A stretch of 48,103 nt of DNA from positions 1 through 48,103 of IMG/VR virus record IMGVR_UViG_3300037487_002334. One strand, 5' to 3'. Numbering within the stretch: position 1 is the first letter of the stretch; each line of letters opens with the position of its first letter. Source of the DNA: a virus. The position numbers and the translations under genes are program-made. Positions 1 through 48,103 of this stretch are shown here, piece by piece. Below the pieces are notes generated by a model. It was not told where the DNA came from. It did not search any database and was given only the letters and a program-made list of their open reading frames with translations.

Positions 1-147
1 CAGACCATAAAGTCCAATAGCAAATCCGACGACTGATGTAAAGATATATATCAACACAGAATTCTTTTTAGGTATTACGTCTGATATATATACCTTACCG
101 TTTTCAATTTTTAATCTTTCAATTGGAATTGTTATTGTTGTTGTCAT
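1..147 (-). CDS. Partial small membrane protein (N-terminal 49 residues)
   Basis: The gene starts at 147 with a good ribosome site (GAAAGGAGAA) and runs off the left edge, so only its first 49 residues are visible. The protein opens with a Thr/Ile run (MTTTITIPIERLKIENGKVY) and, from about residue 35, enters a hydrophobic stretch that looks like a membrane segment. Its start lies inside the preceding 38-residue gene, so the two are probably translationally coupled. The family is not recognised. A small membrane protein in a phage could act in lysis or at the envelope, but nothing visible decides this. Confidence 0.65.
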   Translation of the reverse strand, partial: MTTTITIPIERLKIENGKVYISDVIPKKNSVLIYIFTSVVGFAIGLYGL

Positions 148-235
148 CTTTTCTCCTTTCTTTTTTCTTCCAAGTTAATATACAAATAACAACGATTATT
201 GCAATAGACAGATTAAACCATTCTCCTTCGCCCAT
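119..235 (-). CDS. 38-residue single-span membrane protein
   Basis: This short gene has its ATG at 235, preceded by GGAG about eight bases upstream. The product MGEGEWFNLS is followed by one hydrophobic span (about residues 8-21) and then a very basic, Asn-rich tail (KKKERRKDDNNNNNSN). The tail codons overlap the first 29 bases of the next gene, whose ribosome site lies inside this one. The charge pattern would place the tail in the cytoplasm. Size and topology resemble small phage membrane proteins in general; no family is recognised. Confidence 0.6.
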   Translation of the reverse strand: MGEGEWFNLSIAIIVVICILTWKKKERRKDDNNNNNSN

Positions 236-326
236 GTTCAAATCTCCATTCTAAAGTTATATTAATTACAATTCGCTTATTCATATATATAGTTAAAACT
301 TACCAAAAATATTAAGGATCTTAAGA

Positions 327-1154
327 ATGAAAATACTCAATTCAACAGGAAATCATAAAATTTATTTTGCTGCTCCCGCCAATACTGAAGGACTAACTGA
401 TGTTAAAATAACACTTCTAAAACACGACGGAACAGTTTTATTAAATAATGTTTCCGGTGCTGAACTAGGCGATGGTGTTTATGAATATAATTTTAATTTT
501 GTTGAAGCGGGATGGTATGTATCACAAGGATATTCCGAATCATTAGGGGGTCATGAAACAGAATCTATACGGATAGGAAAATATGGTAGGGATTATATTT
601 ATGGAGTAGCTCCAACTGACTGTACAAATATCTACGAAGTTAATAAGTTAGATGATTCAAATGTAATGACTGGATTCATGTCTCAGATAGGGACAACAGG
701 AATTTTCTATACTGAAATAACAGGACTAACTCCCGGTGATTATTTTTTCAAAATGAATCATAGGGATACTGCTAGATTTAATTATCCCTTTAAAACAGAT
801 CAATTAACTTTAGTAATTGAACCAGGATATAATATATCTGCTTATTCCGGAACAGGTCAATTTATATTTGATGGAACTGCTTTTGTTTATGTATCAAGTA
901 GTGTTGAAAATACAAAGGCAAGTGATTTATGTGATTATATAAAATACAACTATCCGGACTCAAATATTCGTTATATTAAATCATACTATGAAAATCCTAC
1001 TAAAAGATTTAAAATATACATACCAAATATAACTCCAAAAACTAATGACAATAACTTCTCTCTAGTTCAATTTAATCAAGTATCCGATCCGGAAAAAAAT
1101 GCATTTTATCTTTATTTAGATTCAACTTGTAATGTGATCGTTGAATGTAAATAA
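327..1154 (+). CDS. Beta-rich protein, possible virion surface protein
   Basis: A 275-residue protein with AAGGA about nine bases before the ATG. The composition is rich in Tyr, Asn, Thr and Gly, with alternating hydrophobic and polar residues typical of beta sandwiches. The first ~85 residues (ITLLKHDGTVLLN...GDGVYEYNFNFVEAGWYV) look like an immunoglobulin-like domain. There are no membrane spans or catalytic motifs. It ends in a bidirectional terminator and stands alone in its unit. A role in the virion or in host attachment is a guess from composition only; the family is not recognised. Confidence 0.8.
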   Translation: MKILNSTGNHKIYFAAPANTEGLTDVKITLLKHDGTVLLNNVSGAELGDGVYEYNFNFVEAGWYVSQGYSESLGGHETESIRIGKYGRDYIYGVAPTDCTNIYEVNKLDDSNVMTGFMSQIGTTGIFYTEITGLTPGDYFFKMNHRDTARFNYPFKTDQLTLVIEPGYNISAYSGTGQFIFDGTAFVYVSSSVENTKASDLCDYIKYNYPDSNIRYIKSYYENPTKRFKIYIPNITPKTNDNNFSLVQFNQVSDPEKNAFYLYLDSTCNVIVECK

Positions 1155-1189
1155 GAACAAAAAAAAGAACCCCGAAGAGTTCTTTTTTT
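1155..1189. terminator. Bidirectional rho-independent terminator
   Basis: An 11-bp stem pairs AAAAAAAGAAC (1160-1170) with GTTCTTTTTTT (1179-1189) around the loop CCCGAAGA. The A-run on the left and T-run on the right let it work for both converging genes (327-1154 and 1194-1790). It begins with GAACAAAAAAAAG directly after the stop codon, a string shared with the terminators near 23201 and 47674. Confidence 0.85.
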
Positions 1190-1193
1190 AAAA

Positions 1194-1790
1194 TTAAAGT
1201 TTTCCTCTTGTTACTGACGACATCTGTTCATAATAAATTTTTTGTTGCGCTTCTCCTCTATTTTTGTTTTCTATCAGGATTTTAAATTGTTTTATTTCTT
1301 CAATTTCTTCTTTGAGTGTTTCCTTAGAATATTTAGAGGATTTTAAGGACATCTCATTTTTTACTATGAGTTTGTCCAAATCTTCCTCCCATTGTGCCTC
1401 ATCCCTAGTTAGTCCCACATCGTCCATTGACTTAATTTCTAGTTTATTTTTTTTCCTTTCCAGTCTTTGCTGCTCTTGAACGAGCTCTATTATTTGTTGT
1501 TTTTTATTGTTATGCGCCTGTACGAGATCATCAAGTTTCTTTACAAGGTTATCGTACTCTTGTGTGCTTTCGGGAAATATTGTAACATACTCCCCATTGC
1601 TGGATAGCAACTTTCCTGAAATAGGAGTTGTATTTCCTTTAACTCCTATCTTAAAATTGACTCCCTCATAATCCAGAAACGGTCCAATATTAAATTGAAC
1701 ATTCTTTGTTTTATCTGTCTGCATGTGTACCTTGTTATACGCTCGGATCGTCAATACCATTGCCGTAAATAGGGCGAATTCTACTATCAT
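1194..1790 (-). CDS. Membrane-anchored coiled-coil protein
   Basis: A 198-residue protein. Residues 1-17 (MIVEFALFTAMVLTIRA) are a short hydrophobic N-terminal segment, probably an anchor or signal. Residues 20-75 look beta-rich, and residues 78-190 are a long charged helix with heptad character, predicted as a coiled coil. Its ATG overlaps the TGA of the upstream gene, with a strong GGAGGTG site formed by that gene's last codons, so translation is coupled. This topology can be seen in spanin-like or envelope-scaffold proteins, but no family signature is visible. Confidence 0.8.
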   Translation of the reverse strand: MIVEFALFTAMVLTIRAYNKVHMQTDKTKNVQFNIGPFLDYEGVNFKIGVKGNTTPISGKLLSSNGEYVTIFPESTQEYDNLVKKLDDLVQAHNNKKQQIIELVQEQQRLERKKNKLEIKSMDDVGLTRDEAQWEEDLDKLIVKNEMSLKSSKYSKETLKEEIEEIKQFKILIENKNRGEAQQKIYYEQMSSVTRGKL

Positions 1791-2392
1791 AACTCACCTC
1801 CATTAGTTTTTGCTTTTTTATATTCCTTATATTCATTTTGAAACATTAGTAACTGTTCATTAAGTACTTCTTGTGGCAAATGGGCAGACATCATTACAGC
1901 AAGATTGCTTTGATATTTACCATCTGCCAGTTCCTTTCCACACTGACATATTATTTTAGGAAATGCCCCATTGATCAGATTAAACTTGGAGTGAACCCCA
2001 CAACTAAGACACACCAGGATTCGAGGAATCATATGGGCTCTTGCTGGTTTCGAAAATATTATTTGAGGTTTTCCTTCAATAATGACCGAAGTTCGTACCC
2101 TCTCTGCTTTAGGAGTCATCTGTCGAATCATAAATCCGAATGCTACCAATACATTACGAATAGTAGTCCTGCTTTTATGCAGGAGTTTTTCCATTGCAGG
2201 TTGCCCCAATTTCTGCCGAATATAAAGATCTTGCATAAGATCTTTTACCGTTTCAAACTTGGTTTTGTGAAGATCGTTGTATGAGTGTAGAGTTTTTGCC
2301 CATCGTTCATATTCAAAAGAAGTCTTCCAATAGACTCGATCTTCTTCTGGGATTGTTTGTTTGTCAATATTATTCGCTGCTTGCCGACTCAT
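1787..2392 (-). CDS. Putative DNA-binding protein with helical segment and zinc ribbon
   Basis: A 201-residue protein. Residues about 55-87 form a helical segment (RQKLGQPAMEKLLHKSRTTI) that resembles a helix-turn-helix. Residues 128-151 contain CLSCG and CQCG, four cysteines that fit a zinc ribbon. The combination suggests a nucleic-acid-binding regulator, which is inferred from motifs and not from a named family. The ATG follows AAGGAG, sits inside the end of a 45-residue gene, and its own stop overlaps the next start. The three genes therefore form one minus-strand operon. Confidence 0.8.
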   Translation of the reverse strand: MSRQAANNIDKQTIPEEDRVYWKTSFEYERWAKTLHSYNDLHKTKFETVKDLMQDLYIRQKLGQPAMEKLLHKSRTTIRNVLVAFGFMIRQMTPKAERVRTSVIIEGKPQIIFSKPARAHMIPRILVCLSCGVHSKFNLINGAFPKIICQCGKELADGKYQSNLAVMMSAHLPQEVLNEQLLMFQNEYKEYKKAKTNGGEL

Positions 2393-2507
2393 CAGAATTC
2401 TCCTTTTCTATTTTGGTTAATAATTCTCTTACCTCTTTCGGCACCTCTCTTTTTTGCATGAAGACTTCTATAAAGTTTTGATTCATAATTTTCTTAATAA
2501 TATCCAC
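2370..2507 (-). CDS. 45-residue acidic protein (GTG start)
   Basis: A short gene starting with GTG at 2507, preceded by AAAGGA. The product (MDIIKKIMNQNFIEVFMQKR...) is helical and charged with an acidic Ser-rich tail. Its 3' end overlaps the next gene by 23 bases and contains that gene's ribosome site (AAAAGGAG). An ATG at codon 8 is an alternative start without a clear ribosome site. It is the first gene of the leftward unit; function unknown. Confidence 0.55.
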   Translation of the reverse strand: MDIIKKIMNQNFIEVFMQKREVPKEVRELLTKIEKENSDESASSE

Positions 2508-2602
2508 TAATAATCCTTTCTGTTAGATAAAAACTGTTTAAACTCTTGATATTCGGTATTTAATATATATACCTGTTTTTGGGTATACAAAGTATGGAAA
2601 CA

Positions 2603-2617
2603 GAACAAATAATAAAG
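2603..2617 (+). promoter_or_regulatory. Putative late promoter motif GAACAAATAATAAAG
   Basis: One of ten intergenic copies of a GAACAAATWATAAAAG-type motif in the window. It lies 37 bases before the start at 2640. Just upstream, TATACC (about 2567) and GGTATA (about 2582) form a small inverted repeat that might be an operator. Confidence 0.5.
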
Positions 2618-2639
2618 TTAACTTTAGAGGAATTATTCT

Positions 2640-4094
2640 ATGGCATATTCCATATCCGGATTTATATTTGATCAATTTGGAAGTCCGGTTCCTTCGTGCT
2701 ATTATCAATTTCTATTTATAAAAAATGATCCAAATTCAAATAATACAACTTGGGGAGATATAAGACAAACTGATATTAACGGGTATTATTCTGCGGATAT
2801 ATACGACTCATCAATTTTAGATATATATGGAAATTTTTCTGAGGGGGATGAGGTATTAATTGCTTACTGGTTAGGTGATAGTACCAGAAGTACTTCTATT
2901 ACAACTTATTCAGACTGGATTCATCTTATAGTAGATAGAAATAAAGAACATACAGTTCAAAATTTAAGGTTGTTTAACGCAGGAGCTCCAACTGCCCATT
3001 TTTATAATCTTCCTTCTGATGGAACAGTTGCTGTAACATATTCAATTATTAATGATTCTACAACTGATAATGTTTATACCTATCTTTTAGATACTTTCTA
3101 CCAACATTATATTTATAAAGGACATCAAATATTTGATGTTTGTGAAATTAAAGAATCTGTTTGGTGGTATGGAGATTCTACATCTTCAGATATATATGTT
3201 GGCAAGCATGATACAAGTCACTTTTGGAATAATCCTGGATATTATAATGTAACTTTAAGAGTTACGAATTATGCAAATGTCTCTGATGATTACTCAGAAC
3301 AAATAATTATTAGATATGCCGAGGTTATTGCATTATTCATATTTGATCCTGATCCGGGAGTATTAGGAGACCCAGTAGATTTTACTAATACTTCAATCGA
3401 TCCACATAATAGAGTAGGAACTCATTCTACTGGAAAAGAATATGTTTGGGAGTTTTATGATGGAGACATCATGGCGCCTCCTACAGATATCTTTGACGGT
3501 GATAAAGACTTCTCTCCTATATACATATTTTCAAGTTTTCCAGATAGATGTGTAATATTAGTTGCATATTGGAATGACGGAATTGAAGATAGGACTTCTG
3601 TATATTCTGAATGTATTCCTTTTGCACCAACATGCGACTTCGATAAAATCCTAACGAGATGTTCTCCAATATATAGAGATAGATCTTCTGCAGGAAAACC
3701 TCCAAAAGTTTATTACTGGTGGAGCGTTTATGAATGGACTCCTGGCGGATGGAAACTTCTATTCAGTCTAGAAGGCGATGATACTGTTCAGATAAAATAT
3801 CATTTTCCCAATATGGGAACATTTAAAATATATCATAAGATTGAAGACTCGGCAGGATTAACTGCTGAAGTTGAACATTTATATACAGAAGATGAATGTC
3901 CTTGCGGGCAAGCAACTGAGGTTCCTCCGGGAGCTGGTGGTGGTCATTGGTATCCTAATGGACCCGGCGGTCATGAAAAACCAAAACTCAGAGTTGAATA
4001 TAAGGGAAAGAAGGAACGTAAAAAGAAAGCAACAATGATTCTTAAATACGTAAAGGTAAAAAAAATAGAGGAGAAATGTTATGATAAAAATTAA
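2640..4094 (+). CDS. PKD/Ig-like domain virion protein
   Basis: A 484-residue, aromatic- and Asp-rich beta protein. Residues about 1-110 resemble a carboxypeptidase-regulatory-like or fibre-type domain (SGFIFDQFGSPVP). Two later segments, about 175-220 and 232-325, show the PKD pattern: a V-W-x-(Y/F)-G/D-D strand, then a G-x-Y-x-V-T-L-x-V strand with NTS-type turns. The C-terminus has a Cys/Gly/Pro linker (CPCGQ..., about 420) and then a Lys-rich tail. PKD folds usually mediate protein or sugar contacts on cell or virion surfaces, so a decoration or adhesion role is inferred. It is the first gene of a unit and overlaps the next by 14 bases. Confidence 0.8.
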   Translation: MAYSISGFIFDQFGSPVPSCYYQFLFIKNDPNSNNTTWGDIRQTDINGYYSADIYDSSILDIYGNFSEGDEVLIAYWLGDSTRSTSITTYSDWIHLIVDRNKEHTVQNLRLFNAGAPTAHFYNLPSDGTVAVTYSIINDSTTDNVYTYLLDTFYQHYIYKGHQIFDVCEIKESVWWYGDSTSSDIYVGKHDTSHFWNNPGYYNVTLRVTNYANVSDDYSEQIIIRYAEVIALFIFDPDPGVLGDPVDFTNTSIDPHNRVGTHSTGKEYVWEFYDGDIMAPPTDIFDGDKDFSPIYIFSSFPDRCVILVAYWNDGIEDRTSVYSECIPFAPTCDFDKILTRCSPIYRDRSSAGKPPKVYYWWSVYEWTPGGWKLLFSLEGDDTVQIKYHFPNMGTFKIYHKIEDSAGLTAEVEHLYTEDECPCGQATEVPPGAGGGHWYPNGPGGHEKPKLRVEYKGKKERKKKATMILKYVKVKKIEEKCYDKN

Positions 4095-4560
4095 AAGTTC
4101 TAAACCCGAGCAGTTAACATTCGGAATGGATCTGCAATCAGCAGATAAGAAAGATGTTGATGCAAGATTTAGGATAACACATGAAGGAATAGAATATGGT
4201 TTCAAAGCAGTTTTATCTGAAGGAGAAATCACAATTGATATTCCTGCATTAGACATGGTTATTCCTAACTTAAAAGATAATGATGTTCTTCAGGCAAAAC
4301 TGGAAGCAGTTGCTAATGGGGATATGTATTTATCTGCTTGGACCGACACTCTTCAAATTGACAAACCAGTTCAAATGAAGGTAGAAGTTAAAGAATCAAA
4401 GACTATCGAAACTGTAAAACCTAAAATGATTATTAAAGAATCTGCTCCTATTCAGAAACCCATTCAAAAACCTATTCAAAAAGGAGATTCTAAAAAAGTA
4501 ACTGAATCAAAAGAGGTAATGGATAGAGTTTCTAAATTAATAGGCAGACTTGAAATCTAA
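4081..4560 (+). CDS. Conserved-looking phage protein with PIQKPIQK linker
   Basis: A 159-residue protein with a GAGGAG ribosome site. The first ~100 residues look like a compact beta domain (EQLTFGMDLQSADKKDVDAR onward). They are followed by a Lys/Pro/Gln linker containing three PIQK units, then a short C-terminal helix (MDRVSKLIGRLEI). The architecture, folded domain plus charged tail plus helix, recalls head-core or assembly proteins of T4-like phages, but I cannot assign it to one. It overlaps the preceding gene by 14 bases and its TAA shares bases with the next ATG (TAATG). Confidence 0.75.
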   Translation: MIKIKSSKPEQLTFGMDLQSADKKDVDARFRITHEGIEYGFKAVLSEGEITIDIPALDMVIPNLKDNDVLQAKLEAVANGDMYLSAWTDTLQIDKPVQMKVEVKESKTIETVKPKMIIKESAPIQKPIQKPIQKGDSKKVTESKEVMDRVSKLIGRLEI

Positions 4561-4958
4561 TGGAACTAGAACAAATTATTGCAGAAAAGGTTGAAGGTAT
4601 ATATGAGGCATGTTTGTTAGAAAACGTTCTTAATGAATCTGTAGCTAATATTGAAATCGGTCATAATATTGCTAATAGGTTGATGGGATTCATATCACAA
4701 AACGTTAATCCCTCAAAAATAAAAGAACTTTCTTTATATGCAGAAAAACTTCAACAATGGTCCGTATTTAAACAAATGTTAAAAACATTAGGATCTCTTA
4801 ATAAAAGAGATTATTTTAAAATGTTAAAAACAATGGCCAAAGATAACAATGACGAAGTTAAGAGAGTTGGATATTGGTTAATAAAGAGATTGGGAGAAAC
4901 GACTGATAACACATTATTAAGAAATGAAATAAAGGATATCTTTAGGAAGGGATTATAA
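4560..4958 (+). CDS. Small all-helical protein
   Basis: A 132-residue protein, almost entirely amphipathic helix, with no membrane span, cysteine motif or catalytic signature. Its ATG overlaps the preceding stop codon and its stop overlaps the next ATG, so it is translated in strict coupling with both neighbours. Because it sits between two probable virion or assembly proteins, a structural or chaperone role is likely but unproven. Family not recognised. Confidence 0.75.
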   Translation: MELEQIIAEKVEGIYEACLLENVLNESVANIEIGHNIANRLMGFISQNVNPSKIKELSLYAEKLQQWSVFKQMLKTLGSLNKRDYFKMLKTMAKDNNDEVKRVGYWLIKRLGETTDNTLLRNEIKDIFRKGL

Positions 4959-6334
4959 TGTCAAAAGTAAAATCTGAAGGTATCTCGGGATTTCTTAGAA
5001 GTGCTGGTCAGGCAATAAATCCTATTAGAAATGTAGTTCAGGGAAAACGATGGATTGATGCTAGTCAACGATTGGCAGGTAATGTAGGGCATCTTCAAAA
5101 TAGGTTTAGAGGTGCAACGGCAGCAAAAGAAATAATGACTAATTTTTTAAAAAAACATATTGATGCCGCTGTATTAAAACATCCTGATATTAATCCTTCT
5201 TTAATTGCTTCTAATGCAGAAAAAATATTTAAAACAAAGTGGCCAAAAGTATATGAACTTGCTCAGAATGTATCTAAATATGCACAACATGCAGGAAGAA
5301 GTACTAGTGATATTTTAGATGCTGGTGTTAAAAGAGCATCAAGAGAGTATGGAAAAGCAGCAGCAAAAGTTGCAGGCGGCGGAGTTGCATTATCTACTCT
5401 AGCTGATCAATCCAAATCTATAAAAAAGGAAAATAATATGAACGTTTTAGAACAGGTAAAACAAAAGACTAAATTATTAGAAATAAGTGTGACGCTCAAT
5501 AAAATCGTTGAAGAAACTGTTATTGAAATCAATCGGATGGGATTTCCTGTTGAGAAGAAAGATGTAATGGTTTTGGAGGGATTTGTTAGAAAGATTGCAC
5601 AGGCGGTTAATCCTATGAGAAATATTGAAAAGGGGCAAAGGGTAATGAAGGCCGCCCAAAGATTGTCTACAAGTGTTGCAGAAAGACCTGAAAAACTTGC
5701 TAGAGATTTTGATAAGGCCATGCATTCGATTAAAGTAACACAAGTGACTGGACTTTTTAGATGGGAAGGTCCTGCTGATATGATATATAATGCTCAGCAA
5801 TTAAAAGGTGCAGCTATAAGGCATTTTCCTGAATTGTGGAAAAAAATTCAAAATTTACCTGTTGATTCTAAACAGGTTGCAAAAAAAATTATTAATGCAG
5901 GAGCTCTTAGGGCAGCAAAAGAATATGCTAAAGCTGCTGGTAAAATCGGAGCAGGATTGGGTGCCGCATATGCAGCAGGAAAATCTATGGCATCAGATGC
6001 AGGTAAAGATGTAATCAATAAAGCAAAAGATTTAGGATCTAAAGCAATTCAATCTTCCCCTGTTCAGAAGGTAATTGGTATGGCAAAATCAAATCCTAAC
6101 TATGCAAAAATTGGAGGAGCTGCAGCAGGTATTGGAGCTGCAGGATTAGGAGCAAGATACCTTTATAATAAATTTAAAAATCGTGCAAAAGAAGCATATC
6201 CCGAAGCAACACAAGAGCAAGTTGAATATGCAGCAAAGAAACTTACACAAGAATCAATTAAACGAGCATATAAGAAATGTATAAATGAACAACAGAAAGA
6301 GACATATAGAAGATTATATAAGCAATATTGCTAA
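4958..6334 (+). CDS. Ala/Gly-rich protein with an internal duplication
   Basis: A 458-residue basic protein built of two related halves. Residues about 8-150 and 207-350 align in order: an (G)F(L/V)R...(I/V)NP(I/M)RN start, a Q-R-L segment, a W-x-K-(V/I) helix, then (R)A-x-(R/K)EY(G/A)KAA-K-(V/I)-A/G and an Ala/Gly-rich hydrophobic stretch. A second Ala/Gly hydrophobic segment lies near 375-390, followed by a charged tail. At codon 161 an internal ATG (5438) follows AAAAAGGAAAATAAT, which looks like a ribosome site, so the second half might also be made alone. Such proteins can be membrane-active ejected virion proteins; this is inference. Confidence 0.8.
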   Translation: MSKVKSEGISGFLRSAGQAINPIRNVVQGKRWIDASQRLAGNVGHLQNRFRGATAAKEIMTNFLKKHIDAAVLKHPDINPSLIASNAEKIFKTKWPKVYELAQNVSKYAQHAGRSTSDILDAGVKRASREYGKAAAKVAGGGVALSTLADQSKSIKKENNMNVLEQVKQKTKLLEISVTLNKIVEETVIEINRMGFPVEKKDVMVLEGFVRKIAQAVNPMRNIEKGQRVMKAAQRLSTSVAERPEKLARDFDKAMHSIKVTQVTGLFRWEGPADMIYNAQQLKGAAIRHFPELWKKIQNLPVDSKQVAKKIINAGALRAAKEYAKAAGKIGAGLGAAYAAGKSMASDAGKDVINKAKDLGSKAIQSSPVQKVIGMAKSNPNYAKIGGAAAGIGAAGLGARYLYNKFKNRAKEAYPEATQEQVEYAAKKLTQESIKRAYKKCINEQQKETYRRLYKQYC

Positions 6335-6376
6335 AAAAATTATACGACAAAGTTAAGGATAAAAAATAAGGAGTAA

Positions 6377-6874
6377 ATGATGGCAACTAGGGATATAAAC
6401 GATCTGTACGAACCTTTAAAAGATGTAGTTAAAAAGGCGTTAGAGGTAGCAAAAAATAAAGGACTTAATATACTTGTTTACTTTGTAAAAAGAACTGCAC
6501 AAGAACAACGAGCATTATATTCTCAAGGAAGAAATAATTTAAAAACAGTTAATGCACTTAGAGCTGCAGTAGGATTTGATCCTTTAACAGAAAAACAAAA
6601 TAGGATTGTAACTTGGACTTTAAGATCTTATCACACGACAGAACCGAAAGCAATGGCATTCGATTTTGCACCAGGAACGTCAGGAAACATAAGTTGGAAT
6701 GTTAAAGAAGATATGAATGATAACGACATTCCCGACTATAAGGAATTTGCCGATATTTGTAAAAGTATTGATGAGAATATTGAATGGGGTGGAGATTGGG
6801 ACGGCAAACCAGACTTTGGTCATATACAATGGAAGAATGGTATAAACATTAAACAAAACGAACCAAAAAAATAA
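6377..6874 (+). CDS. Endolysin, peptidase M15 / VanY type (L-Ala-D-Glu peptidase-like)
   Basis: A 165-residue zinc peptidase predicted to cut peptide cross-links of peptidoglycan at lysis. The M15 signature is visible: S-Y-H (His86) followed by A-F-D-F (Asp96) and, near the end, W-G-G-D-W...D-F-G-H (Asp146, His149). Established for this family: His/Asp/His bind zinc and the acidic residue near the last His is catalytic. The spacing between His86 and Asp96 is a few residues longer than in T5 endolysin. No signal peptide is seen, so a holin would be needed. AAGGAG precedes the ATGATG start; the second ATG at 6380 is equally possible. Confidence 0.9.
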   Translation: MMATRDINDLYEPLKDVVKKALEVAKNKGLNILVYFVKRTAQEQRALYSQGRNNLKTVNALRAAVGFDPLTEKQNRIVTWTLRSYHTTEPKAMAFDFAPGTSGNISWNVKEDMNDNDIPDYKEFADICKSIDENIEWGGDWDGKPDFGHIQWKNGINIKQNEPKK

Positions 6875-6892
6875 ACGCTTTCCCCCAGTCAC

Positions 6893-6991
6893 CTGCCTCA
6901 CAAGGCAGTCTATATATAAATTGGGTAATGAGTAGGAGAGGAACTCGAGAGCCTCTCCTACTCAACCCTTGTCGCATTGATGGTGCGATAA
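6893..6991. other. Three consecutive hairpins between convergent genes
   Basis: The 136-base gap between the endolysin and the minus-strand gene at 7011 is packed with structure. Hairpin 1 (6893-6908): CTGCCT/AGGCAG with loop CACA. Hairpin 2 (6923-6968): a perfect 12-bp stem GAGTAGGAGAGG/CCTCTCCTACTC, extended by GGGT/ACCC beyond a small bulge, with a loop containing the palindrome CTCGAG. Hairpin 3 (6969-6991): an 8-bp stem TTGTCGCA/TGCGATAA with one G-T pair. None is followed by a T-run, so they are not classical terminators. They may protect mRNA 3' ends or form a small RNA. Confidence 0.6.
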
Positions 6992-7010
6992 TCAGGAAGT
7001 TTGCTAAGAT

Positions 7011-7388
7011 CTAATCAGAGTCGCTTTCATTAGGATGTTTGTCAACCCATTTAGTTGAGTTGTCTTCTATCTCTTTTACTAGATACTCTGCAATGTTATG
7101 TACATTGTCTGGAATTCTCAGGATCACTTCCTTGCTCTTTTGATCGGAATCAAACTTTATATTACCAGGATATCCGGGTATGCCAAATGCCCAATGCCCA
7201 AGACATCTTAACTTTTTCTCTTTCGCTAATTGAATGTCATCTAAATGTATTTTAGTTCCATAAATTCTTGTGTTCTTGAGCCGATCCCTACAGGTCAACT
7301 TAACCTGTCTTGGATCAATATTATATATTCCCAAATGAACTACCCTATCTGTAAAGGACGGATGTGCTGCTAAGATCGGCTTTTCCAT
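7011..7388 (-). CDS. Unknown 125-residue protein, last gene of the MoxR operon
   Basis: The protein has a mixed alpha/beta pattern, several basic and aromatic residues, and an acidic tail (PNESDSD). No motif is recognised. It begins five bases after the stop of the AAA+ ATPase gene and has no clear ribosome site of its own, which implies translational coupling to that gene. The position suggests it works with, or is a client or adaptor of, the MoxR-like ATPase and VWA protein upstream. That is inference from synteny. Confidence 0.7.
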   Translation of the reverse strand: MEKPILAAHPSFTDRVVHLGIYNIDPRQVKLTCRDRLKNTRIYGTKIHLDDIQLAKEKKLRCLGHWAFGIPGYPGNIKFDSDQKSKEVILRIPDNVHNIAEYLVKEIEDNSTKWVDKHPNESDSD

Positions 7389-7393
7389 AAATC

Positions 7394-8650
7394 TTAGATG
7401 ATCTTGCTCAGTTCATTCATAATCGGATTTCCTTTTAGGATGCTTCTGGTGAGTTCAATTGAACCAACTTCCTTCTCACCAAAAATCAACATCTTTAATC
7501 CGAGAGGAACAATAGCTCTCGCTGCTTCAGTCATTTTATCTATAATAATCTTATACCCATCAACGTACACCTTGTCCTCTTTTCCCACCTTAAACTTTTT
7601 GGGTTTCAGGCGCTTCATGAGTTCGTTAGTACATGCTGTTAAAAGAGCATAAGCATCTATTTTGCTCGCTTTAATTTTATCCCAGTCAACCTTTGTCTTG
7701 CCGGTAAGAATGCCTTCGCAATCCCACTGCATTAAAAGGGTTCGATATTCCAGGAACTTAGTTGCATATTCGTCACCGACATGACCTTTCATTATTTGGA
7801 AGATCACTTCGTTATCTAACTTTTTATAATTTGTTTCATACTCGTCAAGAGTGCGGGAAGCATATGTCCATGATCTTGGAGATGCCCATGCCCGTGACTC
7901 CATTGGTGTTGATTGGAGTTGTTTTGGATAGTATTGAATGAAGGAGATAATATCATTTCTGACATCATTCTTCACTGCATAATTTCTGACCCATTCCTGT
8001 GCCTCATTCTTCACATCAATGAAGAATATTCTGTTGGCGACGGGGGCCAAAATCTGTTGGAAACCTGCTTTATCATCACTGCGATTTCCTGCCATAATAA
8101 TGCTTACATTATCAGGAAGTTTGTGTCCATGAATTGACCGATAGGTCAGAAGCTGGAACATATATCCCTGCATTGCTTTGTTGATCAGATGTGCGTCATC
8201 AAGAAGAAGAATCATAGGATCCTTATCAGGATGTTTGGGAAGAACACGCAGATTCTGAAATGAAAATAATTCGGGAAGACTCCATTCGGTATACATCTTT
8301 TCCTTTGGAGCTATAAATTTCGGGAGCTCAATTTCTTTCTCACCGACTGTAATTTTTCCTGCTGAATCGCAGAAATCCGAAAACCATTCGAGTAACGGAT
8401 TGTGACTCGAAACTCTCGGAAGACCTGTTACCTGTTCCAGCTGCATCGTTGCTACATATGCAACCGACAGACCCCATTGATTGTCGCGGCAAATCTGTTC
8501 AAGCAGATCGCTTTTGCCAATACCGGGAGAACCACTAATCCAGAGCACCGAGTGGCCGAATTCCTGCTCTTGAGAGGACTGTCTCATCTTTACATGGTTG
8601 GATATATAATCCTTAGCTCCATTGATGTCAATATACTGCTCTAATGCCAT
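7394..8650 (-). CDS. MoxR-like AAA+ ATPase
   Basis: A 418-residue ATPase. Walker A is GSPGIGKS (residues 40-47), Walker B is LLLDDAH (about 148-154), and sensor 1 is the Asn in MAGNRSDD (about 189). The rest is a helical lid and C-terminal region. The MoxR family acts as ATP-driven chaperones that insert metals or remodel protein complexes together with a VWA-domain partner, and such a partner is encoded immediately upstream (8668-10131). The gene has a strong AAGGAGG site. Its phage substrate is unknown; virion maturation or modification of a host complex are both possible. Confidence 0.85.
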   Translation of the reverse strand: MALEQYIDINGAKDYISNHVKMRQSSQEQEFGHSVLWISGSPGIGKSDLLEQICRDNQWGLSVAYVATMQLEQVTGLPRVSSHNPLLEWFSDFCDSAGKITVGEKEIELPKFIAPKEKMYTEWSLPELFSFQNLRVLPKHPDKDPMILLLDDAHLINKAMQGYMFQLLTYRSIHGHKLPDNVSIIMAGNRSDDKAGFQQILAPVANRIFFIDVKNEAQEWVRNYAVKNDVRNDIISFIQYYPKQLQSTPMESRAWASPRSWTYASRTLDEYETNYKKLDNEVIFQIMKGHVGDEYATKFLEYRTLLMQWDCEGILTGKTKVDWDKIKASKIDAYALLTACTNELMKRLKPKKFKVGKEDKVYVDGYKIIIDKMTEAARAIVPLGLKMLIFGEKEVGSIELTRSILKGNPIMNELSKII

Positions 8651-8667
8651 TAAAAAACCTCCTTCGT

Positions 8668-10131
8668 TTACTTTAAAAAGATTACTCTACCTAAAACATT
8701 TTTGTGTCTATTACGCCCGTTATTGGAGTCGTGATTCGTTAAATAGATTCTAGGAATATTCTTGTCCATTAAATGCTGGCAATCTTCAATATCAGATTCC
8801 ATATCAGTGCATGCTATGAAACACGAAACCATTCCTTCTGGAGTACTCTTTAAAAAGTTCATAACCTCTTCAAATACCTGTCGATGAGATGTCCCGCCAC
8901 AGCGCCGTCTTACGAGTATTTCATCGATATTTAATTCATCCTTGTTATAGAGCTTCTTCCAGGAGACTCCATCATCATGCTTTATAACATAGATGTTTTT
9001 ATAATAGTCACTTGCTTGTTTAATAACCGATGCTGCTTTTCTAACATCATCGCTGCTCATTGATCCTGACTCATCGATAGAAAATACTACAGTCCCATAC
9101 TTCTCTTCATCATCTTGATTGGGAAGATATGGTAATACATAGGGATTACTTAACCATGTCATTCTTGGTCTTCCCCATGTAAACACAGTAGATTTTTCTA
9201 ATTCAGTCATAATCGAATCAGCTAAAATTTTTGTCCAATCAACCTTAACATCAAATAATCTCTTTAAAAATTCTTTAAGAGATTCTGCACCTGATCCCTT
9301 TGTTAAGGATGATTCTAATAGTTGTCTTGACATACCTACTCTTTGTTTCCTTGATGATTCTGCTTCTGCCTTTTCCTTCTCTGAACCATATTTTCTTTCA
9401 GGAAACTTTATATCAGTATGTTTTATTTTTTTGCCATTGACAGTCATGGTTGTTTCTGTAACTTCAACCATTTCATCGCCATCTTCACCTGTCCCGTCTT
9501 GGCTCTGACCCTGTCCTTGTTGTTTTTGATCTCCCTGACCTCCACTTTGTCCCATGCCTTGCATGAATTGACTCATAGGAATCTGATAGATCTTCTTTTG
9601 CATATTATTATTTTTACTTAATATATCATAGACTTCTTCTTCAAGTTTATTTTCGAATTTTTTATCAATCAAAAATACTTCTTCATAATTGTAATTTGTA
9701 CAATTCCTCATAATTGAAGAAGAAGATTCTTCTCTGGATATTGCTTGTAATAATAAGTTAATTACATAATCAGTTGCCATATTCCACATCTCTCGTTCCC
9801 TGTGTACCAATCTTGCTGCATGTTTCAATAAAACATGTAAAACTTCATGTAGCATTACGAATGACATCAGAGACTCTTCCTCGAATTGCTTGTATACTGG
9901 GTGCATGGGGTTTACAAATAATTTCTCCCCTTCTTCCCAAATACCTGCAGGTGCTGGCAATGCATTTGTAAATATTATTTCATATGTAAGTAATTCAGGC
10001 ATGAAAGGTAAAAATCTTTCTTCCCTCAATAATTTAGAAGTAACTTTATCAACCAATAATTTTACTTCATCAACCCTCTCTTCAATTTGTTTTGGGGTCA
10101 GTTGTGGAACATCTTGTTTCTTTACTGCCAT
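8668..10131 (-). CDS. Metallopeptidase-like / VWA-domain protein (DUF2201 type), partner of the MoxR ATPase
   Basis: A 487-residue protein with two modules. The N-terminal part has HEVLH (residues 95-99) followed by W-N-x-A-x-D-Y (about 115-121), the layout of a zinc metallopeptidase-like domain. A low-complexity Gln/Gly-rich linker (about 205-235) leads to a C-terminal VWA domain with the MIDAS motif DESGS (353-357), the GGTS threonine (about 414) and a TDMESD aspartate (about 443). Proteins with this domain order are commonly paired with MoxR ATPases, as here with 17 bases between genes. AAGGAG precedes the ATG. Confidence 0.85.
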   Translation of the reverse strand: MAVKKQDVPQLTPKQIEERVDEVKLLVDKVTSKLLREERFLPFMPELLTYEIIFTNALPAPAGIWEEGEKLFVNPMHPVYKQFEEESLMSFVMLHEVLHVLLKHAARLVHREREMWNMATDYVINLLLQAISREESSSSIMRNCTNYNYEEVFLIDKKFENKLEEEVYDILSKNNNMQKKIYQIPMSQFMQGMGQSGGQGDQKQQGQGQSQDGTGEDGDEMVEVTETTMTVNGKKIKHTDIKFPERKYGSEKEKAEAESSRKQRVGMSRQLLESSLTKGSGAESLKEFLKRLFDVKVDWTKILADSIMTELEKSTVFTWGRPRMTWLSNPYVLPYLPNQDDEEKYGTVVFSIDESGSMSSDDVRKAASVIKQASDYYKNIYVIKHDDGVSWKKLYNKDELNIDEILVRRRCGGTSHRQVFEEVMNFLKSTPEGMVSCFIACTDMESDIEDCQHLMDKNIPRIYLTNHDSNNGRNRHKNVLGRVIFLK

Positions 10132-10156
10132 CCATACTCCTTAAAAGAAATTTAAA

Positions 10157-10190
10157 AAAAGTAGGGCAAGATTGCTCTCGCCCCACTTGG
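10157..10190 (-). terminator. Rho-independent terminator inside the MoxR operon
   Basis: Reading leftward, AAGTGGGGC pairs with GCCCTACTT (one mismatch) with additional pairing inside the loop, followed by a run of seven T. It lies directly after the gene ending at 10200 and before the VWA gene, so it would separate or attenuate expression of the two parts of the leftward unit. Confidence 0.75.
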
Positions 10191-10199
10191 TATATTATA

Positions 10200-10883
10200 T
10201 TAAGATACAACTACTTCGGTTGACTTTGAAGCAGTTGATCCATCATTGTTTTTCTGTGACTCAACAAGGTGTCGAGATTTCGGAGATTTCCTTGTTTGCT
10301 TTGCGGGTTCGTGGGTGATTATCTGTTCAGGTGCAGGAGCGCTGTTAGGAACAGAGATCTGTCTCTGTTGAGCGTCTTCGTGCAAACTGATGCGTGCTGC
10401 CTTTGCTGGGAAAAGCAGTTTATCTAATTCGGAAACAAGAACCTTTGCAAGATCAGATCTTGTCATTGGTGCTCTTCCTTCTCTGGTGTAAGTTGATTTA
10501 TATCTTTTCAATTTCAGGGCAAGTCTGACCTGGTCTTTTTTAACGTGATAGGATTTCCAAATGTCATTAGCTGACTGTTTGAGAAGATCCTTAAGATCGT
10601 CAATGCTCCAGTGTTCGAACTCACCAAACGGTGTTAAGTAATCGATAAACCATTTCATGTCTGGTTTATCCCTTGATGCATCATAAATTGGATTCTGAAA
10701 TGCAATGCCGAAAAGTTTATTCTCTGCATTGTACAGTCTTACAACTTCTTCCTGACTCAGTTTTTCAGCGAAGACGCTGACTTGAGGTGATAACTGAATC
10801 TGCTTATAGGGGACTATAAGGTTAAGATAATGGGCCTTTGGAAGAGAGGCGAAAGACTTGAGACGGGTACTGAAAAAACGCAT
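10200..10883 (-). CDS. Unknown protein with disordered C-terminal tail
   Basis: A protein of 227 residues. I place the start at the ATG at 10883, because AAGGAGG lies seven bases before it; an in-frame TTG two codons upstream is too close to that site. Residues 1-160 are mixed alpha/beta with many basic residues, including K-D-Q-V-R-L-A-L-K-L-K-R-Y-K. The last ~60 residues are Pro/Ser/Gln/Lys-rich and likely disordered. It is the first gene of the leftward unit and is followed by its own terminator. Family not recognised; nucleic-acid binding is possible from the charge but not shown. Confidence 0.75.
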   Translation of the reverse strand: MRFFSTRLKSFASLPKAHYLNLIVPYKQIQLSPQVSVFAEKLSQEEVVRLYNAENKLFGIAFQNPIYDASRDKPDMKWFIDYLTPFGEFEHWSIDDLKDLLKQSANDIWKSYHVKKDQVRLALKLKRYKSTYTREGRAPMTRSDLAKVLVSELDKLLFPAKAARISLHEDAQQRQISVPNSAPAPEQIITHEPAKQTRKSPKSRHLVESQKNNDGSTASKSTEVVVS

Positions 10884-11116
10884 AGGCAATCCTCCTTGAT
10901 AAAAATAGTATTATGGGTTGTAGTAAACTTTACAAGACCGACCCAATTTATTATCTCCTTTCTTTCAAAATTGGGGCTAAATTTATTAAAAAATTATATT
11001 CATTATTATTATCAGAAATTAATATATATAATATACCCTTCTCATTTAAATAAAAATTCCCGGTTACTCGATTTGAATTTAGGGTTACCGGATCCGGGAA
11101 TTTTTCTATATATTTA
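10884..11116. promoter_or_regulatory. Divergent intergenic region with two inverted repeats
   Basis: This 230-base, very AT-rich gap separates divergent units. At 11052-11105 a 12-bp perfect stem AAAAATTCCCGG/CCGGGAATTTTT encloses about 30 bases; T-runs follow on both strands, so it could insulate the unit that begins at 11142. In the leftward leader (about 10910-10960), TTGGGT/AACCCA brackets an inner GTAAA/TTTAC, preceded by GAAAGGAG and a possible 11-codon TTG leader peptide. No GAACAAA motif faces leftward here, so the MoxR unit may use a different, perhaps earlier, promoter class. Confidence 0.45.
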
Positions 11117-11133
11117 GAACAAATTATAAAAGG
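11117..11133 (+). promoter_or_regulatory. Putative late promoter motif GAACAAATTATAAAAGG
   Basis: One of the best copies of the shared motif, 25 bases before the ATG at 11142. The end of the motif (AAAAGGAAA) may double as the ribosome site, which would make the leader very short. Confidence 0.55.
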
Positions 11134-11141
11134 AAATTAGT

Positions 11142-11300
11142 ATGAATACAAAATACAAAATTCTGTCGAACATCATGACACAAGAGAATTCTGCTGCAGG
11201 TATGGCGTCTTATGAGTCACTTCCGAAAAGAGCAGGAATCTTAAAACCTACTGTAACAAAGAGTTTTCTAAAGAAGAGAAAAAAGAAAAAGGTATTCTAA
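11142..11300 (+). CDS. 52-residue basic protein
   Basis: A short gene immediately after the promoter motif, with AAAGGAA about nine bases before the ATG. The product has a helical N-terminus, Gly/Ala/Ser in the middle and a strongly basic tail (KSFLKKRKKKKVF). The TAA is directly followed by the ATG of the next gene, supporting a real coding frame. The basic tail suggests nucleic-acid or membrane-surface contact; no family is recognised. Confidence 0.65.
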   Translation: MNTKYKILSNIMTQENSAAGMASYESLPKRAGILKPTVTKSFLKKRKKKKVF

Positions 11301-12188
11301 ATGATCTTCGTTCCCGAGTTAAATTATTGGATAACAAATCTATTTTATAGAAGTGACGTAAATGAAGATATGTCTTTTAGGTTTCCTGTTGAATTAAAAG
11401 AGAGTAAATGGGTATGTAAAGGATCGCTTTTAGATTTATTATTTAACGATTGTTTTGATAGTACAGATTATACTATAACGTATAAACCTGCAGATTTTTT
11501 TAATATAGACGATCCTGTAATTAATAGAAGACTATCAATGTATTTACCTGCGACTATAGAGGTTTGGTTATGTAATACTCCCGCCAATTCTATATATCTT
11601 GTACCAGATGGACCCATGTTTAATCTCTTCGAAATAACTTCCGAAGAGCAAATGTTATTGGATTTATTGTACTTATATAAAATGGGAGCAGTAATAGATC
11701 TTTCTATAATTGATTGGAGTTCTCTTATATCTTCATTGTCTAAATTAATATATCTATTCTTATATTTAAGAGTTTATAATGATGCATCACAATATTTTAA
11801 TTTAGAAACTCCAATAGCTACAGGAGAACGACTTCTTGATCTTGTTTATGAGAAATTTGTAATTAATGAATATTTTGCTTTCATGCAAAATGATTTTCAG
11901 ATACTAGATTCAACAACAGTATGGTTATCTTATGTGATGACTGTCCCGTATAGAGAATCTATTGAAGTAACTTCGCAACATATAACTGATAAAAAAATTA
12001 CTCTAACATATACCCCATATAAAAGAGATATGGTTAAGATTGTATATAATAATAAATTTCAAATATTAGATGATGATTATTATGTACAAGAAGATTATAT
12101 TGCATGGGATTGTCGTAAGTTAGAAGATATTATAAAGGTCGGAGATATTCTGGTCGTAACCTATCCTTATGAGAACTTAAATGTTTAG
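11301..12188 (+). CDS. Probable tail/baseplate protein
   Basis: A 295-residue protein rich in Tyr, Asp and Leu with no membrane or catalytic motif. Residues about 110-190 are helical and hydrophobic, and the last ~80 residues look beta-rich (KITLTYTPYKRDMVKIVYNN). It lies directly upstream of, and overlaps by eight bases, a protein with a gpI-like region, in a unit that continues to the tail sheath. A structural role in the baseplate or tail is inferred from position. Family not recognised. Confidence 0.75.
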   Translation: MIFVPELNYWITNLFYRSDVNEDMSFRFPVELKESKWVCKGSLLDLLFNDCFDSTDYTITYKPADFFNIDDPVINRRLSMYLPATIEVWLCNTPANSIYLVPDGPMFNLFEITSEEQMLLDLLYLYKMGAVIDLSIIDWSSLISSLSKLIYLFLYLRVYNDASQYFNLETPIATGERLLDLVYEKFVINEYFAFMQNDFQILDSTTVWLSYVMTVPYRESIEVTSQHITDKKITLTYTPYKRDMVKIVYNNKFQILDDDYYVQEDYIAWDCRKLEDIIKVGDILVVTYPYENLNV

Positions 12189-13995
12189 TGTAGATCTATT
12201 TTTTAAGGTATTCAATTTTCTGTATGATAATACAGATTCGTCAGATCTTCCTTATGAAGTAAGACAAGCTGCAAAAAATGCACAGATTGAAACTAAAGAT
12301 TTATTCACAAATGTTATTGATCAGATTGCATTTAATACTGCTGATTATAATAGACTTAGAAGTTTTGTCGTTGATTGGTATGCGTCATTAAAAACATTTC
12401 AAGATATAGCTAAGGAAACTACTGATGCGTTCAGTCTTCCTGAAAATCTTTTAGTAAAGGCTCTTGAAAGTTTTGGGTTTCCTTATGGGGTCGATGTCCC
12501 GGGAAAATATGATAAAGCACTTTTTCTATATTCATTATGTGAATTATATAAAATAAAAGGAACTCCTTTATCAATAAAAACACCACTGGAATTTTTAGGA
12601 CTTACAGAAGTACATATTTTTGAATGGTGGTTAAAGTATAGCAAACGAACAGATGTATTATATTTAGAAAGCAAACATATTGATTTAGCTGCTTCAACTG
12701 ACATTGAAGGACTAACATTCAATCAAACTCTTCCGTCTCAAATTATTCCATATGGAAATGCTAAACTTGATGAACATTGGTTTTATACAGAAAGTCAAAT
12801 AAGACAATTAAATCAAACCAATGTTATTAGACTTCCTTCCATAACTCCATATTTCAGTATCTCTGCTGTATCTTTAATGAAAGTAGTGTGGGAGATATAT
12901 TCAGCAATAGCAAGAGCGATGGATGATCTATGGCAGAAGTTTTTAATCAATGGGACATTGGATGAAACAGATAAAGATATATTGGTTGATTTATGGGGAT
13001 CTAATTTATCAGTATTAGAAGTAGTTCTTTCAATTGCATATTTATATAATACTTGGACTGGAAGATCAGCAACAGCTCTTCCTTCAGCAAGATATTTATG
13101 TTACAATGGAGATCCTAATCCCGGATATGATGTTATAGTTGATGAGTATAATAATGTTGTTCAACGACCTACAAGTTATGATGATAGAGAAGCAAAAAGA
13201 TTAGAATTTATTCAAAAGTTTTCTAGACCACAAAGTCAAAACTTTTTACAAACTGTAACTGATGCTGGTATAAAATTAAATCAAATAAATCCCGAATTAA
13301 AGGTATGGTTGGATTCAATTCTCACATCAGGAAATGAAGAATTTATAGTTGATACTCTAAAAGGATTTCTTAGAGAACTAGATGGGTATGCAAGAATAAA
13401 TCTTAAAGTAGCTGGTGCTACATTAGAAAATGTTTTACTTGGTTATGATTATGACAAATTATGGAGAATAGTTAATTTTTTCAAACCAAAAAGAGCAAGA
13501 TTATATTCTGTCAATCTTGCATATGTTGTTGGAGATCCTCTGCATGAATCTGCTATGCAGAAAGACGATATGTTTCAAAGGATTACTCATTGGTTTGATA
13601 ATACATATCCTCATTGGGAATGGTTATATGATATAGGATTACATTACGATACATCTCTTCCAAATACTGTATACATAACAGATGATATGTTTATGAGAAT
13701 AAAAATGCATTTTCATACATGTCTTCCTCGTCCTTCTTGTAGACAGATGCCATATGATTCAGGAGGATTTTATGATACTGGATATTGCTGTGAACCTTCA
13801 GAATGTCAATCAGAAATTACATATGATATAGGTGGAACATATGACCTTCCAGGAGCAGGACTCGACGATTGTATAAATTGGCGCAATTATGATGACGGAG
13901 GAATCTATGATCTTCTAGAATCTAAATCATCAAACTGTGTAGATACAAATTGTATATCAGATACAATTGAAATAATCGTAAACGAGTTGCCATAA
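12181..13995 (+). CDS. Baseplate protein with P2 gpI-like region and YDxGGxYD repeats
   Basis: A 604-residue structural protein. Residues about 110-145 contain LYSLCELYKIKGTPLSIKTP followed by a W-W pair, which resembles the conserved Y/H-R-x-K-G-T core of P2 gpI-like tail proteins that join the baseplate to fibres. The C-terminal ~110 residues carry at least four copies of a YD(x)G(G)xYD unit (YDIGLHYD, YDSGGFYD, YDIGGTYD, YDDGGIYD) among Cys-rich turns, probably a linear attachment or folding motif. The start overlaps the previous gene. The gpI link rests on a short motif only. Confidence 0.75.
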   Translation: MFSVDLFFKVFNFLYDNTDSSDLPYEVRQAAKNAQIETKDLFTNVIDQIAFNTADYNRLRSFVVDWYASLKTFQDIAKETTDAFSLPENLLVKALESFGFPYGVDVPGKYDKALFLYSLCELYKIKGTPLSIKTPLEFLGLTEVHIFEWWLKYSKRTDVLYLESKHIDLAASTDIEGLTFNQTLPSQIIPYGNAKLDEHWFYTESQIRQLNQTNVIRLPSITPYFSISAVSLMKVVWEIYSAIARAMDDLWQKFLINGTLDETDKDILVDLWGSNLSVLEVVLSIAYLYNTWTGRSATALPSARYLCYNGDPNPGYDVIVDEYNNVVQRPTSYDDREAKRLEFIQKFSRPQSQNFLQTVTDAGIKLNQINPELKVWLDSILTSGNEEFIVDTLKGFLRELDGYARINLKVAGATLENVLLGYDYDKLWRIVNFFKPKRARLYSVNLAYVVGDPLHESAMQKDDMFQRITHWFDNTYPHWEWLYDIGLHYDTSLPNTVYITDDMFMRIKMHFHTCLPRPSCRQMPYDSGGFYDTGYCCEPSECQSEITYDIGGTYDLPGAGLDDCINWRNYDDGGIYDLLESKSSNCVDTNCISDTIEIIVNELP

Positions 13996-14017
13996 AAACT
14001 TATAAAGGAGAATAAAA

Positions 14018-14281
14018 ATGTTTGGATTAATACCATATAGGGCAGGTGACCCCGAAGTTACCACGATGATAGTTAATAGAATTTCAGATGAACAAAGAGA
14101 GATTCTAAATACATGTAAATACATCATTATTTTTAATACGGCAGAAGGTGGAGAAAATTTTGTAAAAGGTGCTTCTAGTCGAGGAGGAAATATCCATATT
14201 GCAGGATATAATGATGAAGAAATTTTTAAATACGAACTCGCCTATCCAATGACGATTTATGGCGCATATTATAAATTATAA
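14018..14281 (+). CDS. Small unknown protein in tail module
   Basis: An 87-residue protein with a clear AAAGGAG site nine bases before the ATG. It is alpha/beta in pattern with a short hydrophobic strand (KYIIIFNTA) and a Gly-rich turn (GASSRGGNIHIAGYN). No cysteine, membrane span or catalytic motif is seen. It lies between the gpI-like gene and a possible promoter, within the tail module; a minor structural or assembly role is likely but unproven. Confidence 0.7.
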   Translation: MFGLIPYRAGDPEVTTMIVNRISDEQREILNTCKYIIIFNTAEGGENFVKGASSRGGNIHIAGYNDEEIFKYELAYPMTIYGAYYKL

Positions 14282-14293
14282 AAATGAAAAATA

Positions 14294-14308
14294 GAACAAA
14301 TAATAAAC
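14294..14308 (+). promoter_or_regulatory. Putative late promoter motif GAACAAATAATAAAC
   Basis: A copy of the shared motif, 35 bases before the ATG at 14329. It falls inside a longer possible reading frame that begins at 14284, which argues that the true start of that gene is the downstream ATG. Confidence 0.5.
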
Positions 14309-14328
14309 AAATGTTTGGAGACTGTATA

Positions 14329-15015
14329 ATGGAAAACAAAACTATCAGAATTTTTGATAACTACAAAAAGAATTCGAAAGATGTGCTACGTGCGGCAGAT
14401 AAGACTCCGAGAGGGTTTGTAGAGATATTTTCTAAAGAAGCAGACGGATCATTAACTAAAATTGGAGAATCTGATAAAGTCACATTTCCAGAATATAAAG
14501 GTCCTAATATGATCGTTTATCCTGGAAGAAATTGGTTAATGCAAAGAGCTTTCAATTTGGACTATTTATATGGGTCATTAATGAAAGATAGATATATTTC
14601 ATGGTTAGGATTAGGAACAGGCGGAGCTACTCCGGGTGATCCTCTTAATCCTATTCTTCCAGAAGTTACGGATTCTGATTTGATTAATCCTATATTGATA
14701 AATATTTCTGATCCTTTAGTTGTAGATGGAGGAAAACTTCATCCATTTGATTCTATTGAATATGATCAGGATATAGCTAATGATAACGTATATCTTATAG
14801 CTAAAGTTACAACAACTATATCAGCAGATGATGCAAATGGATCATCAGGAACAACCTATTACGATCTTAGTGAAGCAGGAATGTATATATCAAATTCCTC
14901 GGATCCTACGATTTTTGATGTGTTAACAAAAATTCTTTGGGCAAGGGTGACCTTTAGTACTATCCGAAAACACAATAAGAGGGAAATAGTGCTTATTTGG
15001 TCGATTTATTTCTAA
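14329..15015 (+). CDS. Probable tail/virion structural protein
   Basis: A 228-residue protein. The start at 14329 is chosen because TTGGAG lies eight bases upstream and the promoter motif lies before it; an in-frame ATG at 14284 has no ribosome site. Residues about 85-125 contain WLGLGTGGATPGDPLNPILP, a Gly/Pro-rich turn of a type often seen in phage tail and fibre proteins. The rest looks like beta sandwich. It precedes the sheath gene with its own promoter motif between them. No named family is assigned. Confidence 0.75.
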   Translation: MENKTIRIFDNYKKNSKDVLRAADKTPRGFVEIFSKEADGSLTKIGESDKVTFPEYKGPNMIVYPGRNWLMQRAFNLDYLYGSLMKDRYISWLGLGTGGATPGDPLNPILPEVTDSDLINPILINISDPLVVDGGKLHPFDSIEYDQDIANDNVYLIAKVTTTISADDANGSSGTTYYDLSEAGMYISNSSDPTIFDVLTKILWARVTFSTIRKHNKREIVLIWSIYF

Positions 15016-15033
15016 TATCTTTGTTTGTAATTA

Positions 15034-15048
15034 GAACAAAATATAAAG
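15034..15048 (+). promoter_or_regulatory. Putative late promoter motif GAACAAAATATAAAG
   Basis: Copy of the shared motif, 62 bases before the tail sheath ATG. The intervening leader holds the sheath ribosome site GGGAGG. Confidence 0.5.
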
Positions 15049-15095
15049 AATCATTACAATTGGTGTAAATAACTATATAAGGGAGGATTATAAGT

Positions 15096-16778
15096 ATGGC
15101 TATCCCAATAAGTCCAGGCGTATATACTAAGATTATTGACCTTAGCACATATGTTCAGGCAATTCCCGGTACGATAGGATTCGTCGTAATTCTATCTAAA
15201 AAAGGTCGGGATAATGAACTGATCTTTGTGTCCAGTCAAGATGACTTCGCATCTGAGTTTGGAAGACCCAACATAACAGAATTCGGAAAACAATTTGGTC
15301 AAGGTCCGTACATTTGTATGAACTTTCTGGCAGTTTGTTCTTCTCTTTATGTTATTAGAGCACTTCCAGATGATGCATGGTATTCAAATTTGTTTTTAGT
15401 TACATCTGAAGATTCGACTGCAAGCGTTGAGGTTAAAAACTTCAGCTCTCAGAACTCAGTTGCAGAATTAGAAACCACACTAAGAACACAATTCACTGAA
15501 GGTTCAGCACTCATGACCCCAGTTGTATATTTTAGAGCAATTGGTCGTGGAGATTATTATGATGGAATCGGAATCAGATTGACTCCTCATGTTAATCCAT
15601 TAGTCGTGGACATCGTCGTTTTAGATGTTTATGAAATAATGAGTGATGGAGACGAAGTTATCGTTGAAACTTTTGAAGTTTCTTTTGATGACACGTTACT
15701 CGATGAATCTGGAGAATCAGTATACATTGAAGATGTTCTGAATAAATATTCAAAATATCTTAGATGTAATGTAAACTTTGCAGGAATCAAAATTGTTGAG
15801 GATAGGGGTCTTGATATTACACATCCTTTTGGCTCCCCCAATTCAATTCATCTTGATGGTGGTTCTGATGGAAGTTTACTTAATATTGATTCTACAACAG
15901 GTAAGGTTGTAGTTAATTCTACAACAGCTATTCAAGTTCTTACACAGGCATATGCTGGTTTAATAATTAATCCAGTGACTTCTCTAGCTGAAGATAATGT
16001 TTATGATCTCGACAATATTTATTTTACACTTGTTTGGGATCCGGGTTATCCATCAGATGTTAAGACACAGATTTCTTATTTGGCATATGGGCAGCGAAGA
16101 GATTGCGTTGCTATTTTAGATAATGGTGATAATCCTACAGCAAATCTTGCACTTACGGCAAGATTGAACGATCAGGATTTCAATAACTTCTATACAGCAC
16201 TTTATGAACCATATACAAAAGTTTATGATATGTACACAGGAAGAGATATTTGGGTATCACCTGTATATCATATGTCTTCAATGATTCCGTTGAATGATGA
16301 ACTTTATGAAATTTGGTATCCGAGTGCAGGTTTTAATAGAGGTACAATTGATAAAATTAAAGACATGCGCTATAACTGTAAACTGGGTGATAGAGATAGA
16401 TTCTATCTTTCTCAACTGAATCCTATTGTTAAGTTTAATGTAGGATATACAGTTTGGGGTCAGTTAACATCGCAGAAGAGACCTTCTAAACTTCAGGATC
16501 TGCATGCTGTTAGAACAGTTCTTTATATTAAGAGAGCTCTTGAACAGTATTGCAAATTCTTCATCTTTGAATTCAATGATGAACAAACCTGGAGTCAGAT
16601 TAGAGCAGATATTACTCCTTTCCTCGAATATGTTAAGAGGGCAAGGGGATTGAGCTCTTATGAAGTTGAAGTTGGAGCAACCGAATATGAACTCAAGGCA
16701 AAGATTTGCCATGTTGATGTTGTTCTTGAACCGACTCCAATAATTGAGAAAATAATGCTAAACCTTTACATCAAGTAA
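15096..16778 (+). CDS. Contractile tail sheath protein (T4 gp18-like)
   Basis: A 560-residue protein with typical sheath features. The N-terminus reads SPGVYTKIIDLS...PGTIGFVVILSKKG, the common SPGVY...G start of sheath subunits. The C-terminal region (LEQYCKFFIFEFNDEQTWSQ, then a long helix, and VDVVLEPTPIIEKIMLNLYI) matches the conserved C-terminal handshake domain. Six-fold rings of this protein surround the tube and contract on infection. It is followed 14 bases later by the tube gene, the order found in T4. GGGAGG precedes the ATG. Confidence 0.93.
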   Translation: MAIPISPGVYTKIIDLSTYVQAIPGTIGFVVILSKKGRDNELIFVSSQDDFASEFGRPNITEFGKQFGQGPYICMNFLAVCSSLYVIRALPDDAWYSNLFLVTSEDSTASVEVKNFSSQNSVAELETTLRTQFTEGSALMTPVVYFRAIGRGDYYDGIGIRLTPHVNPLVVDIVVLDVYEIMSDGDEVIVETFEVSFDDTLLDESGESVYIEDVLNKYSKYLRCNVNFAGIKIVEDRGLDITHPFGSPNSIHLDGGSDGSLLNIDSTTGKVVVNSTTAIQVLTQAYAGLIINPVTSLAEDNVYDLDNIYFTLVWDPGYPSDVKTQISYLAYGQRRDCVAILDNGDNPTANLALTARLNDQDFNNFYTALYEPYTKVYDMYTGRDIWVSPVYHMSSMIPLNDELYEIWYPSAGFNRGTIDKIKDMRYNCKLGDRDRFYLSQLNPIVKFNVGYTVWGQLTSQKRPSKLQDLHAVRTVLYIKRALEQYCKFFIFEFNDEQTWSQIRADITPFLEYVKRARGLSSYEVEVGATEYELKAKICHVDVVLEPTPIIEKIMLNLYIK

Positions 16779-16792
16779 TCGGAGGAACAACT

Positions 16793-17542
16793 ATGAGTAT
16801 GAATCCTAGTTTCAATGTGGTAAAAGAAAATCAGTTTGATAGAAGGTTTGGTGGAACATCAGCGGGGACGGCCGATCCATACGTCTCCGGATACCATTTT
16901 ATTTATTTCAAAAAACTTCCTCCCAAACTTGCAACAAATATCGGTATTGTTAATTCGGGATCAAACGCACCAAATATAGGAGGCGTTAATCAGGTTCAGC
17001 AGTTGTTATCTGCTTCTTGCTTATCAGTAACACCTCCGGGCGGAACCCTTAACAAGACAGATTTCACAGGGTTGGGTGGGACAAAATGGTCTGTTCCTAC
17101 CAATATCGACTATGGTAATACAATTACCATTAAGTTTCTGGAATACTCTTCTCTTCCAATCAAGAATGTATTTCATGGTTGGGTAAGAATGATAAGAGAT
17201 TACAGGACAGGTGTTTCCGTTCTTGAGGGAAACAACTATACAAAGAGTCAGTATGCATCGACCCTTCTGTACTGGACAACAAAACCAGACGGAAAGACTG
17301 TTGAATATGCTGCTTGTTACACAGGCGTATTTCCAACCAAAGATCCTCAGGATTTATTTTCTGGAGACATTGGAACATATGACAAACTTGAAATCGATAT
17401 GGAATTTAGTTTAGACTGGGCGTGGCACGAGAACTGGGTATATGCTGAATGTCAAAAATGGGCAAATTCTTTCCATCAGCAAGGTGTTAATGTTCACGGT
17501 CTTGGATCACGTACAGGTTCTAACGGTCCAAAAGAAATCTAA
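16793..17542 (+). CDS. Tail tube protein (T4 gp19-like)
   Basis: A 249-residue beta-rich protein immediately after the sheath gene. It has the expected tube elements: an N-terminal arm, a Gly/Pro loop (LSVTPPGGTLNKTDFTGLGG), a strand TITIKFLEYSSLP, and W-x-R-M-I-R-D-Y-R-T-G near residue 130, typical of gp19-family subunits. It would polymerise inside the sheath to form the DNA channel. CGGAGG precedes the ATG, and a strong terminator follows, so it is the last gene of the sheath/tube transcript. Confidence 0.9.
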   Translation: MSMNPSFNVVKENQFDRRFGGTSAGTADPYVSGYHFIYFKKLPPKLATNIGIVNSGSNAPNIGGVNQVQQLLSASCLSVTPPGGTLNKTDFTGLGGTKWSVPTNIDYGNTITIKFLEYSSLPIKNVFHGWVRMIRDYRTGVSVLEGNNYTKSQYASTLLYWTTKPDGKTVEYAACYTGVFPTKDPQDLFSGDIGTYDKLEIDMEFSLDWAWHENWVYAECQKWANSFHQQGVNVHGLGSRTGSNGPKEI

Positions 17543-17553
17543 TTAGTTTTCAT

Positions 17554-17590
17554 ATATGGGGGATCATCTTAGATCCCCCATATCTTCTTT
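17554..17590 (+). terminator. Strong rho-independent terminator after tail tube gene
   Basis: A perfect 12-bp stem ATATGGGGGATC/GATCCCCCATAT (17554-17565 with 17572-17583) with a six-base loop, followed by CTTCTTTAT. The T-tract is interrupted, so some read-through into the homing endonuclease and baseplate genes is likely. Confidence 0.8.
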
Positions 17591-17606
17591 ATCTAGGAGT
17601 TTTTAA

Positions 17607-18326
17607 ATGGAATCTAGGATTTATTATGTTTATATTTATATGGATCCTAGGAAACCAACAGAGGAATATGATTTTAAATTCGAACCGTTCTATGTAGGAA
17701 AAGGATGCAAAAAACAATATTTATCACATTTATTGGAAGCTAGAAAAAGACAAATAACGGGATGGATAAATACTCATAAGTTCAATAAAATACGAAATAT
17801 ATTGAATGAAGGATTAGAACCTATAATAATAAAATATAGAAGCAGTCTTTCTGAAGAAGAGGCATTCGATTTAGAAAAAGAACTTATAAAGAGAATTGGA
17901 AGATACGATTTAAAAACAGGACCTCTTACTAACAAAACAGATGGAGGAGAAGGATGTAATAATCCTTCTGATGAATTGAGAAGTCGTTTGCGTTCATTTG
18001 TTGCTGGAAAAACTTACGAAGAAATGTATGGAGAGGAAAAAGCTAAAGAAAAAAGAAAAAGAATGCATAAAACCTGTAAGGAACGTCCTTGGTCTGAAAG
18101 AGTTGAAAATGTCGAAATAGCAAAACAAAATATGAGCAAATCTCATATGAAATCATATTTAATTACTCATCCTGATGGGCATGAAGAAATTGTATCAGGA
18201 TTAGCAAAATGGTCACAAGAACATATGATAAAGCAAACATCAATGTTTGCTGTTGCAAATGGCCAAACAAAACAACACAAAGGTTATAAGGTTATAAAAC
18301 TAACGGTTACTAAAAACAATTTATAG
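17607..18326 (+). CDS. GIY-YIG homing endonuclease (free-standing)
   Basis: A 239-residue selfish endonuclease gene inserted between tail tube and baseplate genes. The GIY-YIG core is seen as YYVYIYMDP (6-14) and FYVGKG (28-33), with the helix Glu region (EEEAFDLEKELIKRIGR) and the family tail GPLTNKTDGGEG (about 105-117). In many relatives the turn after GKG carries a conserved Arg; here it reads GKGCKKQYLSH with Gln at that place, so activity may be reduced. The C-terminal ~100 residues are basic and probably bind DNA. A terminator lies upstream, so expression may depend on read-through. Confidence 0.88.
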   Translation: MESRIYYVYIYMDPRKPTEEYDFKFEPFYVGKGCKKQYLSHLLEARKRQITGWINTHKFNKIRNILNEGLEPIIIKYRSSLSEEEAFDLEKELIKRIGRYDLKTGPLTNKTDGGEGCNNPSDELRSRLRSFVAGKTYEEMYGEEKAKEKRKRMHKTCKERPWSERVENVEIAKQNMSKSHMKSYLITHPDGHEEIVSGLAKWSQEHMIKQTSMFAVANGQTKQHKGYKVIKLTVTKNNL

Positions 18327-18337
18327 GAGATTGTACC

Positions 18338-19147
18338 ATGTCAGAGTTTTTAACAAACATTCCAGTAAAGTATCCTGAATACGGAGTTATTACACCACAG
18401 ACCCTCAAACAGTATACTGTTAGGTCTATGAATGTACAGGACGAAGAAAATCTCAAAGGAAGTTATACGACCCCAAATCAGTTTGTTCAACATCTTAACA
18501 AAATGATTTTCGGATGTTGTGTAGCAAAACCTGATGGGGTTACTGACTATGACTCATTCTTAAAGAGTACAACAGTCAGAGATAGAGATGCTCTTCTATA
18601 TGGTATTTATCAGATATCATATAAAGATGTAAACAACTATGAAACACAATGTTTTGCATGTGAAAGAAAATTTGAAATTAGCATTGATATTTCTAAAGCA
18701 TTCTCAATGACTGCTTGGAAGGAAGACGGTGTTCCTCTTCCACTAAAGGATAGAGAAGTTAAAATTACTCTTCCTGTTTCAGACAATATTATTGCTGTAA
18801 TCAGACAACCAACTCTTTTAGATGAAGACGACTTAGTTAAAGATATGCTTTTTCAAAGTAAAAAGAATCTTGATATGGGTGTTGAATTGCTTGTTGTTCA
18901 TCATTTCGAGTTAGAAAATTCTGCTGCAAAAAATAGTTTTGAAGAGGTAAGAGAAAGAGACAATATATTTAGCATCTTTCAGGCACTTCCTTCAAAAGAT
19001 AGAAAAGCTATTAATAAAGCATACTTAGAAAATTTCGGAAAGTACGGTGTTGAATTGAAAATCATCACTAGATGCCCACAATGTGGCGAGGAGGTAACTA
19101 CGTACATCGATTTAGTACGTCAGTTTTTTCGAGCACTCTATGAATAA
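18338..19147 (+). CDS. T4 gp26/baseplate-hub type protein, possible tape measure chaperone
   Basis: A 269-residue protein with the layout of the T4 baseplate protein family (gp26/gp51 type). A zinc site is formed by CFAC (Cys105, Cys108) and CPQC (Cys246, Cys249), with a helical insertion between. The C-terminus is helical (IDLVRQFFRALYE). Proteins of this type lie with baseplate genes and are thought to help assemble the hub or tape measure. AGGAG precedes the ATG. Its last eight bases overlap the next small gene, an arrangement reminiscent of tail chaperone pairs. Confidence 0.75.
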   Translation: MSEFLTNIPVKYPEYGVITPQTLKQYTVRSMNVQDEENLKGSYTTPNQFVQHLNKMIFGCCVAKPDGVTDYDSFLKSTTVRDRDALLYGIYQISYKDVNNYETQCFACERKFEISIDISKAFSMTAWKEDGVPLPLKDREVKITLPVSDNIIAVIRQPTLLDEDDLVKDMLFQSKKNLDMGVELLVVHHFELENSAAKNSFEEVRERDNIFSIFQALPSKDRKAINKAYLENFGKYGVELKIITRCPQCGEEVTTYIDLVRQFFRALYE

Positions 19148-19358
19148 TGAGGCAATTAATGCCTATGCTAAAGGATTAGAAGAACATATCTTTTTGATGA
19201 TGCAACTTTTGAAACAGGACTACCTTTCCATAATACTTATGCCTATTGATAGGTTTCACGGAATACTTAAAAGAAAGTTTAAGTTTGACGAAGAGGTTCA
19301 AAAGTTACAAGAAGAAGAATTTCAAAAGGCACAGAGAGATATTAAAAGGAAAAAATAG
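19140..19358 (+). CDS. Small helical protein coupled to the gp26-type gene
   Basis: A 72-residue, strongly helical and charged protein (KFKFDEEVQKLQEEEFQKAQ). The ATG lies within the end of the gp26-type gene and has no good ribosome site, so translation probably restarts from the upstream stop. In many phages a tape measure chaperone is followed by a second small overlapping frame, made by frameshift or reinitiation. This pair looks similar, although the frame relation (+1) and the lack of a suitable slippery site favour reinitiation. A terminator follows. Confidence 0.7.
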   Translation: MNNEAINAYAKGLEEHIFLMMQLLKQDYLSIILMPIDRFHGILKRKFKFDEEVQKLQEEEFQKAQRDIKRKK

Positions 19359-19359
19359 G

Positions 19360-19392
19360 AAAGTAGGGAGATTTATTCTCCCTACTTTTTCC
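19360..19392 (+). terminator. Rho-independent terminator
   Basis: An 11-bp stem AAAGTAGGGAG/CTCCCTACTTT (19360-19370 with 19378-19388) around the loop ATTTATT, followed by TTCC. It separates the chaperone-like pair from the gp25 unit, which has its own promoter motif at 19412. Confidence 0.85.
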
Positions 19393-19411
19393 ACCGTCTT
19401 TAGTACTTTCA

Positions 19412-19428
19412 GAACAAATTATAAAAGG
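19412..19428 (+). promoter_or_regulatory. Putative late promoter motif GAACAAATTATAAAAGG
   Basis: A copy identical over 17 bases to the one at 11117, 24 bases before the gp25 ATG and directly after a terminator. This is the clearest promoter context in the window. Confidence 0.6.
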
Positions 19429-19435
19429 TACTACT

Positions 19436-19864
19436 ATGCCAACAAATAATCTTAAAATATTCGAAGATTCTGTAAAAGGAAAATCTGGAGCTTATCTTGA
19501 CTTTGCAGAGGTCCTTTATGCAACTGGCGATTTTAAGAAATTAACAGGTATAAATGTACTTATTAAGTCCATTAGGAATTTATTAATAACTCCAATAGGA
19601 TCATATCCGTGGGATCCTGATTACGGATCCAACTTATATAAAAAGGTTTGGGAACCTTTAGATAATATATCCCAACAAGAAATATATAGGGAAGTCTATG
19701 ATCGTATTAAAATGTATGATGATAGAGTAGGCATAGAATCTGTCGATATATCTAAACTTAATGACAACAAAGGATATCAGGTTAGTTTAGTTATTAAGTA
19801 TGAAGGCGAGAAAATAGATATCGACATTCAGTTCCATAAACAGCATGGAATGGGATTGGAGTAG
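19436..19864 (+). CDS. 25: Baseplate wedge protein (T4 gp25 / W-like)
   Basis: A 142-residue protein of the gp25/GPW family, a lysozyme-unrelated wedge subunit at the sheath-baseplate junction. The typical core is present: SIRNLLITPIGSYPWDPDYG, then a helix with D-x-I-S-x-Q-E-I-Y and a final strand pair (RVGIESVDIS). Length is typical. It opens a unit with its own promoter motif and is followed three bases later by another baseplate gene, then by the gp6-type gene, the order commonly seen in contractile tails. Confidence 0.88.
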   Translation: MPTNNLKIFEDSVKGKSGAYLDFAEVLYATGDFKKLTGINVLIKSIRNLLITPIGSYPWDPDYGSNLYKKVWEPLDNISQQEIYREVYDRIKMYDDRVGIESVDISKLNDNKGYQVSLVIKYEGEKIDIDIQFHKQHGMGLE

Positions 19865-19867
19865 TTT

Positions 19868-20515
19868 ATGCAAAAATGGATGAGAATTGGCGAGTATGCC
19901 AAGGAATATCAAAAGCATGTATATAAATATTATGCCTCTCATAGTCATCAAGCATATCTATGTACATATTATAATCTAGATCTTAAGAATAGTATTTATG
20001 ATGGCAATATATTAGATGCTGGATATTATACTAAAACCGGAGATAAGTCTGGGTTGCGATGGAGGAAAATTTTATTTCTTCCTGTTTATAATATTGAACA
20101 GATACAAGCTCCATTTAACTCAGATGAACGTGGAAATACCAAAGCAGAATTACAAACATCATTTAATTTTCCAACCCAATATGAGATACAACCATACCCT
20201 CACGATTTTGTTATGTTTGAGCAAAATGTTTTAAAACCTGTAGATAATCATTATCCGATGTATGAAGTTAAAAATGTTGAAAAAGCAACTAATACAGATA
20301 TAACATTTTGGAAAGTCAGTCTGGAGAATACATATAGAAAAGAACCCGACTTAGACCCGCATATATCAAGTAGACATGTTTTCTTTGATTATAGTAAACG
20401 AATATATGATATTGAGATGGGAATGTTTTTATATAGATTGTTAGAAAAAAATAGAAATCTAGATTACCTAAACGACTACTTTAGTAAATTAAGTGGATTT
20501 TACATAGGAAGATAA
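19868..20515 (+). CDS. Probable baseplate wedge protein (gp53-like position)
   Basis: A 215-residue, Tyr/Asp/Asn-rich protein located between gp25 and the gp6-type gene, separated from each by three bases. T4-like wedges contain gp25, gp6, gp7, gp8, gp10 and gp53, so gp53 is a reasonable candidate by position, but I see no decisive motif. The N-terminus is helical (EYAKEYQKHVYKYYASHSHQ), the middle beta-rich, and the C-terminus helical (MGMFLYRLLEKNRNLDYLND). GGAG precedes the ATG. Confidence 0.75.
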   Translation: MQKWMRIGEYAKEYQKHVYKYYASHSHQAYLCTYYNLDLKNSIYDGNILDAGYYTKTGDKSGLRWRKILFLPVYNIEQIQAPFNSDERGNTKAELQTSFNFPTQYEIQPYPHDFVMFEQNVLKPVDNHYPMYEVKNVEKATNTDITFWKVSLENTYRKEPDLDPHISSRHVFFDYSKRIYDIEMGMFLYRLLEKNRNLDYLNDYFSKLSGFYIGR

Positions 20516-20518
20516 AAA

Positions 20519-23200
20519 ATGGCAATAGATCTTTCTTCAAACTCAATAGAGATTTTTTCTTCGAGAGAACGAATTAGAGTTCAACTTATAGATTATGCTC
20601 AAACATATTTAGAGTTGAATAAGGTAGATCTATATAAAACCTCGTTCGTTTCTTACATTATAAATGTTCTTTCAATTCTTGGTGCTAATCAGTTATATTA
20701 TACCTCTTCTATCTATCGAGAATTTTTCATGACAGAGGCACAGATGCCAGAGTCTGTTTATAATCTCGCTAAATGGATAGGATATACTCCTGAATCAGCA
20801 TATCCTGCACAAGCAGACGTTCTCATAACATTTCCTCTAGACTTTGTTAACAATGATGTTCAGTTTTCTTTTCCTCAAGGATTTCAAATTAAAGCAAGTG
20901 ATATTATTTATACTATAGGAAGTCCTAGTGAAGCAGCAGCATTTACAGTAAAGACTGATACGTCTGAAATTCAAACGACCTTAGATGAAATGGCCGCTGC
21001 GGATATAGTTCTTAAAGCATATCAAAATAAAGCAATTACAGTTAGAAATAATAGAAGTGGATATTTTTATCCTGTTGCTTATAATAGAGACAATAGGACT
21101 GCATCAGTATTACTTCCATTTACACAATATGATACTCAGGAGTTTAATTTCTCTGTTCCTGAAACATTAGAGTTCTATCAATTTTGGTCTATAAAAGTTG
21201 ACTATGAAGGAATGGATTGGAAAGTAGAAGTATATAGAGAAAATGATGGTGGTGGTTATACGTTTGCAGATGATACTTTGAAGTATGATAAACTAGAACA
21301 AGCAGAAGCAAATTCTATTTATACAATGACCAGTGATGAAGAAAAATATGTATGGATAGCTACATTGAATAAAGGAGAAATATTCTTTGGAAATGGTATT
21401 ATAGGAAAACAACCTGAACAGGGAAAACGTATAAAGGTTATTGTTTATGTTACAAAAGGAGAAGGCGGTCAAGTTATTCCGAATGCATTAACCAATCCCG
21501 ATAGAGTTTATTATCAAGGTGTTGATGTTGATCTTCAACCGAAACTGTTTCTAGTAAAAATGACTACAACAAATCCGTCAGCAGCAACAGGCGGAAGTGA
21601 TTCTCCACCTATAAATGAAATTAAATCCAAAGCAATTGCAAATCTGAGAAGTAAAGAGAGATTTGTTTCTGAGTCAGATTACGATGATTTTGAATATATC
21701 GTAACAGATACTCCTTTGAGTAGTGTTAAACCTGTTTTGAAAAGATCTGATTTAAAAATAAATGAAATAGAAGTATTTTCTAAAATGGTATACGATGATC
21801 AAATCGTTCCTACTAGAAATATACCTATCACATTAGATGCTACAACTCCATTAATTATTCCAGACAGATGGGTTGTTAATGTTGATGATGAATATTATGA
21901 AACATTATTTACTATAGATTGTGATATATTTACGGATCAAGCAGAATATCAATATGTCGTTAGAGATGTTACATTAATGCCTACTCTTCAAGCAAATAGC
22001 GAGTATGCCCAATATTGTTATATAATAATGTCAGATATAAATTGTGTTCGTGATGGATATGCTATCGATATAACTGCCAATGTAACAAATATTCAAGACA
22101 AGATTCCAGTTGATACGTTTCAATGTTTTGTTACAACAGGATGGGATGCGGCACGATATGCAATGACTGCTGAATTTGATACAGAACCAGTTCCTAATCT
22201 TATGGATTTTACTTATAAACTTACAAACTATTTAGATATTCCTCCGGGAAACTTTAGATTATTCTTTGAAATATACGGAGGAGTTCCGGATCAATATCTT
22301 CCAATTTCTGAACAAACTGGAAGTCCTACACATTACGGATTAAAATTAATTTCAACATATTATACTTATATTACGGTTAGAAAAGATCTTTCAAACTTTA
22401 TGCTTAGCTCTATTACTGGAGATTCTACATCTGTTTATGTTGTTCATAATGTTCCTGTTGTTAAGAAAATTTATATGGACTCTATTGATAGATCTTTGTT
22501 TGAAGCAATAGTTATACAAAAATATATAACCAATGTTGAAATGAATACAAAGAGGATGTTGACTGACTTTATAAATATTAAATTTTCCGATACTACTGGA
22601 AAACTTAAAAATATGAGATACAATCTTCCTAATCTTAAAGTCGTTGCTACTATGTCAAGAACTTCTATGCCAATAGCTCCTGACTTAGGATATAGGTTTA
22701 TAATTAATGGAGAAGAGCAAACATCGTATGTAGATCATAAAGGAAAGATTGCTGAATGGAATGGTTCCTCTTATGACTTATATACTCCATTTGTAAATGA
22801 TTATGTGTATGTAGAAGATCAAGAAATAAAGGTTATATGGACGGGATGTCATTGGATGGAACCTATATTTGATATTCCATTTATAATCGAAGCAACTGTT
22901 ACAAGAACATCTACATCGGCAATTACTATTGCAGCACTCATTGATAAAATTAAAGCAGCATTAATAGAATACTTTACTCCTTTGTTTGGGTTGGATGCAA
23001 CAATAGATAAATCTGAAATAGTCAAGGTTATAAGAGGTGTTCCTGAAGTTTTATTTGTCACCCTTCATCAACCCGAAGTTGACTTAAGATTTACATATGC
23101 AATTCCTAACGATTTAGCACAGATTGATCTTTTGGATTATACTCCAGAATTAGTTGCATCTACAAGTGATAATATTATTATAAATGTAATAGATAAATAA
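20519..23200 (+). CDS. Baseplate wedge protein (T4 gp6 / baseplate J-like)
   Basis: An 893-residue protein. Residues 1-115 have the helical start of gp6/J proteins (YLELNKVDLYKTSFVSYIIN, then Q-M-P-E-S-V-Y-N-L-A-K-W-I-G-Y-T-P). GEIFFGNGIIGKQPEQG (about 288-305) and GGSDSPPINEIKSKAIANLR with the E-S-D-Y-D-D-F motif (about 358-395) are hallmarks of the baseplate J family. The C-terminal ~130 residues contain the helix-strand module I-D-K-I-K-A-A-L-I-E-Y. Dimers of this protein form the inner baseplate ring. It ends in a bidirectional terminator. Confidence 0.9.
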   Translation: MAIDLSSNSIEIFSSRERIRVQLIDYAQTYLELNKVDLYKTSFVSYIINVLSILGANQLYYTSSIYREFFMTEAQMPESVYNLAKWIGYTPESAYPAQADVLITFPLDFVNNDVQFSFPQGFQIKASDIIYTIGSPSEAAAFTVKTDTSEIQTTLDEMAAADIVLKAYQNKAITVRNNRSGYFYPVAYNRDNRTASVLLPFTQYDTQEFNFSVPETLEFYQFWSIKVDYEGMDWKVEVYRENDGGGYTFADDTLKYDKLEQAEANSIYTMTSDEEKYVWIATLNKGEIFFGNGIIGKQPEQGKRIKVIVYVTKGEGGQVIPNALTNPDRVYYQGVDVDLQPKLFLVKMTTTNPSAATGGSDSPPINEIKSKAIANLRSKERFVSESDYDDFEYIVTDTPLSSVKPVLKRSDLKINEIEVFSKMVYDDQIVPTRNIPITLDATTPLIIPDRWVVNVDDEYYETLFTIDCDIFTDQAEYQYVVRDVTLMPTLQANSEYAQYCYIIMSDINCVRDGYAIDITANVTNIQDKIPVDTFQCFVTTGWDAARYAMTAEFDTEPVPNLMDFTYKLTNYLDIPPGNFRLFFEIYGGVPDQYLPISEQTGSPTHYGLKLISTYYTYITVRKDLSNFMLSSITGDSTSVYVVHNVPVVKKIYMDSIDRSLFEAIVIQKYITNVEMNTKRMLTDFINIKFSDTTGKLKNMRYNLPNLKVVATMSRTSMPIAPDLGYRFIINGEEQTSYVDHKGKIAEWNGSSYDLYTPFVNDYVYVEDQEIKVIWTGCHWMEPIFDIPFIIEATVTRTSTSAITIAALIDKIKAALIEYFTPLFGLDATIDKSEIVKVIRGVPEVLFVTLHQPEVDLRFTYAIPNDLAQIDLLDYTPELVASTSDNIIINVIDK

Positions 23201-23250
23201 GAACAAAAAAAAGAATAGACTGATGAGCTCGTTCAGTCTATTCTTTATTT
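23201..23250. terminator. Bidirectional rho-independent terminator
   Basis: A 14-bp stem AAAGAATAGACTGA/TCAGTCTATTCTTT (23210-23223 with 23233-23246) with a nine-base loop containing GAGCTC. It follows the gp6-type stop codon and also ends the leftward paralog operon. The left flank GAACAAAAAAAAG is the same as in the terminators at 1155 and 47674. Confidence 0.88.
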
Positions 23251-23261
23251 ATTTTAGGAAC

Positions 23262-23552
23262 TTATAAGTTATACTCCAATTTAAATATAATTTCTTCTTC
23301 TGGAGTAGCAGGAATTACTTCTTCAATATTTGCAAGTGTTATATTATCCTTAAGTCTTCTCTCTTCGGGATTATATGTATTCCATGTTATATTACATAAC
23401 TTTCCAGAGTTAAAACTTTCACAAACCCTTATTGCAAAAACCATAAAATTATTTTTCTTTAGGTAATCATGCCAGGTTGAATTGTACGTTCCAGACCATT
23501 TTCTGAATCTTAATTTATAAAGTTTTCCTTTGAGGATTCGATCACATTCCAT
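23262..23552 (-). CDS. Array protein 17 (96 aa, last in operon)
   Basis: The final member of the small-protein array. It aligns along its length with array protein 16 just upstream: (Y)KL near residue 12, W-x-x-Y-x-K-x-(I/N)-(N)-F around 30, then (I/N)-T-W-x-(C/T)-Y-(S/N)-P and the acidic E-E-E-I-I-F-K-L-E end. Its ATG sits in the last 11 bases of gene 16, and GGAGA from that gene's Trp-Arg codons serves as ribosome site. It still carries GGAG in its own tail, although no gene follows. Function unknown. Confidence 0.75.
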   Translation of the reverse strand: MECDRILKGKLYKLRFRKWSGTYNSTWHDYLKKNNFMVFAIRVCESFNSGKLCNITWNTYNPEERRLKDNITLANIEEVIPATPEEEIIFKLEYNL

Positions 23553-23832
23553 GCTCTAATCTCCAAATAAATGCATCCTCATCATCTGCTATTTTTATTG
23601 ATAATACTCCCAGCAGTCGCATTCTTATAATTTTATTAAAGACTGGGGAATAACATTTCCAAGTTATATCTGCAATGTAATTACTTGAAATGACATCTAT
23701 CATTGCAAGTACTTCAAAGTTTATACTTTTATAATAATTTTTCCATATGGGGTCAAAAACTTCAAGATCCGCAAGCAAAAGTTTATAAACATATCCTTCT
23801 TGCAATTGTTCTGTTGTATGTTGAAGATACAT
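23542..23832 (-). CDS. Array protein 16 (96 aa)
   Basis: A small beta-rich protein with the array end motif D-D-E-D-A-F-I-W-R-L-E-H-G-M. Closest in the window to array protein 17, with which it shares spaced motifs (YKL, W-x-x-Y-x-K-S-I-N-F, I-T-W-K-C-Y-S-P). It has an independent ribosome site (TAGGAGGATGT) just after the WW-repeat gene, which lacks the end motif. This may allow it to be expressed separately. Its final codons hold the ribosome site and start of gene 17. Function unknown. Confidence 0.75.
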   Translation of the reverse strand: MYLQHTTEQLQEGYVYKLLLADLEVFDPIWKNYYKSINFEVLAMIDVISSNYIADITWKCYSPVFNKIIRMRLLGVLSIKIADDEDAFIWRLEHGM

Positions 23833-23840
23833 ACATCCTC

Positions 23841-24695
23841 CTAATATGGATCAGGCAGTCCTTCGATTTTCTTTATATAATAATCAGTTTCCCAAATATC
23901 TTTATATCGCTTACAATATCTTACCAATTGTTCATGATATGTCCAATCAAACTTTAATGGATCCCACCATGTTTTAATTTTATTTTTAAGTCTGTATATA
24001 AGTACCTCGGTACCGTCTTCACACCAATAATACTTATCGGGATTCCACCACAAATCAAAATGTTTCGTACAACGATCTGCTAATGAAGAAGATGAACTCA
24101 TCCAATTAAATTTTTCTGGATTCCACCATTTCTTTATCGGAATCAAATCACATAGTTCTGATGAAGACCCATCCCAATTAAATCTATCAGGATCCCACCA
24201 TTTATCGAAAATTTCATGACAATAATCTAATAAGGTAGATGAACTGTCTGCCCAATTAAATTTTTTAGGATCCCACCATTTATCAAAATGATCCCTACAA
24301 TTCCTGGAAAGTTCTCCAGAATAAAACTTGAGTGGAAAATCTTTTTTATTATACCAAACATCAAAGTATTTTGAACAGTATCTAATTATATCAACTTTAT
24401 CTCCACAATACTCATAGTCTTTCCACCAGATGAGAAAATGTTTAGAACATTTTTTTGGTAGGAAATCACATGCAGCTACCCAGTTAAATTTTTTAGGATC
24501 CCACCATTTCTTAAATGATGAAGAACATTTCTTGGCCAAAAATTTAGAAAGATTTGGTCCGTATACTTTATAATCCTTAGGATCAAAATTCCTTCTGAAA
24601 TCGTTATAAAATTTTCTATTACATGAAAATCTTACTTTGGTTGAAAAATAATTGTCATCTAAAACTTGTTTCTTTTTACTCATATCACCCTTCAT
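23841..24695 (-). CDS. WW(D/N)PxKFNW repeat protein (284 aa)
   Basis: A Trp-, Lys- and Asp-rich protein made of nine or ten imperfect repeats of about 26 residues, from about residue 24 to 270. The consensus is C-x-x-H-F-D-x-W-W-(D/N)-P-x-K-F-N-W-x-x-S-S-x-x-L-x-x-(Y/R). The best copies are the fifth to eighth; the third and fourth have degenerate WW units. A regular solenoid-like or Trp-stacked fold is likely. It lacks the C-terminal motif of the neighbouring array proteins but shares their 11-base overlap with the upstream gene. A second in-frame ATG at 24683 is an alternative start. I do not recognise this repeat. Confidence 0.8.
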   Translation of the reverse strand: MKGDMSKKKQVLDDNYFSTKVRFSCNRKFYNDFRRNFDPKDYKVYGPNLSKFLAKKCSSSFKKWWDPKKFNWVAACDFLPKKCSKHFLIWWKDYEYCGDKVDIIRYCSKYFDVWYNKKDFPLKFYSGELSRNCRDHFDKWWDPKKFNWADSSSTLLDYCHEIFDKWWDPDRFNWDGSSSELCDLIPIKKWWNPEKFNWMSSSSSLADRCTKHFDLWWNPDKYYWCEDGTEVLIYRLKNKIKTWWDPLKFDWTYHEQLVRYCKRYKDIWETDYYIKKIEGLPDPY

Positions 24696-25005
24696 TCTCC
24701 AATTTCCATAATGATGATTCGTATTTATTTAAAATATAATAATCAGTATTTAAAAAATATCTTCCTTCAAGGTAGGCAAATACTTTATTTATATGGCACC
24801 CCACTCGCATCTCGGGAATAGTTTTTATATATTTTAATTCCCAGACACCTCTGAATGGGCCCCTTTTTGATAATTTACTTCTTACTAATTTATAATAATG
24901 AGTATAGTTTTCTAACATATGCGGAAAATTAATTTTTATAACTCTTCCTTCATCACGTTTTCTGAAAGTTCTTGTACCTTCTTCTCTTCTCCATTTATAT
25001 TCCAT
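24685..25005 (-). CDS. Array protein 14 (106 aa)
   Basis: A basic, Arg/Tyr-rich member of the array ending in Y-E-S-S-L-W-K-L-E-N-E-G. Its start overlaps gene 13 by 11 bases. Its own last codons (TTGGAGAATGAAGGG) hold both a GGAG site and the ATG of the WW-repeat gene. It shares with protein 13 the N-terminal M-E-Y and the D-x-G-R-V-(V/I) motif near residue 20. Function unknown. Confidence 0.75.
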   Translation of the reverse strand: MEYKWRREEGTRTFRKRDEGRVIKINFPHMLENYTHYYKLVRSKLSKRGPFRGVWELKYIKTIPEMRVGCHINKVFAYLEGRYFLNTDYYILNKYESSLWKLENEG

Positions 25006-25321
25006 ATTCCAATTTCCATAATAAAGATTCTGATTGACTTAAAATTAAATAATAATACATACACGACATACCTGTATTGTAGTCATTTGAAGTTAAATAA
25101 ACGCTGTTTAATGATTCTGGTATTGTATTGCTTCTTAAAATAGTTCCATCAAAGCACCTTCGAAGTATAGGTTCAAAATACCATCTACCCTTCTTCTTTA
25201 GTAAGAAATAAAAAATCTCTTCATTACTAAACGGTACCATGACAACTCTCCCAATATCATTGTCTGAAAATTTGATGGATGTGTGAATTGTTTCCCATTC
25301 ATATTTACTATCATATTCCAT
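24995..25321 (-). CDS. Array protein 13 (108 aa)
   Basis: An array member with D-N-D-I-G-R-V-V near residue 22 and the end motif S-E-S-L-L-W-K-L-E-Y-G-I. The start overlaps gene 12 by 11 bases (ATGGAATATGA), with GGAGA in the Trp-Arg codons of gene 12 as ribosome site. Closest to protein 14. The composition suggests a small beta barrel followed by a C-terminal helix. Function unknown. Confidence 0.75.
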   Translation of the reverse strand: MEYDSKYEWETIHTSIKFSDNDIGRVVMVPFSNEEIFYFLLKKKGRWYFEPILRRCFDGTILRSNTIPESLNSVYLTSNDYNTGMSCMYYYLILSQSESLLWKLEYGI

Positions 25322-25577
25322 GTTCTATTCTCCATCTAAACACTTCCCACGGTTCAAGAAGTTTTATCTTATCACGAGGTTCTAAGAAGTGTATTCCTGC
25401 AGAAAATGCTAGTATTACCATGAGGGCAGTATCGACATCCTTAATAAAACCTACTTGAGTTTCACAATAATGTTCATACGGATATATGGGAGGAGTTTCG
25501 TGATAGATCATAAGTTCTATTATCCTTTCATTTAACTCCTCCCTTTTATATTCGCTACATAATTTGAACTCACTCAT
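25311..25577 (-). CDS. Array protein 12 (88 aa)
   Basis: A short member with an early E-E-L-N-E-R-I-I-E-L helix/strand and the end motif E-P-W-E-V-F-R-W-R-I-E-H-G-I. TGGAGAATAGAACATGG at its end encodes Trp-Arg-Ile-Glu-His-Gly and, read as RNA, provides GGAGA and the ATG of gene 13. Its own start overlaps gene 11 by eight bases. Function unknown. Confidence 0.75.
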   Translation of the reverse strand: MSEFKLCSEYKREELNERIIELMIYHETPPIYPYEHYCETQVGFIKDVDTALMVILAFSAGIHFLEPRDKIKLLEPWEVFRWRIEHGI

Positions 25578-25797
25578 CCGCGTATTTAATTTTATCGCTT
25601 GGATTTATTTTAATAACATCCCCACCAACGGTTGTCAAATATGGATCTATTCCTATTTGACATGAAAATGTTCCTTTTACAATACTTCCATCCTCAGTCA
25701 AAACAACCTCAACTTGTTCCCCATTGTATTCTTGCATCTCCATATTTTCTATTGTTCTTAAAATTGTATACCACCCCGTCGAACCTTTAAATGCCAC
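25570..25797 (-). CDS. Array protein 11 (75 aa, GTG start)
   Basis: The shortest array member. It starts with GTG at 25797 after AAGGAG, independent of the previous gene, and reads M-E-M-Q-E-Y-N-G-E-Q-V-E-V-V-L then K-G-T-F-S, a pattern suggesting a small barrel. It stops at N-P-S-D-K-I-K-Y-A-D-E, so it lacks the final helix of the others and looks like a truncated paralog. The stop overlaps the next start by eight bases. Confidence 0.7.
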   Translation of the reverse strand: MAFKGSTGWYTILRTIENMEMQEYNGEQVEVVLTEDGSIVKGTFSCQIGIDPYLTTVGGDVIKINPSDKIKYADE

Positions 25798-25808
25798 TTC
25801 GTATCTCC

Positions 25809-26126
25809 TTATGCTTGATTATAAAAAGTTATTGTTTTTGTTTTTAAAATATCGTAATTTCCCCCCTGTAATTTTAATATCATAATTTCGTCTTCAGTTA
25901 GAAGTCTTAGTTTATCTGCGTGAATTAATCCTCTACAATACATCTCATGTTTATTTTCATCGTAATATAAAAGACTAAATGCAGTGATACTTGCATGATC
26001 ATATATCACTCCTCTTACTGTTTTTCTTTTATATTTTCCTTGTTCGTACTCTTTAATCTCAACAAATTCTCCTATTAAATCTTTGAGGGAGATTTCGCTT
26101 ATTAAATTAAATCGGTTTGGTTTCAT
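25809..26126 (-). CDS. Array protein 10 (105 aa)
   Basis: A typical member: D-L-I-G-E-F-V-E-I-K-E near residue 15, K-R-K-T-V-R-G-V-I-Y near 35, D-K-L-R-L-L-T-E-D-E-I-M-I-L-K-L-Q-G-G-N-Y-D near 75-95, then a short extra tail. The ATG lies within gene 9's last 20 bases, where GGAGGGGATTATG serves as ribosome site and start. Function unknown. Confidence 0.75.
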   Translation of the reverse strand: MKPNRFNLISEISLKDLIGEFVEIKEYEQGKYKRKTVRGVIYDHASITAFSLLYYDENKHEMYCRGLIHADKLRLLTEDEIMILKLQGGNYDILKTKTITFYNQA

Positions 26127-26403
26127 AATCCCCTCCTATAATTTTTAATATATGTATATCTGTTTCATCAAGAATTCTTACTTGATCATCGTAAAATATA
26201 TTTATTCGTTCCGTAAATTCTGGATGTTTCGAATCAGGGGCTCCTTTACACAGATAAATATCTTCATTTTCTGAATAATAATGTACTTTGGCATATACTG
26301 AATCATCTTCGTCCTGAAACCTTCCTTTATTTGGAAGTATTTCTATGAATTGATGGAGCAATTCATCTGTATTGTAGTCGCTTATATATTTAAAATTGTT
26401 CAT
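26107..26403 (-). CDS. Array protein 9 (98 aa)
   Basis: An array member with D-E-L-L-H-Q-F-I-E-I-L-P near residue 13 and the end motif D-E-T-D-I-H-I-L-K-I-I-G-G-D-Y-E. I choose the ATG at 26403, because TGGAG precedes it and it falls at the Y-E codons of gene 8, as at other junctions; an in-frame ATG at 26412 has no ribosome site. Its I-I-G-G-D-Y-E codons encode the GGAGG site and ATG of gene 10. Confidence 0.72.
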   Translation of the reverse strand: MNNFKYISDYNTDELLHQFIEILPNKGRFQDEDDSVYAKVHYYSENEDIYLCKGAPDSKHPEFTERINIFYDDQVRILDETDIHILKIIGGDYETKPI

Positions 26404-26680
26404 AATCTCCATTTAATAATTTTAATATTATTATTTCATCCTGATCTAGGAATCTTATTTTATCCATCGTCTCTATTGGATTTGTACGAAGTGAATTATC
26501 TTCATAATAAGTAAGAAATGCAGTTGACTCATTTTTAGATAATTGAACACAAAAATTTGTTTGCCCTTTAAGAGTTTTTCTATAATATCCCCCGCCAAAT
26601 TTTTTAATTTTTAACTCAATGAATCTCCCCATCAGATCTTCCCAATGGAATTGGTTTCTATAATTAAAACCTTGTCTCAT
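26390..26680 (-). CDS. Array protein 8 (96 aa)
   Basis: A member with D-L-M-G-R-F-I-E-L-K near residue 15, K-T-L-K-G-Q near 35, and D-K-I-R-F-L-D-Q-D-E-I-I-I-L-K-L-L-N-G-D-Y-E at the end, the clearest copy of the array signature. The start overlaps gene 7 by 17 bases. AATGGAGATTATGAA in its tail gives the ribosome site and start of gene 9. Function unknown. Confidence 0.75.
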   Translation of the reverse strand: MRQGFNYRNQFHWEDLMGRFIELKIKKFGGGYYRKTLKGQTNFCVQLSKNESTAFLTYYEDNSLRTNPIETMDKIRFLDQDEIIILKLLNGDYEQF

Positions 26681-26963
26681 ACGAATAACTTCCGTGTAAT
26701 AGGTGTAATATTATAATTTCATCATCATCCAAAAACCTAAACTTATCAGATTTATATATAGCTATAGAATCCTTTTCTCCATCAGCAGCACAATATACAA
26801 GAACCATATGATCAATATCAGTAAGTGTTTTTGTCGGGCGTATTAATTTTCCACTAAGTTTAATTTCTTTCTTGTTGGATTCTCCCATCAGAATTACTTC
26901 GATAAACCTATCGAATACATTTTCAAAGCGCTTTATTTCTTTATATTTCATAGTTGCAGTCAT
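26664..26963 (-). CDS. Array protein 7 (99 aa)
   Basis: A member with N-V-F-D-R-F-I-E-V-I near residue 14, K-L-S-G-K-L-I-R near 35 and D-K-F-R-F-L-D-D-D-E-I-I-I-L-H-L-L-H-G-S-Y near the end. The start overlaps gene 6 by 23 bases; the in-frame ATG at 26951 is an alternative that matches the N-Y-E codons of gene 6. The ribosome site (TTGGA) is weak, implying coupling. Function unknown. Confidence 0.75.
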   Translation of the reverse strand: MTATMKYKEIKRFENVFDRFIEVILMGESNKKEIKLSGKLIRPTKTLTDIDHMVLVYCAADGEKDSIAIYKSDKFRFLDDDEIIILHLLHGSYSYETRF

Positions 26964-27300
26964 TTTCCAATTTTAATATAATTATATCCTCTTCTGGTAG
27001 AAGTCGAATTTTATCCCGGATGCATATATTGTATCTAAATTGAGTTCCTGGATTTTCTGACTCATAATAAATAAGAACGAGATTTTCTACACTTTCAAAA
27101 TATAATGTCGGAGCAGTCCAAGCTAAATCATTTTTGCGAACCAACCTTCCTTTAATAGGTGGTTTTCCTCTCCAAGAATCTTTCTTCAGTTCTACAAACT
27201 TGCCATATATTTCAGGAGCTTTGAAGGATCCTATTTGACGAAATCGTTTTAATTTTTCAGTAACTTCTTCTGGAGTTTTTATTCGTTTGTTATACGCCAT
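26941..27300 (-). CDS. Array protein 6 (119 aa, N-terminal extension)
   Basis: The longest small member. An extra basic N-terminal helix (about 1-28) precedes the common body: I-Y-G-K-F-V-E-L-K-K near 32, I-K-G-R-L-V-R near 48, then D-K-I-R-L-L-P-E-E-D-I-I-I-L-K-L-E-N-D. Its ATG lies inside the I-I-W-R codons of gene 5 (22-base overlap), with GAGGAAG from the Glu codons as ribosome site. Function unknown. Confidence 0.75.
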   Translation of the reverse strand: MAYNKRIKTPEEVTEKLKRFRQIGSFKAPEIYGKFVELKKDSWRGKPPIKGRLVRKNDLAWTAPTLYFESVENLVLIYYESENPGTQFRYNICIRDKIRLLPEEDIIILKLENDCNYEI

Positions 27301-27548
27301 ATTATAACTTCCTCTTCTTCTAAAATCCTTATTCGATCATATGGAAATACATAGCACCACATTGTAGGTGCTTCAAACTTATACATTGATGTTCCAAAAA
27401 AACTTTCTCGCATCGTAAGTTTGCCTACAGTAGGTTTATCTCTAAATATTTCAACATACTTTCCTACCATATCTTCATTAATATAATCACATATTTGTTT
27501 ACACATTTGTCCATTTAATAGGGTGAATTCAAGTTCGTCTCTATTCAT
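27279..27548 (-). CDS. Array protein 5 (89 aa)
   Basis: A member with E-D-M-V-G-K-Y-V-E-I-F near residue 25, V-G-K-L-T-M near 40 and the end motif E-E-E-E-V-I-I-W-R-I-T-N-E. The start overlaps gene 4 by eight bases (ATGAATAG), with GGAGA in gene 4's Trp-Arg codons as ribosome site. Function unknown. Confidence 0.75.
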   Translation of the reverse strand: MNRDELEFTLLNGQMCKQICDYINEDMVGKYVEIFRDKPTVGKLTMRESFFGTSMYKFEAPTMWCYVFPYDRIRILEEEEVIIWRITNE

Positions 27549-27822
27549 TCTCGATTCTCCATATTATCTGATCCTCTGGGGGAACAATGTCAAATGAAAT
27601 AATGCTTCCTGTAGAAATACTTAGGGTGGTTTGTTTATCAATTTTTACTTTTAAAAATGGAGTTATCCATCCCTTTTTTTCAATAACAATTAATTTACCC
27701 ATAACAATATTTCCTTCTCTAAGTTCAAAACGTAAAACCTTATGCATGTAAAGTATCCATTCAACCCATTCGTATTTATATATTACTTCCATTCTTTTTT
27801 GCCATGATAGAGCATCTACCAT
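27541..27822 (-). CDS. Array protein 4 (93 aa)
   Basis: A member with M-G-K-L-I-V-I-E-K-K-G near the middle and the end motif P-P-E-D-Q-I-I-W-R-I-E-N-E. I choose the ATG at 27822, seven bases after GGGAGG and just after the stop of gene 3; upstream in-frame ATGs at 27828 and 27837 are too close to, or before, that site. The tail TGGAGAATCGAGAATG starts gene 5. Function unknown. Confidence 0.72.
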   Translation of the reverse strand: MVDALSWQKRMEVIYKYEWVEWILYMHKVLRFELREGNIVMGKLIVIEKKGWITPFLKVKIDKQTTLSISTGSIISFDIVPPEDQIIWRIENE

Positions 27823-27824
27823 TT

Positions 27825-28130
27825 TCATGCCTCCCATGGTTCATATTCATCAGGATTTAATCCAGTCAACAATCTATACATTATATCTACCTCTTTATTT
27901 ATAAATCTTGTTAAAATAATATTAAAGGAATGTAGTTTAATCTCTAATCTACTTCTTGGATCATTTGGATCCCATCCAACGCTTTTAGTTAATGGTCTTA
28001 GTACCAATCTATAAATTCCGTCTTTATCGATTGTTATATCAGTTATACGAAACATATAGATTGTTGATACTATAACTTCTTCATTTAAAAACAACTTCAT
28101 TTCTTCTGGAGTTACTTTAGGTACCGTCAC
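27825..28130 (-). CDS. Array protein 3 (101 aa, GTG start)
   Basis: A member starting with GTG at 28130, seven bases after AAGGAG supplied by the Lys-Glu codons of gene 2. The end reads N-K-E-V-D-I-M-Y-R-L-L-T-G-L-N-P-D-E-Y-E-P-W-E-A, an extended form of the array motif. The codons for P-W-E-A (CCATGGGAGGCA) give the ribosome site of gene 4. Function unknown. Confidence 0.74.
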   Translation of the reverse strand: MTVPKVTPEEMKLFLNEEVIVSTIYMFRITDITIDKDGIYRLVLRPLTKSVGWDPNDPRSRLEIKLHSFNIILTRFINKEVDIMYRLLTGLNPDEYEPWEA

Positions 28131-28395
28131 TATGATTCTCCTTAAGAAGGTTGAACATTATCTTATCTTCTTCATGAACAAATCCATGAAAACGATCATT
28201 ATAAAATTCCTCCATTCTAAATTTATATATTGATCCGCAACTCTTTATTGATATAAATAGACTTAAAGCATAACCAACAACCTCTTGTATTGTCCCTACT
28301 ATTATACATCTATCATAGTTATTATTACCATAAGGATTTATTTGAAATAATACATTCTTACCAATAAAAAGTACAAAAAGTTTTTCAGGTTTCAT
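28117..28395 (-). CDS. Array protein 2 (92 aa)
   Basis: A member with F-I-G-K-N-V-L-F-Q-I near the start and the end H-E-E-D-K-I-M-F-N-L-L-K-E-N. The ATG at 28395 is chosen for its spacing to AAGG in the tail of gene 1; an ATG two codons upstream (28401) is possible. It overlaps gene 1 by 11 bases, as at several other junctions. Function unknown. Confidence 0.7.
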   Translation of the reverse strand: MKPEKLFVLFIGKNVLFQINPYGNNNYDRCIIVGTIQEVVGYALSLFISIKSCGSIYKFRMEEFYNDRFHGFVHEEDKIMFNLLKENHSDGT

Positions 28396-28663
28396 CGACA
28401 TTCGCCTTATAATCAATTAGTAATTTATATAGAATTTGATCTTTTGGCCAAACGAATTCAACAAATCGTTGTGGAAAGATATCTAATCTCATAAATAGTT
28501 CTGTATTATCATTCTCAGATCCTAATAGCAAATGTGATTGAGAAACTTCATTTATACTAAATGCAGATTCCTTACCATTATAAAAGTCGGTTACTATTAT
28601 AATGACATGGTGAAGAAATAAATCTAGTATTTTAGCTAGATGCTGTCTATCTCTTAAAGTCAT
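28385..28663 (-). CDS. Array protein 1 (92 aa, first in operon)
   Basis: The first gene of the array with a strong independent ribosome site (AGGAGGATAAAAC). It has a hydrophobic early segment (L-D-L-F-L-H-H-V-I-I-I-V-T-D-F) and the end W-P-K-D-Q-I-L-Y-K-L-L-I-D-Y. The 86-base gap to the divergent promoter at 28750 is AT-rich with TATATATA; no leftward GAACAAA motif is seen, so the array may be expressed at a different time from the tail genes. Function unknown. Confidence 0.74.
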   Translation of the reverse strand: MTLRDRQHLAKILDLFLHHVIIIVTDFYNGKESAFSINEVSQSHLLLGSENDNTELFMRLDIFPQRFVEFVWPKDQILYKLLIDYKANVDET

Positions 28664-28749
28664 GTTTTATCCTCCTAGAGTATTAAAATTAATGCTTTAT
28701 ATGTTATTCAAAAATAAATATATATAGTTCTTAACTAATATTTAAATAA

Positions 28750-28765
28750 GAACAAATTATAAAAG
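28750..28765 (+). promoter_or_regulatory. Putative late promoter motif GAACAAATTATAAAAG
   Basis: Copy of the shared motif, 36 bases before the tape measure ATG, in the divergent gap next to the paralog array. Confidence 0.58.
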
Positions 28766-28785
28766 AACAACGCAAGGAAATCAAA

Positions 28786-31700
28786 ATGGCGGACGAACCA
28801 AAGAAAGAGGAAATTAGTACCAGACAAATTTCCTCACTGACTTATGCAATTACAAATCTAAATAAAACCGTTGCTAAGATGACAGGCGGGTCTTCTGTTC
28901 CTGGAAGAAGAAATAAGGATTTATCTGGCAATCCCGTTCTTGGTTATGGAATGGAGAGATTTTTAAAAACAGACGAATATAGGAAAATAAAAGCAGATTC
29001 TGCAAAAAGAATAGAAGCGACCCTTCAAAGACAGGAACAAGAAGTTGCTGGAATGGTTACTGATCATGCTGAGGCAGTTACGGGAATGCTTGGCACTATT
29101 CGAAATCAACTTCAAGAGGGACAGAAAAAAGTAGTTGCTGCAATGAAGACTACAACACGGACTGCTGCTGCCCCAATTAGAGGTGCTTATAAAGCAGGAA
29201 AAGATTATGGTCAGGCACTGGATCTCGAACCTCCTATGGGAAGACAATTGATTGGATCTTCTGTAGCACGAATAAATCCTATTATGGGATATATGGCACA
29301 AAAATTCTTCGATACGCAAATGTATGAGAAGATGAAAGATAAAGTTAAAGGGGTTGGTTCAGATTGGTTTGGAAAGAAACCAAAACCAGGAGAAGCTCCA
29401 TTTGCAGCAAGAGGCGGTAAAGTAAAAACGACTGGACTTGCTGTTGTTCATGCTGGAGAAGAAATTGTACCTGCAGGAGGAAAGAGTAAAGGAACATATC
29501 TTCCTACAGGATGGGGACGAACTGCAACCGAACGAAAACAAATCGGGAATATCAAAACAGAGCAGGACTTACAAAAGTCCATGTTATTGACACTGATAAG
29601 AATTAAAGATATTCTAAAAAAGAATGTCGGTTCAGATAAACCTAGTGATAGAGTTGCTTTACCCGTTGGTGGAGTCGGAGATAATCCGATGTCAAGAAAA
29701 CAACTCATTACGGGTACAGATATAACGACCATTAGAATTAAACAGGGACAGGAATTAAGTGGAGGAAGACGTGCATTAAGAGCAGGACTTGCTGTCGGAG
29801 GCGGTGGTTTAGAAACTGCGGCAATCTCAGATCCACAATGGAGATCAGTAGCATTACTCAGTCAAATTAAAAGAACTTTGGGTCAACAAGGAGCCAACTG
29901 GGGTGAACGTGTTTCTGCAATGCTCAATACGTTTCTTGTACGCCATCCTATGATGTATGGAACATATAAGTTCCTACAGGTTTGGTCTAAAACAGCACAA
30001 AGTATTTTTATAACTAAACCCTCTGCTTTATTTAGATTTCGCTTTGGAATGAGATATAGAAACGAACTTCCTGTTAAAGTAGGAAGTCCTCTTTACGATA
30101 CAGTAAATGTATTAGGACAATTATATGTTGCATTTAGATATTTTGGTGAACAAAATCGTGAGCAATTAAATAGACTTCTCGGAGTATTTGGTGTTAAGGG
30201 TGTTGGTGCTTATAGAATGGGTCGCAATCTATGGGAAATAGGTAAAGATCTAGCAAAGAAATTTAAGGGTAAAAAAGAAGATGCTAAGGCAGGACTGAAT
30301 ATTGCTCATAAGTTTCTAAAGGAACAGAAGTTTGGAGAATCTTGGAGTGAACGTGGAGCAGGTCAGAGTAAGGCAGGTGCCGCTGTATCTAAGGTTGCTG
30401 GTCTTTTAGGAACCGATCTTTACGAAGATATGAGAAAGGCGATTGTTAAGGGTCTTGAGTATTTTGGTTTTGATAAAGAAGAAATGGCAGCTAAAGAAGT
30501 TCAAGACGAAAAAGACCGTGAAATGCAACAAAAGAGTGCCGCCTGCACATGCAACATGGAAAAGGTTGCAAAGGATGAGCAGAAGAGAGACACTATAAAT
30601 GATAGGGATGATAAAAGATTTCAGAGAGCAGTTATTGATTATACCAGATGGGACAGATTTAAAAATAGCATGTCAACGTTGATTGCATTCCTTTCGCCAT
30701 TTGTTACCGCAGGATTATGGTTTTTCAAAGTTTTCTGGACAAAGTTCTATATGAGTCTTGCTAAAATTGGAAAGTTTCTAGGATTGACTGGAAAAGTTGC
30801 AGGACTAGCTTCCAAGGCACGAGGGGCGATGGTTGGAACATCTATAGCTCTTTCAGGCAGTAAAACATTTATGAGAGCACTAAATGTTGGAACTAAAGCA
30901 GTAAATTTAGTAAAGACTTTCTTTTTAGCTCCGTTTAATAAAATATTAGGTGGTTTCTTCAAGGTAGATTTGGCCAAATGGTATTCTGTATTCAAAGGAA
31001 CATTGGGCCACATGGGTAGTATGTTTAAAGGATTAGCTAGAACATTAGTATTTGTCGGAAGTAGATTTCAAGCAATATTTCCTCCTATCACATTGTTAAT
31101 GTCTGTTATTGGCGGAATAAAAGGAATATTTAAAACTAAAAGTATATTCGGAAAAGAGGCAAGTATAAGACAATATATTTCGTCATTATTTGCTGGAGTT
31201 ATAGATGCCCTTTTAGATATAATAAGAATGCCCATAAATTTAATTTTGAAGTATGTCCTTAAAGTTGAATGGCAAATACCAAGTCTTATCAAACCTATTG
31301 CAATAGCAATTGACTGGGTTCTAGCAGCTGTAGGAAAAATTGTCGATGTAATTGTATACATCGGAAAAGCTCTTATGACATCAGTCAATCTAATATTCCA
31401 AACAATTTTATTCCCAATTAAAATCTTCTTTAATCCAAAAGCAGCAATTAAAGATCTTGCGGGTGCTGTATGGGCCTCTATAAAACAAGCATGGGATGTA
31501 GTAGTAAAATTTGCATGGGACTTTCCATTTTGGTTAGTAACGACTGCAATAAGTTTAATTTGGGGAGGAATAAAATTACTTGCCAAAGGCGCAATTGGAT
31601 TGATTAAACTTCCCGCAAAAATATTAACAAGTATAATTTCTACAGGATTTGATCTTGCTGTATGGATAGTTACAACAATTGTTAAAGGATTAAAGGCAGT

Positions 31701-34137
31701 CTTTATTGACTTTCCTATTTGGTTAGCCAAAAAGTTTTGGGAAGGTGTTAAAGCAATAGGAAAATTTATTGCTGACATACCAAAGAATATATATAATGCA
31801 ATTACAGCATTTCTCGCAAGTCTTCCTTTGATAGGTCGCTTCTTCAAAAAGAGTCCATCTGAAAAAATGAAAGAAGCTCTTGGAACAGGAGTAGAAAAAG
31901 CAAAAGAAGCATATGGTACTGCAAAAGAGGCAGTTGCTTCGGGATATGAAAAAGCAAAAGAAGTTGCTGAACCATATGTTGAAAAAGGAAAAGGACTATA
32001 TGAAAAAGCGAAAGAAGGTGCTGAAGATAACATGCCTTCATTTGATGTTGCATCAAAAACTCCATGGCAAGTTACAAAGAATACAGTTGCTCAACTTCAT
32101 AAAGGAGAAGTAATTGGTACTCCTAAAAATTTAGGAATGAATAAAGAAAATTCAAATTGGTGGGCAACAACAAAAGGTGCTTCCCGTAATGCTGCAGAAG
32201 GCGGTCTATCTGGTTGTTATAAAGAGTTGGTTAAGATTAGAATTATACTTGAAAAGAAATTTGGTAAATGGGATAGTAAAGGATTCTTCGGAGATATATG
32301 GGATTCAATTAAAAAATTTATAAAAACTCTACTTGGTATTCCTAAAAAACTATTTAATTCTTTGATGGATGCTCTTCTTTTTATTCCTAAAAAAATATAT
32401 GGTTTCTTTGAATGGATGGTAACGTCAACAATAAATACTGTTAAGTCAGTATTTACAAAAGTATTTATTGACTTTCCTAAGATGGTCTGGACTAAATTTA
32501 AAAATCTAGTAAGTTCTGTTGTGGGTGCGGTTGTATCTGGATTTAGAAAAGTATTTATTGAAATTCCAAAAGCAATTTGGAAAGCATTTACAGATTGGAT
32601 AACTGGAAAAGGTAAACTTGTCGCAAAAGGTGCTGCTGATGTCAAGTCTTGGATTGGAAATATTATAAGTAGTATACTAGGATTCTTCAAGAGAATATTT
32701 ATTGATCTTCCTAAAGCTATTTTTATAGAGATACCAAAACGATTATGGAACGTTGTCGCGTCTGCTGTGAGTTATTTAGGTGTGCTTGTAAAAAATACAT
32801 TCAAAAGATTCTTTGGTGGTATTTGGGGAGCTGTAAAACAATTTCTTAAAAGTATTCCTATCATAGGTCGATTCTTTAAAGAAGACGAACAGAAGGATCT
32901 TGAAGCAGAAGCAGATTTCTATGGAGTAAAACCCGACGCCATTTATGTTGGAAAGAAAATAGATAATATTTTTAAATTTTTAGTTCATAAGTTTGGTATT
33001 GGTGCTGGTAAAGAAGAAGGCGTAGGTCCATATCAAGAAACTCCTAGAGGTCCTGTTGAACGTGGTGGTGCCGGATGGTGGGCAACAACAAAAGGTCCTC
33101 CTCCAGAAGCTCCTACTGCTAAAGAAGGAGAAGGACCTTCATATTACGGTGGAGCATACGAGGAAAAAGGTCTTGGCAAAGAACGAAGAATGCAGGCAGA
33201 AGAAGCAGCAGCTAAGGAAAGATTTCAAGCAGCAAAAGGAAAGGTAAAAGAAATTCCTCAAATGGTAGCAGATACTGTTTCAGGAAGAGGTGGAGAATTA
33301 GGATCAAGTGTTGCTAAATGGGAGTCGGGAAAGAAGGGATCTGGAGCTATAGGTTGGGATTCAACTGGGGGAGCATCATACGGAAAATATCAAATAGCAA
33401 CAAAGACCGGAACTATGAAAAACTTTCTGGAATACGCGAAAGAAAATAATCCAGAAGTATATGAAAGACTTTCTAAGCAAGCAGGTTCGATGGGTGATAA
33501 GGCAGGAGGGTTTGCACAGGAATGGCAAAATATGGCCAAAGAAGGAAAACTCAAAGATCTAGAACATGGATTTATAAAGAAATCTCATTTTGATCCAGCA
33601 TTAGCAAAACTTCCTAAAGAACTTCAAGAACAAATAGCAAAGAATCCGGCTCTTCAAGAATCTCTTTGGTCTACGTCTGTTCAACATGGAGCAGGCGGAG
33701 CATCAAGTATTTGGAATAAGGCAGCAGAAGGCGGAGCTCAAGGAAAAGATCTTATATCAAAAGTCTATGATGCTCGTGGAACAAAATTCGGAAGTTCTAC
33801 TGCTAAGGTTCGTGAGAGTGTTCAGAATAGATTCAAAGATGAAAAGGCACAGATGCTCGCAATGCTTGATAAGAAAGGCATTGATATATCAGATGTTGCT
33901 AAGTCTGAAGCGGCAGGAAAGATGATGGATACTAGAGCAGCAATGGCAGGAGCAAAGAATGTGGGTGACAAGGTTACAGAAGCAGGAAAAGAAACTGCAG
34001 GACAAATGTCAAATGCAGTTATAAACAGTTCACAAAATATAACTAATAGTGTAGCATCTTCAAGTCAACAATCAGATCCTACACAAAATCCTTATTGGAA
34101 AGATCTTAAAGATCTATTATCGGGGAGCGTAGTATAA
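28786..34137 (+). CDS. Tape measure protein with C-terminal muralytic-like domain
   Basis: A 1783-residue protein whose length should set the tail length. The N-terminal 600 residues are helical and basic, with GGKVKTTGLAVVHAGEEIVP (about 208-227), a motif of the type common in tape measures. Residues about 630-1110 and 1150-1395 hold many hydrophobic amphipathic helices, including near-repeats (V-F-I-D-F-P, then P-x-I-G-R-F-F-K). WWATTKG occurs twice (about 1124 and 1430). Residues about 1500-1690 (VAKWESGKKGSGAIGWDSTGG, then S-Y-G-K-Y-Q) resemble lysozyme or transglycosylase-like domains carried by tail proteins to pierce peptidoglycan. It is followed by the tube initiator gene. Confidence 0.88.
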   Translation: MADEPKKEEISTRQISSLTYAITNLNKTVAKMTGGSSVPGRRNKDLSGNPVLGYGMERFLKTDEYRKIKADSAKRIEATLQRQEQEVAGMVTDHAEAVTGMLGTIRNQLQEGQKKVVAAMKTTTRTAAAPIRGAYKAGKDYGQALDLEPPMGRQLIGSSVARINPIMGYMAQKFFDTQMYEKMKDKVKGVGSDWFGKKPKPGEAPFAARGGKVKTTGLAVVHAGEEIVPAGGKSKGTYLPTGWGRTATERKQIGNIKTEQDLQKSMLLTLIRIKDILKKNVGSDKPSDRVALPVGGVGDNPMSRKQLITGTDITTIRIKQGQELSGGRRALRAGLAVGGGGLETAAISDPQWRSVALLSQIKRTLGQQGANWGERVSAMLNTFLVRHPMMYGTYKFLQVWSKTAQSIFITKPSALFRFRFGMRYRNELPVKVGSPLYDTVNVLGQLYVAFRYFGEQNREQLNRLLGVFGVKGVGAYRMGRNLWEIGKDLAKKFKGKKEDAKAGLNIAHKFLKEQKFGESWSERGAGQSKAGAAVSKVAGLLGTDLYEDMRKAIVKGLEYFGFDKEEMAAKEVQDEKDREMQQKSAACTCNMEKVAKDEQKRDTINDRDDKRFQRAVIDYTRWDRFKNSMSTLIAFLSPFVTAGLWFFKVFWTKFYMSLAKIGKFLGLTGKVAGLASKARGAMVGTSIALSGSKTFMRALNVGTKAVNLVKTFFLAPFNKILGGFFKVDLAKWYSVFKGTLGHMGSMFKGLARTLVFVGSRFQAIFPPITLLMSVIGGIKGIFKTKSIFGKEASIRQYISSLFAGVIDALLDIIRMPINLILKYVLKVEWQIPSLIKPIAIAIDWVLAAVGKIVDVIVYIGKALMTSVNLIFQTILFPIKIFFNPKAAIKDLAGAVWASIKQAWDVVVKFAWDFPFWLVTTAISLIWGGIKLLAKGAIGLIKLPAKILTSIISTGFDLAVWIVTTIVKGLKAVFIDFPIWLAKKFWEGVKAIGKFIADIPKNIYNAITAFLASLPLIGRFFKKSPSEKMKEALGTGVEKAKEAYGTAKEAVASGYEKAKEVAEPYVEKGKGLYEKAKEGAEDNMPSFDVASKTPWQVTKNTVAQLHKGEVIGTPKNLGMNKENSNWWATTKGASRNAAEGGLSGCYKELVKIRIILEKKFGKWDSKGFFGDIWDSIKKFIKTLLGIPKKLFNSLMDALLFIPKKIYGFFEWMVTSTINTVKSVFTKVFIDFPKMVWTKFKNLVSSVVGAVVSGFRKVFIEIPKAIWKAFTDWITGKGKLVAKGAADVKSWIGNIISSILGFFKRIFIDLPKAIFIEIPKRLWNVVASAVSYLGVLVKNTFKRFFGGIWGAVKQFLKSIPIIGRFFKEDEQKDLEAEADFYGVKPDAIYVGKKIDNIFKFLVHKFGIGAGKEEGVGPYQETPRGPVERGGAGWWATTKGPPPEAPTAKEGEGPSYYGGAYEEKGLGKERRMQAEEAAAKERFQAAKGKVKEIPQMVADTVSGRGGELGSSVAKWESGKKGSGAIGWDSTGGASYGKYQIATKTGTMKNFLEYAKENNPEVYERLSKQAGSMGDKAGGFAQEWQNMAKEGKLKDLEHGFIKKSHFDPALAKLPKELQEQIAKNPALQESLWSTSVQHGAGGASSIWNKAAEGGAQGKDLISKVYDARGTKFGSSTAKVRESVQNRFKDEKAQMLAMLDKKGIDISDVAKSEAAGKMMDTRAAMAGAKNVGDKVTEAGKETAGQMSNAVINSSQNITNSVASSSQQSDPTQNPYWKDLKDLLSGSVV

Positions 34138-34138
34138 C

Positions 34139-35302
34139 ATGGCACAATTAGAACCTATTATCGGTCTGCCACCATTTTTTGGTACTAGTCAGGGAGAAGA
34201 TGAAAATGTTGATGTTGATAGATTGATTATTGATAGCATGCCTGTAATGGATATAGAACCAGGAATGCCAGACTATTCATCAGGAATGCAAGGATTTACA
34301 TTATCTCCAAACGATCCCGATGGAGGAACATATCAAAAAGAACTAAAAGATATCTATGGAGTGAGTATGTCTGGTGAGGCAGGTGGAGTTCTTAGAGTTG
34401 CACACATGGCAAATAATCCTCCTACAGAAACATTTAATAATGATTTTGGAGAATCATTTTTAGCACAACTCGGTAATGTTGCAAGTGATAAGATTAGAGA
34501 TTTATCGTTTACAACAGGAGCAAAGAACCCTGCAGACTTGCTTAGTGGTGGACAAGAATGGATGAAACAGAAATTTGGAAAAGGGTCTAATGCCTTTGCA
34601 GATCTTATTGGAGATGGGTTGGGTGCAGCATCTGCAGGTGTACAAAGTATGAGTGAAAAATCTGGAGCTATTGGCAAATTAGCAACAGGTGCAAGAATGG
34701 ACTTTCCATTTGTTTGGAAGAACTCATCATTTAGTCCTAGTTACTCAATATCTGTAAGACTATACAATCCATCTCCATCCAATGATGAATTAACTCAAAA
34801 ATTTATGGTAGCTCCTTTAATTGCTCTATTAATGTTTGTAGTTCCTAGAAGTAAAGATGGTGAAACATTTAGATGGCCATGGTGTTGTTGGTTTAGTATG
34901 CCTGGCATGATTCAAAAATATGTGGGATATGTAAAGAGTGTTACGGTTATCAAAGGCGGGGATGATAATAATATTGGGTATAATCAAATTCCCGGTATCA
35001 TCGATGTTAGAATGGATTTTGGAATTCTCTATCAAACAATGTTAAGTACATCAGCAAATGTGAAAAACGATACTCCTAAATTAAGAGAGTATGCTGAACA
35101 GATGTCTTCTGCTAATTCAAAAATCATAATGCCAGCAAATTATTATTCACATACTCCTGATATAGCACAAAACGATGAAGGATCAATTGCAGTTGCTCCA
35201 GCAGAAATAGTTCAGGAGGATAGAGATACTCCTCCTGATAGAGTTGAACAACTTGTAGTTGATACAGTCAACGTCCTTAATGATATTTTATATCCTAGTT
35301 AA
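34139..35302 (+). CDS. Baseplate tail-tube initiator (T4 gp48/gp54-like)
   Basis: A 387-residue protein with the conserved stretch D-F-P-F-V-W-K-N-S-S-F-S-P-S-Y-S-I-S-V-R-L-Y-N-P (about 183-206), then A-P-L-I-A-L-L and S-V-T-V-I-K-G-G-D plus I-P-G-I-I-D-V-R-M-D-F. This matches the tube-like domain of baseplate proteins that cap the hub and start the tube, especially in large phages. The first ~180 residues are a low-complexity, Gly/Asp/Ser-rich arm. It begins one base after the tape measure stop, with GGAG inside that gene's end. Confidence 0.78.
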   Translation: MAQLEPIIGLPPFFGTSQGEDENVDVDRLIIDSMPVMDIEPGMPDYSSGMQGFTLSPNDPDGGTYQKELKDIYGVSMSGEAGGVLRVAHMANNPPTETFNNDFGESFLAQLGNVASDKIRDLSFTTGAKNPADLLSGGQEWMKQKFGKGSNAFADLIGDGLGAASAGVQSMSEKSGAIGKLATGARMDFPFVWKNSSFSPSYSISVRLYNPSPSNDELTQKFMVAPLIALLMFVVPRSKDGETFRWPWCCWFSMPGMIQKYVGYVKSVTVIKGGDDNNIGYNQIPGIIDVRMDFGILYQTMLSTSANVKNDTPKLREYAEQMSSANSKIIMPANYYSHTPDIAQNDEGSIAVAPAEIVQEDRDTPPDRVEQLVVDTVNVLNDILYPS

Positions 35303-36408
35303 CATAGATACGTTCTTACAAAGAAGGCGAGATAATAAGCAAGACAATCTCTACTCATCTTCTTTGTTTGAATCGATCTTGTATCAAACCATTTCTTTAT
35401 TCCCAATGAAGGAACTATATGTTCATCATGGAGTTCAACAAGTACCTTTTTAAAGTATACAGGTTTAGTACTTGTTTTTACTGCCATTAGGAGTTTAATA
35501 TAATCAAGAAATTGATTTGAACAAATCATTTTTAAGTCAGTTATTGGTCTAAGCATTAACATTATAAGCAGTTCAATTTTCTCTTGATATGCAGGATTAG
35601 CTAATGACCTAGCATACGCCTTTGCATATTCTTTATTAAACTTTGTTAATTGTCTAGATTCTTCAATAGACTTTTCATCGATCTTATGATATATACAAAT
35701 ATCCTTAGATACGTTAGAAGAGAATGTTCTCTTTTTATTTTCTAATGATTCTTTTTCAAAACGATCTTTTTCATCTTTACTAGAAATCTTTTCTTTATCT
35801 TCCTTTGATGCATAATAATGACCATAGAAGGATCTCATTGATTGACCAATACGAGTACGAACCTCATAGATCATTTTTTCTAGAAGATCCGGATTATCAA
35901 CTCTTAGTGCTTTTTCATATTTTTGGAATGTAACTTTACTTAAATAAAGAATTGAATTTCCTATTGTACTCTTAGTTCTGAATAAATGAGAATGACTTAA
36001 TCGTTCCATTGCTGCACGAAAGTATTCAGCATTGCAACCTTGAGGTATAAACTTGTGCATGATATTAGAATAATATCTTAATGCAAATAAGTTAAATGCC
36101 CACATACCTCCAGCTAAACTTTTTTCATCATTTAAAAAATGTTGACATATTAATATAAGAAGAGTTGAATATGGATCATGTAATAATCTCCACTTCATTT
36201 TATACCTAGCAGTACTATATTTTTTTAATTCCTGTTCAGTAGTATTTGTCTTGTGCATTAGGTCTTTAAATAAAGGAGCTATCCTAGGATAGTAACAATC
36301 CTGTGACATTTTACCTAACTCATTTGCAGTTTGAGATTCAATATAATGTCTTAGTGCAGAACTATCTATATCACTTGCTTCAAGACCCTTAGGAGTTAAC
36401 TTGAACAT
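35299..36408 (-). CDS. Unknown helical protein
   Basis: A 369-residue, helical, Lys/Tyr-rich protein. There is no membrane span; a highly charged segment lies near 205-230 (DKEKISSKDEKDRFEKESLE). The C-terminus reads W-F-D-T-R-S-I-Q-T-K-K-M-S-R-D. Its ATG shares bases with the stop of the preceding gene, whose last codons (CGG AGG TCT) form the ribosome site. Its 3' end overlaps the tube initiator stop by four bases on the other strand. Because it is paired with a scaffold-like protein, a virion or assembly role is plausible. Family not recognised. Confidence 0.75.
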   Translation of the reverse strand: MFKLTPKGLEASDIDSSALRHYIESQTANELGKMSQDCYYPRIAPLFKDLMHKTNTTEQELKKYSTARYKMKWRLLHDPYSTLLILICQHFLNDEKSLAGGMWAFNLFALRYYSNIMHKFIPQGCNAEYFRAAMERLSHSHLFRTKSTIGNSILYLSKVTFQKYEKALRVDNPDLLEKMIYEVRTRIGQSMRSFYGHYYASKEDKEKISSKDEKDRFEKESLENKKRTFSSNVSKDICIYHKIDEKSIEESRQLTKFNKEYAKAYARSLANPAYQEKIELLIMLMLRPITDLKMICSNQFLDYIKLLMAVKTSTKPVYFKKVLVELHDEHIVPSLGIKKWFDTRSIQTKKMSRDCLAYYLAFFVRTYLC

Positions 36409-37331
36409 TAAGACCTCCGATTATAACATTTACTAAGATAATCATAAACTTGTTGTCTTATATTAGTACTTTCTTTAACTGTTTCTTGTGTTTTTGTCTT
36501 CCCTGACAATTCTACGCCTTCTTCCATTTCATCCATATTTTCAGATGAAGGAGGTTTAATTGTATCTATTTTTTTGGTTTCAATTTCCATTGAATTACTG
36601 CCTGCATCTTGAGCCATGACATTTGCAGTTCCTGACAACTCTGCTCCTTCATTTCGAGAAAATTTATTAAGACAACTATAAACTTGTTTGCGTACTAATG
36701 ATTCTCTTACTTCAGCAAGTTTTTGATCTTTATCAGAAGGTTTAGCTGGCATTTGAGAAGGCATATCGTCTCCAGAGGCCTCTTCGACCTTTGCCTTTGC
36801 ATCTTCTGAATCTTGACTTTCACTCTTAATATCACTCATAGTAGGTTTTTCAATAGGACCAGCCGAATGTGTTCCTGCATCCATTGCTTGAGCATCTGCC
36901 ATTCCTTTATTTGCTTCATATACAGTGGAATATATTTCGTTAACAAAATCTTTAATAGCTGCTTCCATCTTAGCAAAGTCAGGAACCTTGTTAGTACTTA
37001 GTTGATTCCGTTCTTCTCTTTCAGGATGGTTGTCATCAGTTTGATCACCGATCATTTTGTCTTCTAATGATTTAATTTCATCATCTGATTGCTTTCCTGC
37101 AAATCCTTTATAGATAGGAATTGCTGGTTTCTTCATAGTAGATCCTGCGGGGACGTTATCCTTATTAGAGGGTTCCTCAATCTTTTTCCCCTTTATCTTT
37201 TCTGGGGTCATACTTTTCTTATCAAACTTTCCTTGACCTACAGGTTGTGTTTTGGGTTCAGCAATTTTCAGATCTTCATGGTATAATTTTGAATATTGTT
37301 CTTTTAGTATCTGGGAATAGGTTTTCTTCAT
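36408..37331 (-). CDS. Acidic, disordered, scaffold-like protein
   Basis: A 307-residue protein dominated by Glu, Asp, Lys, Ser and Pro, probably disordered. Short helices repeat: V-R-K-Q-V-Y-S-C-L-N-K-F (about 212-223) and I-R-Q-Q-V-Y-D-Y-L-S-K-C (about 291-302), each near an E-L-S-G motif, so a peptide unit seems duplicated. This composition resembles prohead core or scaffold proteins, but also tail assembly factors; neither is proven. It starts with GGAGG and has a leftward promoter motif at 37356-37370. Translation is coupled to the next gene. Confidence 0.75.
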   Translation of the reverse strand: MKKTYSQILKEQYSKLYHEDLKIAEPKTQPVGQGKFDKKSMTPEKIKGKKIEEPSNKDNVPAGSTMKKPAIPIYKGFAGKQSDDEIKSLEDKMIGDQTDDNHPEREERNQLSTNKVPDFAKMEAAIKDFVNEIYSTVYEANKGMADAQAMDAGTHSAGPIEKPTMSDIKSESQDSEDAKAKVEEASGDDMPSQMPAKPSDKDQKLAEVRESLVRKQVYSCLNKFSRNEGAELSGTANVMAQDAGSNSMEIETKKIDTIKPPSSENMDEMEEGVELSGKTKTQETVKESTNIRQQVYDYLSKCYNRRS

Positions 37332-37355
37332 TTTATCCTCCGAAATAGGGAATGA

Positions 37356-37370
37356 CTTTAATATTTGTTC
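37356..37370 (-). promoter_or_regulatory. Putative late promoter motif GAACAAATATTAAAG (leftward)
   Basis: Copy of the shared motif on the minus strand, 39 bases before the ATG at 37331. Confidence 0.5.
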
Positions 37371-37440
37371 TAATAGTTATGAGATTAGTTTTTTATATAT
37401 ATAAAATTTTGAAATGTATTATTAATCTTTTATTGGAGAA

Positions 37441-38016
37441 ATGATGAATGAAGAACTAACAATCGATCCAAAAGAATTACAATCTTATATTGATTTAAAC
37501 AAGGTAGAACGTTATTTAGGTTCATGGGGACTACTTTATCTTACTGGTATTATAGCAGCGATAATTTGCGATAAGGATAGTTACATACCCATTGTCCTCT
37601 TGGTTGCATGTTTGGCAACTATTATTCAATTCATCTATACTAAATTACGATTGACAACTATAACTAAGAAACTTATAGATGAGATAATTAAAATCGACTA
37701 TAAAGAAGGGAAAATTAAGTCAGAAGATGAGTTAAGGATAATAACAGAATTGTGTAAATATGAGAATATTATTCAGTATGTTCAAATTCAATTTACATCC
37801 TTGATGATTTATCCCGTAATAATGATATTATTCAAAATAGAATCTCATAATTATCAATCTCTTATATTATTTGGCATTGCTATTATTATTAACTTATTAA
37901 TTTCCATATTTATATTAAAAAGAATGAAACAATTAAATAAACAACTAAAGGAGATTAGAAATGGCAAAGACGTCAGCAGTGTCATCGTCGGGCGGAATGA
38001 TGGTAAAACATTGTAA
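37441..38016 (+). CDS. Membrane protein with about four spans
   Basis: A 191-residue protein. Hydrophobic segments lie at about 28-43, 49-66, 118-132 and 140-158, two hairpin-like pairs, separated by a charged cytoplasmic-type loop (about 70-110). The tail is basic. TTGGAG precedes the ATGATG start. It opens a cluster of four small overlapping or closely spaced genes ending at tandem terminators. Function unknown; an envelope role such as superinfection exclusion or lysis control is possible but not supported by a motif. Confidence 0.78.
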   Translation: MMNEELTIDPKELQSYIDLNKVERYLGSWGLLYLTGIIAAIICDKDSYIPIVLLVACLATIIQFIYTKLRLTTITKKLIDEIIKIDYKEGKIKSEDELRIITELCKYENIIQYVQIQFTSLMIYPVIMILFKIESHNYQSLILFGIAIIINLLISIFILKRMKQLNKQLKEIRNGKDVSSVIVGRNDGKTL

Positions 38017-38119
38017 TTGTGAATCATCATATAGTGACAAACATTATGGCAAAGGTTTACGTCCCCATAACAAAACCACGAAGGGACATCGTTGCTGCAT
38101 ATGTGGCAAATCTTCATAA
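37961..38119 (+). CDS. 52-residue putative zinc-binding protein
   Basis: A short gene overlapping the preceding membrane protein by 56 bases in another frame. AAAGGAG lies ten bases before the ATG. The product has a Ser-rich start and Cys/His residues in the pattern H-C-N-C ... H-N-K-T-T-K-G-H-R-C-C-I-C-G, which fits a small zinc finger. The next gene's ribosome site overlaps its stop. Function unknown. Confidence 0.65.
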   Translation: MAKTSAVSSSGGMMVKHCNCESSYSDKHYGKGLRPHNKTTKGHRCCICGKSS

Positions 38120-38130
38120 AAGGAGAGTAA

Positions 38131-38334
38131 ATGGCATCATTACAATTACCAATGGCAACATATCTGGCATTGAAGAAGCAGTTTGGTTTGTCGGGATTTG
38201 AATGTAAAAACTGCGACTCAAAAAGATTTACTCTTGCAGAAGAAATTGTGCAAGGTAAAAATGAGGAAGAAATTAGTGAAGTTCATTTTACATGTACCAA
38301 ATGTTTTGTAACAGTTCAATGTGAACTGTGTTGA
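38131..38334 (+). CDS. 67-residue zinc-ribbon protein
   Basis: A small protein with AAAGGAG nine bases before its ATG. Two CxxC pairs (C-K-N-C near residue 25 and C-T-K-C near 55) form a zinc ribbon; a further C-E-L-C closes the protein. Such ribbons commonly bind nucleic acid or proteins. It is the third gene of the small-protein cluster. Confidence 0.75.
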   Translation: MASLQLPMATYLALKKQFGLSGFECKNCDSKRFTLAEEIVQGKNEEEISEVHFTCTKCFVTVQCELC

Positions 38335-38344
38335 AGGAAAAATT

Positions 38345-38470
38345 ATGATCTCTCTAGTAGCATGGTGGGCAGTAAAACATAACAAACTTTCATCTGAGTA
38401 TAAAGAGCTATCTTTAATTATTCCTATAATTGATTTAATCATTATAGGAAGTTTTATTACATGGCTCTAA
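38345..38470 (+). CDS. 41-residue membrane protein
   Basis: A very short gene with GAAGGA before the ATG. The product is MISLVAWWAVKHNKLSSEYK followed by one hydrophobic span (about 22-41) ending at the C-terminus. It is the last gene before tandem terminators. The function is unknown. Confidence 0.6.
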   Translation: MISLVAWWAVKHNKLSSEYKELSLIIPIIDLIIIGSFITWL

Positions 38471-38479
38471 TTACTACCG

Positions 38480-38517
38480 AAGAGGGAACTATAAAGGTTC
38501 CCTCTTTATTTTTTTAC
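38480..38517 (+). terminator. Rho-independent terminator (first of a tandem pair)
   Basis: A 10-bp stem AAGAGGGAAC/GTTCCCTCTT with a seven-base loop, followed by TATTTTTTT. It ends the small-gene cluster. Confidence 0.88.
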
Positions 38518-38538
38518 CTACTTTTACGTAGGTTTTTT
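38516..38538 (+). terminator. Rho-independent terminator (second of a tandem pair)
   Basis: A 6-bp stem ACCTAC/GTAGGT with a six-base loop followed by a run of T, immediately after the first terminator. It would block read-through into the antisense of the adhesin genes. The 80 bases to the next gene show no further structure. Confidence 0.8.
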
Positions 38539-38620
38539 ATGACTTTAAGTTACTTAAAACGACTATGTATATCGACTTCTATGTGTAATACAGCAGTAGG
38601 ATTTTTGTTTAGTTTATAAC

Positions 38621-39691
38621 TTAAAATACACTTAATGATTGGGTATTTATTGTGCCTGTTGTTCCCCCAGTTACAGTACAATGAGAAGCAATTGTTCCGT
38701 TAATAGTAGATGTAACATATGCTAGAGTGACTGATCCACCTCCAGATCCTCCGCCTGTTGCTCCAACTCCTGCCGAACCGCTTACAATCCATGCACCCGA
38801 TCCTGCTCCGCCAGATGATATTCCAGATACATTAATAGATGCAGATGATCCAATCCTCAAATCATAGCAAATAATATATATACTGCTTCCTATTCCTACT
38901 GTTCCAGTCGCTCCAGTGTTGTATGGGGTTGGTCCAGTTACTCCAAACCACGAAATAAATCCATATTGCTGAGTGGCGCCTCCAGTTCCTCCGGCAAGAC
39001 CAGATCCTCCCCCGCCCGAGCCACTCCATACTCCTAGTGTAGTAGCTGTACTTGCGGATCTATATACTCCAGATGCCCCATTTCCGCCAGATGAATAACT
39101 AGCTGCTGAACCAACTGATCCGTTGGCATTTCCATCAGCAGTAGATCCTCCTGATCCTCCCCCTCCTCCATTTCCTCCTCCAAAACATGAACCAGATGAA
39201 CCCGCCCCTCCCGCGCCACCTTGTGCTCCTCCAGATGCATTAGATCCAGTTCCTCCTGTTGCTCCATTGGCACACTTGATTCCAGTAATTAATGAGGAGC
39301 TAAATCCGGAACAAAATGGAGTAACTGATAATAATCTTCCAGATTTAGTTTCCGAATATCCAAGAGCCGCAGTAGTTCCACCTTCGCCAGAAGTCATATA
39401 TCCTTTATTTGCTAAATTAAATGTTCCATCTATAATACATCTTCCCTTAACAAATAAAACAAGACCTTTAAATATATCTGATACAGTAATAATATGTCCT
39501 GTATTTAATGTAAAATTATTATACTGTTTAACTATATAATTGTTTCCAGTTACTGTATATTGGTAGTTTCCCGTCGAATAGAAATCCCCATCCTGTCCTG
39601 CTCCACATATAAAGTTTTTATAAATGGGTTTACTGGATAGTAAACTAGTACTAATACTATCTGCTTTTTTGTTGGCAATATTTTTAATCAT
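38621..39691 (-). CDS. Glycine-rich tail-fibre/adhesin-like protein
   Basis: A 356-residue protein. The first ~120 residues are a beta-rich head domain (YQYTVTGNNYIVKQYNNFTL), and the rest is dominated by Gly, Ser, Ala and Thr with many GG(A/S/T)G runs, including GGGNGGGGGSGG. Such motifs form polyglycine-II helices in phage adhesins (for example gp38-type tips). It lacks the N- and C-terminal tags shared by the three upstream paralogs, so it is a more distant relative. It starts 15 bases after the previous stop with GAGAGGATAAT. Confidence 0.72.
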   Translation of the reverse strand: MIKNIANKKADSISTSLLSSKPIYKNFICGAGQDGDFYSTGNYQYTVTGNNYIVKQYNNFTLNTGHIITVSDIFKGLVLFVKGRCIIDGTFNLANKGYMTSGEGGTTAALGYSETKSGRLLSVTPFCSGFSSSLITGIKCANGATGGTGSNASGGAQGGAGGAGSSGSCFGGGNGGGGGSGGSTADGNANGSVGSAASYSSGGNGASGVYRSASTATTLGVWSGSGGGGSGLAGGTGGATQQYGFISWFGVTGPTPYNTGATGTVGIGSSIYIICYDLRIGSSASINVSGISSGGAGSGAWIVSGSAGVGATGGGSGGGSVTLAYVTSTINGTIASHCTVTGGTTGTINTQSLSVF

Positions 39692-39705
39692 TTTATTATC
39701 CTCTC

Positions 39706-40497
39706 TTATGCTAATTCATACCATTCGATTTTACAATAACCCGAACCACCTGCTCCAGAATATCTGCTCTGATATGCTGATTGACTACCACCTCCACCAC
39801 TTCCAGAATTTGCTTCAGCTGCACCAGCAGGACCATAGTCTGATCCCAATCCGCCTAGATACCCGCCTCCACCGCCACCCCCATGCCCTGGTTGGCCACT
39901 ACCACCACTTCCATAAAAATCAGGACCTCCATCCCAATAGACGGCTGACCCGCCAGCAGATCCAGATCCTCCACTTGCGGCTGTCTTGAAATACGGTAAG
40001 GAATAATTATTGAATCCGATGTCTAATCTGGTTCCATGAGATGTACTTGCTCCAGCAACTCCTAGGCCACTTGTTCCTCCCGCAGCTGATAATGATCCGC
40101 CACCTTTTCCTCCTCCCCCGCCTTCTGCCGTTATAGAAACATATAGTCCAGAAACACTAGACGGATTACCATTTGCGCCATTTCCAGCTGTATTTCTTCC
40201 AGTGGCCCCCGTTCCTACTGTAATAGAAATTGTCTCGCCTTTAATAACTCGTGCAGGATATTTTACTATCTTGGTTCCAGATCCACCTCCGCCTGCATAT
40301 ACCATTCCCCCTGCTCCGCCTCCCCCAAATAATGTAATCCAAACTATATTATTTAAACAAACAGGAACTTTCCATGTAGAGACTCCGGTTGTTTTAAATT
40401 CTACTGATTTTAAAACTGTAGAAAAATTACCTGAAGTAATAGATAATTTATTAGGAAATAGATTATTTAACTTATCAAATATTTTTGATGTAGACAT
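39706..40497 (-). CDS. Glycine-rich adhesin-like paralog 3
   Basis: A 263-residue protein. It shares the N-terminal tag MSTSKIFDKL and the C-terminal tag G-G-S-G-Y-C-K-I-E-W-Y-E-L with two upstream genes. Between them, a short beta segment (VLKSVEFKTTG, then V-W-I-T-L-F-G-G-G-G) leads into polyglycine blocks separated by variable loops. A role as a receptor-binding tip is likely, with the loops contacting the receptor. GAGAGGGATAAA precedes the ATG. Confidence 0.75.
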   Translation of the reverse strand: MSTSKIFDKLNNLFPNKLSITSGNFSTVLKSVEFKTTGVSTWKVPVCLNNIVWITLFGGGGAGGMVYAGGGGSGTKIVKYPARVIKGETISITVGTGATGRNTAGNGANGNPSSVSGLYVSITAEGGGGGKGGGSLSAAGGTSGLGVAGASTSHGTRLDIGFNNYSLPYFKTAASGGSGSAGGSAVYWDGGPDFYGSGGSGQPGHGGGGGGGYLGGLGSDYGPAGAAEANSGSGGGGSQSAYQSRYSGAGGSGYCKIEWYELA

Positions 40498-40509
40498 TTT
40501 ATCCCTCTC

Positions 40510-41379
40510 TTATGTTAATTCATACCATTCGATTTTACAATAACCCGACCCGCCATTTCCTCCGCTATATCCTCCGCCTCCTGCGCCTCCACCTCCTGCG
40601 CCCGAGTTTGCTGTAGCTGCGCTGCCAGCAGATCCAGATGTTCCTCCATTTCCTCCACCAATTCCGCCACCACCTCCACCTCCAGCATATGAACCTGTTC
40701 CACCTCCTCCGCCTCCATTTCCTCCGCCCGATGATCCAGAGGTTTGCCAAGATGAGTGAAACATACTTCCTCCGCCACCTCCTCCTGAACCATGTATTGT
40801 ATATCCATCAACTACTGACGTTCCAGTATATCCAACATTACTATTAGATACTGCTGCATAATTATAGCTAACTGGGGCAGAATAACAGTATACGTTTGAT
40901 GGAGACCCGCCAGATCCCACACCCCCACCAGTTCCTCCATTTCCTCCCCGCGATGAGTACCACCCACGGCATGGCGAGTGCTGTTGTAATGTTGTGGATG
41001 CCCCATCACTTCCCGCTGATGCTGTAGTAGTACCCGAAATACATTGAACAGATGTAGCTGCCATAGCAACCCCCACATTTATAATCAGAATTTCATTAGG
41101 AGTTACTATTACAGGTTTTCTATACATCATCTGTCCCGATCCCCCTCCGCCTCCACCACCCGATTGACTTTGATCTAGTACACTGGCTCCACCATTTCCT
41201 CCACCACCATATAAAGTAACATATATTGTGTTATTAATGGCACTTCTTGGAGCTCCATATGTTTGACTGCCAGTTGTTTTAAATTCTACTGACTTTAATA
41301 CTAGAGGTAAGTTTCCTGATGTTTTTGATGTTTTATCTGAAATGATATGTAACTTATCAAATATTTTTGATGTAGACAT
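40510..41379 (-). CDS. Glycine-rich adhesin-like paralog 2
   Basis: A 289-residue paralog with the same N-terminal tag, a V-E-F-K-T-T-G-S-Q-T-Y-G-A-P strand and the I-Y-V-T-L-Y-G-G-G-G entry into the glycine-rich body. The middle loops are Ser/Thr/Tyr-rich and differ from those of its neighbours. It ends with the same G-Y-C-K-I-E-W-Y-E-L tag. GAAAGGGATAAAA precedes the ATG; the gap to the previous stop is 13 bases. Confidence 0.75.
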   Translation of the reverse strand: MSTSKIFDKLHIISDKTSKTSGNLPLVLKSVEFKTTGSQTYGAPRSAINNTIYVTLYGGGGNGGASVLDQSQSGGGGGGGSGQMMYRKPVIVTPNEILIINVGVAMAATSVQCISGTTTASAGSDGASTTLQQHSPCRGWYSSRGGNGGTGGGVGSGGSPSNVYCYSAPVSYNYAAVSNSNVGYTGTSVVDGYTIHGSGGGGGGSMFHSSWQTSGSSGGGNGGGGGGTGSYAGGGGGGGIGGGNGGTSGSAGSAATANSGAGGGGAGGGGYSGGNGGSGYCKIEWYELT

Positions 41380-41392
41380 TTTTATCCCTTTC

Positions 41393-42166
41393 TTATGTTA
41401 ATTCATACCATTCGATCTTACAATATCCAGAACCTCCGGCCCTGCCAGCTACGACAGAATTTCCCCCACCTCCACCACCGCCACTGTTTAGCAATCCGTC
41501 TGTACCAGCACTATATGTTCCGCCATTTCCTCCACCATATCCTCCCCCTCCGCCTCCTCCGTTTTTTCCTATTCCACCTGTTCCACCAACTCCAAAATAA
41601 TCAGATTCCCCACCTACACCATCTCCACTACTTACTCGTCCTGTTCCACCCGAACCAGCTGTCTTAAAATATGCGCCACTATTTTCAACCCCAACAGAAT
41701 TATAGATTCCTTTGCCTAAACCACTTGCGCCCCCTAGTCCTCCCACGTACGAAAGACATGCTTCACCACCCTTTCCTCCTTCTGCCGAAATAGAAAAATA
41801 TGTTCCGACCACAGAAGATGATTCGCCGTCATTTCCATTAACACCACCAGAGGATACTCCGGTTCCCCCACCTCCTACAACAACAGCTATGGTTTCGCCA
41901 CGTGCAATAAGAGCTTTGTATTTTACAATCTTTGTTCCGCCGCCTCCGCCCCCAGCTCCGCCGCCGCAATTGCTGCTTCCGCCACCGCCTCCACCACCGA
42001 ACAATGTGATGTATATGGTATTATTAATGGCAGTTGAGGGTGCTATATAAGTTTGACTTCCAGTAAACTCTACTGACTTTAATACAGTTGGAAGATTTCC
42101 TGATGTTTTAGACGTTTTATTTGGAAATAACCCATGTAACTTATCAAATATTTTTGATGTAGACAT
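41393..42166 (-). CDS. Glycine-rich adhesin-like paralog 1
   Basis: A 257-residue paralog and first of the four. It has the MSTSKIFDKL tag, the L-P-T-V-L-K-S-V-E-F strand, dense polyglycine segments (such as GGGGGGGSSNCGGGAGGGGG) and the G-Y-C-K-I-E-W-Y-E-L end. AGGAGAAACT precedes the ATG. The short gaps and shared termini indicate a recent tandem expansion in one operon downstream of the metallopeptidase gene. Confidence 0.75.
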   Translation of the reverse strand: MSTSKIFDKLHGLFPNKTSKTSGNLPTVLKSVEFTGSQTYIAPSTAINNTIYITLFGGGGGGGSSNCGGGAGGGGGGTKIVKYKALIARGETIAVVVGGGGTGVSSGGVNGNDGESSSVVGTYFSISAEGGKGGEACLSYVGGLGGASGLGKGIYNSVGVENSGAYFKTAGSGGTGRVSSGDGVGGESDYFGVGGTGGIGKNGGGGGGGYGGGNGGTYSAGTDGLLNSGGGGGGGNSVVAGRAGGSGYCKIEWYELT

Positions 42167-42174
42167 AGTTTCTC

Positions 42175-43152
42175 CTATTTTATAGTTATTTTATCTAATA
42201 ATTTTATTGCCATATAATGAGGAGCCATCGGTCGTTCTCCAGCAGTTATTGAACAAATCTCACTGGGAAATAATAATTCTTGAACAAAGATTGATTCTGG
42301 ATTTCTATATCCTAAAGACATATATGACCTATTTAAATAATTATATACCAAGCGTGGTGTTCCTGATGTATTATATCTTATTTCTGTTATATATTTATCA
42401 GGATTTTGTAAGTAAAGTAATAAGTTTGATATATATTCATCTGCGAAGTTTTTTGCTTCTTCTGCATTTAAACATTTTAAGGCAAGTTTATGTATTACAG
42501 AATGATAAGTTTTCGTAAAAAACTCTTCCCTGATATCAGATTTAGTCCATTCAAACGATTTTAATAACATTGCATATACTGGTTTGATATCATTTCCTGT
42601 AAGTTTTTGGTTTTCAAAGATTCCATTAAAGAATGCTGTATAATAAGTTTTCCACATTGAGTTAAATAATGATGCATATCTTGTCTTCAAATTATAACAT
42701 GCAAAATGTTGCAACTCATGAAGTAATGTTTTAGATAAATCCTCATCACTTGTCCATATTAAAAAATCTACTCTATTATCAAACAACATATAAACACGAT
42801 TTGAGATAGGAGAAAAGAATGCCATTATCGCTTTTTCATATGGAGATCCAAACATCTTATGTCCAATAAAACTAATAAATCCACTTGAAGAATAACATGG
42901 GATGATTACATTTTTGTTGACAAGATTTGCAATACTTTTAGATACCTGTTTAGTTTCATCCTGATCTGCTATAGATTCAATAAACTTTTGTCTTAATGTA
43001 ACAGACGAGTATAGTTTCATACCAGCAAGATTAGCTACTTGATCTAATCCGAAAGGACCAACCCCAAAAGATTCAGACAATGCTTTAGGAGATAATTCAA
43101 ACTCTTTAACTCTCTCAGTTAAATTCTTTTCTATATGATAGTGACGTAACAT
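42175..43152 (-). CDS. Putative HExxH zinc metallopeptidase
   Basis: A 325-residue protein with L-L-H-E-L-Q-H-F (His145-Glu146, His149), the gluzincin/zincin zinc motif, in the middle of a mostly helical protein. A third ligand is not obvious; candidates are downstream Glu residues in E-E-F-F or D-E-Y. It lies between the terminase and the adhesin paralogs, each in the same direction. It might process a virion protein during maturation, or a host protein; both are inference. It starts with GAGG and has its own promoter motif at 43162-43178. Confidence 0.75.
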   Translation of the reverse strand: MLRHYHIEKNLTERVKEFELSPKALSESFGVGPFGLDQVANLAGMKLYSSVTLRQKFIESIADQDETKQVSKSIANLVNKNVIIPCYSSSGFISFIGHKMFGSPYEKAIMAFFSPISNRVYMLFDNRVDFLIWTSDEDLSKTLLHELQHFACYNLKTRYASLFNSMWKTYYTAFFNGIFENQKLTGNDIKPVYAMLLKSFEWTKSDIREEFFTKTYHSVIHKLALKCLNAEEAKNFADEYISNLLLYLQNPDKYITEIRYNTSGTPRLVYNYLNRSYMSLGYRNPESIFVQELLFPSEICSITAGERPMAPHYMAIKLLDKITIK

Positions 43153-43161
43153 TTAGGACCT

Positions 43162-43178
43162 CTTTTTATTATTTGTTC
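43162..43178 (-). promoter_or_regulatory. Putative late promoter motif GAACAAATAATAAAAAG (leftward)
   Basis: Copy of the shared motif on the minus strand between the terminase stop and the metallopeptidase start, 26 bases before the ATG. It would drive the metallopeptidase and adhesin genes. Confidence 0.55.
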
Positions 43179-43181
43179 CGA

Positions 43182-44912
43182 CTAATCGTTCATCTTTAAA
43201 ATAGTAAAAATATCTATTAATCCAGATTTTTCTTGCATCTCAAACAATCCTTCTTTAATTTTTTTGCTTAGTTCGTTGTTCATTCCTTGTAAAGTTAATC
43301 CTTTGAAATGATCTCCGATAGGATTGTAGTATGGAGTTCCTACTATATTCTTATCTACAACCAATGAATCATCATTCCATTCTCCTGCAATTTGCATAAT
43401 ATTACTCTGTGCTTCTAGATTCTTTACTGTCGGTATAGACATAGGAGGATCATATTGTCTAACATATGTTCCGAATGCTAGAGAAAGAACAAGATCATCA
43501 TTCATTCCCCTATCTGCTTCAACTCTTGCCCTCGATGCTCCTGTAGCAACTTTCTCTACAAGACCAACCAATTCCAATATTAATCTTTCAGATCTAATAC
43601 ACTCTGGAAATTGAGTAACGAAGGCGTATAATGAATCCATTATAAGGGGTCTTGTCTTCACATTTGTATTTATTCCAAATGCAATATTTTTTGTATTTTG
43701 TTTTGCAATATCTGTTTTAGATCTATATATATTATAGTTCTCATCTGCTCTTCTAAGGTAACCTATAACCTCGTTTGCAATAGAATTATTCTCGGGAACT
43801 AATAAGTTTTTAGGATACAGGTTACAAATAGTCTTTATAACTTCACAGAAATCATATACTTCTAGTTTGCCCTGATATTCAGCACATTGATTCATCGATT
43901 CATATTCAAATATTTCAACTCCGGACTTATCTCCTCCTGAAGAGGTTGCTGTATCTATTCCTATAATATAAAACTTATTTATGTCAAGTTCAACCCATTG
44001 ATGTAGGTACCCACCTTTCATTTTTATTTTTGAAACTGGAGGAGTAATACTTCTTTGAAGTTTTTCAATTACTGTCATTGGCAACCAAGAATCTTCTGAT
44101 CCTAGAAACTGCATTTCTAATTCTTGTGCTATTTTTCCAGCATCATTATTGAGAATTCTACATTGAGTAGAATACCAAGCAGGATCATTTAAGAAATCAG
44201 GAATATCTCTCCAATATAATTTAATAGGTTTAAACAGACTTCCTTCCGAATTTGCATCAACCCACATATCATAATACCATTTTCCAATACCTACTGTTCT
44301 ATTAGGAGTCGAGATTACCATTAAGGCATATGGATTTCCTGTTTCTCTAGCTGATTTATGTGCTTTAAATAAGGCGGGAGCAAATCCTGTATATGCCTTG
44401 TCTATCATATCAATATGTGCTGCCTCATCAATGATAGCAATAGAGATTGCTTTACCACGAAATAGTCCTCCGGGATTTTTTGGGTTGACCGAATCGGCAA
44501 ATAATTGACAACCATTATCTAATATAAATGTTCGTTCCGTTTCCTTTTGAAATTTAGGCATCATCCAAGAAGGAAGTTCTCTAATCATCATCATAACTTT
44601 TCTAGCAAAATCTGTAGCTTCATCGCCTTTTCTAGAAACAACTGCTATAACAACATTCTTAAAAAATGTACATGCCCAAACACAATACATTTGTGCAGAT
44701 GTAGATCCACCAGTTTGACGTGTTTTTAGAAGAGTTGTATAATGATCTTCTAAAAGTATTTTAATAAACTCCTTTTGTGGTCCATATAACTTGGGAAGTA
44801 TACTTCCTCCTGCTAATGGAATCTTGATGTATTTTTCTGCAAAATAAAAGAAGTCATCTTTACACTTTACAAACTCACTTATTCTATGAGTTGTTTCGTT
44901 AGTTATCTGCAT
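43182..44912 (-). CDS. Large terminase subunit
   Basis: A 576-residue DNA-packaging motor. The ATPase half has the Walker A-like K-T-R-Q-T-G-G-S-T (63-71), Walker B I-A-I-I-D-E (158-163) and a motif III-like V-I-S-T-P-N (199-204). The nuclease half has I-I-G-I-D-T-A-T (Asp320) and M-N-D-D-L-V-L-S-L-A near the end, which match the RuvC-like metal-binding acidic residues of T4 gp17-type terminases. It would cut and pump DNA into the procapsid. It is transcribed alone or with the genes downstream from a promoter motif at 44973-44988. No small subunit is seen nearby. Confidence 0.92.
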   Translation of the reverse strand: MQITNETTHRISEFVKCKDDFFYFAEKYIKIPLAGGSILPKLYGPQKEFIKILLEDHYTTLLKTRQTGGSTSAQMYCVWACTFFKNVVIAVVSRKGDEATDFARKVMMMIRELPSWMMPKFQKETERTFILDNGCQLFADSVNPKNPGGLFRGKAISIAIIDEAAHIDMIDKAYTGFAPALFKAHKSARETGNPYALMVISTPNRTVGIGKWYYDMWVDANSEGSLFKPIKLYWRDIPDFLNDPAWYSTQCRILNNDAGKIAQELEMQFLGSEDSWLPMTVIEKLQRSITPPVSKIKMKGGYLHQWVELDINKFYIIGIDTATSSGGDKSGVEIFEYESMNQCAEYQGKLEVYDFCEVIKTICNLYPKNLLVPENNSIANEVIGYLRRADENYNIYRSKTDIAKQNTKNIAFGINTNVKTRPLIMDSLYAFVTQFPECIRSERLILELVGLVEKVATGASRARVEADRGMNDDLVLSLAFGTYVRQYDPPMSIPTVKNLEAQSNIMQIAGEWNDDSLVVDKNIVGTPYYNPIGDHFKGLTLQGMNNELSKKIKEGLFEMQEKSGLIDIFTILKMND

Positions 44913-44972
44913 AAAATCTCCTTAATTAGTATGGAACGTAACTGATATATATATTAATTTTTGATTACAAGT

Positions 44973-44988
44973 TATTTATTATTTGTTC
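44973..44988 (-). promoter_or_regulatory. Putative late promoter motif GAACAAATAATAAATA (leftward)
   Basis: Copy of the shared motif on the minus strand, 76 bases before the terminase ATG, giving the longest leader among these promoters. The leader contains a TATATATATTAAT stretch. Confidence 0.52.
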
Positions 44989-45019
44989 TAAATGAGTAAC
45001 CTTAACAGAAAGGAATGTT

Positions 45020-45250
45020 ATGAGTTATATTCAATGTAAAAAATGTGGAAGGAACTTGGGAGAATTTTTTCCTACCGGCCGCTGTGAAAGAATAATTGAT
45101 AAAACAGAAGATCAACAAAACAAAGGGAAGGAGGTTTTCCGTCACAAAGATTGTGGCGGAGAGGTCCGATTGGTTGTAACTGGAAATGGAGGAAACAATG
45201 TTGAACATAGGTCTTATAATAACGGTACTAATTGGGTTTGTCATATTTGA
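45020..45250 (+). CDS. 76-residue zinc-ribbon protein
   Basis: A small protein starting M-S-Y-I-Q-C-K-K-C-G with a further Cys at R-C-E and a D-C-G-G near residue 45, fitting a four-Cys zinc ribbon. AAGGAATGTT precedes the ATG. Its end overlaps the next gene by 53 bases. The loop residues are polar; the function is unknown. Confidence 0.72.
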   Translation: MSYIQCKKCGRNLGEFFPTGRCERIIDKTEDQQNKGKEVFRHKDCGGEVRLVVTGNGGNNVEHRSYNNGTNWVCHI

Positions 45251-45704
45251 CAACCATACGGAAAGACTTGAAGATGAATTGATAAATGTAGAAGTTCAAA
45301 CTCGTCTTGAAAATCAGGAACTTCTGCAAAAACTTCAGGCAAGTATTAAATCAAAAAAGAAACCCAAAGTTTTAGAGATCTACGTAGATCCTATAACAGT
45401 CACAGCAGCAGTTCCCATAAAACAATGTACGGATAATCGCCCTTGGGAAACTGCTAGCGGTAAAGATGTATCAGAAGAAACCATAAGTTTATCTGATGAT
45501 TTGATAAAAGATTTGAATTTAAAATGGGGCGATGAAGTTGAATTGGTAGGAATTAAAGAAGGCATTTATCTGGATTCAATGCATTCCAGATGGCAAAGAA
45601 GGGCAGACATTTATCTGCCCACGGTCGCCGAAGCGAAAGAGTTCGGCAAAAAAACAACAACCCTAATTATCAGGAGGAAAGTACAAGATTGTCCGATGAG
45701 TTAG
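45198..45704 (+). CDS. Membrane-anchored 3D-domain (DPBB) protein
   Basis: A 168-residue protein. The start at 45198 is chosen because GGAGG lies directly upstream; an in-frame ATG at 45186 is before this site. Residues 4-17 are a hydrophobic anchor, 18-55 a coiled linker. Residues about 66-160 match the 3D domain, a double-psi beta barrel with three conserved Asp: C-T-D-N (Asp79), L-D-S-M (Asp126) and R-A-D-I-Y (Asp137), plus T-A-S-G and W-G-D-E-V. This fold is found in peptidoglycan-cleaving transglycosylases and Rpf-like proteins. A cell-wall role at lysis or entry is likely. Confidence 0.8.
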   Translation: MLNIGLIITVLIGFVIFDNHTERLEDELINVEVQTRLENQELLQKLQASIKSKKKPKVLEIYVDPITVTAAVPIKQCTDNRPWETASGKDVSEETISLSDDLIKDLNLKWGDEVELVGIKEGIYLDSMHSRWQRRADIYLPTVAEAKEFGKKTTTLIIRRKVQDCPMS

Positions 45705-46330
45705 ATCCCAATGAAAAACAGGAAGACGAAGAATCTTCAAAGAACCAGGATCAAGAGGAAGAATTTGATCCTGTACTAGGACAGAGGGCTCGAACAAAAA
45801 TCCCCTCTGTAATTACTGAGCGAACAATCAGTGACATATATGGTCAAGAACTGATTGTTGATAACTTCGTAAATGCTATATCCGATATGTCGATTGATGA
45901 GTTCGAAGATAGAGGCGTTGAATTACGCATGTATCTAAGAAAACACGCTCATATATCTGATATTAAGCAACTGTTTTTTGAAGATCTCATAACCGCATTG
46001 AGAGCAAAAGGTATCGTCAGAGATGCAATCAACAGGAATCTCAGCGAGGATGTAGTTCCTCAAAATGAGGTCGTTGAAATATTGCAAGATATTCGAGATG
46101 CATTAACGTTCATCAAGAATACAACCTCCGATATCTGGCATGAGGTATCATCTCAATCATCACCTGCAGTTCAACATGCATGTACGTGTGGAAGTAACTG
46201 TCAGGACGATGAACAAGAAATTGTTACATCGACGGATGATGTTGATAATGAGGACCATAGTTCCTCTATGCCTCCTAATGCCGATCAAGATGAGGAAGCT
46301 ATGAGAAAGTGGATCGAAACTTTAAGGTAA
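45689..46330 (+). CDS. Acidic protein with Cys cluster (TTG start proposed)
   Basis: A 213-residue acidic protein. I prefer the TTG at 45689 because CAGGAGG lies 11 bases upstream; an in-frame ATG at 45590 would overlap the 3D-domain gene by 115 bases and has no ribosome site. The first ~45 residues are Glu/Asp/Gln-rich and disordered, the middle helical (EFEDRGVELRMYLRKH), and near the end C-T-C-G-S-N-C may bind metal, followed by an acidic tail. It ends in a terminator. Family not recognised. Confidence 0.7.
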   Translation: MSDELDPNEKQEDEESSKNQDQEEEFDPVLGQRARTKIPSVITERTISDIYGQELIVDNFVNAISDMSIDEFEDRGVELRMYLRKHAHISDIKQLFFEDLITALRAKGIVRDAINRNLSEDVVPQNEVVEILQDIRDALTFIKNTTSDIWHEVSSQSSPAVQHACTCGSNCQDDEQEIVTSTDDVDNEDHSSSMPPNADQDEEAMRKWIETLR

Positions 46331-46355
46331 TATCTTTTGTACACCTCTGGAAAGG

Positions 46356-46390
46356 GAAGACTTGTGCGCAGACAAGTCTTCTCTTTTTTT
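46356..46390 (+). terminator. Rho-independent terminator
   Basis: A perfect 10-bp stem GAAGACTTGT/ACAAGTCTTC (46356-46365 with 46372-46381) with loop GCGCAG, followed by a run of seven T. It ends the plus-strand cluster and nearly abuts the stop of the convergent hub gene. Confidence 0.88.
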
Positions 46391-46392
46391 GC

Positions 46393-47655
46393 CTATTTTT
46401 CTATAGTCGATCTGAATAACTCTAAATCAACATTGCAATTCCATTGTTCAGAATCTCCTTTCGACCATGTTATATCAGAAGATTGTAAAATATATTTCCC
46501 TTTAAATTTTAAATATTCTGTAGTTGATGGATAGAGAAGGATAGGATTTCCAATCTTCATCAATCCTTCTATTTGAACATTTCTTACCAACGTTAACTTT
46601 AAACAACTTGTATTTTGATATTGTTCTGAAAATTTAGATGTTAATGCAGAATCATCATAACCCAATCCCTTCAATCCGATCATGTAATTATCTATATTAT
46701 TTTTCATTCCGTCATAAAACATCATGCTTTTAACCTGATCAGTTACTCCATATTGTTTAGTCATTTCGTCTGCTGTTTTTTTTATTTTATGAAATAATAA
46801 ATCGTCGGGATGTAGTATCATCGTTTTCTCATAGTTATATCTTGCTACACTAGCATTGGTAGTATTTAAAATCCTAAGAGGAGATGATGTATAAAAATGT
46901 TTTCCGTCGCTACATTTATTTACAATTGATTTTACATATCCTTGATCTGAATAACTTGAAAGATGAAAGATAGTTGCAATTTGTTCCTTTTTAATTTTTC
47001 TGCTTGAATCCCATAATTGAAGAAGAGGTTGTTTGCTTACATTATCCCATGAACAATATCTGAACATTGGACCTTTAAATAAACCATATGTGTCGTGCAT
47101 GTAATTAATAAATTTATTAGTTGACATTGTAGGAACAAGAAGTTGGTTTATAGGAGTTTCATTTTTATTTTCAGGATCAACTTCTGCTTCAAATCCTTGT
47201 TCTAAATAAACTTGTTGAACTATATCCAGTGGAGATGTATTTGCAGGTTCTTCAAAAAACGGATTTACTTTTTTAGACATTGCTACATAGCAAGGATATA
47301 TCAATGTTGTCATGACTATCGGTTCTCGAGATTGCTCAACATTTTGTGACATAGGAGATTTTGTAACCAAGTTAAGATTCGATTGTAAATACAATAGTTT
47401 AAGATCTAATACTTCAACAATCTGTTGATCCTCTTTTTCTGATATAATAGAAAAATCTATAAGATTCTGACCAAACATATCCTCAGTCAAAACTTCGTCA
47501 CAATCCATTTTAAATATCATACTAACGATAGGATAGATTGAATTCATTGTATTCACAACTTTACAAGAATCTAACCATTGACTAATATCTTTTTTACCTA
47601 CCTTAACAGTAAATCGATAATTTCGACCCTTTGGATAAATAGTTTTTTCTGCCAT
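46393..47655 (-). CDS. Baseplate hub candidate (gp27/gpD-like)
   Basis: A 420-residue beta-rich protein. An early segment (YRFTVKVGKKDISQWLDSCK) and a late one (L-M-K-I-G-N-P-I-L-L-Y-P, then K-Y-I-L-Q-S-S-D-I-T-W-S-K-G) resemble the tube-like domains of gp27/gpD hub proteins, which connect the spike to the tube. The middle region is helical. Length fits gp27 (about 390 residues). GGAG precedes the ATG. No spike protein is seen next to it in the window. The assignment is by fold pattern, not a firm motif. Confidence 0.65.
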   Translation of the reverse strand: MAEKTIYPKGRNYRFTVKVGKKDISQWLDSCKVVNTMNSIYPIVSMIFKMDCDEVLTEDMFGQNLIDFSIISEKEDQQIVEVLDLKLLYLQSNLNLVTKSPMSQNVEQSREPIVMTTLIYPCYVAMSKKVNPFFEEPANTSPLDIVQQVYLEQGFEAEVDPENKNETPINQLLVPTMSTNKFINYMHDTYGLFKGPMFRYCSWDNVSKQPLLQLWDSSRKIKKEQIATIFHLSSYSDQGYVKSIVNKCSDGKHFYTSSPLRILNTTNASVARYNYEKTMILHPDDLLFHKIKKTADEMTKQYGVTDQVKSMMFYDGMKNNIDNYMIGLKGLGYDDSALTSKFSEQYQNTSCLKLTLVRNVQIEGLMKIGNPILLYPSTTEYLKFKGKYILQSSDITWSKGDSEQWNCNVDLELFRSTIEK

Positions 47656-47673
47656 ATATTACTCCATTATTTA

Positions 47674-47698
47674 GAACAAAAAAAAGCCCTTAAGGGCC
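47674..47698 (-). terminator. Terminator overlapping the end of a gene
   Basis: Leftward, GCCC-TTAA-GGGC followed by eight T and GTTC. The hairpin overlaps the coding end of the 47690-47971 gene: the TAA stop lies in its loop. The GAACAAAAAAAAG string is the same as in the terminators at 1155 and 23201. The downstream gene starts 19 bases later, so some read-through or an additional start site is needed. Confidence 0.72.
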
Positions 47699-47971
47699 CT
47701 TCTTACTTGTTTGAAAGTTAAGAATTATGTTTCGAAGTTTTGCTGTGACGAAAGCAATTTCCTCATCACTAGCATCTTGAAACTTATGCATAAAATCGTT
47801 TTGTACCGTTTTAAACATATCAAATACTTTTTGTCCCATTTTAGCTCTTGTTACCGCTTCTTCAGTTTTTCTCTCATCATCCTGTTTTCTACCAAGAGCT
47901 ACAGGGCACTTCCCCGGTTCGACTGGAGGGTGCATAAATCCACACTCCGGACATTGTATCATTGGTGCCAT
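47690..47971 (-). CDS. 93-residue zinc-binding helical protein
   Basis: The N-terminus is a short zinc-ribbon-like segment (I-Q-C-P-E-C-G ... G-K-C-P) with three Cys and a nearby His (residues 7-22). The rest is helical and charged. AAAGGAG precedes the ATG. A promoter motif lies 20-34 bases upstream. The tail codons form part of a terminator. The domain order resembles small phage assembly or regulatory factors; no family is recognised. Confidence 0.75.
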   Translation of the reverse strand: MAPMIQCPECGFMHPPVEPGKCPVALGRKQDDERKTEEAVTRAKMGQKVFDMFKTVQNDFMHKFQDASDEEIAFVTAKLRNIILNFQTSKKGP

Positions 47972-47990
47972 TATAGTTCTCCTTTATTTC

Positions 47991-48005
47991 CTTTTATATT
48001 TGTTC
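47991..48005 (-). promoter_or_regulatory. Putative late promoter motif GAACAAATATAAAAG (leftward)
   Basis: Copy of the shared motif on the minus strand, 34 bases before the ATG at 47971 and just after the stop of the gene entering from the right edge. Confidence 0.52.
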
Positions 48006-48008
48006 CGT

Positions 48009-48103
48009 TTACTCAATTGTTTGTATTTTTATCTTTTTAGCAGAACATGACCCACTTATACATTCTAAAGATGGTGAATGTGATCCAGTACGTATAACTT
48101 TTG
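48009..48103 (-). CDS. C-terminal fragment of a gene from the right edge
   Basis: The last 30 residues of a leftward reading frame (T-G-S-H-S-P-S-L-E-C-I-S-G-S-C, then A-K-K-I-K-I-Q-T-I-E) are open from the edge to a TAA at 48009. The stop is directly followed by a promoter motif, as at other unit ends. The sequence is too short to identify. Confidence 0.5.
   Translation of the reverse strand, partial: KVIRTGSHSPSLECISGSCSAKKIKIQTIE

Follow-up and report, generated by a model that had tools for sequence, protein, structure and literature searches.

A tandem array of small phage proteins and a repeat protein with a shared C-terminal helix in a T4-related virus genome

The 48,103-base virus record IMGVR_UViG_3300037487_002334 from IMG/VR, analyzed over its whole length and referred to here as the window, carries a tandem array of 17 leftward open reading frames (ORFs; g1 to g17, 28663 to 23262 on the (-) strand), nearly all of which encode products ending in the same amphipathic helix, a tail that recurs in related phages and also caps unrelated repeat proteins. 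The array is tentatively read as the expanded form, specific to this lineage, of an accessory module that occurs in a clade of large T4-related phages and joins variable bodies to a shared C-terminal docking helix, an interpretation held with a little less than even confidence. Relative to a sequence-only reading made earlier, the observation is more interesting in the tail shared across scaffolds and phages, and weaker in the paralogy of all sixteen small proteins.

The window also encodes a T4-type terminase, a sheath, a gp6-type baseplate protein and a tape measure protein, all distant from cultured phages. The block of 17 leftward genes had been placed between the last two, and its flanks were indeed the gp6-type baseplate gene on the left (PHROG 219, E=4e-21; + strand, ending at 23200) and the tape measure gene on the right (PHROG 1272; + strand, starting at 28786). 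Fourteen of the 16 junctions within the array overlap, by 8-32 nt, and the other two are gaps of 11 nt (g10/g11) and 8 nt (g15/g16). All features are listed in Table 1.

Table 1. Genes of the array and transcription signals at its borders, with the probability (p) of the tail where it was scored.
Feature	Coordinates	Strand	Length (aa)	C-terminal tail	Tail p	Remarks
g1	28385..28663	-	92	KDQILYKLL		weak link to g2 (E 0.005)
g2	28117..28416	-	99	EEDKIMFNLL	0.006	
g3	27825..28130	-	101	EVDIMYRLL	0.044	GTG start
g4	27541..27837	-	98	PPEDQIIWRIENE	0.0012	matches L137 4708-4971, E 1e-4
g5	27279..27548	-	89			core family; E 1.4e-5 to g6
g6	26941..27300	-	119		0.0012	core family
g7	26664..26963	-	99			core family
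g8	26390..26680	-	96			core family; AlphaFold2 beta body plus C-terminal helix 80-90
g9	26107..26412	-	101		0.030	core family
g10	25809..26126	-	105			core family; extra C-terminal extension; no overlap with g11; E 7e-13 to g8
g11	25570..25797	-	75			GTG start; body ending just before tail (DKIKYADE); weak body similarity to g5-g10, p=0.03
g12	25311..25577	-	88			core family by profile (0/3200 decoys); body alone p=0.0003
g13	24995..25321	-	108	SESLLWKLE	0.0012	pair with g14 (E 8e-5)
g14	24685..25005	-	106		0.0012	pair with g13
g15	23841..24695	-	284	YKDIWETDYYIKKIEG	0.012	WWDPxKFNW-repeat protein; C-terminal end is the same tail
g16	23542..23832	-	96	DEDAFIWRLE	0.0012	pair with g17 (E 7e-9)
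g17	23262..23552	-	96	PEEEIIFKLE	0.0036	last gene; no overlapping gene
Intrinsic terminator	23206..23250	-				14-pair stem plus U run; common to convergent gp6 gene; z -5.75, 0/200 shuffles
Candidate sigma70-type promoter	28756..28784	-				TTGATT-17-TATAAT, 93 nt upstream of g1; consensus match only
Late-type promoter motif of tape measure gene	28748..28764	+				AAGAACAAATTATAAAA; outside operon, opposite strand

The refined late promoter motif, [AG]GAACAAATnATAAA, occurs at 10 sites in the window, scoring 19.2 to 24.5, and is similarly placed in the relative L006, whereas the best score on the array strand is 10.2 (against at least 19.2 at the 10 other sites), in agreement with the earlier claim that the operon lacks it; the motif was likewise missing from the array heads of the window, L119, L136 and L138. 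Having its own terminator and no late motif on its strand, the array looks like an independent transcription unit; we infer that the block forms one transcript, and its expression would be early or middle. T4-type TATAAATA late promoters showed no clear enrichment, and sigma70-type consensus matches, the one upstream of g1 included, are not commoner than chance as a class. A 21-nt direct repeat flanks the operon (23187-23207 and 28736-28756); an insertion scar was considered and set aside, because the repeat core recurs at 1148-1158 beside another convergent terminator, and the repeat is thus better read as a transcription-unit boundary.

The small proteins gave no family match in Pfam (searched with ten of the 17 or their core), PHROGs or the PDB, no relatives by tblastn in phages or by pattern scans of viral contigs or genomes, and, for the members from related phages, no match in a PADLOC profile scan; an Rfam search returned nothing. 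A relation of g11 to RbpA was rejected as chance (E 0.7-1.7). Paralogy was assessed by all-against-all phmmer and then by a profile calibrated on 3200 shuffled decoys. By phmmer, g6-g10 form a certain family (E down to 7e-13), which g5 joins at 1.4e-5, and the profile added g12 to the g5-g10 core (0 of 3200 decoys) and none of the remaining window genes. Two separate pairs, g16/g17 (7e-9) and g13/g14 (8e-5), were proven by phmmer. Inside the window no significant link was obtained for g1/g2 (0.005), g3, g4 or g11; elsewhere, g4 matches a protein of a relative (L137, E 1e-4), and g11 resembles the core body (p 0.03) and stops exactly at the expected start of the tail helix (DKIKYADE, compared with DKIRFLDQDEIIILKLL in g8). 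The proposal of sixteen paralogs thus holds for the g5-g10/g12 family and the two pairs, but is too strong by sequence for g1-g3, g4 and g11, which are weak, and the subtype named after the ending IIWRIE is not a clade. Since neighboring genes are often mutual best matches, the small genes likely arose by tandem duplication.

The true unifying feature is the tail, a conserved C-terminal amphipathic helix with the consensus [D/E]xx-[I/L]-[I/L/M]-[F/W/L]-[K/R]-[L/I]-[E]. A C-terminal signature had been assigned to all sixteen small proteins; by eye it is seen in 15, the exception being g11, which stops just before it. The tail is far better conserved than the body, with F88/K89 near invariant and most bodies <30% identical. 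An independent motif model, whose training set comprised 17 small proteins, all from other phages, was run alongside 837 control ORFs; it found the tail in nine of the 17 window proteins (p<0.035, where less than one was expected), each time 2-9 residues from the end, and gave no individual score to several window small proteins and the L136 repeat protein.

Left out of the sequence-only reading was the presence of this tail on the unrelated repeat scaffold of g15, whose ~26-residue repeat with a WWDP-KFNW core places it in the WWDPxKFNW-repeat family, which is not in Pfam. Homologs of this repeat protein occur on one MAG contig and in several further phage records. The model trained on small proteins detected the tail on the WW-repeat proteins of the window (g15, p=0.012), L119 (p=0.0014 and 0.007), L138 (p=0.015) and L120 (p=0.003), and not on those of L007 and L123, phages without observed small family members; the L123 repeat proteins mostly share another C-terminus, TKxE-[LI]-I-xx-[LM]-Y. 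A third scaffold of ~170 aa is marked in L119 (p=0.024), and its L138 homolog did not score (p=0.59). As the WW-repeat proteins end in the same helix, the tail is portable between unrelated scaffolds, and small tagged and WW-repeat proteins co-occur in all four clade phages in which tagged small proteins were found. A WW-repeat protein ending in FKDIWAQDYLLYKLGK is encoded on the MAG contig, binned with a deltaproteobacterium, where its neighbors are VWA and AAA genes, as they are in L119; the binning only hints at a host.

Relatives of the small proteins came to light only when the repeat protein and gp6 were traced into related phages, the phages being reached through the gp6 alignment with L006 and their arrays through g15. 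The search for similar arrays suggested by the sequence-only reading was thereby successful, in L138, L119/L042 and L006 (L136), all at other genomic sites. L138, a contig of L039 (gp6 49% identical), carries 11 small ORFs (91-124 aa) in tandem, almost all of which end in [LM]FK[IL]EHDI (LFKIEHDIA) or a close variant. They adjoin a WW-repeat ORF ending in SDAILTKLDREDGCG and a 174-aa ORF; at the same site, L119/L042 has a 172-aa ORF, three small ORFs and two or three with WW repeats. One of these L119/L042 WW-repeat ORFs is probably frameshifted. Between L138 and L119, one orthologous gene is 54% identical and the others 26-33%, and the neighboring VanY-type peptidase is 55% identical. The closest relative, L006 (58% gp6 identity), has nothing at the operon site of the window; elsewhere, a WW-repeat protein is accompanied by small tagged ORFs (L136), and L137 encodes a protein that closely resembles g4. 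Scanned over its whole record, L006 yielded seven small tagged ORFs (scores >12), spread over about five loci. In G001, the seven best tail scores all belong to small ORFs (81-139 aa). The arrays in relatives adjoin lysis-type peptidase or folE/nucleotide genes, outside the tail genes. The empty site in L006, the tagged ORFs elsewhere and the difference between three and 11 genes at one shared site indicate that the module moves and changes copy number.

Expansion and diversification, as had been suggested, find support in the different gene counts at the shared site and in a crude dN/dS of ~0.6-0.9 for the L138/L119 array pairs. Nei-Gojobori estimates were ~0.7-0.9 in three of the four pairs and 0.6 in the fourth, 0.46-0.57 in three window pairs and 0.36 in the adjacent VanY-type gene; these are suggestive only, because the distances are large and the estimate crude, and the high ratios could reflect relaxed constraint. 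With three and 11 genes at the shared site and 17 in the window, the arrays form a natural series for the expansion and diversification of phage accessory proteins. Segmental amplification induced by homing endonucleases can drive expansion in phages (PMC13096335). The window contains a GIY-YIG endonuclease gene at 17607-18326; any link between it and the array would be conjectural.

The small beta barrel plus helix anticipated for these proteins was recovered in part. An AlphaFold2 model of g8 built with the seven core sequences (pLDDT 73, pTM 0.64) has a small beta body with strands at 20-77 and the C-terminal helix directly after the last strand, and the g17 model, built with two sequences and poor (pLDDT 62), is compatible but weaker, with a final strand at 76-81, a helix at 84-93 and extra helices. 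Foldseek searches of the PDB and BFVD yielded no fold relative at E<=0.001. Tail-stripped bodies have weak cross-phage similarity only (g10 p 0.004; L138 members p 0.0015-0.0055), and in full-length profile-profile alignments of the L138 array with the window groups, only the tail aligns.

In the preferred reading, each protein would join a tail to a small body that diversifies quickly and is a beta fold of ~75 residues in most members and a WW-repeat protein in one. Through their tails, all would dock to the same partner, which would be a machine of the phage or of the host, and their bodies would bind different host or defense factors. Given a common docking tail and bodies with different targets, copy number and body diversity would both be selected. 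The genes would form a single transcription unit free of late control, with coupled translation. The small array proteins are probably host-directed and may serve in anti-defense or host takeover. A more specific version, somewhat unlikely as it stands, is a modular adaptor in which one portable helix on fast-evolving bodies (at least two unrelated folds, in tandem arrays) would direct a single phage or host machine (a protease, a polymerase or a phage compartment, for instance) to changing host targets.

The main rival to the docking-helix reading, itself judged unlikely, is a single small fold: the helix would close a small beta-barrel as its structural lid and be conserved because folding needs it, and the family would have expanded without a shared partner; the repeat proteins may have gained the lid by fusion or convergence, and the paralogs may hetero-oligomerize. 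Because the g8 helix directly follows the last strand, the tail could simply belong to one fold, and the same strand-helix ending in g17 and the weak similarity of bodies across phages are consistent with this; however, conservation is far higher in the tail than in the body, the tail also caps unrelated WW-repeat proteins, and g11, a body that lacks it, is still an open gene. It had also been feared that overlapping start signals (ribosome-binding site and start codon) produce the C-terminal likeness, and in the window TGGAGAATH (W-R-I) and GGAGATTATG (G-D-Y), underlying the endings WRIE and GDYE, do supply the following gene with its GGAG and ATG. In L138 and L119, however, most genes are separated by gaps of 5-14 nt, with the ribosome-binding site located past the stop codon, and keep the motif, as do g17, which has no next gene, and g10, which does not overlap its neighbor. 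The overlapping start signals are thus not the cause of the hydrophobic helix, although they may explain the residues after it (GDYE, RIE), and as a full explanation this one is refuted and scarcely credible.

Two further alternatives would tie the array to the virion. Packaged and injected proteins, with the tail as a capsid-targeting signal and the bodies as anti-restriction proteins, would follow the logic of the T4 internal proteins (a shared terminal signal, variable small bodies and several inhibitors per phage; PMC12373910) and would suit a T4-related phage with the operon inside its structural region, but the signal is C-terminal instead of N-terminal, the array heads named above lack the late motif and the arrays of relatives lie outside the tail genes, which together leave this improbable. 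The position between gp6 and the tape measure gene could likewise point to accessory structural or assembly proteins of the phage tail; L006, however, has no such genes there, the arrays of relatives neighbor lysis-type or nucleotide genes, and the operon is on the opposite strand without a late motif, so that a role of this kind is very improbable.

Among known systems, Sm/Lsm and other small beta-barrels resemble the array proteins in their overall small beta fold, and some Sm chains are among the weak Foldseek matches, none of which is significant (best E 0.35 overall, all >0.3; Sm chains E >=1.4, TM <=0.35); the helix is C-terminal here, rather than N-terminal. Poxvirus ankyrin-repeat/PRANC (F-box-like) proteins combine a variable recognition scaffold with a conserved C-terminal element that docks to a eukaryotic partner, and are expanded within one genome; they differ in their repeats, whereas here two or three scaffold types carry one tail.

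The T4 internal proteins (Ip1-Ip3 and relatives) offer the best working analogy, being several small variable proteins per phage that carry one short terminal signal and whose bodies inhibit diverse, variable type IV restriction enzymes of the host (PMC12373910). The likeness lies in a shared terminal signal on variable small proteins, here the tail. Theirs, however, is an N-terminal capsid-packaging signal, whereas here it is C-terminal, putatively for docking, and also caps repeat proteins; moreover, the array lacks a late motif, and its proteins do not qualify as members of that group. The N-terminal capsid targeting sequence of the T4 proteins was not found in the array proteins, whose N-termini are not conserved, and no sequence relation between the two sets was found. 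If the tail is a docking tag, it would point to one shared partner, and the tail alone would list hidden host-directed proteins in uncultured large phages, in parallel with the T4 capsid signal, which did so for the internal proteins.

The late-type promoter motif [AG]GAACAAATnATAAA is conserved 5′ of structural genes, with ten sites in the window (examples in the table), and was found too in the closest relative (L006), in L138 and L039 of a related phage, and in L041. At two convergent terminators, the stop codons of two genes are overlapped by a common element, TAAATAAGAACAAAAAAAAGAA.

Features of the window
Feature	Position	Strand	Remarks
Late-type promoter motif	2601-2617	+	example site
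Late-type promoter motif	28748-28764	+	example site
Late-type promoter motif	43164-43180	-	example site
TAAATAAGAACAAAAAAAAGAA, copy one	1148-1169		overlaps gene stop codon
TAAATAAGAACAAAAAAAAGAA, copy two	23194-23215		overlaps gene stop codon
GIY-YIG homing-type endonuclease gene	17607-18326		within tail module; Pfam LEM-3_GIY-YIG, E 1e-12
Four adjacent Gly-rich proteins	38621-42166		

Positions 28786-37331, from the tape measure gene through the gene at 36408-37331, are inverted relative to L006 12721-20319; one breakpoint is the site of the small-gene operon, and the other is the 37441-42166 region containing the Gly-rich proteins. These are probably fibre-tip or adhesin-like, and the three of the four that start with MSTSKIFDKL are clearly paralogs.

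In L136, the WW-repeat locus of L006, a tail-only remnant without an intact body (EDTIIFKLRYDL; about 8460-8520, minus strand) comes before the tagged ORF at 8182-8460, as if a member of the tagged family had decayed there. Contig IMGVR 3300030037_000008 (L123, L139-L141) encodes at least 10 WW-repeat proteins, tandem or scattered, most of which share a C-terminal motif of their own, TKxE-[LI]-I-xx-[LM]-Y. In another phage sequence, L120, positions 1-3700 contain a beta-prime-like fragment and a gene, recognised by its Pfam Rpb2 domains, for the beta subunit of a multisubunit RNA polymerase encoded by the phage; a WW-repeat gene lies a few genes downstream.
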